Origin: Micromussa lordhowensis
Lineage: Eukaryota; Cnidaria; Anthozoa; Scleractinia; Lobophylliidae
Direction of reading: 5' to 3'
Assembly: GCA_964020085.1 (NCBI GenBank)
Contig: OZ026606.1
Location: 8,859,683-8,923,682, forward strand
Length of the DNA stretch: 64,000 nucleotides
The notes under the pieces were generated by a model, which did no database searches, was not told the origin of the DNA, and was given only the letters and a program-made list of their open reading frames with translations. Position numbers and translations under genes: made by a program. Below, one piece after another: positions 1-64,000 of this stretch (position 1 is its first letter; every line of letters starts with the position of its first letter).

Positions 1-257
1 ATAGAAGGGCGGAATGAAGAAAACAATACCATCCTTGCAGGCATCCCCTAGCGCGATCGTCCCGTGTCTGATCTTCTCGCGCTTCAAGCACCTGTCTTTG
101 CCCTTTCCCTCCCCTTTGGACGCCTGCCACGCAGGCTATCTATCAACACTTGATTGCAAATGCCTTTAGTGCACGAGATCCATGGGATCTACTGTGTACT
201 TCAAAAAAGAATGAATGGAAGCTAGATCTACACTGTAGATATAATGAATGGAAGCTA

Positions 258-517
258 CAATGGGTGACAAAAGTGTTGGGACACTTGGCAGCAAAATTCA
301 GTTTTTGAGCATCTTGAAAACATTCCCCCCCCCCGTTCCCCTTAAACAATATTGATTTTTCTATTTCTTAGACAGTACAGACCACAGCTCCCACACACCA
401 TTGAATTGGGGGTCAGGTATCAAAAAGGTAATGCTAGATGCAAATAAAATAGAACAAGTGCTTCAATACCGAAATGCATTATTTTCTAAGTGTCTCAAAT
501 ACTTTTGATGCCCATTG
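258..517. mobile_element. Tc1/mariner-type MITE
   Basis: A 260-bp element is bounded by inverted ends (CAATGGGTGACAAAAGTGTT at the left; the right end reverse-complemented is similar, with several mismatches) and by a TA dinucleotide on each side, the usual Tc1/mariner target duplication. It has no transposase ORF. It sits inside a local repeat whose unit contains GAATGGAAGCTAGATC. A related element with TGGACAAAA-type ends lies at 36118-36389. Confidence 0.6.
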
Positions 518-1594
518 TAGATCTGCAGCGTAGATACAATGAATGGAAGCTAGATCAATCTGTAGACAATCCTAGGTCACTGGATCTGAAACCTGTGGAA
601 AATGGAATTTCTCATTTCAAACTGCAGCCACCCTCCCCTCTCTAGTGCATACCTCCTCATCACTGTCATCATCTGAGTCTACAGGCATTTTGAAACAATT
701 GGGTGTCACTTGACCTACTCACTGCAAAATGTCAAGCTGAAGTAATGTACTAGCTACTAGGACATTGAGAATTTGTTTTCTTTACTAAGAAAGATGTTAA
801 GTTTTCTCAGCCAAAGGTTCATCAAATACAAATACATGACATTCAAAGAAATGTCCTTAAATAATTTCAGATGACAACAAAAATATAAATAACAACTTTG
901 AGAAAGCTTGCAAAATTGGATCATCCAAACATACATTAAGTCTAATGCACTGCTTTGCCATTGACATTTTGATGTAAATATTCCAGAATAAAATTAAAAC
1001 TGAAAAAAAATTTCCCCTTGACTGAGAGCAAATCAAAATTCAATTATCAGCAATCAATAATAATTTTTTTTTAATAACTAATATAACATAGCTAGCAAAG
1101 CTGTGATATCAAACTTAATATCTGTAAGAGTGCATAAAAATCTAACGATGTGCACTTGCAATATGAGCAGAGTTAACTATACTTCACCAGATAAATTCAT
1201 TCCACTGGCAATGTTATAACTCATGGCTTAAGTTGCGCTGTGCATCATTGACTTATGGATACACTCGAGAAGTTTGGAGAGCACTCAAGAAGCAAGAGTT
1301 GCTCTTGGCAGCACCTCATGCAACTCTTATGCTTCTCTTGTGAGCTCCAAACTTCATGCATGCATCATCACTTTATAATGCAGACTAAGCTATGAATCAG
1401 TTGTTTACTAAAATGCATTACCATTTGAAAAATGCTGTGCTCATGTATGGATTATGTCCATTTCTACTCCCCTATTGATGGGATGTTAGTCCATAGCAGC
1501 GTTACCCTTCCCTGGTCTTAAAGTGAAGCCTTGGAGTCGACTGGCTCAGAGCTGCTGGAGCTTATCCCGGTTTCAGTAGCATGAAGCGGCTAGG

Positions 1595-1830
1595 AGTATT
1601 TCTACTCCCCCCCCCCCCCCGGATCGGATGCTAGTCCATCACAGGTCACGCCCCTGCAATTTGTTAGGTTTCCCCAACAATTCGCTGGCACCCATTTATA
1701 CTCCTGGGTGGGGGGTGCCGCTGTGAGAGTTAAGTGCCTTGCCCAAGAACACAACAAAGTGTCCCCGGCCAGTGCTCAAACCCGAACCACTCGATCAAGA
1801 TGACTGCATCCTGGTCTTTAACCAGTCTTA
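1595..1830 (-). mobile_element. tRNA-derived SINE copy (minus strand)
   Basis: Read on the minus strand, the segment starts with a pol III B-box-like stretch (GTGGTTCGGGTTTGAG), continues with a conserved GGGCAAGGCACTTAACTC block, and ends with a GGACTAGCATCCGATCC block next to a C homopolymer. The same three blocks recur on the plus strand near 19719-19860, and partial copies lie at about 1440-1560 and 1840-1960. The family is not one I can name. Confidence 0.55.
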
Positions 1831-2927
1831 AATTTGCTGTAACTCATTTGTAGGCCTTGGTCATGGACAGGGGTACTACAAAAGCAAAGTGTCTTTCCCA
1901 AGCACAGAACCCAATGACCCCTGTCAGGGCTCAAACCAAAACCACTTGATAGGGAGGACCAACAAACCTCCCACCAACTCTGACAGGAAGAAACAAAAAA
2001 GTGTATCTACAAGCAAACACTGAAGACATGGTTTGTGATCCTGATTTCTAGTTTATTGTTATATTTCCTTTGCTATACAAAAAGGATTTTAAAAATACCA
2101 AATATTAGCTCTAGTAATACCATTACAAATGTATTGCTCTTGTACCTTTCAAGTGGGAAAATTTACATAAAATACACAAGACTGAATTTCAAAAAACAGT
2201 TAAGATACAATTAGGATCAAAATTCTTATTAAGCAGTTAAAACACAAAGTACAAATTGTCATCATTACTCAGTTACAGGGATAATGCAGTGCAGAACCTA
2301 AGGTGTTCACACAGGGTTGAAGAAAATATTGGACCTCCTGTGAGAATGGGTTAATTAAGGGGTGAGTTGACCCACCTTTGATCAATTGCATTGAACAACC
2401 TTCAACTTTCTCACTCCAATAATGAAGAGCAGGGGAAGGCAAAAATGGCAGGAAGAGCTTCTCCCTAGGCCCAGCACTGGCATTTACCCATCTCTGAAGT
2501 AATAAAAGTCTCTGATTACACGCTGGTAAATAGATCTTTGAAACCTTAAAAAGTTTTGATAAACTAAAAGAATTATTGGGTTAAAAGAATTATTGTTCCA
2601 CACAACAGCATGCTAAGAAAGTAACCATCAGGGACCGCAGAGACAATTTTAAGTGGTAGGGCTAAAAAATCTGACCTATACAAACAAACGTTATGGTCAG
2701 CGTTTAGACATTTATCTTCATTTGTGCGGCATCTAGAGCCTAGAAAATAAATACCAGCAATAAAAGTGTAGGGCTATCCTCCCCCTTTAGGGTCCCTGAC
2801 CACTGGCCTAACACATAGTAAAAAAAAAATCATGGCAGAGTCTCAATAGTCTCAAAAAAGCTCAATATTCTTATCGGTAGATAATAAAAGCTAATGAGTC
2901 ATATCTCTTATCTGCAGATGTTCACAG

Positions 2928-2933
2928 TTTATT
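2928..2933 (-). terminator. Polyadenylation signal AATAAA of the protease gene
   Basis: On the minus strand AATAAA lies about 20 bases after the stop codon of the trypsin-like gene. This fits a very short 3' UTR and supports the gene being expressed in this orientation. Confidence 0.55.
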
Positions 2934-2952
2934 ATACAACATTATAAACTGA

Positions 2953-4986
2953 CTATGAAGTGTTAACAACATTGTCAGCCAGTTCAACTACCTCAGACAA
3001 CTCCTCTTTATGTTCTCCGTCATACTCACTGATAGAGTTTTTGACAAATTCTACCACCAGATGCCCTGGTAAAGCATTACTTAAATTAAACTGAGTGTGT
3101 GTTTCAAGGGCATCATACAGTTTTAATGTCAGTAGTGCCACAGGGGTCTGACGATTCCTTGGGTCCGAGTAATAACTCACTGCCATATCACATTTTTTGG
3201 AAAAAACTGGCAAATCAGGAATGGCATGGGTTTGCAATGATTTCTTTATATTTTCAATAGTTTGCATTTCTTCCAATGTTAGAATATCTTTGAAATGCTT
3301 TTGTGTTGCAACGCCAACCACCTTTAATTGACCATTGACCCAACGTAGCACAGGGCCACCTGAATTGCCAGAGTTGAGTGAACAATTCAATACAATCATT
3401 GAATGACCTGCTAAGACTCTCTTGGAACCAGAGACATTGCCACTCACAAAGAGAGCTGTTTCTTCTGTGTGACTCACGGGATAACCAAAAGCAAAAACTG
3501 ACATGCCTGGTAATAATGACTGGTTAGATAACTGCAATGGACCAATTCCACATTGCTCCAGATTAAGATCTGGACAATATAGTAATGCCAAATCTTTCCC
3601 TACATCACAGTGAGCAACCCTGCAAGGCAGATCCTCAATCACTGCATTGGAATTGTTAATCGCAGCATTGGAAATGCAAATTTTATGCCTCTCTGTGATT
3701 TCAATAACATGCTTATTGGTGATGATAAAGTGATCATGAATAACAAATCCAGAGCCATGCTCAATTTCAATATTTCTGGTGGCTTCGTCATACTCTTTTT
3801 GAATACTAACCCTTTCCTCATCAACCTTTTCATTAGTTTTATCACACTCTGGTTCCTCTTCACTTGCATACATAAATGCAGCAAGGAATGGTTTGGTATC
3901 AAATTGAACAATTGCATTTTTAATATCACTAATGTCGTAAGTCTGACCACATTTATCAGTCTCCTTCTTGGGAAATATTTCCGTGTCATTTGGAAGGGTG
4001 CCTGCAAAGCAATCTCTCACTCGGCGCTCTGCATCACTCCTGGTATATTCAGGTAGGTTACTACTAACTTCATGATTTCTGGATTTCTGATATTCTTCTT
4101 CCAAGTCAGCCCTGTGTTCATCAATTAACTTCTTCAGCTCATCAGCTCCAGGCCCTGCTTTCGGATATTTTTGAAAGCTTTTTCTATCAAATTTTAGAAG
4201 TACTTCGTAAATGTCAAAAATATCATAATTCTGAGTTGTATCTGGCTCCATCCATCCATCCTTACTGATTTGCAGTTTGATAGGAGAATTGTCAGGAGAC
4301 CATGGCAGGACATAATAACATTCCCTTAAGTACCTCAGAGCTTGATCTGCCGAATATTTAGGAAGCGCTTCCCTCACATTTCCCTCGGCCTTGAGAGCTT
4401 CAGCATATTCTTGTTCTAAAGAAGTTCTGTTTGCCTCACATGCCTCTCTTATTTCATCCCAATGAACAAAAGCCTTATGAATTTCAAGAATGTTGTACGA
4501 GTCTTTAGGTTTGTCACTAAGGGTCTCTCGATCTTCTGCAAAGTTTCCAGCAAAGCAATCCCTCACTCGGCGTTGTGCAACAACCCAGGAATATCCGAGT
4601 CGACTATCTGGGTTAGCAGTGGCTTTCTCGAGCTCCCTTTCAACATCAGCTCTCCGTTCGTCAATCAAATTCCTCTTTTTAACGGACTCGGGTCCTTCTT
4701 TGGGGTACTTTGCAACGCATTTCCTTTTATCAAACTCATCACGTGCATCATGAATATCGACAATGTCGTAAGAACTCTTGAAATTTCCATGGTTATCAGA
4801 GGGAAGAACATGCTTATGAAAGTGCCGCCACATATTCCACCCTGCATAACAACCCTTCAATCGCTCCAGCGCTGTTCTTCGGTCATATTTCCGTGTTTTT
4901 GGTTTGCCGTAAATCTTCACTTTTACGCAAGCGTTCAAAGCCTTTCGTCCCTCATCGCCCAGAGCATCATAGCTACTTAATTGCAT
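2953..4986 (-). CDS. Trypsin-like serine protease with four N-terminal repeats, intronless
   Basis: An uninterrupted 677-residue frame. Roughly the first 405 residues hold four diverged repeats of about 80-100 residues. Each has a basic helix with RRVRDCF/LRECY-type wording, a YDIxDI motif, FDxxxF, and an acidic end such as DERRADVE or DEHRADLE. From about residue 410 a trypsin/HtrA-like domain follows: GSGFV, histidine in NKHVIE (about 425), aspartate in GKDLALL (about 465), and serine in GNSGGP (about 541), so the catalytic triad looks complete. No signal peptide is visible, suggesting an intracellular enzyme. The repeats may be a protein-binding module; I do not recognise them as a named domain. 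The ATG at 4986 is the first in frame. Substrate and pathway are unknown. The lack of introns contrasts with its neighbours and may point to a retrocopy or a lineage-expanded family. Confidence 0.85.
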   Translation of the reverse strand: MQLSSYDALGDEGRKALNACVKVKIYGKPKTRKYDRRTALERLKGCYAGWNMWRHFHKHVLPSDNHGNFKSSYDIVDIHDARDEFDKRKCVAKYPKEGPESVKKRNLIDERRADVERELEKATANPDSRLGYSWVVAQRRVRDCFAGNFAEDRETLSDKPKDSYNILEIHKAFVHWDEIREACEANRTSLEQEYAEALKAEGNVREALPKYSADQALRYLRECYYVLPWSPDNSPIKLQISKDGWMEPDTTQNYDIFDIYEVLLKFDRKSFQKYPKAGPGADELKKLIDEHRADLEEEYQKSRNHEVSSNLPEYTRSDAERRVRDCFAGTLPNDTEIFPKKETDKCGQTYDISDIKNAIVQFDTKPFLAAFMYASEEEPECDKTNEKVDEERVSIQKEYDEATRNIEIEHGSGFVIHDHFIITNKHVIEITERHKICISNAAINNSNAVIEDLPCRVAHCDVGKDLALLYCPDLNLEQCGIGPLQLSNQSLLPGMSVFAFGYPVSHTEETALFVSGNVSGSKRVLAGHSMIVLNCSLNSGNSGGPVLRWVNGQLKVVGVATQKHFKDILTLEEMQTIENIKKSLQTHAIPDLPVFSKKCDMAVSYYSDPRNRQTPVALLTLKLYDALETHTQFNLSNALPGHLVVEFVKNSISEYDGEHKEELSEVVELADNVVNTS

Positions 4987-5337
4987 GTTACATGTACGTC
5001 GAAGTCCAAGCAGAATTGATTACATTTCTCCAGCTAGTTCGTAAGGAGGTGCATATGGTGACAATGGGCGCTGATCAACATATATGTAAGCTGGATTTTC
5101 CTTCAGTTCCAACAAGGTTACGATCAACCAGAAAGGCTGTAAACAGGTTAGAAAATGGCGTTCCCTTGCTTCATGGTGCAATAGCTTGGTAACCACACGA
5201 TTGTCCCGGAAGAATCTAAATAAACAATAGCCTCCATTTGGCGCGAAATTGTCCGCAGACTTTGGGCGCTTTACCGGCCATTCGACCAAAACTTCCGGGG
5301 CGAATTTCCGGAAATTTCCATTCGCTTTTTTCACCAA

Positions 5338-5480
5338 TCCCATAATACAGTTCATTTTGGGGGGTTATTTACATTAAAACAATGGATAATCAGTTCACTG
5401 AAGCATGATACAGTCCCAAGAGTAAATAAATTGCATTGTTTTTATGTAAAGAACCCCCCAAAACGTATTGCATTATGGGA
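5338..5480. mobile_element. Short MITE with roughly 45-bp inverted ends
   Basis: Starts TCCCATAAT and ends ATTATGGGA. The two arms share TTTTGGGGGGTT and the following ACATNAAAACAATG in inverted orientation with a few mismatches. It is 143 bp with no coding capacity, nested in the larger repeat. Confidence 0.6.
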
Positions 5481-6197
5481 TCGTGAAAACAGTCACATGG
5501 CAAATGGTACAGTCTTTGCGAATGGTACAGTCTTTTTCCAGTGTGGAAGACGATAATTGTTCGCTTGGAATTTTTCAATGACTTCTAGGTTTAAATCACA
5601 AATATAGAAGCAAACAGAACACTGATAAGTCGACACCGTGACTTTTTATAGATCACAACAGCAGAGATCTTGCGCAAACCACAACGGCAACGAAAACTTC
5701 GCAAAACAAGGGGTTTAATAAGTCGTACAATGGTTCTGCACGCGTTATAAATCTTTGTACGTTTCCCAGCCAACCTATGCAAAACAAACAAGTACACCAC
5801 GGGGGCATTATTTTTCTTCACGAATTTAGCTGTAGCTAGTATTTATCGACATATAAGTAGAAAGGTTCTAAAGTGTTTCTTTTATCGAATGCGCGTCATC
5901 CTTGCGTGAGATGTCCAACTCGCTGTAATCGCGGCCAAAAGAACTAGCTAGCACTGAGTAGAAACTTGGGAATTTGCATAAATTCCGAAAAATAGGACAA
6001 CCTCGTGAGGTATTTCCAAATTTTCGAAAAAATTTTCTTGGAAATTTCCGTTCCATTTGACTTTCATCCCGGAATTTCCGGAATTTTCGGTTGAATGGTT
6101 CGCTTTTCGGAAATTCAACAATTTCCATGTTTTCTGGAACTTTTCCCCGGAAATTTCCGTACCATTTGTCCCCGTTTCGAAAATTTTGAAATTATCT

Positions 6198-6247
6198 GTT
6201 CCGAGAAGCGAACAGTTTTCCGAGAGCGAAGCTCGGAGAAAACTGTG
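6198..6247. repeat. Short hairpin
   Basis: CAGTTTTCCGAG, a short spacer containing GAGCGAAGCTC, then CTCGGAGAAAACTG: an imperfect inverted repeat within the 1.1-kb element. Function unknown. Confidence 0.4.
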
Positions 6248-6265
6248 AACTTCGAGGAACAGATT

Positions 6266-6299
<34 letters not shown>

Positions 6300-6804
6300 C
6301 CCAAATGGAGGCTATTGGACGAAGACGGCTTTCTCCCGGTAGCCTTCAGAAAGGTTCAGAAAATCGGGAAAGGACTGAGAAGTAATGGAACCAGCAATAT
6401 AGCAGGATTTTTGTAAAAAAAAACCCGATTCACGAGGCTTGGGAAAGACTGAAAGGATCGCGCTCGTGCGAGCGTTTCTTTGTTGACATTTTACTCGAGC
6501 AAGCAGACCATTACTCGTTGTTTTTTTTTCTCGATATTCAGACATTCTATCAGGTCCTCTTCGCTCAGGTATACTCTGTGAGATTGACTCCGATTTATTT
6601 GTTTTTAGCTATCAGGACAGTTTTGTTAACCCTTTGAATACTAAAAATACAGCAAATAAATGCCGTTTTTAGCCCTAAAATCAGTTTTTTAGCTGCCATG
6701 ACCCTAAGTGGGCCTTAGTTTCACTGAAAAAGCTATTTTGTGACCAAACTGATAGATTTCCTCAAGATTTGACACAAAAATGCGCAAAATTTGGATTTTG
6801 TTTT

Positions 6805-6960
6805 TGCGATTGCCCGTTTCAAACTTTTTTCTTGCCCTTTTCCTCTCCTTTTTCTCGGTCCTTTTACTCTTGCTACCTTTGGCGTTTCATATTCTTTCTG
6901 TATGTCCCAAAAAGTTGGGTGTTAACTAAGGCCAAAGCCTGGAAATGAGACTTTGATCAG
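6805..6960. repeat. 156-bp exact direct repeat, copy 1
   Basis: Identical to 8329-8484 along its full length; flanking sequences differ. It is pyrimidine-rich (repeated CTTTTTC and CTCC) and non-coding. Identity over 156 bp implies a recent duplication or two recent insertions of one repeat family. Confidence 0.7.
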
Positions 6961-7696
6961 TTATAGGTCTAATGAGCCATTTTACGACCATTTTTGCACC
7001 AAAACTGATAACGTTGACTTTCAAGCTGCTACGTCACAATGCCATCAAAATCCGAAAACGACTGTTGTGCAGATAGAACTAACCCAGCTCTACCATCTGC
7101 CTATCAAGAATGTCCAGTGACATTTAAATTGATGACGTCACAAGTGGTACACAGAGCACGACCATTAACTGGCCATATATGGCCAGTTGGGAGGCAAAGG
7201 GTTAATATGATAAGGACTCGTGTATAAAATCAGTAAAATTCATAACATTGCACATCAGCATATTCAGGCTTGTTATGAACCACGGACTTACCGTTGCCTT
7301 GTTTTTGCATTGCTCATAGGGCTTTTCATGTGTTCCACTACATTGGTCAATACAGTTGTTATTTACCGTTTTAAAACACGAAAAAACAAGTCGCTTTCCC
7401 TGACTAGTTGAGCGAGTCGACCTTTCTTTCTTTTTTTTTATTAGGCTTAGTTACGACAAACTTACAAATATGCAAAAAAAAAAGAAAAACAAACAAACAA
7501 ACAATTAACAATAGAATTAGGTAATGCTGCCCAAGAGGGTCGGTACGAACGGGAGACCCATGCGAGGTACCACCCGGATGAAAAAAATACAGAAATATAA
7601 AATGCATGACAAAATAGAGAGAGAGAGAGAGAGAGAGAGAAAAAAATGGTTTTGTAACACGAATCTAAGAATTAATATAAAGTTAGTACGAGTATG

Positions 7697-8160
7697 TTAT
7701 AGGTGATTGCACGCACACAATCTAACAGAGGACCAAGTACACGGCCACTCCACATCAAAGGTTTTCAGAGAGTCAAATACAGTTTCTTTAACATAGTTTT
7801 GAAAAGTATTTAGACTACTGAAGATAGTCTCGGGCGCAGAGTTACAGATAGTGTTTCAGAGTCTAACAATTCTGTTAAAATACGAGGCTTGAAATGTTGA
7901 AGTTGTACAAAGAGGAGATTTCAGATTAAATGAGTTGCTTTGCCTTGTACGGCCATGTGTAACAAAAGAGACAAAATTATGTATATTTAAATCAGTATAT
8001 CCATACAAGCACTTGTAGAAAAATAGTAAATCCTTAAGCTCTCTGTTAAGCACCAGAGGTAGCAGGTTGAGCCTCTCTAGCCTCTCTCTATATGAAAGTT
8101 CACCAACGCGGGTTCTTAGTATCCATCGCGTGGCTCTCCTTTGTACTCACTGAATCTTGG
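7697..8160 (-). pseudogene. 3' fragment of a non-LTR (LINE) reverse-transcriptase ORF
   Basis: On the minus strand a frame begins near 8155 (QRRATRWIL, then LSYRERLERLNLLPL), runs through VFLFFYKCLYG-like wording and SFVTHGRTRQSNS, and ends at a stop near 7697 after FDVEWPCTWSS. This wording is typical of the C-terminal end of CR1/Jockey-type LINE polymerases downstream of the RT core. The catalytic YADD core and the endonuclease are absent, so it is a 5'-truncated dead copy. The GA microsatellite just beyond could be the tail of the insertion. Confidence 0.7.
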
Positions 8161-9380
8161 CTGTAATTGAGAGATTACCATGAGTGGCGAATGGGATATA
8201 AATAGCGCTTATCTGTCACTTTGTCGCGTCGGCATGACGCGGCAAAGTGACAGTTCTATTGTTTTCCGATGAAAGAAACCAGTCAAGTTCGCGCGTGCGC
8301 TACATCGTGATAGAGTTTTGATGTTTCATGCGATTGCCCGTTTCAAACTTTTTTCTTGCCCTTTTCCTCTCCTTTTTCTCGGTCCTTTTACTCTTGCTAC
8401 CTTTGGCGTTTCATATTCTTTCTGTATGTCCCAAAAAGTTGGGTGTTAACTAAGGCCAAAGCCTGGAAATGAGACTTTGATCAGCTTCTTGTGTTGCTCG
8501 AGAAGAGAGCTGGAAATTATGCATCATATGTTCGTAATAATTAACGCCTCTTTTCAGAATTATTAGTGACCAGGTTATGGAAGTCGAGGCCATGAATTTG
8601 ACTGCCTGATATTTGGCTCAGAAGCTAGTTTGTTTGGAAGACATCAAAGGGGGCAAATTTGACGTTGTTTGTGCATCGGTGGAAAGTGCCACAGATAAGC
8701 GATTTCTACAATCACTGAAGAACAACACTACAGTAAAAACCCGCATATAAGAACCTAACACAGTCTGTATGCAATAATACTCTAAACACTATTATAGTGA
8801 AGGTTACAGTACTATAGGTTTGATTATAACAGAATCAGATTAAAATAGTATAGTATTTTGCTTAACGAAGCCTCCAAGAATACTGTTTTTGGACGTTAAA
8901 CACCAGATCATTTAAAAATTCAGCTTTATTTCTTGAACAAAAGTTAAGAACCTAGTTCGCCTAATTTTACACTAAATAGCAATCAATGTACGTGGTACGA
9001 GGCGCATTTCCGCAACGGCCTGAGAATCTCGGTGTTGGATGAAGATCTGAGCCAAGCTCAGTTGGCGCAACTGGAAGAATTTCTAGACGTAGATGTAGCT
9101 GACCTCCTATATTGAGCCAGACCATGCTGTCACATTCAGATGTTACGACCATTAAACCAACACCTTGAACGAGATTATCTCTGTGGTCTCTTTTTTTTAA
9201 GCTAGATACGTCTTGGGACCCCTCCCCTCCTCTCTCTCCCTCCCTCGAGGGCAAAAAAAACCCAGAAAGCCGGCTGACGCGATGCTTCGGTGCGCGCGCA
9301 CGCGCGCTCTCCCAGTCACAGGCACACCCCCCACTTGGGTCGGCGACCGAGGGAAAGAGAGAGAGAGCGCGCGCTGACAG
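8161..9380. other. Intergenic, no gene seen
   Basis: Contains a near-perfect hairpin at about 8215-8252 (GTCACTTTG/CAAAGTGAC arms around GCGTCGGCATGACGC), the second copy of the 156-bp duplication (8329-8484), and from about 9280 a GC-rich stretch with alternating GCGCGC runs leading into the telomere-like block. Confidence 0.5.
8329..8484. repeat. 156-bp exact direct repeat, copy 2
   Basis: Base-for-base the same as 6805-6960, exactly 1,524 bp downstream. Unrelated sequence lies on either side of both copies. Confidence 0.7.
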
Positions 9381-9384
9381 CGCG

Positions 9385-10095
9385 AGCTAGGGTTTAGCGA
9401 GGTGGTTCAGGTCCGTCCGCGTCCGTTAGGGTTATGGGCTTAGTTAGGCTTAGTTAGGCCAGGAGCCCATCACTAGGAGCCAGCAACTACCCCATATTCC
9501 TGTCACGGCGTTTTCACAGACCTGTCTATTTTTAGCTTGAGTTTACCGCGAATTCAGACTCCCGCAGGGACAACAGTGACAAATCATAAGCGCGGACTTG
9601 ATTCTTTAATTGACGTCGGCATTTTCACTGGAAGATTAAAAGGAAAAGCCGCCATTGTTTCCCTTACCGATGCGCGCTCGTGTAGAACGGAACTGACCTA
9701 TTTCGCGTGAAAAGAAGTCTAATAATAGACCGGTCTGTAAAAATGCCGTGACATAGGCTTAGTATTGGAGTTGCAAGCTCCTAGTGATGGGCTCCTGGTT
9801 AGGCTTAGGGTTAGGGTTAGGGCGGTATTGGCGGTATCGGCGGTATTGGCGGCTAGGGTTATGGGGGCTTGGCGGCTAGGGTTATGGGCTTAATTAGGCT
9901 TAGCCAGCTAGGGTTAGCGCGAGCTGAACCACCGCGGCGGTATTGGCGGCTAGGGTTATGGGCTTAGTTAGGCTTAGCGCGCGCGCCCCCCCACTTGAAC
10001 CACCGCGGCAGTTGGCGGCTAGGGTTATGGGCTTAGTAAGGCTTAGCCAGCTAGGGTTAGCGCGAACCACCGCGGCGGGGTTAGGGTTTTAGCGC
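9385..10095. repeat. Telomere-like TTAGGG/TAGGGTT interstitial block
   Basis: Many TAGGGTT, TTAGGG and TTAGGCTTAG words are arranged in a higher-order repeat of about 60-100 bases that also contains GGCGGCTAGGGTTATGGGC, GAACCACCGCGGC and GCGCGCG. A pure run is short (GGGTTAGGGTTAGGG near 9810). The animal telomere repeat is TTAGGG, so this may be a degenerate interstitial telomeric or subtelomeric satellite. It is interrupted by a 340-bp MITE and abuts the broken DIRS element. Confidence 0.6.
9459..9798. mobile_element. 340-bp MITE inserted into the telomere-like block
   Basis: Inverted ends of about 70 bp start CCAGGAGCCCATCACTAGGAG and share GTCACGGC and ACAGACC further in. The flanks show TTAGG immediately on both sides (9454-9458 and 9799-9803), consistent with a 5-bp target duplication, though in this repeat it could be coincidental. 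No ORF. Confidence 0.65.
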
Positions 10096-10205
10096 CCCTT
10101 TTCGCCCAGTGGTTCAAAAGTGGTTCAAGTGGTGGTTGGGGCGCGTGACGTCATAATTTCTCGAACTTTTATTGGCGGCCATTTTGAAAAAGGGGTGAGG
10201 GGAGG

Positions 10206-11468
10206 CTAATTCTGCACACTATATACTACTCCCTTATTTATCGCGCTTAGTGTTGTGGTGTTATCAGTGCGCACAATGATCCACTTATCGCGTAGTTGAT
10301 CTTTCCATCGCTCGAGGGCTATAAGAACTGTGAACGTTTCCTGCAAGTTGATGTGCACGTTCGCCAGACTAGGATAGTTAGTGGCCCAGTGAACGTAGAA
10401 CCAATCACCTTGAAAGAATCCTCCTCCGCCAATCAGACAGGCGTCGGTAGAGAATTCTTCGGTGGGAACCGGCTCCGAATCTACGAAAAAGGTTTTGCCA
10501 TTAAAAACGCCTAGAAATTCTTTCCACCATTCCAAATCTGCTCTCAGGGGAGCGTTTATCCGAACATGATGATGTGGGCGCTGCATGTGGTTAACCGTGT
10601 CAATCATACGCCGTAAGAAGGTCCTTCCGCCAAACACAACGCGTGCGGCAAAATTGAGCTTGCCAACGAGAGACTGCAAGTCTCGTTTTGTGATAGATCG
10701 CTTCGCAGTTGTTTCGCTAAGTAATAATCGCAGTTCGCAGAGTTTGCGTTCGGGCAACGTTAGCTGCCTGCGCACAGTATCAATTTCAATGCCTAGAAAA
10801 GTTAATCGCTGACAAGGCCCGACAGCCTTGTCCCAGTTAATCTGAAATCCGAGTTCGCCTAAGAGTTTGATAAGTTCTTCGTATGCTTGTTGACATTCAA
10901 CCTTAGTGTCGGCTATGATAAGGAAGTCGTCAAGATAAAACAAAACCGTAAATCCCCGCCTTTCCATCATGCGCGTGATCGCTTGAGTTAACCTATGAAA
11001 TATTTCCGGGCTTTTTGCAGCCCCAAATGGAAGCTTGCTGTCGTACAGATATGTGAGAGCGTCATCACCACGAAATTGCCACGCTAGTCCTGTTGCAGGG
11101 TAGTTGGACGGATGAATGGGCACATGGCGATAAGCACTTTTAAGGTCAATTTTTGCCAGATATGCGTTACTCTTGATAAGTGAAACTGCTTTGTCCACCG
11201 TCACGTATGAATAGTGGTGTTGTGTGTCAGTGTATGAATTAACATTACTGTGTTGCGGTCGGCTGCAATCGTGGATAAGACGGACTTTGTCACTGTCCGG
11301 TTTCGGTATCGCTCCCAACGCGCTTACTATAGTAGGTTTTTCAGTTGTAACTATGTAGTTTCCCTGTTGTATTTCTTCGCGTATTGTCTTTTCAACTGTG
11401 TCGCGTACATCGTGTTCCGCTGCCGATTTGTAATTCGTCGCTTCTGCGTGTCGTAGTTCAGAGTCCAA
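10206..11468 (-). CDS. DIRS-type reverse transcriptase, partial
   Basis: A 420-residue frame. Recognisable RT landmarks are LIHDCSRP (about 65), KIDLKSAYRHVPI (motif A, about 105), LPFGAAKSPEIF (motif B, about 148), FYLDDFLIIA (catalytic YLDD, about 178) and LGIEID (about 228). An RNase H-like start (STDACLIGGGG, about 345) and RTDNTT (about 405) follow. This wording is that of DIRS/Ngaro-like polymerases, not LTR or LINE ones. The last residues come from non-element DNA after truncation. Upstream the frame is broken: the residues expected before position 1 continue in another frame at 11470-11533, so at least one indel has occurred near 11470. Confidence 0.8.
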   Translation of the reverse strand: MDSELRHAEATNYKSAAEHDVRDTVEKTIREEIQQGNYIVTTEKPTIVSALGAIPKPDSDKVRLIHDCSRPQHSNVNSYTDTQHHYSYVTVDKAVSLIKSNAYLAKIDLKSAYRHVPIHPSNYPATGLAWQFRGDDALTYLYDSKLPFGAAKSPEIFHRLTQAITRMMERRGFTVLFYLDDFLIIADTKVECQQAYEELIKLLGELGFQINWDKAVGPCQRLTFLGIEIDTVRRQLTLPERKLCELRLLLSETTAKRSITKRDLQSLVGKLNFAARVVFGGRTFLRRMIDTVNHMQRPHHHVRINAPLRADLEWWKEFLGVFNGKTFFVDSEPVPTEEFSTDACLIGGGGFFQGDWFYVHWATNYPSLANVHINLQETFTVLIALERWKDQLRDKWIIVRTDNTTTLSAINKGVVYSVQN

Positions 11469-11828
11469 GATATAATGCGAAAGCCTTCTGTAAGTCCTTG
11501 TAGCAGATAGTCACGGTCAATATCATTGCTCAAATTTTCTGTCCAGGCGTCAATGTTATCATTTAACGGAGATGGGTGTAAATATGGGCTGGATCCGAGT
11601 CATGTGCGTTGGCTGGACATCGTGGGAGGGTGTTCGTGTTGAGGGTGGGGCTGAGAACAATTAGCCACAAGGGTGGCGGCAGATTGGCTTGACAGCTTGT
11701 GGTTGGCGGCCGTAATTGGAGCGTGAGTCGGCAGAAGGCCTAGCCAGAGTTTGGTTAAATTGAGACAATGTACGACGTTTAACAAGAAACCGCGTGTGAA
11801 GATGCTGTGAATCGCTGCCCCAGCGAAA

Positions 11829-12605
11829 TCAGTACTGGTGCTGAAGTTTACGATACTCGTTGTCATAGACTACAACAGAGGCAAGAGTGTGGGACTCGAG
11901 CAATTCTGCTACTTTCACAGTGTATGAAAGATAATCGGCAATTTGGGACGGGCCCGAAAGCTTTCCTGTGTTTGACAGCTTGTGCATAATTCGCGCATTT
12001 GCGGCAACCCACATGGACAGTGAAATGTTTTCTAATTTTGGCTTGCTTCTGGGAGCACGTAGGACAATTCGTGCATCAGCAGACCCACCAATTTCTTGCT
12101 CGTCCTCAACGGAGCCATTGTACGTCGCAGTACTTATAAAGTCAGGAATAAGCAAAGGTTTTGTCTCACCTTCTTTCTTGGACTGCGGTTGGTGTTGAGT
12201 TCCCAAGAACACCTGTGGGTTGTTGTCAACCCTCTCGAGGGGCGTGGAAAATGGCTGTCCTGTAGCTCCGAGCGTAACAAGCGGATCATCCATGGAGATT
12301 CCTCCGATCTTTTTCAGCAGGTCTTCCAGGCCTCCATCGTTGGCGAGTGACTTGGTAGTAACGGGGGTGCTCTCGCTAGAATGTTTTTCTTCAGGTTTTT
12401 GGTCTGGGTTTGTACCGCTCAGCAGTTTCAAAGCCTGCATGAACAGTTTTCTCTGCCCGAGGGTTAAGTCTAGCGTTGCTACATCGTCCGCTTGAACTAA
12501 CTTTAAGGCTTCCTCGCTGTCCAGGTCGTTTTTCTCTAAGGACTCCACCGTGCTCTGCTTCAGTCCATTTTCACTGCACCATTTTTTAAAATCGAAACCC
12601 GTCAT
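11829..12605 (-). CDS. Gag-like ORF1 of the DIRS element
   Basis: 258 residues. The N-terminal 65 residues look like a SAM/death-fold helical domain (FDFKKWCSENGL, then LTLGQRKLFMQALKLL). A polar linker follows, then a conserved-looking block (IPDFISTATYN, SMWVAANARIMHKL, IADYLSYTVKVAELL) seen in gag-like proteins of marine DIRS elements. The frame ends at a TGA (11829-11831), but plausible gag wording continues in the same frame after it, so the stop is probably a disabling mutation. The functional assignment rests on position and style. Confidence 0.6.
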   Translation of the reverse strand: MTGFDFKKWCSENGLKQSTVESLEKNDLDSEEALKLVQADDVATLDLTLGQRKLFMQALKLLSGTNPDQKPEEKHSSESTPVTTKSLANDGGLEDLLKKIGGISMDDPLVTLGATGQPFSTPLERVDNNPQVFLGTQHQPQSKKEGETKPLLIPDFISTATYNGSVEDEQEIGGSADARIVLRAPRSKPKLENISLSMWVAANARIMHKLSNTGKLSGPSQIADYLSYTVKVAELLESHTLASVVVYDNEYRKLQHQY

Positions 12606-12960
12606 GGAAAAAAAATACAGATTTGCACTAAATTCTAATACGTTGATGGCTCGCTGATCGCAAAGGGAATGCCTACTAATATGACAACTGTTCGCTTATA
12701 CTTGCCGGGCGTGGCGTGGAATTTCCGCTGCGGTATTTAATTGTGATAAACAAGTCTATCACTCACATAATTAGGCCCATATTAACAGGGTGGCCATATT
12801 AATGAGGTAGGACCGAATTTCATGACTGGTGACGCCTTAAAAAGATATATCACAATTTATACGGCCAAATTTTCATGGCCAGTTGGTGTCCGTATTAACA
12901 GGTTACGCTGTACAGACAAACAGATAGATCCGTCCAGGTGAACTATCACTGACAGTAATA
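12606..12960. other. 5' flank of the DIRS element, no gene seen
   Basis: AT-rich sequence leading up to the tandem repeats; no terminal repeat of the DIRS element could be identified by eye. Confidence 0.4.
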
Positions 12961-13085
12961 ATGACACAGAGAATTAACTCTGAAGTGTAAATTTAAGTGC
13001 TAAGTAAACCCGTGAATAACCCACTGGGCGTTAGCCCTAGTAAAGGGAATCGGGGAACCACACGAGGTAAAAGAAAAAATCTTTT

Positions 13086-13158
13086 GACCTCGGTGGGAAT
13101 CGAACACACGACCTCCGGATTAGATCTACCGTTACTCTGCCGACTGAGCTACGAGGTC
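13086..13158 (-). repeat. tRNA-like core, copy 1 (defective T-arm)
   Basis: A 73-base tRNA-sized segment with a 7-bp acceptor stem (GACCTCG/CGAGGTC) and a D-arm GCTC...GAGT. The T-arm loop reads GTGTGTTCGATTCCCAC, giving one mismatch. The anticodon arm (GGTAGATCTAATCC) does not form a canonical 5-bp stem with U33. I read it as a tRNA-derived repeat, not a working tRNA gene. Confidence 0.5.
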
Positions 13159-13383
13159 GGACAGAGAATGTCGGAGACGATTTAGATGGTGAATCACGGC
13201 GAAGAGAAAGTAAGGGTACATATGAATGTTGTGCCGCGTAGCACTAAGAACACAAATGATGACACAGAGAATTAACTCTGAAGTGTAAATTTAAGTGCTA
13301 AGTAAACCCGTGAATAACCCACTGGGCGTTAGCCCTAGTAAAGGGAATCGGGGAACCACACGAGGTAAAAGAAAAAATCTTTT

Positions 13384-13456
13384 GACCTCGGTGGGAATCG
13401 AACCCACGACCTCCGGATTAGATCTACCGTTACTGTGCCGACTGAGCTACGAGGTC
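13384..13456 (-). repeat. tRNA-like core, copy 2 (defective D-arm)
   Basis: Same layout as copy 1. Here the T-arm is perfect (GTGGGTTCGATTCCCAC), but the D-arm is damaged (CAGT instead of GAGT). The anticodon arm is equally poor. A and B box-like pol III promoter words are present, so transcription as a SINE-type RNA is possible. Confidence 0.5.
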
Positions 13457-14329
13457 GGACAGAGAATGTCGGAGACGATTTAGATGGTGAATCGCGGCGA
13501 AGAGAAAGTAAGGGTACATATGAATGTTGTGCCGCGTAGCACTAAGAACACAAATGATGACACAGAGAATTAACTCTGAAGTGTAAATTTAAGTGCTAAG
13601 TCAACCCGTGAATAACCCACTGGGCCAAATATCAATGAAAAGTACGAATGTGTACTTGATAACCTTTAATAACCACCTAAAAATGCCAGCTTCTTAAACC
13701 TATTTGGAGGTACTGCAAAAAACACTAACAGGGTTGTCACAATGTCTTGAAGCAAAATTGACTCCAAACACCCAGACAAAAGAGAAGAAATGATAACAGA
13801 GAACATCCAAGAGAAACAGTTATGTAACTTGCAATATTTCTAATTCTGGCACATTTGCCGTAACAGTGTTACCTTATTGGGCTAGCACTACTAGAACTGC
13901 TTGATGTTCTTGAACTTCCAGAGCTTCTTTCAAAACTTTGGCTACGCTTTCTAGATTTTCTTTTCTCCTACAAAGAACACACATGATAGTTGCAATTGAA
14001 GATGCAAGTAATCGATTGGGAGGTGACCAAATCCTGCAATACAATTGATTAACTCAGGAGGAAAGATGGGGATATTGTGTCCACTTAGGTTTGTCCCTGC
14101 TTTGTCCCAAAATAAATGGTGTTTCATTATGTCATACAGCATGATACAGTGAATCCTTGAACCAAACCGAGAGAGTTACTCTGCCATATAGTTAATAAGT
14201 TAAGAGTTAATAAGAGAGTTAATCCCTCATACAGTTAAGAGGCAATAAGAGAGTTAATCCCCCATATAGGCCTTACTCTTGTGTTTAAGCATTTTATTAT
14301 GGTTGTCTTTTTAAACTGTTTATATTTAA

Positions 14330-15926
14330 AGTGCCCATGTCATCAAAATTTTTATTTTCCCATCTGATTCTATGTTTCATGCAATGAACTTCTGCGAAAA
14401 AGTTTTTTCGATTGTGTGGTTCCAGAAAATATCCATACCCCCACCACGGAGGGAATTGGAAATTCCGAAGGGGAGGGGGGTCAAAGACCCAGGAAATTCC
14501 AGGGGGAAGGGGGGGTTGTATGATCGATTTAGTTTCCAAAGGTCTTTTGATTCAATTCGGATTTGAGTGTCGATCTAGCTGTTCAAAAATCCTCTCTTAC
14601 CTACTAAGTAGAACTTTCACATGAAAAATAGTGGCTTGAATACTTGTTTTTGACTCGCATTATATTTGAAATACATTTTCCTTCTTCAAAAGCATTTTGG
14701 AAGCTAACAAATGCGAAGAACGTGTCGTTGCGTGGACATGGCTGCCATTACTTGTTACCAGTCCACATGCAGTCACCTTGTGGACCGAAAAGCACTGGAG
14801 AGTAGCCTAGTTTGTTTTCGCATCGGTCTTCGAAGTGGCAGTCGATTTCTTTCATGAAAATTAGTTTCTTTATAAAGGTGGAAATGTTGTTATGATTTCA
14901 CACACTTGAGAATTTCGTATCCCTGTTTATCTCTGTCTATTTGTATGTAGTTTTGCTGTAAAATTGGCTTTCGTCTCGAGTCTGTTAGCAATCGTGTTCG
15001 CAATAAAAGTACAGTGTCAATTTCATCCACATGCATTTTATCAGTCCTTAATGGAAATTGTACCACATTTACAAAGGAAGTTGGTCGTGTTGGAAGGTAA
15101 TTTGACAAGTTCAAGTTATCTCTTCTTTTAAAGCATGTTTCACTAATCTTGAGTGTTTTCTTTGCGAGTATCTTCAGATATAGATGTTACAATCGATCGA
15201 GAATCTTAGTAGTTATGTGCAATGCAGATGGCTAAATGTTTGGAGTGTTTACTTTTACTTTAACACACTTTCTTGCCAAAACTATTTTTTCCAGAGGGTA
15301 TGGGGGGTGTACAAAATAGTAGTGGAAATTCCGGAGGGGTGGGGGGGTTATTTTACTGGTCAAAAAATTGAAATTCCGGGGAGGGGGGAGGGCTTACGTG
15401 AAATTCCCTCCGTGGTGGGGGTATGGATATTTTCTGGAACTACACATTTGGATAAAAAGCAATTTTTTATGAAGTTTTAAAAACCTGAAAATCCTATTTT
15501 CTTGCGGTCGACCCGTGCCGCTGATCACAGCATCGACATGCTCAGAATTGTGACGTAGATTAAGGAACGTGTGAGTTCAGGCTTGACTTATCTCGCTTGT
15601 TTTACCTCTGTAAATTTAGCTTCGTAGTCCATGCAAAATGCTCCTTTCCAGCATTTTGTATGAGCTACTAGCTTACATTTACAGAGGTAAAACAAGTGAG
15701 ATGAGTTAAGCCTGAAGTCACGTGTTCCTTAATCTACGTCACAACTCATTCAAAACGAAGGGAAGACTGGTGCGAATGGTGGACCAAAATGGCGGCAAAT
15801 TTGAACGATTTTAAAACTTCTAAAAAAGATTGCATTTTATCCAAATCGAATTTTAATTTCACAGTAGTTCATTGGGTGATATATAGAATCGGATAAGAAA
15901 AGAAAAAATTTGACGACATGGGCACT
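14330..15926. mobile_element. TTAA-flanked inverted-end element of 1.6 kb
   Basis: The ends AGTGCCCATGTCATCAAA and the complement near 15910-15926 match as inverted repeats over about 60 bp with mismatches. TTAA lies directly outside each end (14326-14329, 15927-15930), the target type of piggyBac. Further in, a second inverted pair (GTTCCAGAAAATATCCATAC at 14422 and its complement near 15420-15440) and a nested foldback occur. There is no transposase ORF, so it is non-autonomous. Confidence 0.55.
15541..15752. repeat. Foldback MITE nested in the TTAA element
   Basis: Arms of about 75-100 bp are inverted copies: GTGACGTAGATTAAGGAAC and TGTTTTACCTCTGTAAAT on the left, with their complements on the right. 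The central spacer is about 50 bp. No ORF. Confidence 0.65.
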
Positions 15927-16073
15927 TTAAGCTAAAAGTTTTGATCTCATTAATATAAAATAACTGAGCCACTATGCGCGCTCTCATTGGTCGATAGGTG
16001 TGTTTAAATGAGAGAATGTAAACACGGTTGTGACGTTTTAGATTCGCGCGTATTTTTAAGAAGTATTTTATAA

Positions 16074-16211
16074 AAGCAATAGATCACTTTTTCCGTGTTT
16101 ATATAGCCTCATCTAAACACTCGGAGGGTTGGGAGAATTCTTGAAAGTTCTCCCAACCCTCCTCGTGTTTAGATGAGGCTATATAAACACGGAAAAAGTG
16201 ATCTATTGCTT
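16074..16211. repeat. Foldback MITE upstream of RBM18
   Basis: Nearly perfect inverted arms of about 63 bp (starting AAGCAATAGATCACTTTTTC) flank a spacer of about 10 bases. Only one or two mismatches are visible, so the insertion is young or maintained. It lies about 210 bp upstream of the RBM18 start codon. Confidence 0.75.
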
Positions 16212-16420
16212 AAATAATCAACTCAGTTTTGCGAATGAAACAGTAAACTTACTTTGGTTGCTTCGGAACTTTTAGAATTCTCGCTCGATCGACGAGGGCT
16301 TTCTTGTCTGTCCGCCATTATTGGTCGTGTGGGGCCTGGATCGCTAGATGGAATTTTGTTCACAGCGGAATTCCATAGAACGAAACCTTCGTCATGTAAG
16401 GGAAATTGAACTGAGTCAAC

Positions 16421-16893
16421 ATGGCTGCTTCTAGTGACGGAAAAGTGAGAAAAAAAGACATCTTTGCCTTTTCAGTTTATATCAATCAAATGGTCAGACG
16501 AATTCCTCGTGCTTAATGATAATTAATGATTCTATTTTTGCAGGGAAAAGATAAAACCGTTGATAGCAAATTCACTTTGTGGGTCGGTAATTTGGACAAG
16601 CGACTAAGCGAGTAAGCTTGAGCTTTTAAAAATAAGCCATTTTAACGCTAAGCCTAACTTGGTTAATTTTGTAAAATGTCTTATATGTGTATGTATATTT
16701 TTCAGGTACAATCTTCTGAAAATTCTTCAGCGTTTTGGAGAGATCAAGAACTTCCAGCTTCATTTTCATAAATCTGGCGTTAGAGAAGGAGAACCGTGTT
16801 ATTGTTTTGTTGAGTTCAAGACATTTGAGGTAATAATAATAATAATTTAAGACTTTATTTAAGGAGGGTTAACACTTATTAGTATCACCCAAC

Positions 16894-16931
<38 letters not shown>

Positions 16932-18278
16932 GCTACTAGTGGTCTAATAGTAATAGTCATCGAGTAGCGAAATTCGCCGGTTTTGAAAACCTACCAAAAC
17001 AATGGCGGCTTCTTCGCGTTTTGTAGAAATTTCACAGTAACTTTTAGATAATTTACTTGATAATTCCATCCCAGAAAAGGCCAAAAGGGCAACAAAGTAC
17101 GGGATGAAGATCTTTGATGGTAAGTTTTCTCGTTATCGAGAAAATGAGAGCTATCGAGCGTGACGATTTGTTTCGTTTTATTCCTAAATAAATATTTCTT
17201 CAGCTTGCGTTTGCTAACTTTATTATTGCTTTTTCTGTCCGACTAGTTGGGTGATACTAAAACAATTAGACCCTTCGCCCTTTCGGGCTACGGGTCTAAT
17301 TGTTAAATAGCCAAAGGCTAATAAACTTGTGGCCCTCAGAAAATAAACCTACAATACTGCAAATACAAATACGTGATATACCGGTAATAAAAAATTATGA
17401 GAGACGCAAATAATTAAAGCACTGTAATAATTAAACCTGCCAGGTGAGTGTTGATGTTAAAAATGATATAACGAGGAGTCAAATTCCATCTGCAAAGGAG
17501 GCTAAGGTCATCAACTTGCTACTTTTTGTTTTATTTAACAGGAAGCAGAAAATGCATTGCATGGATTAAATGGCAAAATGGCACTCTCAAAGCCTCTTAG
17601 TGTAAACTGGGCAAGATTAAAACAAATGGCATATGTAGTAAGTTTGCAATAATCATCTTTGGAATATTTTGAGTAATTGAGGGGTAATATTATATAATAA
17701 TATATATGGTTTTGACTGGCTCCTATTAGAGGGGGGTGTAATGGGGATCTGAAAACTGCAAAACCATGTATAAAAACATAACAAACCGGAATATGGCATC
17801 AAAATTTACCAAAATACCACAACCATAGTTACAAATGTACTAGATGTGGTCATCAATACTTCAGGTTTGCTATGCCATTAAAAATATGAGGTTTTTGGTG
17901 AAAATTCGTCAAGATACTAGCTTTCAAGCTCAAATATCCCGAACACAAGCTTGGAACTCCAATTTTTTGGTTGCAATTTAACACTTGGTCTTTTAAAACC
18001 ACAATACTGCAGGTTAAAATAACAATTTCCACAAAACTGCATCATCGGAAACCTTTATGCCCCCTCCAGTTAGTATCCTTGAACAGGGGAAGAAAATCTT
18101 GTCTCTGTCAGAATAATATTTGCCTTCTGATGACGATGTTTCCAGTTGTACTTATAGTTTGAATGCCAATTACCCACAGTCAATCAAATCTGTGTCGTAC
18201 GTCTGGTAAACTGACTCTTTTTAGCTCAGTTGGTAGAGTGCCAGCCTGCTGTGCGGAAGGTCGAGGGTTCGAGCCCCA

Positions 18279-18319
<41 letters not shown>

Positions 18320-19603
18320 CGTGCTGCCTTTGTAAAATCATCTGCAAATGGTTAGAGGTTCAGGTCTTCTCGGATAAGGACTATAAACCGTAGGCCCCGT
18401 CTCCTGCATCTTCAATGTTACATGGTTAGCAGGGGACGTTAAAGAACCCACACACTTATCAAAAAGAGTAGGGCACGTAGTTCCCGGTGTTGTGGTCTGG
18501 CCTTGTCTCATGGGTTGGTGCTTTACATAGGGATAACCTTGTTGCACCTTTCCCCCTTGGACAGAGTTTTCCAAGAAAAATTGGTATGACTATGACTGTA
18601 TTCTCTCCATGCAGGAAAAGAGGGAACAAGGGAAAAAGAGCACAATACCATCTGCAGGCTCATCAGGACGCTCACTAAACAGGTGACTGAGACAAACTGT
18701 TGGATATTTTTTTGTGGCCAGGTTTGAGAAAGGGTGGCCAGTTTGGCGATGTTGGCCAGGGTTTGGAGAGTGGCAAGGGTTTTGCTCATGGGTGACAAGG
18801 GTTTAAAGGGTGACAAGGGTGTTGAGGGTGAGGAGGGTGTTGAGAGTGGCATAATCCCTTTTTTATATGAAGAGCCCTTATTGGATGATCAAAAAATGTA
18901 TCAAAAGTTCAAGTGCTATGGTTAGAGTTTTCTCACTGAAACAACAATAGGGAGTGCTAAACAAAAGGCATAATGAGCAGAGCAATGGCTGTGCATGTGC
19001 ATTATAATTATTCTTGGTACATTTCTTTGTCATCCTCTGCAAACAACAACATGAAATGACCATTCTGCATCATCTCAAGCATGTGAACCACAACGGCTAA
19101 TTTCTTAAATTTCTGTTTCAAATTTATCACTGTGTTCCAGATTCAGTTTCAAGATGACAATGATAAACAAACTGAATGACTTAAGAGCATCGCGAGATTC
19201 ATAATTAAAATATCAATTTTTAATTGTCGTTGTCCTCACTGTCACCTTTGTGGTTTCTTTAAAAACTCTCTGATCTTCATTGTCACGGGGTTCATTTGTA
19301 AATTAAATCAAAGTTACAAACCGAGGTAGATACACTTTTATGATCCTTGCAGAGTGAAGAATGAAATATGCAGTGTTATGTACACCTGTATCTTTTTGTT
19401 AACGTAAGGTTCTCCCTGCCTTCAGCTGTGAATCCAAGATAAGAGCAATTGAGTCCAAGCTCAAATCAATGGAAAGTGGATGTGACCATAAAACAACTTT
19501 CCAAGGAAAACATCCCCTCCTTGTTCAGAGTGAGCGGACAAGATCTCACCCTTACAAGAAGGAAGAAAGATATAGCAGAGCAAGAGGCAAACATGGAAGA
19601 TGA
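16421..19603 (+). CDS. RBM18: RBM18, RNA-binding protein with one RRM
   Basis: Six coding exons: 16421-16444, 16544-16611, 16706-16829, 17542-17637, 18615-18682 and 19426-19603. All introns are GT-AG, the phases agree and the total is 185 residues (human RBM18 about 190). A single RRM spans about residues 18-100: RNP2 LWVGNL at 20-25, RNP1-like PCYCFVEF at 61-68, and helix 2 [19 protein letters not shown]. The C-terminal part has the [14 protein letters not shown] helix and the basic tail with a [22 protein letters not shown] end typical of RBM18. The first ATG sits in a good context (CAACATGG). Function in animals is poorly defined; RNA binding is inferred from the RRM. In RNP1, PRGYCFVNF of the human protein is here PCYCFVEF, one residue shorter and lacking the glycine. 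Introns 3 and 4 carry a MITE and a SINE. Confidence 0.9.
16881..17258. mobile_element. MITE in RBM18 intron 3
   Basis: 378 bp bounded by inverted AGTATCACCCAACTAGT ends. The interior is non-coding. A stretch of AAT repeats lies just upstream at 16830-16847. The insertion lies wholly inside the intron between exons 3 and 4, so the coding sequence is spared. Confidence 0.65.
18215..18540 (+). mobile_element. tRNA-derived SINE in RBM18 intron 4
   Basis: The head carries pol III promoter words like those of a tRNA (A box TAGCTCAGTTGGTAGAGTG, B box GAGGGTTCGAGCCCC). The body of about 250 bp includes GGGGACGTTAAAGAACCCAC, wording I associate with SINE bodies, and ends near 18540. The anticodon region is not convincing as a functional tRNA. 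Same orientation as RBM18. Confidence 0.65.
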
Positions 19604-19718
19604 CAGACACTTCTGTCAGATGCTATTTCAATGAAGGAATTTTTGCTCAGCTAGGGAACAGATTGCTTTTAGATTGGAATCTTGTTTTGGAACCTAAATT
19701 GAGGTTGTCACTTTGATG

Positions 19719-19930
19719 TGGCCCAATGGTATCATGCTGGACTGCAGATCAAGTGGTCTGGGTTCAAGATCATTGAATTCTTGGGCAAGATGCATAACTC
19801 TCCTAGTACCAGTACCAGCAATGGACTGGCATCCTATCCAGAAGGGAGTACAAAATAATACTCTCGGTCACTTAATGCTATGGAAAGTGGTGTAATCTCC
19901 GGCAGTATGGACCACATTGTCTGACACTGT
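19719..19930 (+). mobile_element. tRNA-derived SINE copy (plus strand)
   Basis: Shares in the same order the blocks seen on the minus strand near 1595-1830: an AGTGGTCTGGGTTCAAGATC B-box region, TTGGGCAAGATGCATAACTC, and GGACTGGCATCCTATCC. This shows it is a dispersed family. Confidence 0.55.
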
Positions 19931-20056
19931 ACCTTTTACCATACACTGATGTAAATATGGGTTGTTGACCAAGCATGAGATCAAGATGGCTGGATAGTGG
20001 CCAAGATGCTTCATTTTAATACTTTAAAACTTTTATTATATGACAAGCCTTGAAGA

Positions 20057-20338
20057 TGATTTCCAGTCCATACTGCGCAGTTTCGAGAGTTGTTTACATT
20101 TTTTGTTCTTCTTCAAAGTGTAAAAACACCTGCCATTATGGATGCGAAGCGGTCAAAGTTTTAATTTTTTCTCCTGTGACTTGATGAAACAACTTTACAG
20201 CTGTAAAAATCAAAGAAGCTGTTGGAAAAAGAAAGGCCTCAAATAACAAATAACATTGATTCGCATTCCATTGAGTCGGAACTATAATGTTTATAAACAT
20301 TAGGGTGCTGAGAGTGTGCAGTATGGAGTGGAAATCAA
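20057..20338. mobile_element. MITE with roughly 25-bp inverted ends
   Basis: GATTTCCAGTCCATACTGCGCAG at the left and, inverted, GATTTCCACTCCATACTGCACAC at the right. The interior is non-coding, about 280 bp. Confidence 0.5.
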
Positions 20339-22491
20339 CTTTAAGGTAAATCTGAGCATTTTGATTGATTCTTTCTTGGATGGGATTTTTGCCATTCAGA
20401 CTGTTTCCATGTCATAAGCCATGTATTTTTTTTGCTTTTGAAAGCCAGAAAATTTAAGGCCTGAGTGGCTACTTACTTATCTACTATTACAATGTATCTG
20501 CTTACTAACCTTGGCTAGCTTGCTGGAGCCGTATTGGGGAATATTGGCCCTTGGTCACTTTTTGACAGACTTTGTTGCACTCGGTCCAAACTGCTACCTC
20601 GGGTCAATAATTCCCCAGTACAGCCCTCATGTTCAGATAGTAAGAGGTTCATATTTTTAAAACAAATACATGTAGCCGTCTAATTTATTATCAGAACTGA
20701 TGCTATATGTCATTCTTTTTGTAAGATTTTTTTAAGCGTACACATTCTTGTGAAGTGCCATGGACAACTATTGAATGGTGTGTGCTATATTATTATTATT
20801 AAGACATTTATTGTGTTTTATTAATTGGTCCGAGATGCTGTCAAGGTCCAAAAACAATGTCCAGCCATTGTGACTGAACAAGCTTGGTCAATAAAGGAGT
20901 TATTATTTATGATAGACACTATTTTCCTGCGGGACACAGGGAAGTCGTGAAGGGGCAAGAGACAGTAGCCCCATCTTGGTCACTTCGGTAGCCAATCACA
21001 TCACAGGATTTCGTTCACTCAATAGGAGAGTCAAGATATGATTAATCAGACTGAGACGTATATGGTACAATGACGAAGAGTTGCCAAAGTGGAGTGTTTC
21101 TGTAATGTGGACAAGCCATACAAAATAAAAAATAATTACATAAAGAACAAAATTACATACTAACAGTCTTTTTCCTTAGTATTATAGAAAGTTGTAAAAA
21201 AAAAGAAACAAACAGTACAATGTTAATATAATTTACCTCACAACATGATATCCATAGAGGTTTTCAGATCTGTACATGTAGAGGTTAATATTTTGGGTCA
21301 ATATTTTCAAAGTAATGATAACCCTACCAGAAATCAACACCTTATTGCAAACCTCCAGGACTGTCATTAAGGTTTGAGTCACCTGTAGCCTTGTTGTCCA
21401 CACCCGTAACCAACTTGCTACTTTGTGGTTGAATTATATTAACTGACAGGCTATTTCACCGGTAACATGCAGGGAAATCAGCCATACTCAGCTGTAACAG
21501 GTGCTATGTGTTACAGCCCTTAATGGCAACCCTGATCTCTCACAACAAACCTTTAGTACATGTAAAATGCCTACAAAAAGTCTGGCTTTGGATACTGGGT
21601 TTTGTCCAAAATACAATGCTTGATAAGCCACAATTTTTGTGCAGATGGTCACATAAATTTACTAAACACTTTGTAGACGGTAATCAGAGGGACTCTGCAA
21701 GTTGAAAATAACAAATGCTGATTTATATCTAATCTACTTATCTGATAAATATCGTACATACATGTATTTGTCGCTATAATTATAAATTTGCATATTTCTA
21801 TTGATAACAAGGCAGAGATATTGAAGCAGACTTCTGTTTTTTATGGACAGGAAAAGATATTGGCCTTTATAATCTATCAAACACTTTCGCTTGCATGTTA
21901 TTGGTCTAAACACATCACATGACTGCATATGCCCCAGCTAGAACTGGGAATTTTCAAGTGATGTTCTCCAATATTTTTGGTAAATGCGGAAAAAATATTT
22001 GAAGGATAACAATTACAATGTAGGGCTGCCAATAAGGGCGGTAACCTGTGACAGCTGAGCATGCTTCATGGGCCCTTGTCTTTACAGGTGGCTGTAGTTA
22101 AAACAATTCACCCTAGAAGTTAAAAATTTGTTATGAGTGTGAAGATCAAGGCTACGTGAATCAAAACTTGATGACAGCCCTGAATAGCCCCCATTGACTT
22201 TAAAAATATTCTCAGATATTTGTCCTTGACATTATCTCTTCCTTGAAATTCATATTTTTTCGCGAGCATCGCTCTCATAAAACTGTTTGTTTCTCAGAAC
22301 AGACAAATGTATGAGGACAATGACCTGAGCATATTTTTGCACCAAATGGAGGCTACTGTTTATCTATCTACAAACAAGTAGTGAGTATAGTAATTAAATC
22401 CACACAAAGGCATAATGTACAAGGTAACAAATACTGATTATTTTAAAGCTCTCACACCAATGATATTTATACATGTAGGTTGGTAATAGTG

Positions 22492-22497
22492 TTTATT
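22492..22497 (-). terminator. Polyadenylation signal AATAAA of SSNA1
   Basis: On the minus strand GCAAATAAAC lies about 100 bases past the SSNA1 stop codon, a plausible 3' end. Confidence 0.5.
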
Positions 22498-22597
22498 TGC
22501 AAGAAACAACAGATAGGACAACGAGTGCTACAAAATTTAATTCCCACTAATTGTCTTTACATTATGACTGAGTAAGGATCATTCAGCATGAACACAT

Positions 22598-23916
22598 TTA
22601 TGTTGTTTGTGTTCCAGCCTTGTCACGCACAGACCCTTGACTATGACTCGGCTGGGCTTTATCTTTTCCTGTCTCTTTCTTTAAAACATGAAGAAGAGTT
22701 TGAGAACTTTCAAGAATCTGCAACCAGAACAAAATCAAAGTTTGGTCAAAATGTAGCGAGTAGTAAACAATAACAACAAATTATATGGTCATCAAAATTA
22801 ATATGAATCACTGTCTGGTATATCAAGGGTGCTTTAGACTCTTAGTACTCACTGTGCAATACCGGTAACAATATTTAGGGCCTGATTACATGATGAATTC
22901 CAGCCTGGGCTGGAGTTTCAAGCACAGCTAGGGCAGCTGAAATTTTGTTGCGATTACATGATGAATTTCAGTCTGGACTGAAACGTTAGCCTCAGCGCTA
23001 AATAGCTGCAGCCACCTTGTTTCCAAGAAAACAAAATCACTGCACAAGTCCAACCTTGCTTTTCAGCCAGGGTTGAAATTCTGTTTCAATTACATAGGAT
23101 TTTTTCAGATTTTTCAGTCCATTTCACCATGAAAATCCTAGTCCATTTGAAAACCCGGGCTACAACTGTAGGATCTTTAGCCTGGCCGAATCCTTCTCCA
23201 CGTACATGTGATCACCAATTTGATCTTGAGAGGATTGAAATTTCAACCCGGGGTGAAATTCGCCATGCAATCAGGCTCTTCCACACTCTTTCCACACAAC
23301 TTATATTTCACTCTTCACATCCACCCAGAGGCATCAAATGCACACAAAGACCTAATGGTGGATGATCAGTATATCAAAGTCAAGGAAATATGATCTTCAC
23401 ATCTGAAGCACCAAATCAACTGCCTTAAGGGTAAAATGAATATTCAGCTTGTTAATGAAAAAAGGATATAAGGTCACACACAGCCAGTCAAATTGTAATA
23501 TTGGTGATTTCCATGCATTGAAGATTATGCTAACCTTCATGTAAGCTGCTTCCGTTTCGGCGATTGTTTTGTCATACTCGTTTCTGGATGCTATCTTTTT
23601 GGCTAGGCTTTCGTTGATTTTTGCCAACCTCTCACTGAGGATGCGAATGTCATTCTGGATTTTTCCTTTCTCTTCCTCCTCGTTTAGTATTTGTTTTTGA
23701 AGTTCATCTCTCTTTGTACATAGATCTTCTATACCTTGATATCAGAGTACAAACGGAAATTAAGAAGAAAAGCACTCTTTTCATGAACAACATGGCGGCA
23801 GAAATGACATCATATGTCAAAGTTTTCTAACTTCACTGGAGCTTGCACGAATAAAAATACTTACACTTCACTAGCTCATTGTTGTATGCCTGCAACGTTG
23901 CCCCTTGTTGTGACAT
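22598..23916 (-). CDS. SSNA1: SSNA1 (NA14), microtubule-associated coiled-coil protein
   Basis: Three coding exons on the minus strand: 23916-23865, 23734-23535 and 22717-22598. Introns are GT-AG and phases agree, giving 123 residues (human 119). The start [17 protein letters not shown], the central CIEDLC and the block [19 protein letters not shown] match the animal family closely. Exon 3 starts ILESSQTLL and ends in a polar tail. The protein is one long coiled coil from about residue 12 to 105. In other animals SSNA1 forms filaments at centrosomes and basal bodies, binds microtubules, and supports cilia, axon branching and cytokinesis; a similar role is inferred here. It is divergently arranged with FBXO31, starts 267 bp apart. 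Confidence 0.95.
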
Positions 23917-24183
23917 CGCAGCCTAAATAGAGCTAAGAATCCAGTCTTAAGCTCACAATCATGAACGACACAAATCGAAAGATATTTTTACGATCTCCCG
24001 CGTAATGTTTGGTTCGCGTTGTCCTGGAGCTAGTAGCGGGGGTACTCTGCAATGCATCTTGGGAACAAATTATATCTTTTTCTACACAGTCATGGCGGAA
24101 GACAACGTATGCAGATGTAAACATAAATCACTTTCGATTTAACTGTTTCGTTCACTGGGGAGCTAGAGATGATTTACATGTAG
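23917..24183. promoter_or_regulatory. Bidirectional promoter between SSNA1 and FBXO31
   Basis: Only 267 bp separate the two start codons, so the transcription starts must lie here. No TATA box is obvious. CATGGCGGAAG near 24091 contains the ATGGCGG core of YY1-type sites. It also begins a 17-codon upstream ORF (24092-24142) ahead of the FBXO31 start, which could dampen its translation if it lies within the mRNA. Confidence 0.55.
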
Positions 24184-27100
24184 ATGGCAAAAATTTTCAA
24201 CCTAGCCAACGAGGTGCTGGCCTCCATTTTCAAGCACCTAGATGGTCTTGATCTTGGCACGGTTGCTAAGACGTGCCAAAGATTCCGCAATGCCTCTGTT
24301 ATAGACCAAATTTGGCAACATCTGTGTGAAAGAGGTAAATATTGCTTGCCGTTGCTTGCTTATCAAGCGAGAGAAAACGAAAGGTTTAATTTGTTGTGGA
24401 AGATTGTCAATCGCATAGACAGGCTAGGGCAAAAGACACCCTGGTTTAATTCAACCTTATTATGCAATCAGAGATTAGGTTAATATTATTAAGTTACAGT
24501 AAGACTTATGTCTATATTTCAGACATTTTTGTCTGGGCCTGAAACTTTGCAATCTGAATCTGCGTAAGTGACTTTGAAAAATGCAAGTATGAAGATGAAA
24601 AATGTGTAAAATTTGGCAAACCCTGAGCGGTGTCTGACATTTGCAGACTGCAGACTACATTTAGGTCTAAACAGCAATCTGGTTAGCCTGAATATCAGTC
24701 AGGTTAGCCTGAATAGCACTCCGGTTAGCCTGTTTACGGTTAGCTATCAGTAATGGAAACGGGAATGCAGTATTTAGTTAAAAAGTCTACAGTCTGTGGT
24801 CTGCAGTCTGCAAATGTCAGACACCGAACCCTGAGAGATTTCATGGCTAGGCCTGTAAGGACAAATTTTGTGAAAGGGAGAAGAAGTTTAAGATAAAAGT
24901 AATTTATAATAACATAACGAGTTTCCATTGGTAGAAGTGGAAAAGATTGTTGGAATAATGTATAACAATTATTCCATGAGCCCGAGTCAGATATGAAGTG
25001 ATAAAATAACCAATGAGCGTGTAGCGCGAGTTGGTTATAATCACTTGGCCGATTTTTTTTCGGCTGATTTTTATTTCGGCCATTATAGAGGGCTGAAGTT
25101 GAAAACGTCATGCGGAAAATTTTTAAACTTGGCGCACTATTTTCCATATGACGTAAAACTTCGACTATTGGCTCATAGTCAGAGTTTTTTAGCCAATGAA
25201 AAATCTAGAAATGCAATAGTTGGAGCTGAGAATTTACTAAATGCAGTTAGCCTAAATTTAAAACTAGAGAAGAGGATTTGATCATAGGAACTGTGTATAA
25301 GCTATTGCCAAATAGTTAATATTTGATTTACTTAAAATGAACTTGTTTAACTGAACTTTACAATATTGTTAGTAATTAGACAGTATATTGAAGATTATAG
25401 CACATGGTGTTTTTTAATTTTGTTGTGCTCTATGTTTAGATTATGGCGTTTCATCTCTTGATCAGTGGCATCTCTCTTCATTTCGTGAACTATACATCAT
25501 TGGTAGGTTCTTTGCTTTGTGCACTTTGTGGAATGTTGACCTACATGTAGTTTGTAGATACTGAAATAACAGGACAAACTATAAAGTTTGAAAAGACAGT
25601 GCAGGGCTTGAAAAAGTGCCTTCCGATCGTCCCGGACAAGTAACTTTTCATTGTCACTTGCCTGATGAGCAAGGGCCTGGGCAAATTGTCTGCCAACTAA
25701 ATTAAAAAAAAGTAAACTAAGACTTGCCCAGGGCAAGAGAGAGCTGCTTGTCTGAAGGGCAAGCTAGAATTATTCAATTTGTTTTTTAAGCCTTGCAGTG
25801 TTTCTATTACTGTAAGCTTGGAGGAACAAGAAATGCTGTGGAAAGATGATCCGATTTCACAGCTTCTTCAAGTTCTCTTTAATAAATTTTACAATAGAAC
25901 TCCATAGCTACTGTAGAAAGAAACATGCAGAATATGTTATCTCTTTTAGAAAACATTACATTTACAAAATGTAAAGAAAGGAAAATCAGTAACTTATTTG
26001 ATTATCAAAATACATGTATAAATTCTCTTTGCTCACATGATCAGTTCTGCTCATCAGAACAGATCATGTTAGTTCTATATTGGCTACTGAAGTACGTCAT
26101 TCACTGCATGCTTTTTAAAGGGTGGTTTCTACATGTATGTCAATGTGATAGTTAAAATAATACATGTACAAGCGACATATGGTCAGTTACAATAAATTTT
26201 TATTATAGCAGATATTCATTATTGTAAGATTCTAGTTATAACTCCCTGTTTATAAGCCTCCCCCGCCCCACCCCACCCCAGTCTAGACCCATCTTTATCT
26301 ATACAAAAAAGGTTATTCTGGCTACTACTTCATTTGCGGGTACCTGCCATTGTTATGAAACTTATTCATACAAATGATCTCTGTGCCTTGTGTGCTTGTT
26401 TTCTTACTTTTGCCTTGTGTTTCTTATTCCCAAGAGCATAAAACATCATTTTATACAGCTAAATGTTGGTTTCACCAGCTTATTTCAAAACAGTTCTTGT
26501 ACCACTTAGATATCAGCCTCCCCTGATTATAAGCCCACCCAAACCTCCATTCTAAGAAGCTGTATAAGCCCAGGGTTTATCACTGGAATCGCACTGTATG
26601 TGAGGTTATGGATGTGTAATTTTTATTGTTTTTAAGCCATGGTGCTATATTATTATCTTCTCTTAAGGCTTATCTATCTTTTGTCCCAATTTCTATGTGT
26701 TAAGTGCTACACAGGTATGGCTGCTTACTTGGTATATGGAAATGCAACATAAATCCTTATGGTGGCTTGCTACATATAAAGGTGATGTTATTGATCATGT
26801 TATTATTAACAAATAAAGAAGCCTCAACTGTGCTCTGTTCTGTTGCAAAGCACGCAGGAAGCGGTAGAGCACAAAGAAGTGTAGGGGAAAACACAACATA
26901 ATTGAGTGTTTTTCCCTACTTCTTGAGTGCTCTACCGCTTCCTAAGTGCTTTACAACAGAACAGAGCACAGTCGAGGCTTCTTTATTTGTTTTATGATAA
27001 ATATTCCAATAGTTTCCCCACACACTTGGCTGAATTTTCATGCTAAACTTTATTTTCCAAACCAGGACAAGTGCATTGGCAATTCTCTGTTCTCTGATAA

Positions 27101-30100
27101 AGCACGCTAAAATAAGCCAATCACAGCCCTTGTTAGAACTGTTGAAAAAATTTGATTGGCTAATGAGACGACAGCTGTCAATCACAAACTGAACTTTTGC
27201 TAAGCTTTCGGTATCGAGTTGCTTTCCAGGAGAAGAACAATACCTTCAAAGATCACTAAATAAGGATCTAAAGGTTTCTACTCCAAAGGAATCTGGACGC
27301 ATTATGGCTCATAAGAACGTGCACTGTTGCAAATGGAAATTAAGAAACGGGGAGCTCAAAGCTTGCGGATGAAAATGCGAAAAATGCTGAGTTGTGTTTT
27401 AAAGGAGCTGCTAAGGAGCTACAGTTGATTACAGCTCAATTAATTTGGTGTTTTCCTGTCATTGTTTTACTTCTTTAAGTTTAATTTCCGCCTTCGTGAC
27501 AGATATAATGTCTTTTATCGAATCATTCGCCAGGTTGAGAATTTGTTTATTTTGCTGCGTGTTTTGTTGGAATCTAGCAAAACTACTTGTTATTTTAGTA
27601 CAGTTTTTGCACTTCTGTTGTTAACAATGGTCTCCATGCAGCTATATTTGCTGTAGACAAATAGCTCGTTTCCATTGTGTTTGGGTGAACTACAGGGGAT
27701 GTTTAATTTGGGTCAAATTTGTGAAATCCCAAAGCAAAAATTTTAAAGCCAGCTTACCGTCATCAACCTGTGCTCTGTTCTCTGATAAAGCACGCTGTTT
27801 TCAGCCAGTCAGAGCACGTGTTATATGGAAACTTGAGTGGAAGATTAATACCAGTACTTTCATTTACATATTTATTCAGTACTTTTTATTGATTTTATTA
27901 ATAACGAAAAAAATATTGTTAAAAAGGATTTTTCACTGACTGTATTTAAATTTCTTTCCAATTTCCTGTTACAGTTATAGGTGAAATTATGAAACTTACT
28001 GTCACTAGTCTATTTTTCATTAAGAGTTCCAGTCATGCCTTTTCATGAAGTGTTTTCTGGATTTTAATGATTGATGAGTCTTGTCTAAATTTTTACTAAT
28101 CTTGTCTGAAAGTCTATGACCAACATGGGTGTTATTCATTTTTTTCAGAATATATTTTGTCTATTCTTCATTACTTATTAATAATATGATTCTAGAAACC
28201 TGTATTAATTAATGTCTCTTTTCAGGCTTCCCCAGGTAGGATTGAGGCTTTTGATTGTCGAGCACCATTTGACCCTGATATCGCGAGTGCATTGAGACCC
28301 AAGCTTATGTTTGCTATAGAGGTGCATAATGGAGAACCACTGATTCTGTGCTATAGTAACTGGGAAGAATTACCTCACACTGGAAACCTGAGAGTAAGTT
28401 CAGCAATCTCTTATTTTCACCAGGCTTTGAAAAGTAATTTAGTAATTAGTAGTTATTTATGCCAGCAGATCCTTCCTCTGCATTGTTTAATGGTCAAAGA
28501 ACATGAGTCTCCAAGATTCATTCATATTCCATCCAGGGGGTCGGATAGCATAATCAAAGGGATACCCCAACAAAAAGTGATGCCTGATGAACTGACAGAT
28601 TCTCCTTACAAATAACCTTGTTTCTACTAAAAAAGAGGAGAATATGAAACAAGATCAAAATTTGCTTAGCCTTTGTAAGGTATCCCTTTATTATTCAAGT
28701 TGCTTCATTGCTTATACATTAGAACATATTTGTTTGCTTTGTAGAGACTCTCCCAAGTAGACTTAATGTAGTTCAGAAAATAATTTGGCATTGTATATTT
28801 TTGCTGACAGATAGGAAATGTTGTTGAAGGGAAAGTATGTCAGTTTAGTATAGAGTGCAACAGCTCGTTGAAGCATGAAATCCCATCAGAGAGAGAAGAG
28901 GTTTGTCATAACAGTGCAGCTTTGTATTGTGCTTCTACTTTCATATATTGGATTATTGTAGGCATAACTTGTCAATTAACAAACTTTGCTAAATGGACAA
29001 TACCACAAAACATCCATACCCAGCCACCGGCATGTTTTTGCCCCCTCCCCCCTACCTTCAGAAATTCCAAAACGCTTTACCCCCGTGCCTTCTGAATTCC
29101 AATCGTTAGTATCCCTCCAGGTCTTCTGTGTTCCAGTTCAAAGAACCCCTCCCCTCCCTCTTGCCCTCAGAATTTCAAGAAAGTCGTCTGTGGTATAAAT
29201 GTGTATAGTTTTCTGGAATTGCCCAATATTAAAGTGTATATGACACAAAATTTTTTATTTCGGTTTCTGGTCCTTTGATAAGTAAAAGAAACGTTTCTGA
29301 GCTTAAAAGTGGTCTAAAATGTTGGAAAGTTTGTTTTTTCGAGCTGAAAACTCAATATTTTTGCTTCAAAAGTGTTGCCGGAAGTGGGCAGCCAAAAGGT
29401 CATGTGACTTGCTGGTGTGACGTCCGTCTACTTGACTCGCAGCAAAACATGGCAGAAAGCAAGAGAAATCAAATTCCTTCGCTAACAACGCTAACAGTTT
29501 TGGTGCAAAAATTTTGGTAAAATGGTCCAAAAGTCCAAAAGTCAAATTTTGGCTTATGCGCTTGTGCCAGATTAAAATAGTGTACATTTTTGTACCTAAT
29601 CTTGGGGAAATCTATCTTTTTGATAAAAAAAGCTTTTTCAGCAAAACTAAGGCCATCTAGCATCATAGCAGCCAAACATTGGTTTATGATTTATTGGTGT
29701 GCGGCATGGGTGTCTTTGAAAATGGCCTTTTTTGGTGAACCACCTGAGTATTATATAGTCACAACTCCTGGCTGACCCTGTGGAATTTTGATTTACTGGA
29801 GATGTGGAACCTGCTGAAATACTTAGCAAAATTAATTGAAGCGTTTACCTTATTTCTCTGAATTCACTTTGTCAAACACTGAGGTTTCTTATACCAATCT
29901 GTATGTTATTTATTGATATTTGTAGGGCATGGGTGTCTTGAGAAGGTGGATGAAGGAAGAGTATAATAACGAAACCTTACTATCTTTTCAACCTCACATG
30001 GTGCAACTTGTTCTGATGAAATATGTAACTATGCACTCCTTACACAGGTTATCATTCAATCGTTTTAATGATTTTTTTGTTATTTTGAACACCGAGATGA

Positions 30101-33100
30101 AATGTGGTAGTTAATATGTTATTGTCAAACACGAGAGATGGTGTGACCGCGTTTGACCAAATTTCCGAAAACGAAGAACAGAGTTGAGTATTTTTGGTGA
30201 ACTTCAAGTTGTTTGGAATGTGATCAAACACTGTCTTGAGTATTTGGTAAATCTTCACGATTGAAACTGAAACTAAGGAGAAAACAGATAAAAAAAAGTG
30301 CAACTGCCGTCTTGGTGTAGTTTAAATTTGACAATAATATTATTACCGGTATTAATGAGTTGGAAAATTCACCATCACACTCCACAAACACATGTACATG
30401 CGTAGTGATTGCATTGATTTAGTTCAGGTAAAAACTTGTTGTGACCAGGCAATGGGATTCCATCTTAATTAAAATTTGATTATTAAGGTAATCTTGTTTA
30501 TCTATCTGTATGCTTCATTCCAGACAACCACTTCAGTTTCAAGTCCTTAATCTTCAACAGCCTTCCCCTAATGACCTTGTCATGACTCCTGGTGTGTTTA
30601 AGGTACTGGGATTGTTCATAAACCTAGTTAATTAGGCTGCTCCCAGTGTGTGGGCCTTCATATTATTTTGTGACACTATAGCTTTTAGCTTGACTAATGT
30701 GCACTTGTTGCAGGGTACCTACAGCAGTCACGGATTGGAACTGGTTATGGTTACTGTGGAGGACTATAAAATGACAGGGACAAAAATAACGGTGTGTGAA
30801 GAGAAATATTCAATTTATTTTAAACAATTATTGGATGAGGTTTTTGTGATATCCAGAATAATCAAGGTCGAGGTAAGGGTTATCAGCCGAAGGCTGAGGC
30901 TGATAACCCTTACCGAGACCTTGATTTTTCTGGATATCACAAAAACCGAATCTAATAATTGTTTTATTATACATTGAACAAACGCAAAAATTTGGAAATC
31001 ATGCACTGCGGTCATACATGACATGATAACCCGTGACCTTGACATGATTAGCCGTGACCTTGACATCATTACCCATGACCTTGACATGATTATTGTATAA
31101 TCTGCAGTTATGACGTGAAGGACGCTGATTTCGAAAATTCACTGTACGCTTTTGGCCAATCAGAAAAGGGTTAGAGGGTTCAGTGTATAATAATATGGGT
31201 AACTAGTAAGCTTGGTAGCCGCATTGCTCAGCATGTTTTGAATGTTTTTACCGCTTGTATTGTCATTAAGAAGTTTTCAGTTGTTGCGTTGCAATGTTTA
31301 CAAACAAATCCTATTAGACCACTACCTCTGAAACTGTCCTAATGGCCTGTACCGCTTCAAAAACGATGGGGCTTCGTCACTAGCGTTTACGGCTTCATTA
31401 TCAAGACAAAAGCACTCGTGAATAAGACTATCTTCCAGCCCATACACCAATAAGTTATATATCTTTTACTGTTTTAGAAAAACGCTCAACAACGCCTGCC
31501 TCTCTCTGCAACTTCTAGGTAATTCCGTCGTAGGGTTTACAGCGGGTTATCGCAATGAGTTTGAAGCGAAAATGTCCAAGACTTTTGCAAGAAAATGTTT
31601 TAAAATGAGAAGTTGTAAGTCAAATCACGAGCCAGTTATTAAATTTTCTATGCAAATACGGCGTTCAAAACGTAACTTTCGGTGACTGTCTTAACTTGTG
31701 GCTTGAAACTGGAGAATTTGGAAATTTGACTTTTGGCGGGAAAGACAGCGAGAACTGCGCGCTGCAGAATGTTGGGGTGACTGTTCGACTGAATTCATCT
31801 ACAGTTTGGAAACACAGAATGTGTTTCCGTTTTCCTTTTTTGGATCAGAATAGGATCAGAATGCATCACATTTTAGCTTCACATGGTTACACGATGGGTT
31901 TGAATGGTCGGGAAAGCAGTGTAGCTCACATCATATCTGAAGCTAGCCATAACTATTACCGTGATTTGGACATCAGATCTTAGTATAGTACTGGTTTAGA
32001 GTTTTATGATTTTATTTAAGGCTAAATGTACTTGGACACTTGATTTTGAACCATATCTTTCTGTATGGTTATCTGCTAAATTGTTTTTTCCCCTTAGCTT
32101 TCCCCGTAGTTAATAATCTTGAATTTTTTTCTTGATACGATTAGAAATTGGACCTCAAGTCTTACAATTCAGAGAGTAATCGTGCCTGATCATCCACTGT
32201 TATTTATTATCTCGTGAGGAAAATTCAAATTTTCTTGTTAAACTCCAGTAACAATTTCTGTAGGTTTTCCTCATGAGTGCTGTTGATTGTTTGACCTGAA
32301 GAACATTTTTCAGTCGAACGCGTTGGTAGAAATCTCCAATAAATTATGTGCTACTTATAACTAATAACCAACAATGTACCTACTCACCTGTAGGGAGACC
32401 CTAATGTGCCAGGAGGTCAGATAACCTTTGATGTTGACCTCAGGCGACCCATCACTGATGAGCTAGAGCCTGCTGAACAAGAACAAAATTTGGGCGTGTG
32501 TCGTGATCGAGAGTTCACCCTTCCGTCTGCCTATGAAGCCAGATACACCAATTTTCCCAATGTTTGCCTTGCCAGGTATAGAAGTAACGTACATTGTGCA
32601 CACAGTATTATTAAGTCACCGGCATCTTTAAGCACTTTGTCTCTTTGTCTTAAGCCAACGTGTCCTGTTTCTCGTGCGAGGAAGATTAGTACTAAAGCTG
32701 TCTGCTTTCTGCAAGCCGTTTGTTTGCCCAGTATGATTCCTTTTAATATTACTTCGTAATTCTTTCTTGCTCAATTTTCTACCTCTACATTTTTTTTTTC
32801 TTGTTGAACTCTTTCTTGCTTTACTTGTCCTTCTCCTGAGGAGCAAATTTTCTCATTTTAGACTGTTACGATTAGTGCCGTATTTTTTTTCTTGCCGGGA
32901 AGAGGGCAAATCTTAGTATTCAAGGTTGATCGTCAGCTTACAAGTTGATAAAGCTAAATTAACTGACGCGGAGAACATAATATACATGACGTTTCGTGCG
33001 TTTAGCTCTTCGTCGTTTTGCTCCAACGATTAGGCTGTGCCCTTGCGCATCGCTACCATGAAGGTTATATTTTCTTGACTTCTGTTAACAGTAATTGGTT

Positions 33101-33705
33101 AGTTGTATTGTATTGCTTGGTCGACTTCTGTATCGTTTCTTGTAAACCGATACACGAGGGCAGTACCGTACCACCCAAGGGCCAGACCTGAACATATCAG
33201 TTTTTCCCAAATTCACTACCGCGGTTCTTTAGCTGTATCAACTTCAAGTGTTTAGTCTCCTCCGCAGCCGTTATTAGGGTCGTCACGCAAGAGGCGTTGC
33301 GTGACGACCCTAATAACGGCTGCGGAGGAGACTACCAAGTGTTTTGCCTGTACACCGACGCAGCACGGCAGTTTCTTTAGAAATTAACCCTTCAGGAGAA
33401 ACGTAGGGACAGTTTGCAGTCCATGCAGTATTTGATTCACCTCTTTGGTACCCAGGTCTAACACCAAAAATTTTCGAATCCCGCCAACAACTCGTTTGGC
33501 AGTCAGTTAACCTGTTTGAGTCCTGTTTAACTTGTTTGTCTCTAGATATCACGGCAGAGGACAGATTGCTAGTCATGGATTCATGTCTCCTCAGTGGACA
33601 CCAGGCCACTTTGTGCTGTTTAACGATAACTTGTTTGGTTTTCGCTGGCTTGAACTGATGGCGTTCAGTGTGTACAGTAGAGCGACCGAACCTTACCTGA
33701 GATGA
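24184..33705 (+). CDS. FBXO31: FBXO31, substrate receptor of an SCF ubiquitin ligase
   Basis: Ten coding exons: 24184-24334, 25440-25502, 26705-26781, 28226-28393, 28811-28900, 29926-30047, 30524-30602, 30714-30791, 32394-32575 and 33546-33705. All phases agree and the frame is open for 389 residues (human 539). An F-box lies at about residues 6-48 (LANEVLASIFKHLDGLDLGTV). The FBXO31 substrate domain follows: LHRYGCLLGIW and NPYGGLL, GTYSSHGLELVM, TKITGDPNVPGG, and at the end IASHGFMSPQWTPG and FGFRWLELMAFSVYSR. In mammals FBXO31 joins SKP1-CUL1, degrades targets such as cyclin D1 after DNA damage, and recognises C-terminally amidated proteins. Compared with human it lacks much of the N-terminal extension and the low-complexity insert before the last block. 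The donor of exon 5 (GTTTGT) is weak. Introns hold several foldback repeats. Confidence 0.93.
26809..26991. repeat. Foldback MITE in FBXO31 intron 3
   Basis: Arms of about 80 bp are inverted copies (ACAAATAAAGAAGCCTC ... TGTGCTCTGTTCTGTTGC, and complements), with a short central spacer. It starts 28 bp after the exon 3 donor. Partial related sequence (TGTGCTCTGTTCTCTGATAAAGCACGC) recurs near 27768. Confidence 0.75.
30822..30964. repeat. Foldback MITE in FBXO31 intron 8
   Basis: Arms of about 65 bp (AAACAATTATTGGATGAGG ... GGGTTATCAGCC and complements) with almost no spacer. It starts 31 bp after the exon 8 donor site. Confidence 0.75.
31022..31094 (+). repeat. 21-bp tandem repeat containing TGACCTTGA
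   Basis: Three and a half units of 21 bp, each holding TGACCTTGA (31034-31042, 31055-31063, 31076-31084). The reverse complement TCAAGGTCA is the extended half-site bound by ERR/FTZ-F1-type nuclear receptors. Location: FBXO31 intron 8. Confidence 0.7.
33254..33333. repeat. Perfect 36-bp hairpin in the last FBXO31 intron
   Basis: Two 36-base arms (starting AGTCTCCTCCGCAGCCGTTA) are exact inverted copies around an 8-base loop. It lies about 210 bp before the last exon. No TIR/TSD of a known family recognised; it looks like a minimal palindromic MITE. Confidence 0.8.
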
Positions 33706-36117
33706 GACCTACGCTGCAAGCTAAAAAAAAAGCTTCGAAAAGATCCATGTCCCGTCATTTGCCGCTAGCTTGTCTCTATTCTTCCCGCCTCAACAATTGC
33801 AAATTTATTACACCAATTTGCCTGGGCAGTGATACATTTAGTCATGTCAAGCTACAGTCATCACGCTAGACAGGCAAGTAACTGAGAAAAACTGGACTTA
33901 AAGCCAATTTCCTTAGGAGCAATATGTCTGTTTAAAGTTACAGAGGAGCGTTAGGGAAGTTTGGGGAAGTGCACAAAACGGCGTGGAGTATCTCTCAGGC
34001 TGCATTTAGTTTTCCCAGTGTCTCATAAGTGTTTGTAAGCCGGTTTTTTTTTTTCATCCATTAGAAAATCTTCGGACAATTTTTTTTGAATGGTATTGTA
34101 ACAGAAACATGCATGCCAATCAGAGGGCGCATTTATGGGTTATTTCAGGATCCTTAGAGACGTCCTCACCTTTAAGTCGAATGGACCATTTTCGTATTCT
34201 CGGTATTGGACTGGAACTAGCTTGCAAGTGAGGCTAATGCGGGGAGTCTTTTCAAATGCAAATGACATAAACCCCTTTTTAAGGCGGGGGTAAACGCGAA
34301 GGCTGTTTTGAGGTCGCTTAACACGGCCTTTCTGACTATTTCTCGGTCACGTTTCAAGCGACACTAAATCTCTCTGCTTATCTCATTAACCACTGTTTGG
34401 CGGTTTTGTGTAAATTTGTGGGTAATTTTTGGGTATTTTGGGAAAGAGATATTTTTTCTCAAAGGATAGGTTAAATTGAGGAAAATATGAAATGTTGATT
34501 TGATGGATTTGGAAAATTGAAATTTGAAGTGAATAATTAGTAGACGGATACCAAACAGTCCCCTAGCAACCTGGGGCTCTCTTTTGCGGGGGTCAACTGT
34601 CTGGTAGTGTTTCCAACCCATCTTAATCCTAACAATTTCCTTTTTTATATCACTTCAAATTTCACACCTATTCCTGTTTACCCCCCCCCCCCCCCTTTTT
34701 ATGTTATTCCCCCTGATAAACCTCCATTGCAAAGCTGATTCCAGTCCAATACGGAGAATACGGCCTGTTACTTAAATATTACATCCCTTGTCCTTTAGGG
34801 TTCTTTTTTAAATCTTTTGTATTGTGAATATGATTTTCAAGTAATTATGTAAAAAGCAACGAACCAAGTTGATATATTAGTTTTTCTCATATACAGATGT
34901 ACTTGTCAAGAAAAAGAGAAAACACTAAGTGTACAAGACTTTGAAAACCCAACAAAGAGATGTTTCAAAATGCGCAGTTTTCAAATTAACACTAGATTCC
35001 AGCCATTCTGTGCCTAATTAGACCTTGAACAAATTACAACAAATAACTCTTCATATAGCCTAAGTGATCGGTAAAATTTTAAAATTAATCGCTACTTATT
35101 TGCATAATTTCAAAATGGCGGTTTGTTTGTGTTTTCTTGAGTTATAAGAATTTGCAAGAGAACTCTGTCTGCGCCAAGTAAAACTTAAAGTGCTTCTTAC
35201 CAACCTATAAATTCTAGGAAAATCTAGGTAGTAAATTATTATAATGGTTAATGTAGATAATTTGCATAGCTTACACATGGCGGAATTTTTGCTTATTCCT
35301 AAAACGCAATTTACTAGAAAATCGTCGAGGAAGTATATAATGTCGAAACGTACAAACAGGGCAAATCATTGCTATTTTCAGGTATTTTATTGTATGAACT
35401 TTCATTTTAGGAAAGTTTTTTCTAGACCCTTGTTTCCGTTTAACGAATTGCTGGGGTCAAATCTGCGTTTACTGGCATTTCTTTCGGGAAGGGAAGGATA
35501 TATTGAAAAGTGTGGTCAGTAAAACGAATAAAACTGAGCGTCACAAGCAGCTTTTTTTTCCCAAGCGTTATGACTAGTTTTTCCTAATCTTTGAAAAAAC
35601 TTCCTCTAAACATCTTTAAAAAGTTGTGGCATTGATTCGTCTTCTTCGTGACATAAACACTATTGCCTTTTGAGATTTCAGTCTTTCCACTGATATCCTC
35701 AACCATGAAAAAATTAAGAAACACCCTGACCATATAGAATTTCACCTTAGTGGACGCATTGTTTCTCTTAATACTAGATGGGAGAGTTTCTTGTAAATAT
35801 CGTTCGCCGGCAAACGATGACTTTAAATGCCTGCTATGAAAAAATTATAATTGATTTCAATTTGATCACACCTTGATTATTACAAGACATATGTCTTTCA
35901 AAAGAGGTGCTAGAAGGTAGAGAAAATGCAAAATAAGCTAATTGTGTCTAGATCAAGTTTGTGCTATTGCCTATTTCAAAATGTCGATAATTAAAGGTAT
36001 GAAATCACACAACTTAAGAGGAGCCTATCTTGCAACAATTTCATGGATTCATCTAAAACTCTCTCACTTGCGCTGTCGGACATGGTTATTATATATTTGA
36101 GTCCTAAAATGCACCTA

Positions 36118-36389
36118 CATGCATGGACAAAAGTGTTGAGACAAATCCCAAAACTAACGCTTTCGAACTAACAATAATATTTTGTTTTTGAATGAAAACA
36201 CCTTTTTCATCTGTTGTCACCCCCCTGCCCCCCAAACAATGTTGCAAAAGGCCTTGTGGATGTTTATTTGTTTCCAACATTGAAAAAGGGGGGAGGGGAG
36301 GTTACCCTGAATGAGGGGCGAGAGCAGAATTTACACCTAAGGTAAAAACGTTAATTTTCATGTGTCTCAACAAGTTTTGTCCATGATTG
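36118..36389. mobile_element. Tc1/mariner-type MITE
   Basis: 272 bp between TA dinucleotides (36116-36117 and 36390-36391). Left end CATGCATGGACAAAAGTGTT and right end inverted CAATCATGGACAAAACTTGT. Both continue into GAGACA. No transposase ORF. Confidence 0.7.
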
Positions 36390-36880
36390 TAGCCTGTATT
36401 TCCTAGCTTTTATAACAAAAAAATGCAGTGTTATAGGTTGAAAATAAACAAAAATGCCAATATATGACGTCATAACTCCACAGGGAGTCATCTGTCAATC
36501 AAAACAAAACATTAAATATAGAAACCTTATCATGTGCCCTTAAAAACGATATTAGTTTTGTGTGGTTCCATTCTTTGTGAAATGTCCATGTCAGTGACAA
36601 CTAGGAACCTCAGAAAAGCCCCCCCCCCCCTTAAAAGAAAAAAAATGCTAAAGGGGTTATAAGGCCATTTGAAGTTTTGAAACAGCGAAAAGTGATTAGT
36701 TCCTGTATCCCCATCAACTGCGCGCTTAAATTTGTATCGAGAGAGGAGAAATTACGTTCGCATCGCTCAAAATCGTGTTAACGTTTTGGTAACAACAATC
36801 TAAGCTCAACGTTTCCGTTGCTTGACTGGCTTCCCATTTCAATCATTTGCAAAACAACATCATTCGAGTTTGTCAACAGC

Positions 36881-36886
36881 TTTATT
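36881..36886 (-). terminator. Polyadenylation signal AATAAA of the PLA2-like gene
   Basis: GACAATAAAGC on the minus strand lies about 113 bases past the stop codon of the PLA2-like gene. Confidence 0.5.
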
Positions 36887-36998
36887 GTCAGCTAATGGCT
36901 CCATCATTGATTACATGGCACTTTGTATTCTATTTAAGAATGCGTCTGCTGTTTAGAATATCTTTATCTTCATCCTTGTCTCTCTAACGGCCAAGGGC

Positions 36999-37880
36999 TT
37001 AGTTAGGATCACCATGGCTCGTTGGGCAGTGTTTGCACCACGACAGGGAAGGATTCTCGTAGTGAGGCGAACCAAAGAGACGAACTGCATTGTAATAATC
37101 CACGGCAGCCGCCTTACAGATGCGCTTTTCGAACCAGTGCAGGACTTCGCACAGACGGTACATGTCGCGTTTGAATGCCCGGTCGCACTGATGTCGACTC
37201 CATCCATTGCTTGTGCCCTGCGAAGAGTATTGAAATATTAACCAAAATATTAATCACTAACTAAATCGTGTTATATATTGTTGTTGTCAACGACTACAAG
37301 AATTTGTGTCTAGCATCAAGGGGGTCGAAATTAGGAGATTTTCCCATAACGCTTGATTTTCCCTATGCCCTTTTTCTTGGGTAACTAACGTTTTCTTTTT
37401 TGTTTTGTTAGCTTTTTCGTAAGAGGGGATGAAGGTTATAGATTTCTCTCCGTTTTGGGGTCTAAAAATAGATAATCTTGCTCACGTGACAGTCCTAGTG
37501 GTTTACACGTTCTTCGATCCTCTCTTCAATCATCCACGCAATGCGCGTTGTAACATCCGCGGAAAAACAGGTACCATGTTTAAGACTAACTTGGGAGGGA
37601 TTACTTAGGAAGGAGACGCATATGGTGGATTAACTCTTTCACTTTTCATTCTCTCTTGGCTATTCCAGTATTGGGTAATTCCAAGATAAACTGAAAAGAT
37701 AATTCTTACACAGGCGTAGCAGACGTCGTGTCTGTTGCAAGCTGGAGTAAAGCGGCGTTTGTAGAAATAGGGAAGATTCCAAGGGATACTACAGCCATTA
37801 GTGTAGCAGCGTGCTTCCACCCCCAGGTTCAAAGACAACATCAGCAACGCACTGAACACCACAAAGGTTGTCATTCTCAT
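36999..37880 (-). CDS. Secreted phospholipase A2-like protein
   Basis: Two exons on the minus strand, 37880-37710 and 37217-36999, joined in phase 0 by a GT-AG intron to give 129 residues. Residues 1 to about 23 are a clear signal peptide (hydrophobic FVVFSALLMLSLNLG, cut near VEA). The PLA2 core follows: CNRHDVCYAC at about 48-57, with the His-Asp catalytic pair next to disulphide cysteines. A CDRAFKRDM block in exon 2 and several further cysteines (CEVL, RIC, WCKHC) suggest a disulphide-rich fold. It should hydrolyse the sn-2 ester of phospholipids outside the cell. The compact form resembles invertebrate conodipine-like and fungal/bacterial-type PLA2s more than pancreatic ones. It could serve digestion, innate defence or venom; the sequence does not decide. 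A usual calcium-loop glycine motif is not obvious. Confidence 0.8.
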
Positions 37881-40800
37881 GGTAAAGTTCTGCTGGTTGA
37901 AGAAAATTAACGTGTATCAGAGAAAACGATCTCGATGGGGCTGACGAAATTGCTCAGTTTAACAATCGATCTGTATCGCTTCGGGGTTTTTTACAATTTC
38001 TATTAAACCTTTATGCCATCATATCCACTAGTCAGATTTATTTGGGTTCATTTCCTTCTATACTGAAATCACTCCGAAATGCGCGTGTCGCATGAAATAA
38101 AACGCTTCGCTGAATGACCGAAAAACACGGTGTGTTAATTACCTACGAATTGTCGGACCTTTTCTCAACGAAAAGTCTGACCAAGACAAGATTTTGACAG
38201 CTTGCAATGTCTTGGAAAGCCTCGTCAGCTCAGTATCGGGAGTCTTTATATTAGTGGACATAACTTCAAGTTCTTCTCAATGAAAATATCGAAAACATGA
38301 CCGAGTTGATACATTCACCTTAATTATTGTAAACTGCGACTGACTGAGTTTCTTTTTCTTTTTAACGTTTGTCGCTAGTTGAAGGGGTACCGAACTTCGC
38401 GGAATTATTTTTTCTTTAAACTACAGGCTGCCATTCCGAGGCAGTTCTGATAAATGAGTTACCTGTCTCAACGTCTGGCTTATCTGATGAGCAAACTGAA
38501 AGGTAAACGGTATGGAAAAGGAATAAGTGTTTTAGATCTTAAAGCCATCACAATAAAAATGAGGGAAAATCACAGGCTTACATCGACAGCTTCTCCGCAA
38601 ATTGTTCAGAGGGCGCTTCAGAAAACTCAACTAAAATATTTTTCGAGTTGTTTGTTTTTCTTTTAGTGTCTCATGAGCTTCTCGTTAGAACGAGTTTGTA
38701 GAACAATACAAATTGTTCTAAGAGTTATTGTTTGTCGCCGTTTGTTACGTGTTTGTTTTGTGGTTGATTTTTCCCAAATGGTGTGATGGCGCCTTCTTGA
38801 TCTTATACGGTTTCGACACTAGCGATGACAATTCGGCAAACAAATTCGGAAGCGATGGCACACGATCATATAGAGAGTAAAAAATATTTTTCATCGCCTA
38901 ATACTCCTTATAGTATACTAAATTGTGAAAATTGCAGTTTCGGGTCATTGGGTTTGTTTGACAGTTGCGGACGTAAACAGTCTTTGTTGGAGTTTTGTGT
39001 TCTTACTCAGTTTGCATTCGTTATAATATGAGCAGTAGAAAAGAGAGCACATTTTTTTGCAGCATTTAATATAGGATCTGTAAGGCTAAATTACTTGAAA
39101 TCGTAATCCCTTGCTCGTTTCAATCGCGACGGTGGCTTTATTAAGCGAAATTATATATTTCAATTATTTTCAACACAATGGAAAAGTCATTATTTATTCC
39201 TAGAACTAAACAAGTCAAGTATCCACAAATGATCAATGTGGCGATTAAACCAAGGAAAACCACTTGTCTCCGCAGTTTTAATTTATGTGGTGCATGAAAT
39301 TCCAGTTTGAATTTGGCTTCTAGAACGAGGAATGTGTGACTGTTGATTCCATTTTGTGAGCCTGAGTGATTTGATCAGAAGTATGGTCAAATTTTTAGTG
39401 ACCCTGTATTCTAAACTTTAGCTTTTATGTTCAACAAATTCATCTTCCATTCCTTGCATTAAATAACTTACGTATCCTCAAATAATCAGAGAAGCGATTA
39501 AACTAAGAACATCTGAGCGGTTTTTCTGCACTGATAACATGCGCATTACGTAAGTATTTTCCATAATAAACGACACATCCGTAAGGCGGTCTATAAACAT
39601 TACCTACTCATATGGGAATTGTCCTATAATAATACTGAATGAGCCAAACTAATATCGATTTTGAACTCCTGTACTATATTAAGAACTGTTACAAACAATT
39701 TATAATGCAGTTTATTCCGGAAAAACGTCGCAGTCAAACATTTAATTTATTTGCTTGATCATGGATGTTTCTATTATTTTACTCATGGCAGACATCGATT
39801 CAATGAACTTATATATCTTGAATGTTATTTGGGTTGAGTCGTTGAGCTTGTTTATCAAGAACTCAAACAGACCGTGAATAAGCTGTTTATTCTTCTGCTG
39901 CTTTTTGAAAAAAAAAACAACTGCACATAATTTTTTTGTGGTTTTCACTAAAGGCACTGTCTGATAGGAATCAACGTTCTTGGTAAAGTTTGAATCGCGT
40001 GTAGCACTCAATTTTTGAGCAAGAATAACGTTTGACACAATAACGAAAAGGCACCGCAAATAATTAAAGTAGTCTACGAAATGAGTCAAACAATACGCGA
40101 GCGTTCAATATTACACGTCGACCTTAGCTCAATCCTCCCCCAATTCATCTCCCTCGAGCGAAGCGGAGGGGGTGAATAGGGGTATGTAAATCTGCCGACT
40201 CGTGCCATTTTTCGCCAAATCCGTCGATCCGCCAATACTTTCGTTCAAACTGATGCGGAACCGCATTGTTTGAAAACTTTCTGTGGCGTATTTTCACTCC
40301 AACAGTATGTCACTCCGCATCGCGCAGAATGCCTGGACATCATTAATTATTCATAATCGGCGAAGTGGTAAATTTCGATACGAAAGCGCGTTCAATAGGC
40401 CAGAATAGACCCTTTGCATGATCCGGTCACATGGTACGGAATAAATTATGCTGGGACGCAAGTTACACAGTGGGACTTTCAAAACAAAGGAAAGTCGGGC
40501 TGGACTGGTACGAGTTCCTTTGTTTTGGAAGCCCCACTGCGTCATTTTCGTCCCAGCATAATTTATTCCGTACCATGTGACCGGACCGTGCAAAGGGCCT
40601 ATAAGGAAGAAAAGGCCCAAATTGGTTAAGTGGGCTTATTAACAAAAATCGCTTTTCTGATTTCCTGAAGCTCTAACATAGAATTGGGCATACGGCTTTT
40701 GGAAGAGTTATGATTAAACTACAATTTGAGCCTAAACCAAAGGAAATTTAGGAAGCAGAAGGACTATCCCTTCGCAGTTGAAAAACTGCAAAATTGGACG

Positions 40801-41162
40801 CTTTTTAGTATGAAGTCCGTTTTCAACAGCGGTTTATTGAAAGTCCAAACCGCCTTGCAATATTCGGCATACGGCAAACGGAAGATGGATCTTTTCTTAA
40901 ATAAAATCCGTTTTAAGTTTGGTAATTGATGAACGAGAACCACTATCCCGTTCAATTTGAAAACTGCCTGGTCAATTCGCGTTTGAAAATGGCGCGTTCA
41001 AAGTAAGCGTGCCATTTTTTTTTAGCTCAGGACTGCATAACAATGGCTGTCAAAACTAACAATACCTATTCAAGAAAACCATTTAGATTTAAATTAGTAC
41101 CTATTTGCCGCGAATTTTAAAACTGGTCTCCCAGCTGAGTCATTCGTCCATACCGCGCAATG
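37881..41162. other. Intergenic, no convincing gene
   Basis: Contains the PLA2-like promoter side, AT-rich DNA and a foldback at 40405-40602. A 70-codon ORF at 38454-38666 (+) begins with ATG, but I recognise no domain in it and do not call it. Confidence 0.45.
40405..40602. repeat. Foldback MITE
   Basis: Arms of about 90 bp are inverted copies (CCGGTCACATGGTACGGAA and AATTATGCTGGGACG, and complements) around a short spacer, with few mismatches. It is non-coding; open frames through it are by-products of the palindrome. Confidence 0.75.
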
Positions 41163-42114
41163 AACATGGAGGAAAGAAAAAACGCCAGTGATCGGGAGCT
41201 CTCTTCAGAGCTCTTTGAAAACCCGATCCACCCTCTATTAATACATATGGTTCCTCCTTTCGTTGATGAAAACCACCGGATGTTTCATCTGCAAGTGAGT
41301 GGCGAAGCACTGTGGAACTGGAGAGATGTTTGTAGGCCAGGAACACTGTTTGAGTTACTTCAAGCGAGTATTTTGCTCCTTGGCTACCAGCTACATTACT
41401 CAGCGTGCGAGCGAGTCGGAGACGTTGTCACCTGAAGCATTAGACGAGCAGCACGAACGGAAAACAACGAAAAAGGCTGAAGGCGGAAACTTGGGTGAAA
41501 CTAGGGATAAAACCGGAGGCGGTAAAGCAGACTCCGGGTCATGTCTTGGCGCAGCTAAACCAAGCAAACGGCAACCTCCACGCTACCGCGGAAAAGTCGG
41601 CGGAATTGTTTGCCGAGATACGAGAGAGGCTTGCTCACTCTGGAAAAGATTTTACAGAAGTGGGAAAAAGGCAGCAGCACAGACACTTAACACAAATACA
41701 GTAAGTTGACTTCCAAAATTGTTGTTGTTAACCACTTGATTGCCAAGGCGAGAACTTCATGCAAATAAGACTGGTAACCGGTCGCTTCGCCAAAAGTCCC
41801 TCTCACTCGAAAAAAAAGTCAATTCACCCGAAGTTTTATGAACACAAATTAGGGAGTAGTCGGCGCCCAAATGTGTTTCTCTCTATATTTCCTCCCTCGA
41901 TATGCCCGAATCAGTCTTAAATCATCGTCCAATGTTTTCATTTATAGACAGAAAGCTCAAGATGCGTTGTGGTTCGGGGAAACATATGGGTTATTGCCAG
42001 AATCATTAACGCTCCGCGACAAAACTGGATTGCTCCATGAAATTAACTTAAAGGAAACTCCAACAGGTGAACTAAATTCCAAACGAATAGTTTATTAGAT
42101 AACAATAATTCACA

Positions 42115-42309
42115 TTAGTATATACTAAAACAGTGGATAGCGTTGATGGCGCGCGCTGATTGGCTCGTCAAACTCCGGATATCCTGTGCTATTTACCTCC
42201 GAACAACTCGAGAGAAAATGGCGTCCGGTTTGCATCCGTGAAAAGTGAAGAAATCATCCAAATTAATTTGTTTTTGGTGTTTATTATCTCACTGTTTTAG
42301 TATATACTA
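42115..42309. mobile_element. MITE with 20-bp perfect inverted ends
   Basis: TAGTATATACTAAAACAGTG at the left and its exact complement at the right, 195 bp in all. The same TAGTATATACTAAAACA word also begins the next hairpin, so the two may belong to one family. Lies in intron B-C of the unknown gene. Confidence 0.65.
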
Positions 42310-42420
42310 AAACAACTATTCACCTCAGTGTCGGTGGCTAGCGGTAGATATTAACCTCGCCGCTTCGCGGCTCGGTAAATATCCACCGCTAGCCACCTCC
42401 ACTTTGGTGAATAGTTGTTA
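42310..42420. repeat. Foldback hairpin
   Basis: AACAACTATTCACC and GGTGGCTAGCGGTAGATATT on the left pair with complements on the right around a GCCGCTTCGCGGC apex. It directly abuts the LINE fragment. Confidence 0.65.
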
Positions 42421-43454
42421 AATAGTCATCGTCATCTTGCTTGAGCCTAGGCTTCCCTAGAATGTACGCTGATGACACGAATGTTACCTTTGCTGCATCT
42501 GACATGCTTGGTCTTGAGACCCAAATCAATACTGAATTGAAAAGCATTAATCTTTGGCTCAGAGCTAACAAGTTAAGCCTCAATGTGGCAAAAACTGAGT
42601 TTGTGGTCATTAGCTCACGACAAAAACTGCAGTCTTTAAATGACAAGACAGTAAATATTAATGTAGAGGGCGTTAAAATAAACCAAACAGATCATAGCAA
42701 AGCTCTCGGACTGAACATAGATGAAAACCTATCCTGGAAGGAGCACATACACGAAATTTCAAAAAAAGTCGCTTCCAGTATCGGTGCACTTATGCGAGTC
42801 AGACCGTTTATTTCAATGCACACCGCTATTAAAATATACAAAGGTCTTATCGAACCACATTTTGATTACTGCAGTGTTGTTTGGGATGGCTTGTCGCAAC
42901 AGCTGAGTGAGAAACTACAAAAACTACAAAATCGCGCTGCCAGAGTAATTACTAAATCAAGTTATAATACGAACTCTAGCTATCTGCTCAACTCCCTCAG
43001 CTGGGATAACCTATCAGTTAGAAGGACGAAGCAAAAGGCAAATTTAATGTACAAATGCGTTAATAAGCTCGCCCCAAATTATCTTTGTAACATGTTCATT
43101 CCGAGGGCTTTGTCCTTTGATCTCCGTGACGCGAGTCAAAAATTGTACTTGCCGAAACCGAGAACTGATTACCTTAAGCGTAGTTTCAGTTATAGCGGAG
43201 CTTATCTTTGGAACGATCTCCCTGAGGATATCCGCACTACAAAATCTCTAAGCAACTTTAAAAGAAGAATCGATAAATGGCTCTCTGTATCGGACTCCCA
43301 CACGGCAAATATGTAAACCAGTAAATAGAAAATTTTACTTAAGAATTTCTATTGTTATACTGATATTTTTACCGTGTTTTAAATAAAGATTTCATTCATT
43401 CATTCATTCATTCATTCATTCATTCATTCATTCATTCATTCATTCATTCATTCA
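42421..43454 (+). mobile_element. 5'-truncated CR1/L2-type LINE with TTCA tail
   Basis: The insertion begins within the RT core (YADDT), runs through the C-terminal part, has AATAAA at 43382-43387, and ends in a long TTCA/ATTC microsatellite (about 43391-43454). A short-period microsatellite 3' tail instead of poly-A is typical of CR1/L2 elements. It lies in intron B-C of the unknown gene, same strand. Confidence 0.8.
42441..43316 (+). CDS. LINE reverse transcriptase, C-terminal fragment
   Basis: 291 codons without a stop. The catalytic motif YADDT stands at the very start (about residue 9). It is followed by LNVAKTEFVVIS, the LGLNIDENLSWKEHI block, IYKGLIEPHFDYCSVVWDG, LQKLQNRAARVI, and the end block SYSGAYLWNDLPEDIR. 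These are the hallmarks of CR1/L2/Jockey-group polymerases. The N-terminal RT motifs and the endonuclease are missing, so the fragment cannot act alone. The intact frame over 870 bases implies a fairly recent insertion. Confidence 0.85.
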   Translation: MSLGFPRMYADDTNVTFAASDMLGLETQINTELKSINLWLRANKLSLNVAKTEFVVISSRQKLQSLNDKTVNINVEGVKINQTDHSKALGLNIDENLSWKEHIHEISKKVASSIGALMRVRPFISMHTAIKIYKGLIEPHFDYCSVVWDGLSQQLSEKLQKLQNRAARVITKSSYNTNSSYLLNSLSWDNLSVRRTKQKANLMYKCVNKLAPNYLCNMFIPRALSFDLRDASQKLYLPKPRTDYLKRSFSYSGAYLWNDLPEDIRTTKSLSNFKRRIDKWLSVSDSHTANM

Positions 43455-45004
43455 CGGCCTTGAGAGATGATGCTGAAAAAGAAAATATGCCAGTTAGTCA
43501 AGGGGCCCCGAACACACAAAGAGAAGCCATATAACACCAGGGGAGAGTTGTAAGGGTAAGTTAACTGCATTCAAGAATAACTTGCCACTAGCCCACTAGA
43601 CACAGAGTAAAATCAAACTGGAAAATGGCAAATATTATTTAAAACATTTTTTTTTGTTGATTCCAAACCAGCTTGATTATAACTATTTTATAAACATTAC
43701 TTGAAGAGTATAATGATAATGACTGTAATGATGATTAATCAGGAAAAAAAAGGAACATTTCACCAGAACAATCACATGACCACAAGTCTTCGGTGTAAAT
43801 GTAGGCACACAATCACTTGATCAATATCACTTAAACATGTATTCTTGCAGACATTAATATGGGATCATTTTTCCATTTCCCTACAGAAAAGAAAAGGCGT
43901 GCATATGAAAAGCTGACCACAGCTGACAAAGAAAAAATTCAGGGAATCCTATTCATTATGGACAAATTTTCTATTTCCAGGGAGGCATACCACGAGCTGA
44001 CCCAGAAAGACGACACCTTGCCAAGATCTTACCTGGTAGAAGGTTGCCAAACAGCCTTTGACTCACACTGGCAAATTACAAAGACACCGGGGAACCAACC
44101 AGGAGCTGAGTTTCCATTCAAGGATTTACTAAAGAAAGAAATAGAGGAACATGTAAGTTAAAATTCAAATAAAACATGTACATTGCATACAGCATATAAA
44201 GTACTGCACACTCAAAATTAATGTCAGACTTACCATATTTCCTCGAATAATAGCCGGGGTGATTATTTCTATTTTCGAACTAAAAGCTGATTTTTGTTCT
44301 ATTTTGCAGCTCAAGAAGTCCAACCAACCAGCAGCTCCAACTGTGAAAGTGAAAATATCCGGAGATGGTGCAAGAATGTCTCATTCAAGCTCACTCTTTG
44401 TTTGTTCATTTTCCATTCTGGATGAAGGTCAAAATGTTCTTTCTAGTGCAGGTAACATAAATTAATTTCTTCAGCATAATTTATTTTCATTAACAGAAAA
44501 GTGGGTAACTGAAATTTATAGAAACCCGTGGTTGTACTTAAAACAATGTCAACAAATGCTTATGACAGTGTCTTAAAACTTGTACAGGAATAGCCAGGTT
44601 TATTGCTCAGACCCATTTAATTACTTTTCCTCTTTGTGTTATTGTAGGCAATCACACTATGTCTGTGGTAAAAACCTCAGAAGATTACAACAATCTAAGC
44701 ACTGGACTTTCAAATGTGAGACGGGCAGTCAATGAATTGATTGAGGCTGGTTTCATTTTGGTTAATGGAAGGAAAGTAGAATATAAAGGCAGAAACCGAC
44801 ACAACGTAGAATGTTTTTTAGAACGTGTACTATATTTCGGCTGGCCAAACCAGCCTTCTTCAGGTACAATGGAAAATTTTGCATCGGGGCGTGTTTTTAT
44901 GTAGCATGTTACCGGAAATACGTAAATAATTGACAGTGTAAATTACAGATAAGCATATGAAGAAATAAAATAGTAAATAAACAAAGTAAAGTAAAAGGAA
45001 ACGA

Positions 45005-45580
45005 TTAAAATGTTTCTTCGCGGATGTTCAGACCATCAGGAACAATTGTTCTGCCTTTTTGGATTAAAAAAGCCTCCCTGGCCTTACGGATGGAGTCTCG
45101 GTTAGAAGAGATTTTTTCGATGGGTATTAGTTGTATGTCGTTAGCAGTGTGGTTAGTAGAGGACAGGAAATGTTCTGCGGCTGTAGTAGGTTTAGATTTG
45201 GTGTTAGGGTTATCTATGGTACGGCGGTGTTCATTAAAACGGTCTTTTAAACGTCGTTTAGTCTCTCCTATGTATTGTAAATTACAGCGGTTACATTGAA
45301 TTATGTAGATGAGATTCTTAGTGTCACAGGTAAGGTTAGATTTTATGGGACGCGTTTCACCGGTGGAAAAGAAAGTATATGTAGTGAGGCCGTGAGAAAT
45401 GTAGGGGCAAGTAGCGCAGTTTCTGCCACAACGGAAGGAACCAGAAGGAAGTTGGGGTTTGGCAGAGTTAGAAGAGGGTTTAGCTGTGACAAGTAAGTCA
45501 CGAAGGTTGGGGGAGCGCCTGAAGGCTACTACAGGTAAATGCTGAAAAACTTTTTTGCAACGGTTTGAAGAGAGCAACAA
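45005..45580 (-). CDS. GIY-YIG endonuclease domain of the Penelope-like element
   Basis: The frame covers the C-terminal 191 codons of the element. NLIYIIQC and QYIGETKRRLKDRFNEH form the GIY-YIG signature (here IYI and YIG), with the catalytic arginine in the KRRLKDRF helix. Upstream, CGRNCATCPYI is a cysteine cluster common in the linker. The fragment has no true start codon (a TTG opens the listed frame); it continues from the upstream RT frame, broken by a probable one-base insertion at 45590-45595. The endonuclease nicks target DNA for insertion in active elements. Confidence 0.85.
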   Translation of the reverse strand: MLLSSNRCKKVFQHLPVVAFRRSPNLRDLLVTAKPSSNSAKPQLPSGSFRCGRNCATCPYISHGLTTYTFFSTGETRPIKSNLTCDTKNLIYIIQCNRCNLQYIGETKRRLKDRFNEHRRTIDNPNTKSKPTTAAEHFLSSTNHTANDIQLIPIEKISSNRDSIRKAREAFLIQKGRTIVPDGLNIREETF

Positions 45581-45876
45581 ATTGTAATGTTTTTTCGATG
45601 ATGTTAGAGATGTAAGGGAGTGATGGATTAAATGTAGTTATAAATGGTATACGTTTAGGTTTGTTGACGTCTTTGGTTTGTAACTGAGTGAGTCTGCGGG
45701 GGATGTCGGCGGCGCGTCGTATTTGTTTGGTGACGAAGTTACGGCTGTAACCTCGTTTAAGGAGGTAAGTGGTAAGTTGAGCAGCGCGAGTATTGAACGT
45801 AGCGTCGGTAGAACAGATACGTCGTAAGCGGAGTGCTAGACTGAAAGGAATGGCTTTTTTAGTATGTAAGGGATGG

Positions 45877-45882
45877 CAAGAT
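45877..45882. repeat. Target-site duplication CAAGAT, left copy
   Basis: CAAGAT directly precedes the left terminus and recurs directly after the right terminus at 59267-59272. A 6-bp duplication is the known size for Maverick/Polinton insertions. Confidence 0.85.
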
Positions 45883-45976
45883 AGTAGTAGGAAACAGACA
45901 GTTCAACGCCAGGGCGTATGCGTAGGGGCGTAGGGGGCGTTGAGGGGCGTCCGTGACGCCATAATCCCCTAGGAAA

Positions 45977-46170
45977 TGACATCATTCCCCATTCCGGGAG
46001 ATGACATCATTGGAATGAAGCGGTGTTTGCGTAGGGGCGTAAGGGTGTTCATGACATCATTTTTTACCGTAATGTGACGTAATTCCCCTTTTCGGAAGAT
46101 GACATCACCGTGGGGAAAAGCTAAAAATAGATCAGATGACGCTGTAGGATAATTTTAGAGGATGACATCA
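45977..46170. promoter_or_regulatory. Cluster of TGACATCA motifs at the left tip
   Basis: Five copies of TGACATCA start at 45977, 46002, 46052, 46100 and 46163, and a TGACGTAA lies at 46075. Steps are 25, 50, 48 and 63 bases. The motif is one base from the CRE/ATF site TGACGTCA. The cluster is repeated in inverse order at the right end (about 58980-59175; one right-hand copy is mutated to TGACATCA with C for T next to it). Such iterated words near termini could be binding sites for a transposase, terminal protein or host bZIP factor; this is inference. Confidence 0.55.
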
Positions 46171-47559
46171 TGAAATGAAACCTCCTGCCTAATTCGGTCT
46201 ATTATTGAGATCAACAAGAAAAAAAAAATTTATTAGCAGGGTAATTTCATCTCTGAATAAAATTTACTTTATTTCTATTACTTTATTTTATGACCCGGGA
46301 AATATCAATTATGTATAGGCGACATGAAAATTACTTTTCCACGTTTGGACCGTCAATTTGTATTTTCATTTTGAATAGACGCTAAGCAGAAAAGAAATTT
46401 CCTTTGAACATGATTACTATAGGCTTTAGCGCCTTGGGCCAATGTCTGTATGGATCGCGGTTTCGTCTTATTTGCCTTAGTTATTATAAAAATCTACGAT
46501 TGCGAATAAACCGATTTCTATTTGGTCTGACAAAACAATTCCATTTGTTCAAACACATTAGAGTTTTCCATTGCCTCTATGTTATTGAAAAAATAATGTC
46601 CCTGGGGTCATTAACCGCCTAAAGTTATGCAAGTAGACAAGACCGAGAAAATGAACGAACAAAAATGTTTTCAAAGACGTTTACTGCAATCAATTAATTA
46701 ATCTTAAACTATTTACAACTCATAGAGCTCTAACAAGTCAAGTGATCATTTGGACGTCCTACTGTTAGTTCTTTCAATGCAGTTATGATCGAGTGCGCTG
46801 AACCATACTTTGTACTCAAGGCCTTTTCGATAATTCTGTGAAGTCATTAGTCATTAACTTCAATGAAACTTCGAGGTAGCATTGATAGTCTTGTATCCTA
46901 TATCCTATAGGCCCTAATCCCTCTTCTGAGTGTTCTCCGACTGTTTTTGGTCTATAACATGCCTTGATATAAATAGTCTAAGCTCTATTAAATATAATGC
47001 AAGTCAAAATCATAGAGATTCCTTTCATGACTTCACATCCCGATAGTTTTCATTCTGCTCATATCTAATTCCCTGAGGCGCGACGCGAGCTTTGTGTAAC
47101 TATCTAACACGTTTAGTCAATAGAACATCCAGCGCAATTGACTGAATGTAACTCGTGTTTTATTGGATACATCTCATTTTCTCCTGTCCGTTTATCTTTT
47201 CCATCATAGTCCTTGAGAGCTCGATAACATTGTTAGCTACGTTTTGCACCGGTATGCAGTTGTTGTTATAAACCATGTTTGTTACAAACCATGTTTTAGT
47301 GTTAACACTTGTTTGGTTTACTTGACGATACAATAATGCAAATGCTTTATTCGACTATAATTTATAATTATACCTTGAGAGGCTGCGCCGCTTTCCTATT
47401 TGTGACGTTTTCATGATATCTGTTACATTTTCAGTGACAGGCGGGAATGCTGAGGCATCGCACAAAATGCAGTTTGTGCAAAGTAATAACTTTTTTTTAA
47501 AATTAATTTTCTCAGTGAAAACTTTTGAAAAGAATACCATCCTTGCTAAATAAAACTGC

Positions 47560-48945
47560 TCTTAATGAGACTTGGCAAATTGCAGCCAATATTTTCGTTC
47601 TGTTTCAAATAAATCATGTACTTGTGCCAAATGTTTTGCTAAACGAACTAAAATTTTGGACCCGCAACCTGACATCGGACAATGTTTACATTTCCTCCGC
47701 ACCATGTTATCTCTGTGAAAGTTGGATTACAACTGAACAAAACTTTGCAAAACTACATTCATCAAGCGAAAAGCGCCAAAAACGCCAAAAACGCCACATT
47801 TTAGCGTTGTGTTTTTCTCTCAGAGCACGCGTGGAATCGCACGTGGAGATCGTGAGAGGAAAGCGTGCGCGTGGTTTCAATAAAAGTTTTTCCTTATCTC
47901 TGTAAAACTCCGTAGAAGAAGTGACTTACAATAACATTTGACGATAAAAACTTGCGACAAAACGTTGCTTAATAACATTGTAAGATTTAAAAAAGTTAAA
48001 AAACGATAAAAAGCTATAGAAAGCTAAAATCGACGACGTTTCAACGTTAACATAAGGTCATTATCAAGTCAAGAAAATATAAAAATAAGTTCTATAAATA
48101 CTAAAAAAGAACAATAAGGAAAAATAATTTACAAGTTAAACAAAAAGTTTAGGACGTATGGAGTCCGTTTGCACGTTCAGATTAGGTTTGAATTTCTTAA
48201 TATAAAGAAAGCATTTCAAACACTAAACAATCAAGTTTACCTTGACACTTTCTCAGAATCTTAAAATGACTCTCGTTCAAACGATCCCTCAAACCATGCG
48301 CTTCATGAAAATGCTTGCCAATTGCCGAATTTTTGTGTTCAGCGACTCGTTGAAAAAGGTGTCGGGCCGTATAGCCGACATAATCTGCATCGCACAGATC
48401 ACATACAAAATGATAAACAACGCATCGCTGATTAACAATCTGACGGCTTGGCTTCTCTAGGCTTAAGGTCTTGTTCTAATTTCTTGCTTACAAAAACTGG
48501 CTGCAAAGCAAGGCCAATCTTATAACTGAGATCACGCAACTGTCTTCGAAAAATCGAATGATAATCGAATGATAAATCACTAAATAAGTTAATAATTTCT
48601 CTGTAAAGGAAATCTCGAGTTTCTTACCTAATGTACATTTTCAGAAATAAATCGTGTACTTGCAATTGTGCCAAATGGTTTGCCAAACGAACTAAAATTT
48701 TTGACCCACACCCTGGGATGGGGCATTGTTTACATTTTCTATTCACCACATTAATAGTGTAAATGTTTAAGCCTAATTGAACAAAACCGGTTATAATGCG
48801 GAATTTATACGGCCAAACGGGCCAAAAGGGCCATTTTTACTGTTGTGTTTGAGCACGCGTGGAATCACGCGTGGCGATAGCGTGAGGGAATGTGAGAAAA
48901 AGGCACGCGTGTGCTTTCAATAAAAGGTTTTTCTTACCACGGCAA
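47560..48945 (-). mobile_element. Second Penelope-like fragment in the left arm, flanked by direct repeats
   Basis: On the minus strand a GIY-YIG fragment (about 48470-48060: HFVCDLCDADYVGYTARHLFQR, then HKNSAIGKHF) is flanked by two diverged direct repeats (about 48945-48610 and 47905-47560). The repeats share CCAAATG, AACGAACTAAAATTTT, GAGCACGCGTGGAATC and TTTCAATAAAA. Direct repeats around a truncated unit fit the pseudo-LTR layout of Penelope-like elements. A one-base insertion (TCAGATTG) breaks the frame before the GIY-YIG motif. Confidence 0.65.
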
Positions 48946-49309
48946 AATTCATGTTTGTCCTCTGATTTTAAGTCTGGTAATCCTACCAACAGCAGTAATT
49001 TTATTTCGATTGACCATTCGATGTTGAAAATCAAGACAGCGACCACCGTCGGTGATGCTCCATCTATTGCCACTAAATGTCGAAGGTGGTGAGGAGGATA
49101 ATCAAAGTGAAGAGGATATGTGATTTTTATCCGAACAACCGAATTATAAACCTCACACTTGTGCAAATTTTGTTTCGTTCGACGGAGACTTGTGAACACA
49201 CAATAATCCAGACATTGTTTTTACGTATCCATTGTTTTATTTACATCAACGTTCGATTACTTTTACATGTGATTACGTAGGTTCCAGGAGTAATCCGCTT
49301 CCAATCTCT

Positions 49310-49650
49310 CCTTGTATAACTAATGCAAAGCGTCTCACCTTTAAACTTTCCAATGACTTTTTTGTTCTCAGTGTGTTGTAGAGGAAATGATCTTTGAGAT
49401 ACTTAGATAAGTCGAACAATTGTGCATCGCTTGGTCTGTCAGACCTTTGGAAAAAATGACGTCATCGCTAAATAAAGCACTTGTAGAGATGGTGCAATAC
49501 CTGGAATTTTGGTGAATATATTAGCGGAGCTCCGGCGGCCGAAGGCCGCCAAGCGGAGCCCCATACCCATATTAGGAAACTGAAGGGAACCCATGAACTG
49601 ATTTTCTCATGTGTATCATGGCTAGCGGTATTGCTCGTGGGCGCGTACGC

Positions 49651-49681
<31 letters not shown>

Positions 49682-50369
49682 CGACGGTGGTGGAGTCGCG
49701 CAACATGGCGGCCACAATTGACACGTAAACCAAAACGAGGCTTCAGTTTTCGCGGGCTTTCCTTGTAGGTTGACAGAGCACATGTACCCTTGGTTTAAAG
49801 CGTCCTTTGGACATCCATGTTGCAGTCAATTGACACCTGTCAAAACAAGGAATCCGCTGACCAGTATCACGTGACCATATCGCGGGCTCAAGTTCAGGGC
49901 TCATCGAGGTCACGTGTTTTTTTAAAGTTGACCGCTGCCCAAGTGCTGCTTTTTTCGATCAGATCGCGGGCTCATGTCAGGATTAACTTGCTGTAAACAG
50001 CGTAGGGTTGGTAGGAAGCCGGTTAACGCTAACCCAGGATTAAAATTTAACCGAATTATAACCTTTTCTTTTGTACAAAGTTTTTTCACTGCTTTTGTTT
50101 TGCGTATTTTGCTTTCATTAAAATTCAAAACACAAAAACAATATACAGAAAATCTCACCGCAAAGTTACAAAACTCAAATCAAAATTCTACTTTATCCTC
50201 GGCTAGTTTGATCGGGCTCTGAACAACCCGGCCCAGGAGCTACGCTTTTAGGCTGGCCTAAATCTATATATTATGCTAGCGTCTAAAAACAGAAATGATG
50301 TAATTCGCAAAATAACTATTGGGGTGGCTCTAAATTTAGATGTGACGTAATATTTACGAATTTTTAAGC
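49310..50369. other. Unique Maverick-like DNA upstream of PolB, no gene seen
   Basis: Contains a GC-rich hairpin (GCGGCCGAAGGCCGC near 49545) and a GAC microsatellite (about 49650-49687). I recognise no coding segment and in particular no integrase motif. Confidence 0.5.
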
Positions 50370-50379
50370 TATAAAAATA
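50370..50379 (+). promoter_or_regulatory. TATA-like box before PolB
   Basis: CTATAAAAATA lies about 75 bases upstream of the first in-frame ATG (50446) and about 28 bases upstream of a TCAGTTG initiator-like word (50398). The in-frame stop at 50365-50367 shows that no longer ORF exists unspliced. Confidence 0.55.
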
Positions 50380-50445
50380 AGACTGTTTGGAGCTTCATCA
50401 GTTGTGAAAATCGTGAATGCTTATCACGAATTAGAAGACCTCGAC

Positions 50446-53400
50446 ATGCACGAATGGGAAGACCTTGGTCAGAATCAGCCAATCTCATCTGGAGATATGG
50501 AAGCGCTTCTGGAAGACATCATGAGCGAGGCAGATAAACCGTGTATTGCCGCTTACCACACATCGCGAAGGAGGAAGAAAGACTTTATCTGCACTCAATG
50601 TCAAAAACGGTTTACAAGAAAATTTGACTTAGAGCGGCACATGAAAAAACATACGCAGCAAAAAGGCTATGGATGTGATGTCTGTTCAAGAACGTTTTAC
50701 CGCAAAGATAAACTTCATCAACATCGAACAATTTGTCAGAGAAAGGCGGCTAATGATGAACTTGTGGAAAAGCAGAACTCAAGACAAGTGATTGCAGACG
50801 ACGGTTTTGTTGATGGAAATGTTTCCACTGATGAGCATTGGTCTAAAGCCTCCAAGCGTTTTGTCTGTAGTCGGTGCAATAAACCTTTTACGAGGAAATT
50901 TGACATGCAGCGTCATATGAAGATGCATGCTCGTGGAAAAGAGTTTCAGTGCAGTATCTGCAGCAAAGCGTTTTATCGAAAAGACAAGGAAATAGAGCAT
51001 GAACTATGCTGTAGGAAAGAAGGAATGGCGGAGAATGATACTGTGGGAAACTCTGTGCAAAGCACTGCTCAAAGTGGAGGTGGGCTCACCAGCGATATTG
51101 AAGAGACGGTGGAAAACGACGGATGTGAAAGTGCAATCAATGGAAACTTGAAAACCATACATATGAAGCCGCGAGTCAATGAAAAGTATGATTTGTCTCT
51201 GTTTCTACAAGGAGAAAGGCCTAATGTCTTAAAGAACTTGGAAAAAGAATTCAAGGAAAAAAGAGGTCTTAAATGGTTTATTACAGTACAAGTGCGAATG
51301 GTGAAATACAGACCAGATGGAGAGGATGAATTTTCTATGCCTCACTTCAGAAGTGAGTGTCAAAGGCTAATTAATTTGAATGAACTGCCCGTTCAGTACC
51401 AGGAATGTGTGGACAAAGTCAGAGGGTCATTTCAGGCCTATCAACGAGAGGGAAGTGGTTGGCAATTGCAAGAGGTGAGCAGTTAGTTTTGTGTTATATG
51501 TAAAAGACTATAGTGAAATAGGTTTATGCCGTCATTTTACTCGATGAAGTTCACTTATTTGTTTGTTAATAGGTGTTGAAATTAGACCTTGGTGTTGCTG
51601 TGTACACCCCTCTGCAAGGATCTAGCTACGTGAAACTGTCCAAAGGGTTAGAGGACAAAAAGGCGATACTGAATGTACAGAACGAGGATGAAAAATGCTT
51701 TCTGTGGAGTGTTCTAGCGGCCCTTCACCCGGTGCACTGGAAAGATCACCCACATCGCGTTGGACACTACAAAGGCTATGAACAGGAACTGAACGTAAGT
51801 GGAATCGAGTTTCCAATGAAAGTAAAGAACATATCGAAATTTGAAAAGCAAAACCCTACCATTAGCATCAATCTCTTTGGTTATGAAGAAAAAGAGCTGT
51901 TTCCTGTCTACATCGCCGATCGGAAGAAAGAACAACACGTAAATTTACTGCTTATTTCTAACAATGACACCATGCACTATTGTTTGATTAGGAACTTGAG
52001 TAGACTCTTAGGTTCATTAAAGAAACATGACGGTCGGAGATTTTATTGTAATTATTGCCTGCATGATTTTACAAGGCAAGATCTGCTGGAACAACACGAA
52101 TCACATTGCCGTAAAAACGGTCCACAGAAGATTAGAATGCCCAGTGATGATAATGATATTTTGTATTTTAAGGATGTACACAAACAATTGAAAGTGCCTT
52201 TTGTGATTTATGCAGATTTTGAATCGATTTTAATGCCTTGTACACAAGAGAATGTGAATGACAATGTTTCGTATACACAAAAAACACACGAACATCAAGC
52301 GAGTGGCTTTTGCTATATTGTAGTGTCAGATGTGGAGGATTATAACACTCCACCAGTTGTCTATAGAGGAGAAAATGCAGTAGAAATTTTTTTACAATGT
52401 TTGCTAGCAGAAGAGAAACGTATTAGACCTATTTTAGAACATGTAGTCCCCATGGAATTAAGTGCATTAGATGAACGAAGCTTTCAAACAGCAACCTACT
52501 GTCATATCTGTGATGAAGAACTAGGAACTGATAGAGTAAGAGATCACTGTCATCTTACTGGGAAATATAGAGGTGCCGCACATGGCGACTGCAATTTAAA
52601 TTACAAATTTACCAAGCGCATACCAGTTGTTTTTCACAATCTCAAGAATTATGACGCGCATTTGTTGATCAAAGCTATGGGGATGATTAAAGATAAACCA
52701 ATTTCTTGTATACCAACAAACGATGAAAAATATATTTCATTTTCAATTGGGGATCTGACGTTTATCGACTCCCTTCAATTTCTGAACGCCTCCCTGGAAA
52801 AGTTAGTTTCAAACCTAGCCAAACAAGGGGTTGGGAAATTTAGAGTTCTTAATCGATACATCGATGACGAAAAAGTGCCACTACTTCTCAGGAAGGGCAT
52901 CTACCCCTATGAACATTTTGATAGTTTCAGCAAGTTCTCAGAAACGTGTTTACCCCCCAGATCGGCGTTTTTTAACTCGCTCAAAGATGAACATATTAGC
53001 GAGGAGGATTATGTTCACGCTCAAAACGTTTTCAAACAGTTTGGCTGTCATTCCCTGGGGGACTATCACGATTTGTATGTGAAATCAGATGTCCTTTTAC
53101 TGGCAGACGTATTTGAAAATTTTAGGGAAATTTGCTTAAATTATTATAAGTTAGACCCCGCACATTTTTACACGGCACCTGGGCTAAGTTGGGCAGCGTG
53201 TCTTAAGATGACAAAGGTTGAATTAGAGCTACTGACCGATGTGGATATGCATTTGTTTATCGAAGAGGGACTACGGGGTGGGATTAGTGTAATTTGTAAT
53301 CGTTATAGTAAAGCAAATAATAAGTATCTACCGAATTATAGACAAGACGAGGAATCGAAATATATCATATATCTCGATGCGAATAATTTGTATGGATGGG

Positions 53401-54698
53401 CTATGTCACAACCATTGCCCATGAATAGTTTTGCTTGGTTGACAGAGGATGAGTTTGATGGATTAGATATTTCGAATGTATCTGATGACAGTGACATTGG
53501 CTTCATACTAGAAGTGGATTTAGAGTATCCAACTGAACTTCATGACCTCCACAGTGACTTTCCACTCTGCCCTGAGAAATTAAAAGTGACAGATGACATG
53601 CTATCACCCTACTGCCAACAGCTGAAGGAAGATTTGGGTTTGAAAGAGCCTCCCATAGGCAAACTGATACCTAACCTACATAACAAGACAAGATATATTT
53701 TGCATTACAAGAATTTGAAGTTGTACCTGGATCTTGGCATGAAATTAACGAAGGTTCATCGCGTCTTGACCTTCCAGCAATCGCCTTGGTTGAAAGAATA
53801 TATTGACTTCAACACGGAAAAACGTAAACAAGCGGCTAATGACTTTGAAAAGGACTTCTTCAAACTACTTAACAACGCTGTCTTTGGGAAAACGATGGAA
53901 AATTTGCGCAACAGAGTGAACATTGAACTCGTGACAACAGAGAAAAGATTGCTGAAGCTGACAAAGGCCCCTTCCTTTGATCACTTCAGAATCTTCACAT
54001 CTGAAATTGCGGGTGTGAATCTAAAGAAAACGACTCTGTATTTGAATCGTCCTATGTACGCGGGTTTTGCAATCTTGGAACTGTCTAAAGTACTGATGTT
54101 TGATTTCTACTACAACCACATCAAGGTAAAGTATGGATCTCTGACAAAGCTGTTGTTCAGTGATACCGACTCGCTATGTTTAGAGGTAAAGACTGAAGAC
54201 ATCTACCAAGACATGGCAAGCGATGCACAATTGTTCGACTTCTCTGAATATGCCATAGATCATTTCCTCTACAACACTGAAAACAAAAAAGTCATTGGAA
54301 AGTTCAAAGACGAGACGCATGGCATACCGATTGAAGAATTTGTTGGCCTGCGACCCAAGATGTATTCACTGCTTTACACTGAAAACAACAAAACGACAGA
54401 GAAAAAGGTGGCCAAGGGAATTGCGAAACATGTCACGAAACAAAAGATCAGACACGAACACTATAAACAATGTTTATTTCACCAAGAACAACAGATGGCT
54501 TCAATGAAGCAACTTCGATCATTTGAGCACAATATCTTTTCCATCAAACTCAACAAGATCGGCTTGAGTCCCTTTGACAACAAGCGATACATTTTGGGTA
54601 ATGGTTGTGACACGCTTGCATATGGTCATTACACTTTAAGACAAGATGATTTAGATCAACATGACCAGGAGCTAATTGAATTATTAGTGGATTTGTAA
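50446..54698 (+). CDS. Family-B DNA polymerase fused to zinc fingers and an EndoVII-like nuclease
   Basis: Two exons, 50446-51474 and 51573-54698, joined in phase 0 by a 98-bp GT-AG intron, give 1384 residues. Residues 46-96 and 138-190 hold four C2H2 zinc fingers; a fifth lies near 505. A KCFLWSVL...MHYCLI block (376-490) follows. The PolB_2-type polymerase has Exo I ADFES (about 556), Exo II NLKNYD (about 699) and Exo III YVKSDVLLLAD (about 845). Its polymerase motifs are A YLDANNLYG (about 944), B KLLNNAVFGKTMEN (about 1107) and C SDTDSL (about 1205), with PKMYSLLY near 1271. Between Exo I and Exo II lies CHIC...RVRDHCHLTGKYRG, an endonuclease-VII-like HNH unit. All polymerase and exonuclease acidic residues appear present. 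The family replicates DNA from a protein primer. ATG 50446 was preferred over a GTG at 50404; start uncertain. Confidence 0.88.
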
Positions 54699-54802
54699 AT
54701 AAGTTTACTTTAGGTTAATATCCAGGAGTTGAACCGTACAATTTCTCCCCGCATTTCCTTAACTTCGCCGTAAGATCGAAAACTCTCGTTAATTGCCAAC
54801 GA

Positions 54803-54830
54803 GCCAGCCGAGCGAAGACGCTCGGCTGGC
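54803..54830. repeat. Perfect 12-bp stem, 4-base loop hairpin after PolB
   Basis: GCCAGCCGAGCG, AAGA, then the exact complement. It lies 105 bases after the PolB stop codon. A role in 3'-end formation or replication is speculation. Confidence 0.6.
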
Positions 54831-55084
54831 GAGGCGGCAGAGAATAGTGCCGCGCGAAGAATGGCGTATGCGAAAAAATTCTCGATCGAGCTCTGAAAGT
54901 GTAACTGTAAGGTGTAAGATGTAACAATGGCTCAGTTTGAGCCAATTGCAAGGACGGAACTATTCGAGCTATTGTAGTTTTTAGCCAATCAGGAGGCACG
55001 TTACATCTAGACTTGTCTCGTGGAATATCATTGTTTTCTTTGCTGTTGTGTTTATCCAACTGTGAACAATTTCATAGTCTCAGA

Positions 55085-55615
55085 ACATATCGAACCAGCG
55101 TGGTTCCTCTCTCACTTTAGCGAAATGAAAGTTCAATTGGGGAGCGTACCCTTTACAAAACTCTTCTTCTAATTCGAATATTCAGGAAAACTGTTAGACA
55201 AGAGCAAATCCAAGACACAAAATCGACATGAAAACGAACCAGCGTGTTCACCACGGAATTGAAGGAGCGTGTTCATGAATCGAAACAGTGTATTCCTTCT
55301 CTGTTTACCTATATCGAACTGAAAGTTCCATCGGGCAGCTTTTTTGGAAAGATTGTGTTCACCAGTCGAACCACTAGAGCAAATCCAGTGTTGAAATCTA
55401 GCATATCGAACTGAAGGTTGAGTCGGCAGTGTTTCCGAACAGAACTGAACGAGCGTGTTTATCATACAGTCGAATCCAGTGTTCAAAACACAAATCGGAT
55501 CTGTTTTGCGACAGAATTAAACGAGTCGTGTTCATCAATCAAACTAGCGTGTTCACTTTCAGTTTGACTTTGCCCATCATATTGAACTGAAAGTTCGACC
55601 GAGCAGCGATACATT
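55085..55615. repeat. Degenerate GCGTGTTCA / TCGAACTGAAAGTTC repeats
   Basis: Words like GAACCAGCGTG(G)TTC, GAGCGTGTTCA, CTAGCGTGTTCAC and ATCGAACTGAAAGTTC(N)ATCGGGCAGC recur six or more times with changes over about 530 bp. Spacing is irregular. It looks like an eroded satellite or iteron field just inside the right inverted repeat. Confidence 0.55.
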
Positions 55616-55847
55616 CCAATACTCTTGATATTCAGGGATTGCGTGACGAACGTTACCTGCCGGTAAACGCGTTATAATTTTCTCTCGGTAATGTTTGCAA
55701 CAGAAGAGAACCAAAAATCCGTTATGCTGTATTAATAAACCCCTTATTATAGCACAAATTATTCGCTCGTTGGCACTCTATCGATAGGTATACCTAGTTT
55801 TATTTGTTGATGGTTTTGTTTATTTGTTGATGTTAGTGAATGCAAGA

Positions 55848-58800
55848 AGAGATTGGAAGCGGATTACTCCTGGAACCTACGTAATCACATGTAAAAGTAA
55901 TTAACGTTGATGTAAATAAAACAATGAAGACGAAAAAACAATGTCTGGATTGTTGTGTGTTCACAAGTCTCCGTCGAACGAAACAAAATTTGCACAAGTG
56001 TGAGGTTTATAATTCGGTTGTTCGGATAAAAATCACATATCCTCTTCACTTTGATTATCCTCCCCACCACCTTCGACATTTAGTGGCAATAGATGGAGCA
56101 TCACCGACGGTGGTCGCTGTCTTGATTTTCAACATCGAATGGTCAATCGAAATAAAATTACTGCTGTTGGTAGGATTACCAGACTTAAAATCAGAGGACA
56201 AACATGAATTTTGCCGTGGTAAGAAAAACCTTTTATTGAAAGCACACGCGTGCCTTTTTCTCACATTCCCTCACGCTATCGCCACGCGTGATTCTACGCG
56301 TGCTCTCAGAGAAAAACACAACAGTAAAAATGGCCCTTTTGGCCCCTTTGGCCCTATAAATTCCGCATTATAACCGGTTTTGTTCAATTAGGCTTAAACA
56401 TTTACACTATTAATGTGGTGAATAGAAAATGTAAACAATGCCCCATCCCAGGGTATGGGTCAAAATTTTAGTTCGTTTGGCAAACCATTTGGCACAATTG
56501 CAAGTACACGATTTATTTCTGAAAATGTACATTAGGTAAGAAACTTGAGATTTCCTTTACAGAGAAATTATTAACTTATTTAGTGATTTATCATTCGATT
56601 ATCATTCGATTTTTCGAAGACAGTTGCGTGATCTCAGTAATAAGATTGGCCTTGCTTTGCAGCCAGTTTTTGTAAGCAAGAAATTAGAACAAGACCTTAA
56701 GCCTAGAGAAGCCAAGCCGTCAGATTGTTAATCAGCGATGCGTTGTTTATCATTTTGTATGTGATCTGTGCGATGCAGATTATGTCGGCTATACGGCCCG
56801 ACACCTTTTTCAACGAGTCGCTGAACACAAAAATTCGGCAATTGGCAAGCATTTTCATGAAGCGCATGGTTTGAGGGATCGTTTGAACGAGAGTCATTTT
56901 AAGATTCTGAGAAAGTGTCAAGGTAAACTTGATTGTTTAGTGTTTGAAATGCTTTCTTTATATTAAGAAATTCAAACCTAATCTGAACGTGCAAACGGAC
57001 TCCATACGTCCTAAACTTTTTGTTTAACTTGTAAATTATTTTTCCTTATTGTTCTTTTTTAGTATTTATAGAACTTATTTTTATATTTTCTTGACTTGAT
57101 AATGACCTTATGTTAACGTTGAAACGTCGTCGATTTTAGCTTTCTATAGCTTTTTATCGTTTTTTAACTTTTTTAAATCTTACAATGTTATTAAGCAACG
57201 TTTTGTCGCAAGTTTTTATCGTCAAATGTTATTGTAAGTCACTTCTTCTACGGAGTTTTACAGAGATAAGGAAAAACTTTTATTGAAACCACGCGCACGC
57301 TTTCCTCTCACGATCTCCACGTGCGATTCCACGCGTGCTCTGAGAGAAAAACACAACGCTAAAATGTGGCGTTTTTGGCGTTTTTGGCGCTTTTCGCTTG
57401 ATGAATGTAGTTTTGCAAAGTTTTGTTCAGTTGTAATCCAACTTTCACAGAGATAACATGGTGCGGAGGAAATGTAAACATTGTCCGATGTCAGATTTTA
57501 GTTCGTTTAGCAAAACATTTGGCACAAGTACATGATTTATTTGAAACAGAACGAAAATATTGGCTGCAATTTGCCAAGTCTCATTAAGAGCAGTTTTATT
57601 TAGCAAGGATGGTATTCTTTTCAAAAGTTTTCACTGAGAAAATTAATTTTAAAAAAAAGTTATTACTTTGCACAAACTGCATTTTGTGCGATGCCTCAGC
57701 ATTCCCGCCTGTCACTGAAAATGTAACAGATATCATGAAAACGTCACAAATAGGAAAGCGGCGCAGCCTCTCAAGGTATAATTATAAATTATAGTCGAAT
57801 AAAGCATTTGCATTATTGTATCGTCAAGTAAACCAAACAAGTGTTAACACTAAAACATGGTTTGTAACAAACATGGTTTATAACAACAACTGCATACCGG
57901 TGCAAAACGTAGCTAACAATGTTATCGAGCTCTCAAGGACTATGATGGAAAAGATAAACGGACAGGAGAAAATGAGATGTATCCAATAAAACACGAGTTA
58001 CATTCAGTCAATTGCGCTGGATGTTCTATTGACTAAACGTGTTAGATAGTTACACAAAGCTCGCGTCGCGCCTCAGGGAATTAGATATGAGCAGAATGAA
58101 AACTATCGGGATGTGAAGTCATGAAAGGAATCTCTAAATTTTGACTTGCATTATATTTAATAGAGCTTAGACTATTTATATCAAGGCATGTTATAGACCA
58201 AAAACAGTCGGAGAACACTCAGAAGAGGGATTAGGGCCTATAGGATATAGGATACAAGACTATCAATGCTACCTCGAAGTTTCATTGAAGTTAATGACTA
58301 ATGACTTCACAGAATTATCGAAAAGGCCTTGAGTACAAAGTATGGTTCAGCGCACTCGATCATAACTGCATTGAAAGAACTAACAGTAGGACGTCCAAAT
58401 GATCACTTGACTTGTTAGAGCTCTATGAGTTGTAAATAGTTTAAGATTAATTAATTGATTGCAGTAAACGTCTTTGAAAACATTTTTGTTCGTTCATTTT
58501 CTCGGTCTTGTCTACTTGCATAACTTTAGGCGGTTAATGACCCCAGGGACATTATTTTTTCAATAACATAGAGGCAATGGAAAACTCTAATGTGTTTGAA
58601 CAAATGGAATTGTTTTGTCAGACCAAATAGAAATCGGTTTATTCGCAATCGTAGATTTTTATAATAACTAAGGCAAATAAGACGAAACCGCGATCCATAC
58701 AGACATTGGCCCAAGGCGCTAAAGCCTATAGTAATCATGTTCAAAGGAAATTTCTTTTCTGCTTAGCGTCTATTCAAAATGAAAATACAAATTGACGGTC

Positions 58801-59266
58801 CAAACGTGGAAAAGTAATTTTCATGTCGCCTATACATAATTGATATTTCCCGGGTCGGAAAATAAAGTAATAGAAATAAAGTAAATTTTATTCAGAGATG
58901 AAATTACCCTGCTAATAAATGTTTTTTTTTCTTATTGATCTCAATAATAGACCGAATTAGGCAGGAGGTTTCATTTCATGATGTCATCCTCTAAAATTAT
59001 CCTACAGCGTCATCTGATCTATTTTTAGCTTTTCCCCACGGTGATGTCATCTTCCGAAAAGGGGAATTACGTCACATTACGGTAAAAAAATGATGTCATG
59101 AACACCCTTACGCCCCACGCAAACACCGCTTCATTCCAATGATGTCATCTCCCGGAATGGGGAGTGATGTCATTTCCTAGGGGATTATGGCGTCACGGAC
59201 GCCCCTCAACGCCCCCTACGCCCCTACGCATACGCCCTGGCGTTGAACTGTCTGTTTCCTACTACT
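55848..59266. repeat. Right terminal inverted repeat, 3.42 kb
   Basis: Inverted copy of 45883-49309. Visible differences include a one-base change in the AGTGATGTCAT word (59163), a missing base in CGTGGGGCG and a 7-versus-6 base T/A run. Identity of roughly 98-99% is my estimate from the stretches compared. Confidence 0.85.
56218..57603 (+). mobile_element. Second Penelope-like fragment in the right arm
   Basis: Mirror copy of the fragment in the left arm, here on the plus strand. It shows the same GIY-YIG wording (about 56745-56925), the same one-base frame break at TCAGATTG (about 56721-56728), and the same flanking direct repeats. Confidence 0.65.
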
Positions 59267-59272
59267 CAAGAT
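59267..59272. repeat. Target-site duplication CAAGAT, right copy
   Basis: Immediately follows the right terminus (CCTACTACT); matches 45877-45882. Confidence 0.85.
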
Positions 59273-60237
59273 GAATAGAGTAGATGTTGGTGCTTGTCTG
59301 TAGGTTTAGTGTAGAGGTCTGTAGATATACTACCGTCGTTAGTCAAAGACACACTAACGTCAAGGAAAGGTATATTAGTAGAAGAGTGTGAACTGGTGAA
59401 TTTAATGGTGGAGTGAATGTTGTTAAGATAATCGATGAAAATTTTTAAGTTATCTAAACCTTCGGTCCAGATCATAAAAATATCATCGATATATCGTAGC
59501 CAAGTGTGGGGTTGAAATGGGGCATTTTCCAAAGCGTTGGCTTCGAAATAACCCAGAAAAAGGTTAGCATAAGAGGGGGCCATTTTGGTACCCATGGCAG
59601 TGCCGTGAATTTGAAGATAATGGTTATCATTAAAAGAAAAATTATTCATGGTGAGAATCATGCGAATGAGGTCACAGAGTGTGATAGTGGGAATGGTATT
59701 ATGAGAGGAAGTACGTAAAAAATGGTCACAAGCATTAATACCTTCATTATGTGGGATATTAGTATATAATGATGAAACATCAAGTGTAACTAGTAAGGAA
59801 TTAGCGGGTAAATTACCAATGGTAAGGAGTTTGTTAAGGAAGTCGTTTGTGTCCTTAACAAAGGACGGCAGTTTATGGACCAAAGGTTGAAGGTGGTAGT
59901 CAACGAAGTGGGACATGCGTTCAGTGGGATGGCTATTAGATGAAACAATGGGGCGTCCTGGATTACCCGGTTTATGTATTTTGGGTAGAATGTAAAATCG
60001 TCCTGGTTTAACGTCAGACTGTATAAGGTATTGTTTGGTTTTGTCGTTTATGAGTTTGTCCTTATGCATTCTGTTAACGTAAAAGGTGACACGTCTTTGT
60101 ATGTGGGCAGTAAGGTCTTCGTTTTGGCGTCGGTAGAATTTGGTGTCAGTAAGTTGTCTGTTGCATTCGTCGATGTACCAAGTTTTGTCCATAACAACAG
60201 TACCAGAACCTTTGTCAGCGGGTTTTATAATTATTAG
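59267..60237 (-). CDS. Penelope-like reverse transcriptase, interrupted
   Basis: The RT frame enters at 60237 (IIIKPADKGSGTVVMDK) and runs to the Maverick-like insertion. Motifs in order: FYILPKIHKPG, GRPIVSS, LLVTLDVSSLYTNIPH (motif A), GTAMGTKMAPSYANLFLG (motif B), RYIDDIFMIW (catalytic IDD), FLDVSVS. These are diagnostic for Penelope-like polymerases, related to telomerase. The frame stops artificially just inside the inserted element; its true continuation is at 45882 and below. About 40 residues immediately upstream of 60237 come from an unrelated repeat. Confidence 0.88.
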
Positions 60238-60803
60238 CCTGCGAAAACAGCCGTCCTTCTTCGCTCCCGGGCCGAGTGGCGTTTCGCGAGAAGGACGTCT
60301 GCGATTTACCGCCGAAAATTCCATACTGATGACGTAAGTGTGAACTTTGTAATCTTGCCTCAATCTGCAAAATAGGCATAAATTAACATTTGCGGTTTTT
60401 CCCGAGGAGATGAATATTCATGATCAGGATGAAACTTGCATTCTTTGCAGAAGAGGCGCTGAAAAGGGCGACAGATACTATGTGAGGACTCAGTGATATT
60501 AAGATCACTGAGCTCCTGCAAAAGATACCGCGATATCTCGAACATTTGTTCGACTTTCTCCCGTCGAACTCGACAAATTCACTTCTCTTCACGTTTCCGT
60601 TTTGCTGTCTGTCATGTAAAAGCAAATCGAGAAGTGACAGAGGTTAGTGGTTAACATTATTACCGAGGAAAATGACTTGCGTGGTCGACAATTTCTTGAT
60701 GAAAACTTTTTTCGGATAGCTGCAAGACGCGTAATATCTCTAGACAAACGTATAGCTTTTTTTAGATGTTTTCTCTAGTTTAAATAGGTAATGCCATGTA
60801 TTA
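60238..60803. other. Foreign repeat replacing part of the Penelope-like element
   Basis: The polymerase N-terminal linker expected between the two ORFs is missing. Instead there is non-coding DNA that starts with a GC-rich repeat (about 60240-60345, containing CGGGCCGAGTGGCG and GAGAAGGACGTCTGCG). I cannot find clear inverted ends or a target duplication. Confidence 0.5.
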
Positions 60804-61619
60804 TTATGGAAATACCTTAATAAATTGTTGTTGTTGTTGATTGAGGCTATTATCGGTGAAATTGTGGTCAATACCGCGGAAGCGAGCGGCTTTTTTGGCA
60901 CGTCTGTGGGTAAGCAAAGTCTCAAGCGAAGACGCCATGGAATCCAGTTTGCTTGTGTAGAATAAAAAAGCATCCGGTGAACAAGAGATGCGTAAGAGTT
61001 CCATCTGATGCGAGAGTTCCTTAGTAAGTGCTTTGATCTTGTGTCTGCATTCAGTGATGAGTAGCTTCAAGTGTCGGTAAGCAGCAGAGTGTGAGATATA
61101 TCTCCATCGGCGATGAAATTTTTCATTGTCTGTGTGCAGTGGTGGTAGACTTGGATATAGTGATGCTGGAATGTAGTTGTTTTCTTTAAAGAAGGTGTAG
61201 TTCAGAAGGTGATGTTTGTATCGAGTAAGTTTCAGTTGAATCCTTTTCGTGGCGTTGAAGAGGCCAGTATATTCGTGTAGCGTAGCTCTGGCTGGATCTG
61301 AAGAGTAGGCATTTGAAGTAGATTGTTGTGATGTAGTGGCTAAAGCAGGTCTAGGGTTAAGTTCAATATCCATGCAAATTGTAAGGGCTGCGAGGATCAA
61401 AAAAATAACTGACAATAAAGGAAACCTGTATGGCGATCCGTGTATGGCTTTAGTTGAGTTGGTAGAGATGTTGGTAGAACCATATGATAATATGACACGA
61501 GGATGAAAGGAACCAATGCAAAGCAATGCAATGCAATGAAAGTAGCCCTGCAGTTTTACTTGGGTGGTGATTATAAAGTAAGCAAAATTAAAATAGATTA
61601 TCAAAATTGCATAATTCAT
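60804..61619 (-). CDS. N-terminal ORF of the Penelope-like element
   Basis: 271 codons from an ATG at 61619. Two hydrophobic segments (about residues 4-17 and 66-82) precede DIELNPRP at 84-91. The rest is basic and helical (RIQLKLTRYKHHL, RRWRYISHSAAYRHLKLL) and ends in a Q run (NQQQQQFIKVF), after which the polymerase linker should start. DIELNPGP is the wording of 2A-type ribosome-skipping peptides found in several marine retroelements; here the essential Gly before Pro is Arg, so skipping is not expected. Function of this N-terminal region in Penelope-like elements is unknown to me. Confidence 0.65.
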   Translation of the reverse strand: MNYAILIIYFNFAYFIITTQVKLQGYFHCIALLCIGSFHPRVILSYGSTNISTNSTKAIHGSPYRFPLLSVIFLILAALTICMDIELNPRPALATTSQQSTSNAYSSDPARATLHEYTGLFNATKRIQLKLTRYKHHLLNYTFFKENNYIPASLYPSLPPLHTDNEKFHRRWRYISHSAAYRHLKLLITECRHKIKALTKELSHQMELLRISCSPDAFLFYTSKLDSMASSLETLLTHRRAKKAARFRGIDHNFTDNSLNQQQQQFIKVFP

Positions 61620-62342
61620 TTAACTATGGAGCTTGTTTTGGAAACAATTTAACATCCTTTTCCCGAAATGATTTCATTTACAGTTTCTACTTCTGTCAAT
61701 GGGCATGGAGGGTGCCATTTCCAATAACTCCTTCATCTGGTGCTTAATCCACAAAAAAGACAGGTACTGCTTTGAATTTTTTATAATCAAGCCGCATACA
61801 GTACAACTAAAAATTAAGTCTGTGGTAAAGCAGCAAGTTTTTAAGTAGCCAGAGTTTTGTGAAAAGTAGGCGGTTGTGGGACCTGATAAACATCGTCTCC
61901 TAGACATATCTTGACTCGTGAAGCAATGAAAGTAGCCGATGAAACCTGACAGAGAAGCCGGCAAACTTCACCGGCTGCCGGCTCAGCTCTCATATACAAC
62001 CCTGGGTAACGCCCACCTAATTCTAGGTAAAATTGTTTCCTAACCTATGGTGTTACTGTTTTCAACTAAGGTGCAATATGGATGTTTCTTATTCGTACTA
62101 TGAGACTTCCCAAATGAAGAGGAAACTCGGCCCAGACTGGCACAAGCAACCAGGATGCCAGCACCAGCCACTGTTCAACATCCCGGTGGACCAAATCATT
62201 ATTGATGAGCTATATTTAATGTTACGTCTGGAAACAGGCCTAATCCTAGAAGTTATAGACTAGGATGAGGTAGAAAATATGGACACAAATACATCCATCT
62301 TTTCCTGTGTAAGAGGGATACTCCTTCATATAAATCTTAAAG

Positions 62343-64000
62343 GTATGTGCAGCACTAAAGAGCATGGGTTTTGAGTCCTTTTGTCTGAAATAGGTTCCAC
62401 ATTTCGATAACTTTTGTCTACAATAGGGTATAGGTTTATGCGCAGTGGTTAGAATTAGGTATTTTGAAGTGGTTTTCAATTGAGTGGAAAGTTAAATTAA
62501 ATTGGAAAGTAATCAGGCAATTACTTAACAATAGGTTCATGCTTTAGCGTGCACTATCGAGTTATGGAGCACGCGGGAAGTTTGGAGAGCACGAAAGAAG
62601 CGTAAGAGTTGCCTGAGGCGATAGCCGAGGGCAACTCTAGCTTCTCGAGTGTTTTATAACATAGCCGGTGGAATTGTGCATCAAATCCGACGCGAAAAAC
62701 GGACAACAATATCAGAAGTGATTGTTGCATTTAACCCTTGGACTGTGAAGCGAATCGCGACGGCGCTGATGCCGAGTCTCCTTTCCCGTTGTTTTTCTCT
62801 TTTTCTGCTTCATTTAAGAACTCTAGCCCAAGAGAAAAGGTCGCAGTCTTCGTTTCGGGACTGGTGCGCCGAGTCTCTGTTTGTATCCATTATATTGTCA
62901 CGAAATATAATATTTTTCCCCGCGCTAACAATGGCCGCTCGCGCGAAAAAAAGCAATTCTGGCGAAGCGATTTGCTCACGCTATCAGCGTGCACTATCGG
63001 GATTTTGACCACGCCTACATATACTGAATTTGATTGCGCGGCTCTGCTAGCTATGTTATAATTTGTGTTTGGCTTTGGTTTTACTGCGGCCTTTTTTACG
63101 AAATTTTCCTAAAAAGTCGTTAATAATCAACATATCTTACTGCGTCCTCGTATGTTGCTGATGCTTATATGCTGGTGAATAAAAGACTTAGGCCTCAGGG
63201 ATTGCTGAGATCTGAATGAATACAATCAGTGATAGTAGTTACCATGCGCAAAATAAATACAAATGTAAAAACAAGAAAAAGGAAACTTTTCACTCTCTTG
63301 AGAGAGTTTGGATTTCACTGAGGCTTATTCAAAATTTCAGCTGATAGTGATAGCTATAAGATCTGAGATCGGCAAAATTTGGTGATAGCTGAGAAATGTG
63401 CTGAAATTTCACTGGTGACTAACATTTCAACAGATCACGCCATCTGGGCCCAAGATGAAAGTTCTTATGTTGTGAGGTTGTGTTTTGGTTTTTCTTGTGT
63501 AGTGCCTATGCCCATGCTTTTGTCGCCGCTTGCATGCTTGCGAGCTTATACTTATGGTTGTAATTATTTCGCTGATGAAATCTGTTTTACAAGAAGCGAA
63601 ATCACGCTTTTGTTTCAGACAAAATTGGAGTGTTATAGGGCGAAATGGCACTACCCCACACAAGCGTCAGTTCAAAAGCTCTGTGGGTTGGACTCGATAA
63701 CTCTATAATATCCCCCCGCCAATCTACGCGTGAGAAACCTATTAAAAAATGACGAATTCTAAACTTCTTGCGACCAACCGACAAAAACCAACTTGGTAGA
63801 GGCTGTGGAATGCTGAACAGATGGGCGCGCACTCAGCACCTTTTTTAGTCAAGGTAGAAGATATCGTGAAATAAGAAAGCTAAGGTTCCCAATTTGAGCG
63901 ACTTTCATTCTTTTGTCAATGTAAATGAACCCCATTATTGAAAGGATTTAGTCAGTAAGTAGATAATTCGACTTAAATAACCCATTAAACGAAATTGGTT
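62343..64000. other. Downstream region with repeats, no further exon recognised
   Basis: Holds a foldback-like repeat at about 62560-62650 (related to one near 1250-1350), and two copies of AGCGTGCACTATCG about 440 bp apart (about 62549 and 62987). The remaining ORFs up to 64000 show no known domain. Later exons of the unknown gene, if any, lie outside the window or are lost. Confidence 0.45.

What the first reader, a model, noticed from the sequence alone, without database searches (positions are those of the whole stretch)
45883..59266. Complete PolB-only Maverick-like transposon with giant 3.4-kb inverted repeats
Both ends, the 6-bp target duplication and the polymerase are all visible, so this is a defined insertion and not a fragment. 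It lacks integrase, capsid, ATPase and protease genes, and half its length is inverted repeat. This could be a streamlined derivative mobilised in trans, or an uncharacterised lineage of self-replicating elements that needs only PolB plus host or helper functions.
Basis: partly seen in the sequence, partly recalled or inferred. Interest (0 to 1): 0.9.

Follow-up and report, generated by a model that had tools for sequence, protein, structure and literature searches.

The report
Maverick derivative keeping only its polymerase
This is a complete but stripped-down copy of a virus-like jumping gene (a Maverick) in what is probably a coral-like animal; it kept only its own DNA polymerase, grew giant mirror-image ends, and most likely moved with an integrase supplied by fuller relatives found in the same genome.

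Summary
A 13,384-bp element (45883-59266) with ~3.43-kb inverted arms sits in the reverse-transcriptase ORF of a Penelope-like element; removing it plus one copy of the 6-bp duplication CAAGAT gives a continuous 509-aa ORF. Its only complete gene is a 1,384-aa protein-primed PolB with one predicted 98-bp intron. My searches found no integrase, capsid or ATPase remnant. The 580.8-Mb genome shows what it is. Its 22-bp terminus occurs 18 times (reversed control 0). Seven both-ended elements, 1.05-33 kb, each have a perfect but different 6-bp duplication. Of five other close PolB places, four were read and all four continue into Maverick genes; one (C9, 12.5 kb, 94% PolB, exon 2 intact) carries integrase and packaging ATPase. 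In C9, sequence duplicated in our arms is single-copy between PolB and ATPase. So this is a rearranged, non-autonomous Maverick: integrase in trans, replication probably by its own PolB. It is the only PolB-only copy seen, so a PolB-only lineage is not shown. Codon changes private to its PolB are mostly synonymous, unlike three decaying relatives, so the gene was constrained. New variant of a known kind.

The parts
45883..59266 (.). Whole element, 13,384 bp, non-autonomous Maverick/Polinton derivative
45877..45882 (.). Left target-site duplication CAAGAT
59267..59272 (.). Right target-site duplication CAAGAT
   Evidence: its removal with the element gives a continuous 509-aa ORF
45883..49317 (+). 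Left inverted arm, 3,435 bp
55840..59266 (-). Right inverted arm, 3,427 bp
45883..45904 (+). 22-bp terminus AGTAGTAGGAAACAGACAGTTC (opens with AGT repeats), shared exactly with the PolB- and ATPase-bearing element at C1:10392534-10425520
59245..59266 (-). Same 22-bp terminus, right end
45883..46665 (+). Outer 783 bp of the arm, shared wholly or in part with the elements at C3, C5, C944, C10 and C1:6.46M
47570..49323 (+). Inner arm, element 1688-3441: sequence that in the C9 Maverick is single-copy between PolB and ATPase; here present in both arms, partly duplicated and interrupted
48200..48475 (-). GIY-YIG fragment in left arm, probably a nested retroelement piece
   Evidence: the identical right-arm copy gave PF01541 E 7e-4, under the cut-off, and 483 homologues
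56688..56963 (+). GIY-YIG fragment in right arm
49323..49433 (-). Inverted, frameshifted copy of the PolB 3' region (54217-54325), contiguous with the left arm
   Evidence: 12 of 109 aligned positions differ
50446..51474 (+). PolB exon 1: C2H2 fingers and a region at the position of the terminal-protein domain of polinton PolB
   Evidence: domain assignment by position after PMC11071308 (passages)
51475..51572 (+). 98-bp GT..AG intron, phase 0 (predicted)
51573..54698 (+). PolB exon 2 with stop: vOTU-like, zinc finger, HNH/endonuclease VII-like, exonuclease and polymerase regions
54792..55794 (.). About 1 kb (element 8910-9912) absent between PolB and the following sequence in the C9, C1, C797 and C5 relatives; origin unknown

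Best explanation
A non-autonomous, rearranged Maverick/Polinton. Ancestrally it had PolB followed by an intergenic stretch, ATPase, capsid-type genes and integrase. The block from ATPase to the far end was lost, the intergenic stretch was joined to a ~1.7-kb terminal segment shared in its outer part with PolB-less derivatives, and the resulting right end was copied to the left, giving 3.4-kb arms. Shown: ends, duplication, gene content, relatives, the PolB fragment beside the left arm, near-identity of the arms. Inferred: (1) the PolB, which carries the regions that serve as terminal protein and protease in polinton PolBs, replicated the element from its AGT-repeat termini; (2) an integrase from fuller family members with the same kind of end inserted it and made the 6-bp duplication; (3) the arms were kept alike because protein-primed replication copies one end from the other.
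For: Perfect insertion into a Penelope-like RT ORF. 22-bp terminus at 18 genome sites, 0 for the reversed control. 7 of 7 elements with both ends found have a perfect 6-bp duplication: C12 CAAGAT, C3 GAGATG and C5 CAAGCT, C9 CAAGGT, C8 TTCCGG, C11 AATCAG and C1 GCCATG. C1:10.39M has the same 22-bp ends, a 93% PolB (2 stops) and an ATPase ORF. C9 (12,483 bp, end repeats about 119 bp) has a 94% PolB with open exon 2, integrase with chromodomain and a Pox_A32/Adeno_IVa2-like ATPase. 4 of 4 other close PolB loci that were read continue into Maverick genes. Arm segment 1688-3441 maps between PolB and ATPase in C9. PolB fragment inverted beside the left arm. The two tips of each both-ended element are identical over 40 bp in 6 of 7 and differ at base 38 in C11, although tips differ between elements. 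PolB fold phi29-like.
Against: No second copy with the same interior was found, so movement in this form rests on one insertion; the element could have been remodelled after a smaller relative inserted here. Integrase was seen in one close relative only (C9), whose 22-bp tip differs from ours at 5 bases (13, 14, 16-18); the integrase region of the exact-terminus copy C1:10.39M was not read. The inverted PolB fragment is 11% from our PolB and about as far from C9 and C1, so it may come from another copy. Subterminal sequence of ours and of C1/C9 differs, so recognition by the same integrase is assumed. Pfam's DNA_pol_B_2 model did not report our PolB.
Confidence: 0.84

Rival explanations
1. In-situ remodelling: a short PolB-less family member inserted with CAAGAT, and PolB plus longer arms arrived later by recombination or gene conversion. 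The PolB-containing form never moved.
For: Outer 567-783 bp is shared with PolB-less elements; the interior was seen once; SNPs between arms cluster inwards (14 of 19 beyond arm position 2500).
Against: Needs matching changes in both arms kilobases apart; arms are 98.6% identical over their whole length including the PolB-adjacent segment. Private PolB changes are 29 synonymous to 11 nonsynonymous codons, unlike a gene long stranded in place.
Confidence: 0.1
2. A lasting PolB-only lineage, replicating itself and borrowing integrase or using host functions.
For: PolB is open and its private codon changes look constrained (29 synonymous to 11, codon positions 10/5/27; a random change would be nonsynonymous in about 80%), while private changes of three relatives do not (C1 0:11, C797 0:7, C5 6:15). 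The inverted PolB fragment, which marks the derived structure, is 11% diverged (12 of 109).
Against: One copy seen. The constrained branch also includes the stem of the other copies and ancestors with full gene sets; the fragment may come from another element.
Confidence: 0.15
3. Assembly artefact or chance inverted repeat.
For: Large palindromes can be misassembled (general knowledge).
Against: 19 SNPs and several indels between the arms, perfect duplication and continuous host-element ORF, six other both-ended family members.
Confidence: 0.01

Closest known systems
Maverick/Polinton transposons (polintons; animal adintoviruses)
   Same: Protein-primed PolB with endonuclease VII-like insert (reported for Sf Maverick POLB, PMC5803895, passages), AG-starting inverted ends, 6-bp duplication, family members with integrase and packaging ATPase
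   Different: No integrase, ATPase, protease or capsid found; 3.4-kb arms against about 119-bp ends in C9
Cytoplasmic linear plasmids (pGKL1 type)
   Same: Described as derived from (proto)polintons by loss of the morphogenetic module, with TP-vOTU-EXO-PALM polymerase (PMC11071308, a preprint, passages)
   Different: Ours is chromosomally integrated with a target duplication; no free form shown
PolB-less 1.05-6.3-kb elements in the same genome (C3, C5, C8, C11)
   Same: Same terminus type and 6-bp duplications
   Different: No PolB; C3 and C5 carry a ~206-aa ORF of unknown function instead
Bidnaviruses
   Same: A polinton PolB and terminal repeats kept apart from the rest of the polinton genome (PMC4061559, passages)
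   Different: Bidnaviruses have parvovirus-type capsid and helicase genes; none was found here

Membership tests
[quoted passage not shown]
   Pfam DNA_pol_B_2 was not reported for our protein
Maverick/Polinton | 6-bp target-site duplication | tested here: met
Maverick/Polinton | Inverted terminal repeats starting AG (AG rule recalled, not from a call) | tested here: met
Maverick/Polinton | RVE integrase | tested here: not met
   not found in the element by Pfam on 8 of its open frames and tblastn with L002 and C9 integrases; present in C9
Maverick/Polinton | Packaging ATPase, protease, capsid genes | tested here: not met
   ATPase ORF present in the C9, C1, C797 and C5 relatives
Non-autonomous Maverick derivative | Same cis ends as an integrase-bearing family in the same genome | tested here: inconclusive
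   22 of 22 bp identical with C1:10.39M (PolB and ATPase read, integrase region not read); C9, with integrase, differs at 5 of 22
Non-autonomous Maverick derivative | Moved in trans | not testable with these tools
   inferred from ends and duplication only
Cytoplasmic linear plasmid | Free linear DNA with protein-bound ends | not testable with these tools
   only a chromosomal copy is seen
PolB-only lineage | More than one copy with the same PolB-only content | tested here: not met
   one copy among the loci read; C1:40.15M and the 38 places at 44-68% identity were not read, and one search scored 44 of 1,481 candidates

The most novel reading that the evidence does not exclude
A plasmid-like animal element: a one-gene, self-replicating PolB replicon with giant inverted arms, descended from a capsid-encoding Maverick, whose polymerase stayed under selection for replicating its own DNA long after the virion and integrase genes were lost, using relatives' integrase only to re-enter chromosomes. 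It would be a chromosomal counterpart of the step from polinton to cytoplasmic linear plasmid.
Probability: 0.17. Interest if true: 0.78.

Novelty: new variant of a known kind. Interest (0 to 1): 0.5.

Why it matters
Polintons are thought to have given rise to linear plasmids and several virus groups by losing or swapping modules (PMC11071308, passages). Here one genome holds an integrase- and ATPase-bearing Maverick, a polymerase-only form and 1-6-kb forms with the same kind of ends, so which parts are needed in cis for replication and integration can be asked by comparison. The copied arm with a PolB piece beside it also shows how giant terminal repeats can arise in protein-primed elements.

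Tried and rejected
Remnants of lost genes: tblastn of 23 open frames of at least 110 aa from two IMG/VR relatives against the window (counted) and of 11 C9 ORF pieces plus ORF206 against the element. In the element only PolB gave a strong match; one search added pieces of the LRR-like ORF that lies next to PolB in C9. Other one search hits (E 0.01-10) were judged chance; the best (E 0.011) is the GIY-YIG region of the flanking Penelope-like element. A Pfam scan of whole frames with stops was not accepted, so Pfam covered 8 open frames of the element only. GIY-YIG as the element's own nuclease: considered because L002 also carries a GIY-YIG ORF; rejected as main reading because the fragment is 92 aa, belongs to a widespread family, and a 6-bp duplication of integrase type is already explained. 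Terminus (26 bp) in viral contigs: none. PolB in viral contigs by the protein alone: none. PolB in genome contigs: 6 stretches, none confirmed. Single-sequence structure: useless, pLDDT 28. Rfam: no match in the element at E<=1. Diverged 68-80% ends: beside 8 of the 12, 15 stretches (L018-L032) gave no match to PolB or to the viral proteins, but L026 is wholly masked and L022, L027, L032 partly (3,934, 1,727 and 5,000 N), so this is weak. Asked but did not complete: genome searches with the C9 integrase and with interior pieces of the element.
Full report
Observation. The element is real and complete. Inverted arms 45883-49317 and 55840-59266 were found by two methods and differ by 19 SNPs in 3,417 aligned columns plus 28 gap columns. 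CAAGAT lies on both sides. The surroundings are a (-) strand Penelope-like element: RT ORF 59266-60324 (RVT_1) and, beyond the insertion, an ORF at 45005-45637 that matches the GIY-YIG ORF of L002 weakly (E 0.011); the name Penelope-like is recalled from the look of these proteins. With the element and one CAAGAT removed, the two halves read as one 509-aa ORF; with both CAAGAT copies left it is 383 aa. This fixes both ends.

Gene content. The only complete gene is PolB: exon 1 50446-51474 with C2H2 fingers, a predicted 98-bp intron, exon 2 51573-54698. The spliced protein aligns without gap across the junction to ten homologues. For exon 2, 5,675 of 7,989 scored proteins match at E<=0.001 and the best 120 were listed; among them are proteins of Oculina (70% over 87%), Dendronephthya, Actinostola and Mytilus and the PolB of a named adintovirus, 53%. 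In a 65-sequence alignment D215 and E217 (in YADFE), D602 (in YLDANNLYG) and D864/D866 (in DTD) are invariant; C42 and H135 are nearly invariant. Reading these as exonuclease, polymerase A and C, and vOTU residues is recalled and by analogy with PMC11071308. The model (pLDDT 90.3) matches phi29 DNA polymerase best (TM by target 0.63-0.71 in the top nine rows). Pfam reported Endonuclease_7 just under its cut-off and not DNA_pol_B_2. In polinton PolBs a terminal-protein domain and a vOTU-like protease precede the polymerase (PMC11071308, abstract and passages), so a one-gene element could in principle carry its whole priming machinery. That is inference for this protein.

Two IMG/VR contigs encode PolBs 42% and 39% identical. 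L002 also has an rve integrase, a Pox_A32 ATPase and a capsid match under the cut-off (E 0.028); L003 has a PLA2-like ORF. In our element their proteins find only PolB strongly.

The genome. The window is C12:8859683-8923682 of a 580.8-Mb assembly; the host is probably an anthozoan (inferred from the named homologues). The first 300 bp of the arm has 23 matches: 11 at 96% or more, from our two ends and five other places, and 12 at 68-80%. The five places (C3, C5, C1:6.46M, C10, C944) share up to the outer 783 bp with us and carry all or part of a ~206-aa ORF without Pfam match, and no PolB match; parts of these stretches are masked (200 N in L012, 977 in L013, 858 in L015). The 22-bp tip occurs 18 times, the reversed control 0 times. 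Seven elements have both ends and all seven have a perfect 6-bp duplication: C12 13,384 bp, C3 4,836, C5 3,515, C8 1,053, C11 6,292, C1 32,987, C9 12,483. C5 and C9 have variant tips, 3 and 5 differences in 22, and are not among the 18. Of the 18 exact sites, 10 pair up into five elements and 8 are unpaired: C10 and C944 were read as stretches, C4 and two on C14 only near the tip (L046-L048), and C1:12.92M, C3:35.52M and C650 not at all. At C1:6.46M both ends, and at C10 and C944 one end, are incomplete, so no duplication could be tested there.

Close PolB relatives. One search scored 44 of 1,481 first-look candidates and listed 50 matches. Six places encode this PolB at 90-100% in their main match: ours, C9 (94%, exon 2 open), C1:10.39M (93%, 2 stops), C1:40.15M and C797 (92%, same match statistics), C5:12.81M (90%, 1 stop). 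I read the surroundings of C9, C1:10.39M, C797 and C5:12.81M, not C1:40.15M: in 4 of 4 an ATPase ORF follows PolB, and in C9, C797 and C5 further Maverick ORFs. C9 has rve plus chromodomain and an ATPase matching Pox_A32 and Adeno_IVa2. Of its other ORFs, three that I take for capsid or protease genes were scanned and had no relevant Pfam match. The other 38 places, at 44-68%, were not read.

How it was built. In C9 the order is integrase, other genes, ATPase, a 1.35-kb stretch, PolB, end. In ours that stretch is found in both arms (element 1688-3441 and its inverse), partly duplicated, with a GIY-YIG fragment in the middle, and it joins a 1.69-kb terminal segment where C9 has ATPase to integrase. 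Just inside the left arm lies an inverted piece of the PolB 3' end. The simplest account is loss of the gene block plus copying of the right end to the left. Upstream of about element 4990 the PolB region falls from 84% to 59% DNA identity with C9, so the 5' part may come from another subfamily.

Selection. Against C9 the PolB has dN 0.030, dS 0.166 (NG86; YN00 0.035 and 0.107). Codon changes private to ours are 12 synonymous to 5 nonsynonymous in 424 codons (four relatives), 29:11 in 582 (three) and 44:25 in 870 (two); relatives over the 424 codons: C9 2:2, C1 0:11, C797 0:7, C5 6:15. A random change would be nonsynonymous in about 80% of cases. So our PolB branch was constrained. The branch is unrooted and includes the stem of the others, so this does not date the PolB-only state.

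Mechanism. Integration in trans is supported by ends and duplications; replication by its own PolB is plausible but not shown. The two tips of each both-ended element are identical over 40 bp in 6 of 7 and differ at one base (38) in C11, while tips differ between elements, as expected if each end is copied from the other during replication.

Novelty. Non-autonomous forms of other DNA transposons are commonplace (general knowledge). For Mavericks, a search for six phrases such as 'non-autonomous Polinton' in the held open-access library gave 0 papers. Eight wider searches were seen as listings only, most cut to 10-20 rows; no listed title or abstract start was about this. Passages were read in five papers and none described it there. 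The 2006 Polinton paper and a 2015 polinton review are not held, so a description elsewhere cannot be excluded.

Changes after checking. The region absent from relatives now ends at 55794; tip differences, unpaired sites, masked stretches, scored candidates and paper searches are given exactly.

Noticed in passing
L012:4326-4943(-); also in L013, L015/L016, L017 and part of L014: A ~206-aa ORF in elements with our terminus, in both arms of C3 and C5, 61-100% identical between stretches, no Pfam match.
   Followed up: partly
L043 (C8:3585668-3586720): A 1,053-bp MITE-like element with the Maverick 22-bp ends, 138-bp inverted repeats and duplication TTCCGG.
   Followed up: partly
G000: 38 further PolB places at 44-68% identity, many in open frames of ~1,270-1,340 aa, several with near-identical scores, suggesting recently active Mavericks.
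   Followed up: no
window 45005-61619 (-): Penelope-like element interrupted by the insertion; its GIY-YIG-like region is in another open frame from the RT.
   Followed up: partly
window 12952-13625: 298-bp tandem repeat, 2.2 copies, two of them with a tRNA-Arg(TCT) gene.
   Followed up: no
window 10206-11510 (-): RT ORF that looks like a DIRS-type retroelement (by eye, no search).
   Followed up: no
G000 ends: Tips agree within an element though they differ between elements, and C8 and C11 combine the 22-bp tip of ours with subterminal sequence like that of C1/C9.
   Followed up: partly
window 54792-55794: About 1 kb between PolB and the right arm, absent from four relatives, origin unknown.
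   Followed up: no
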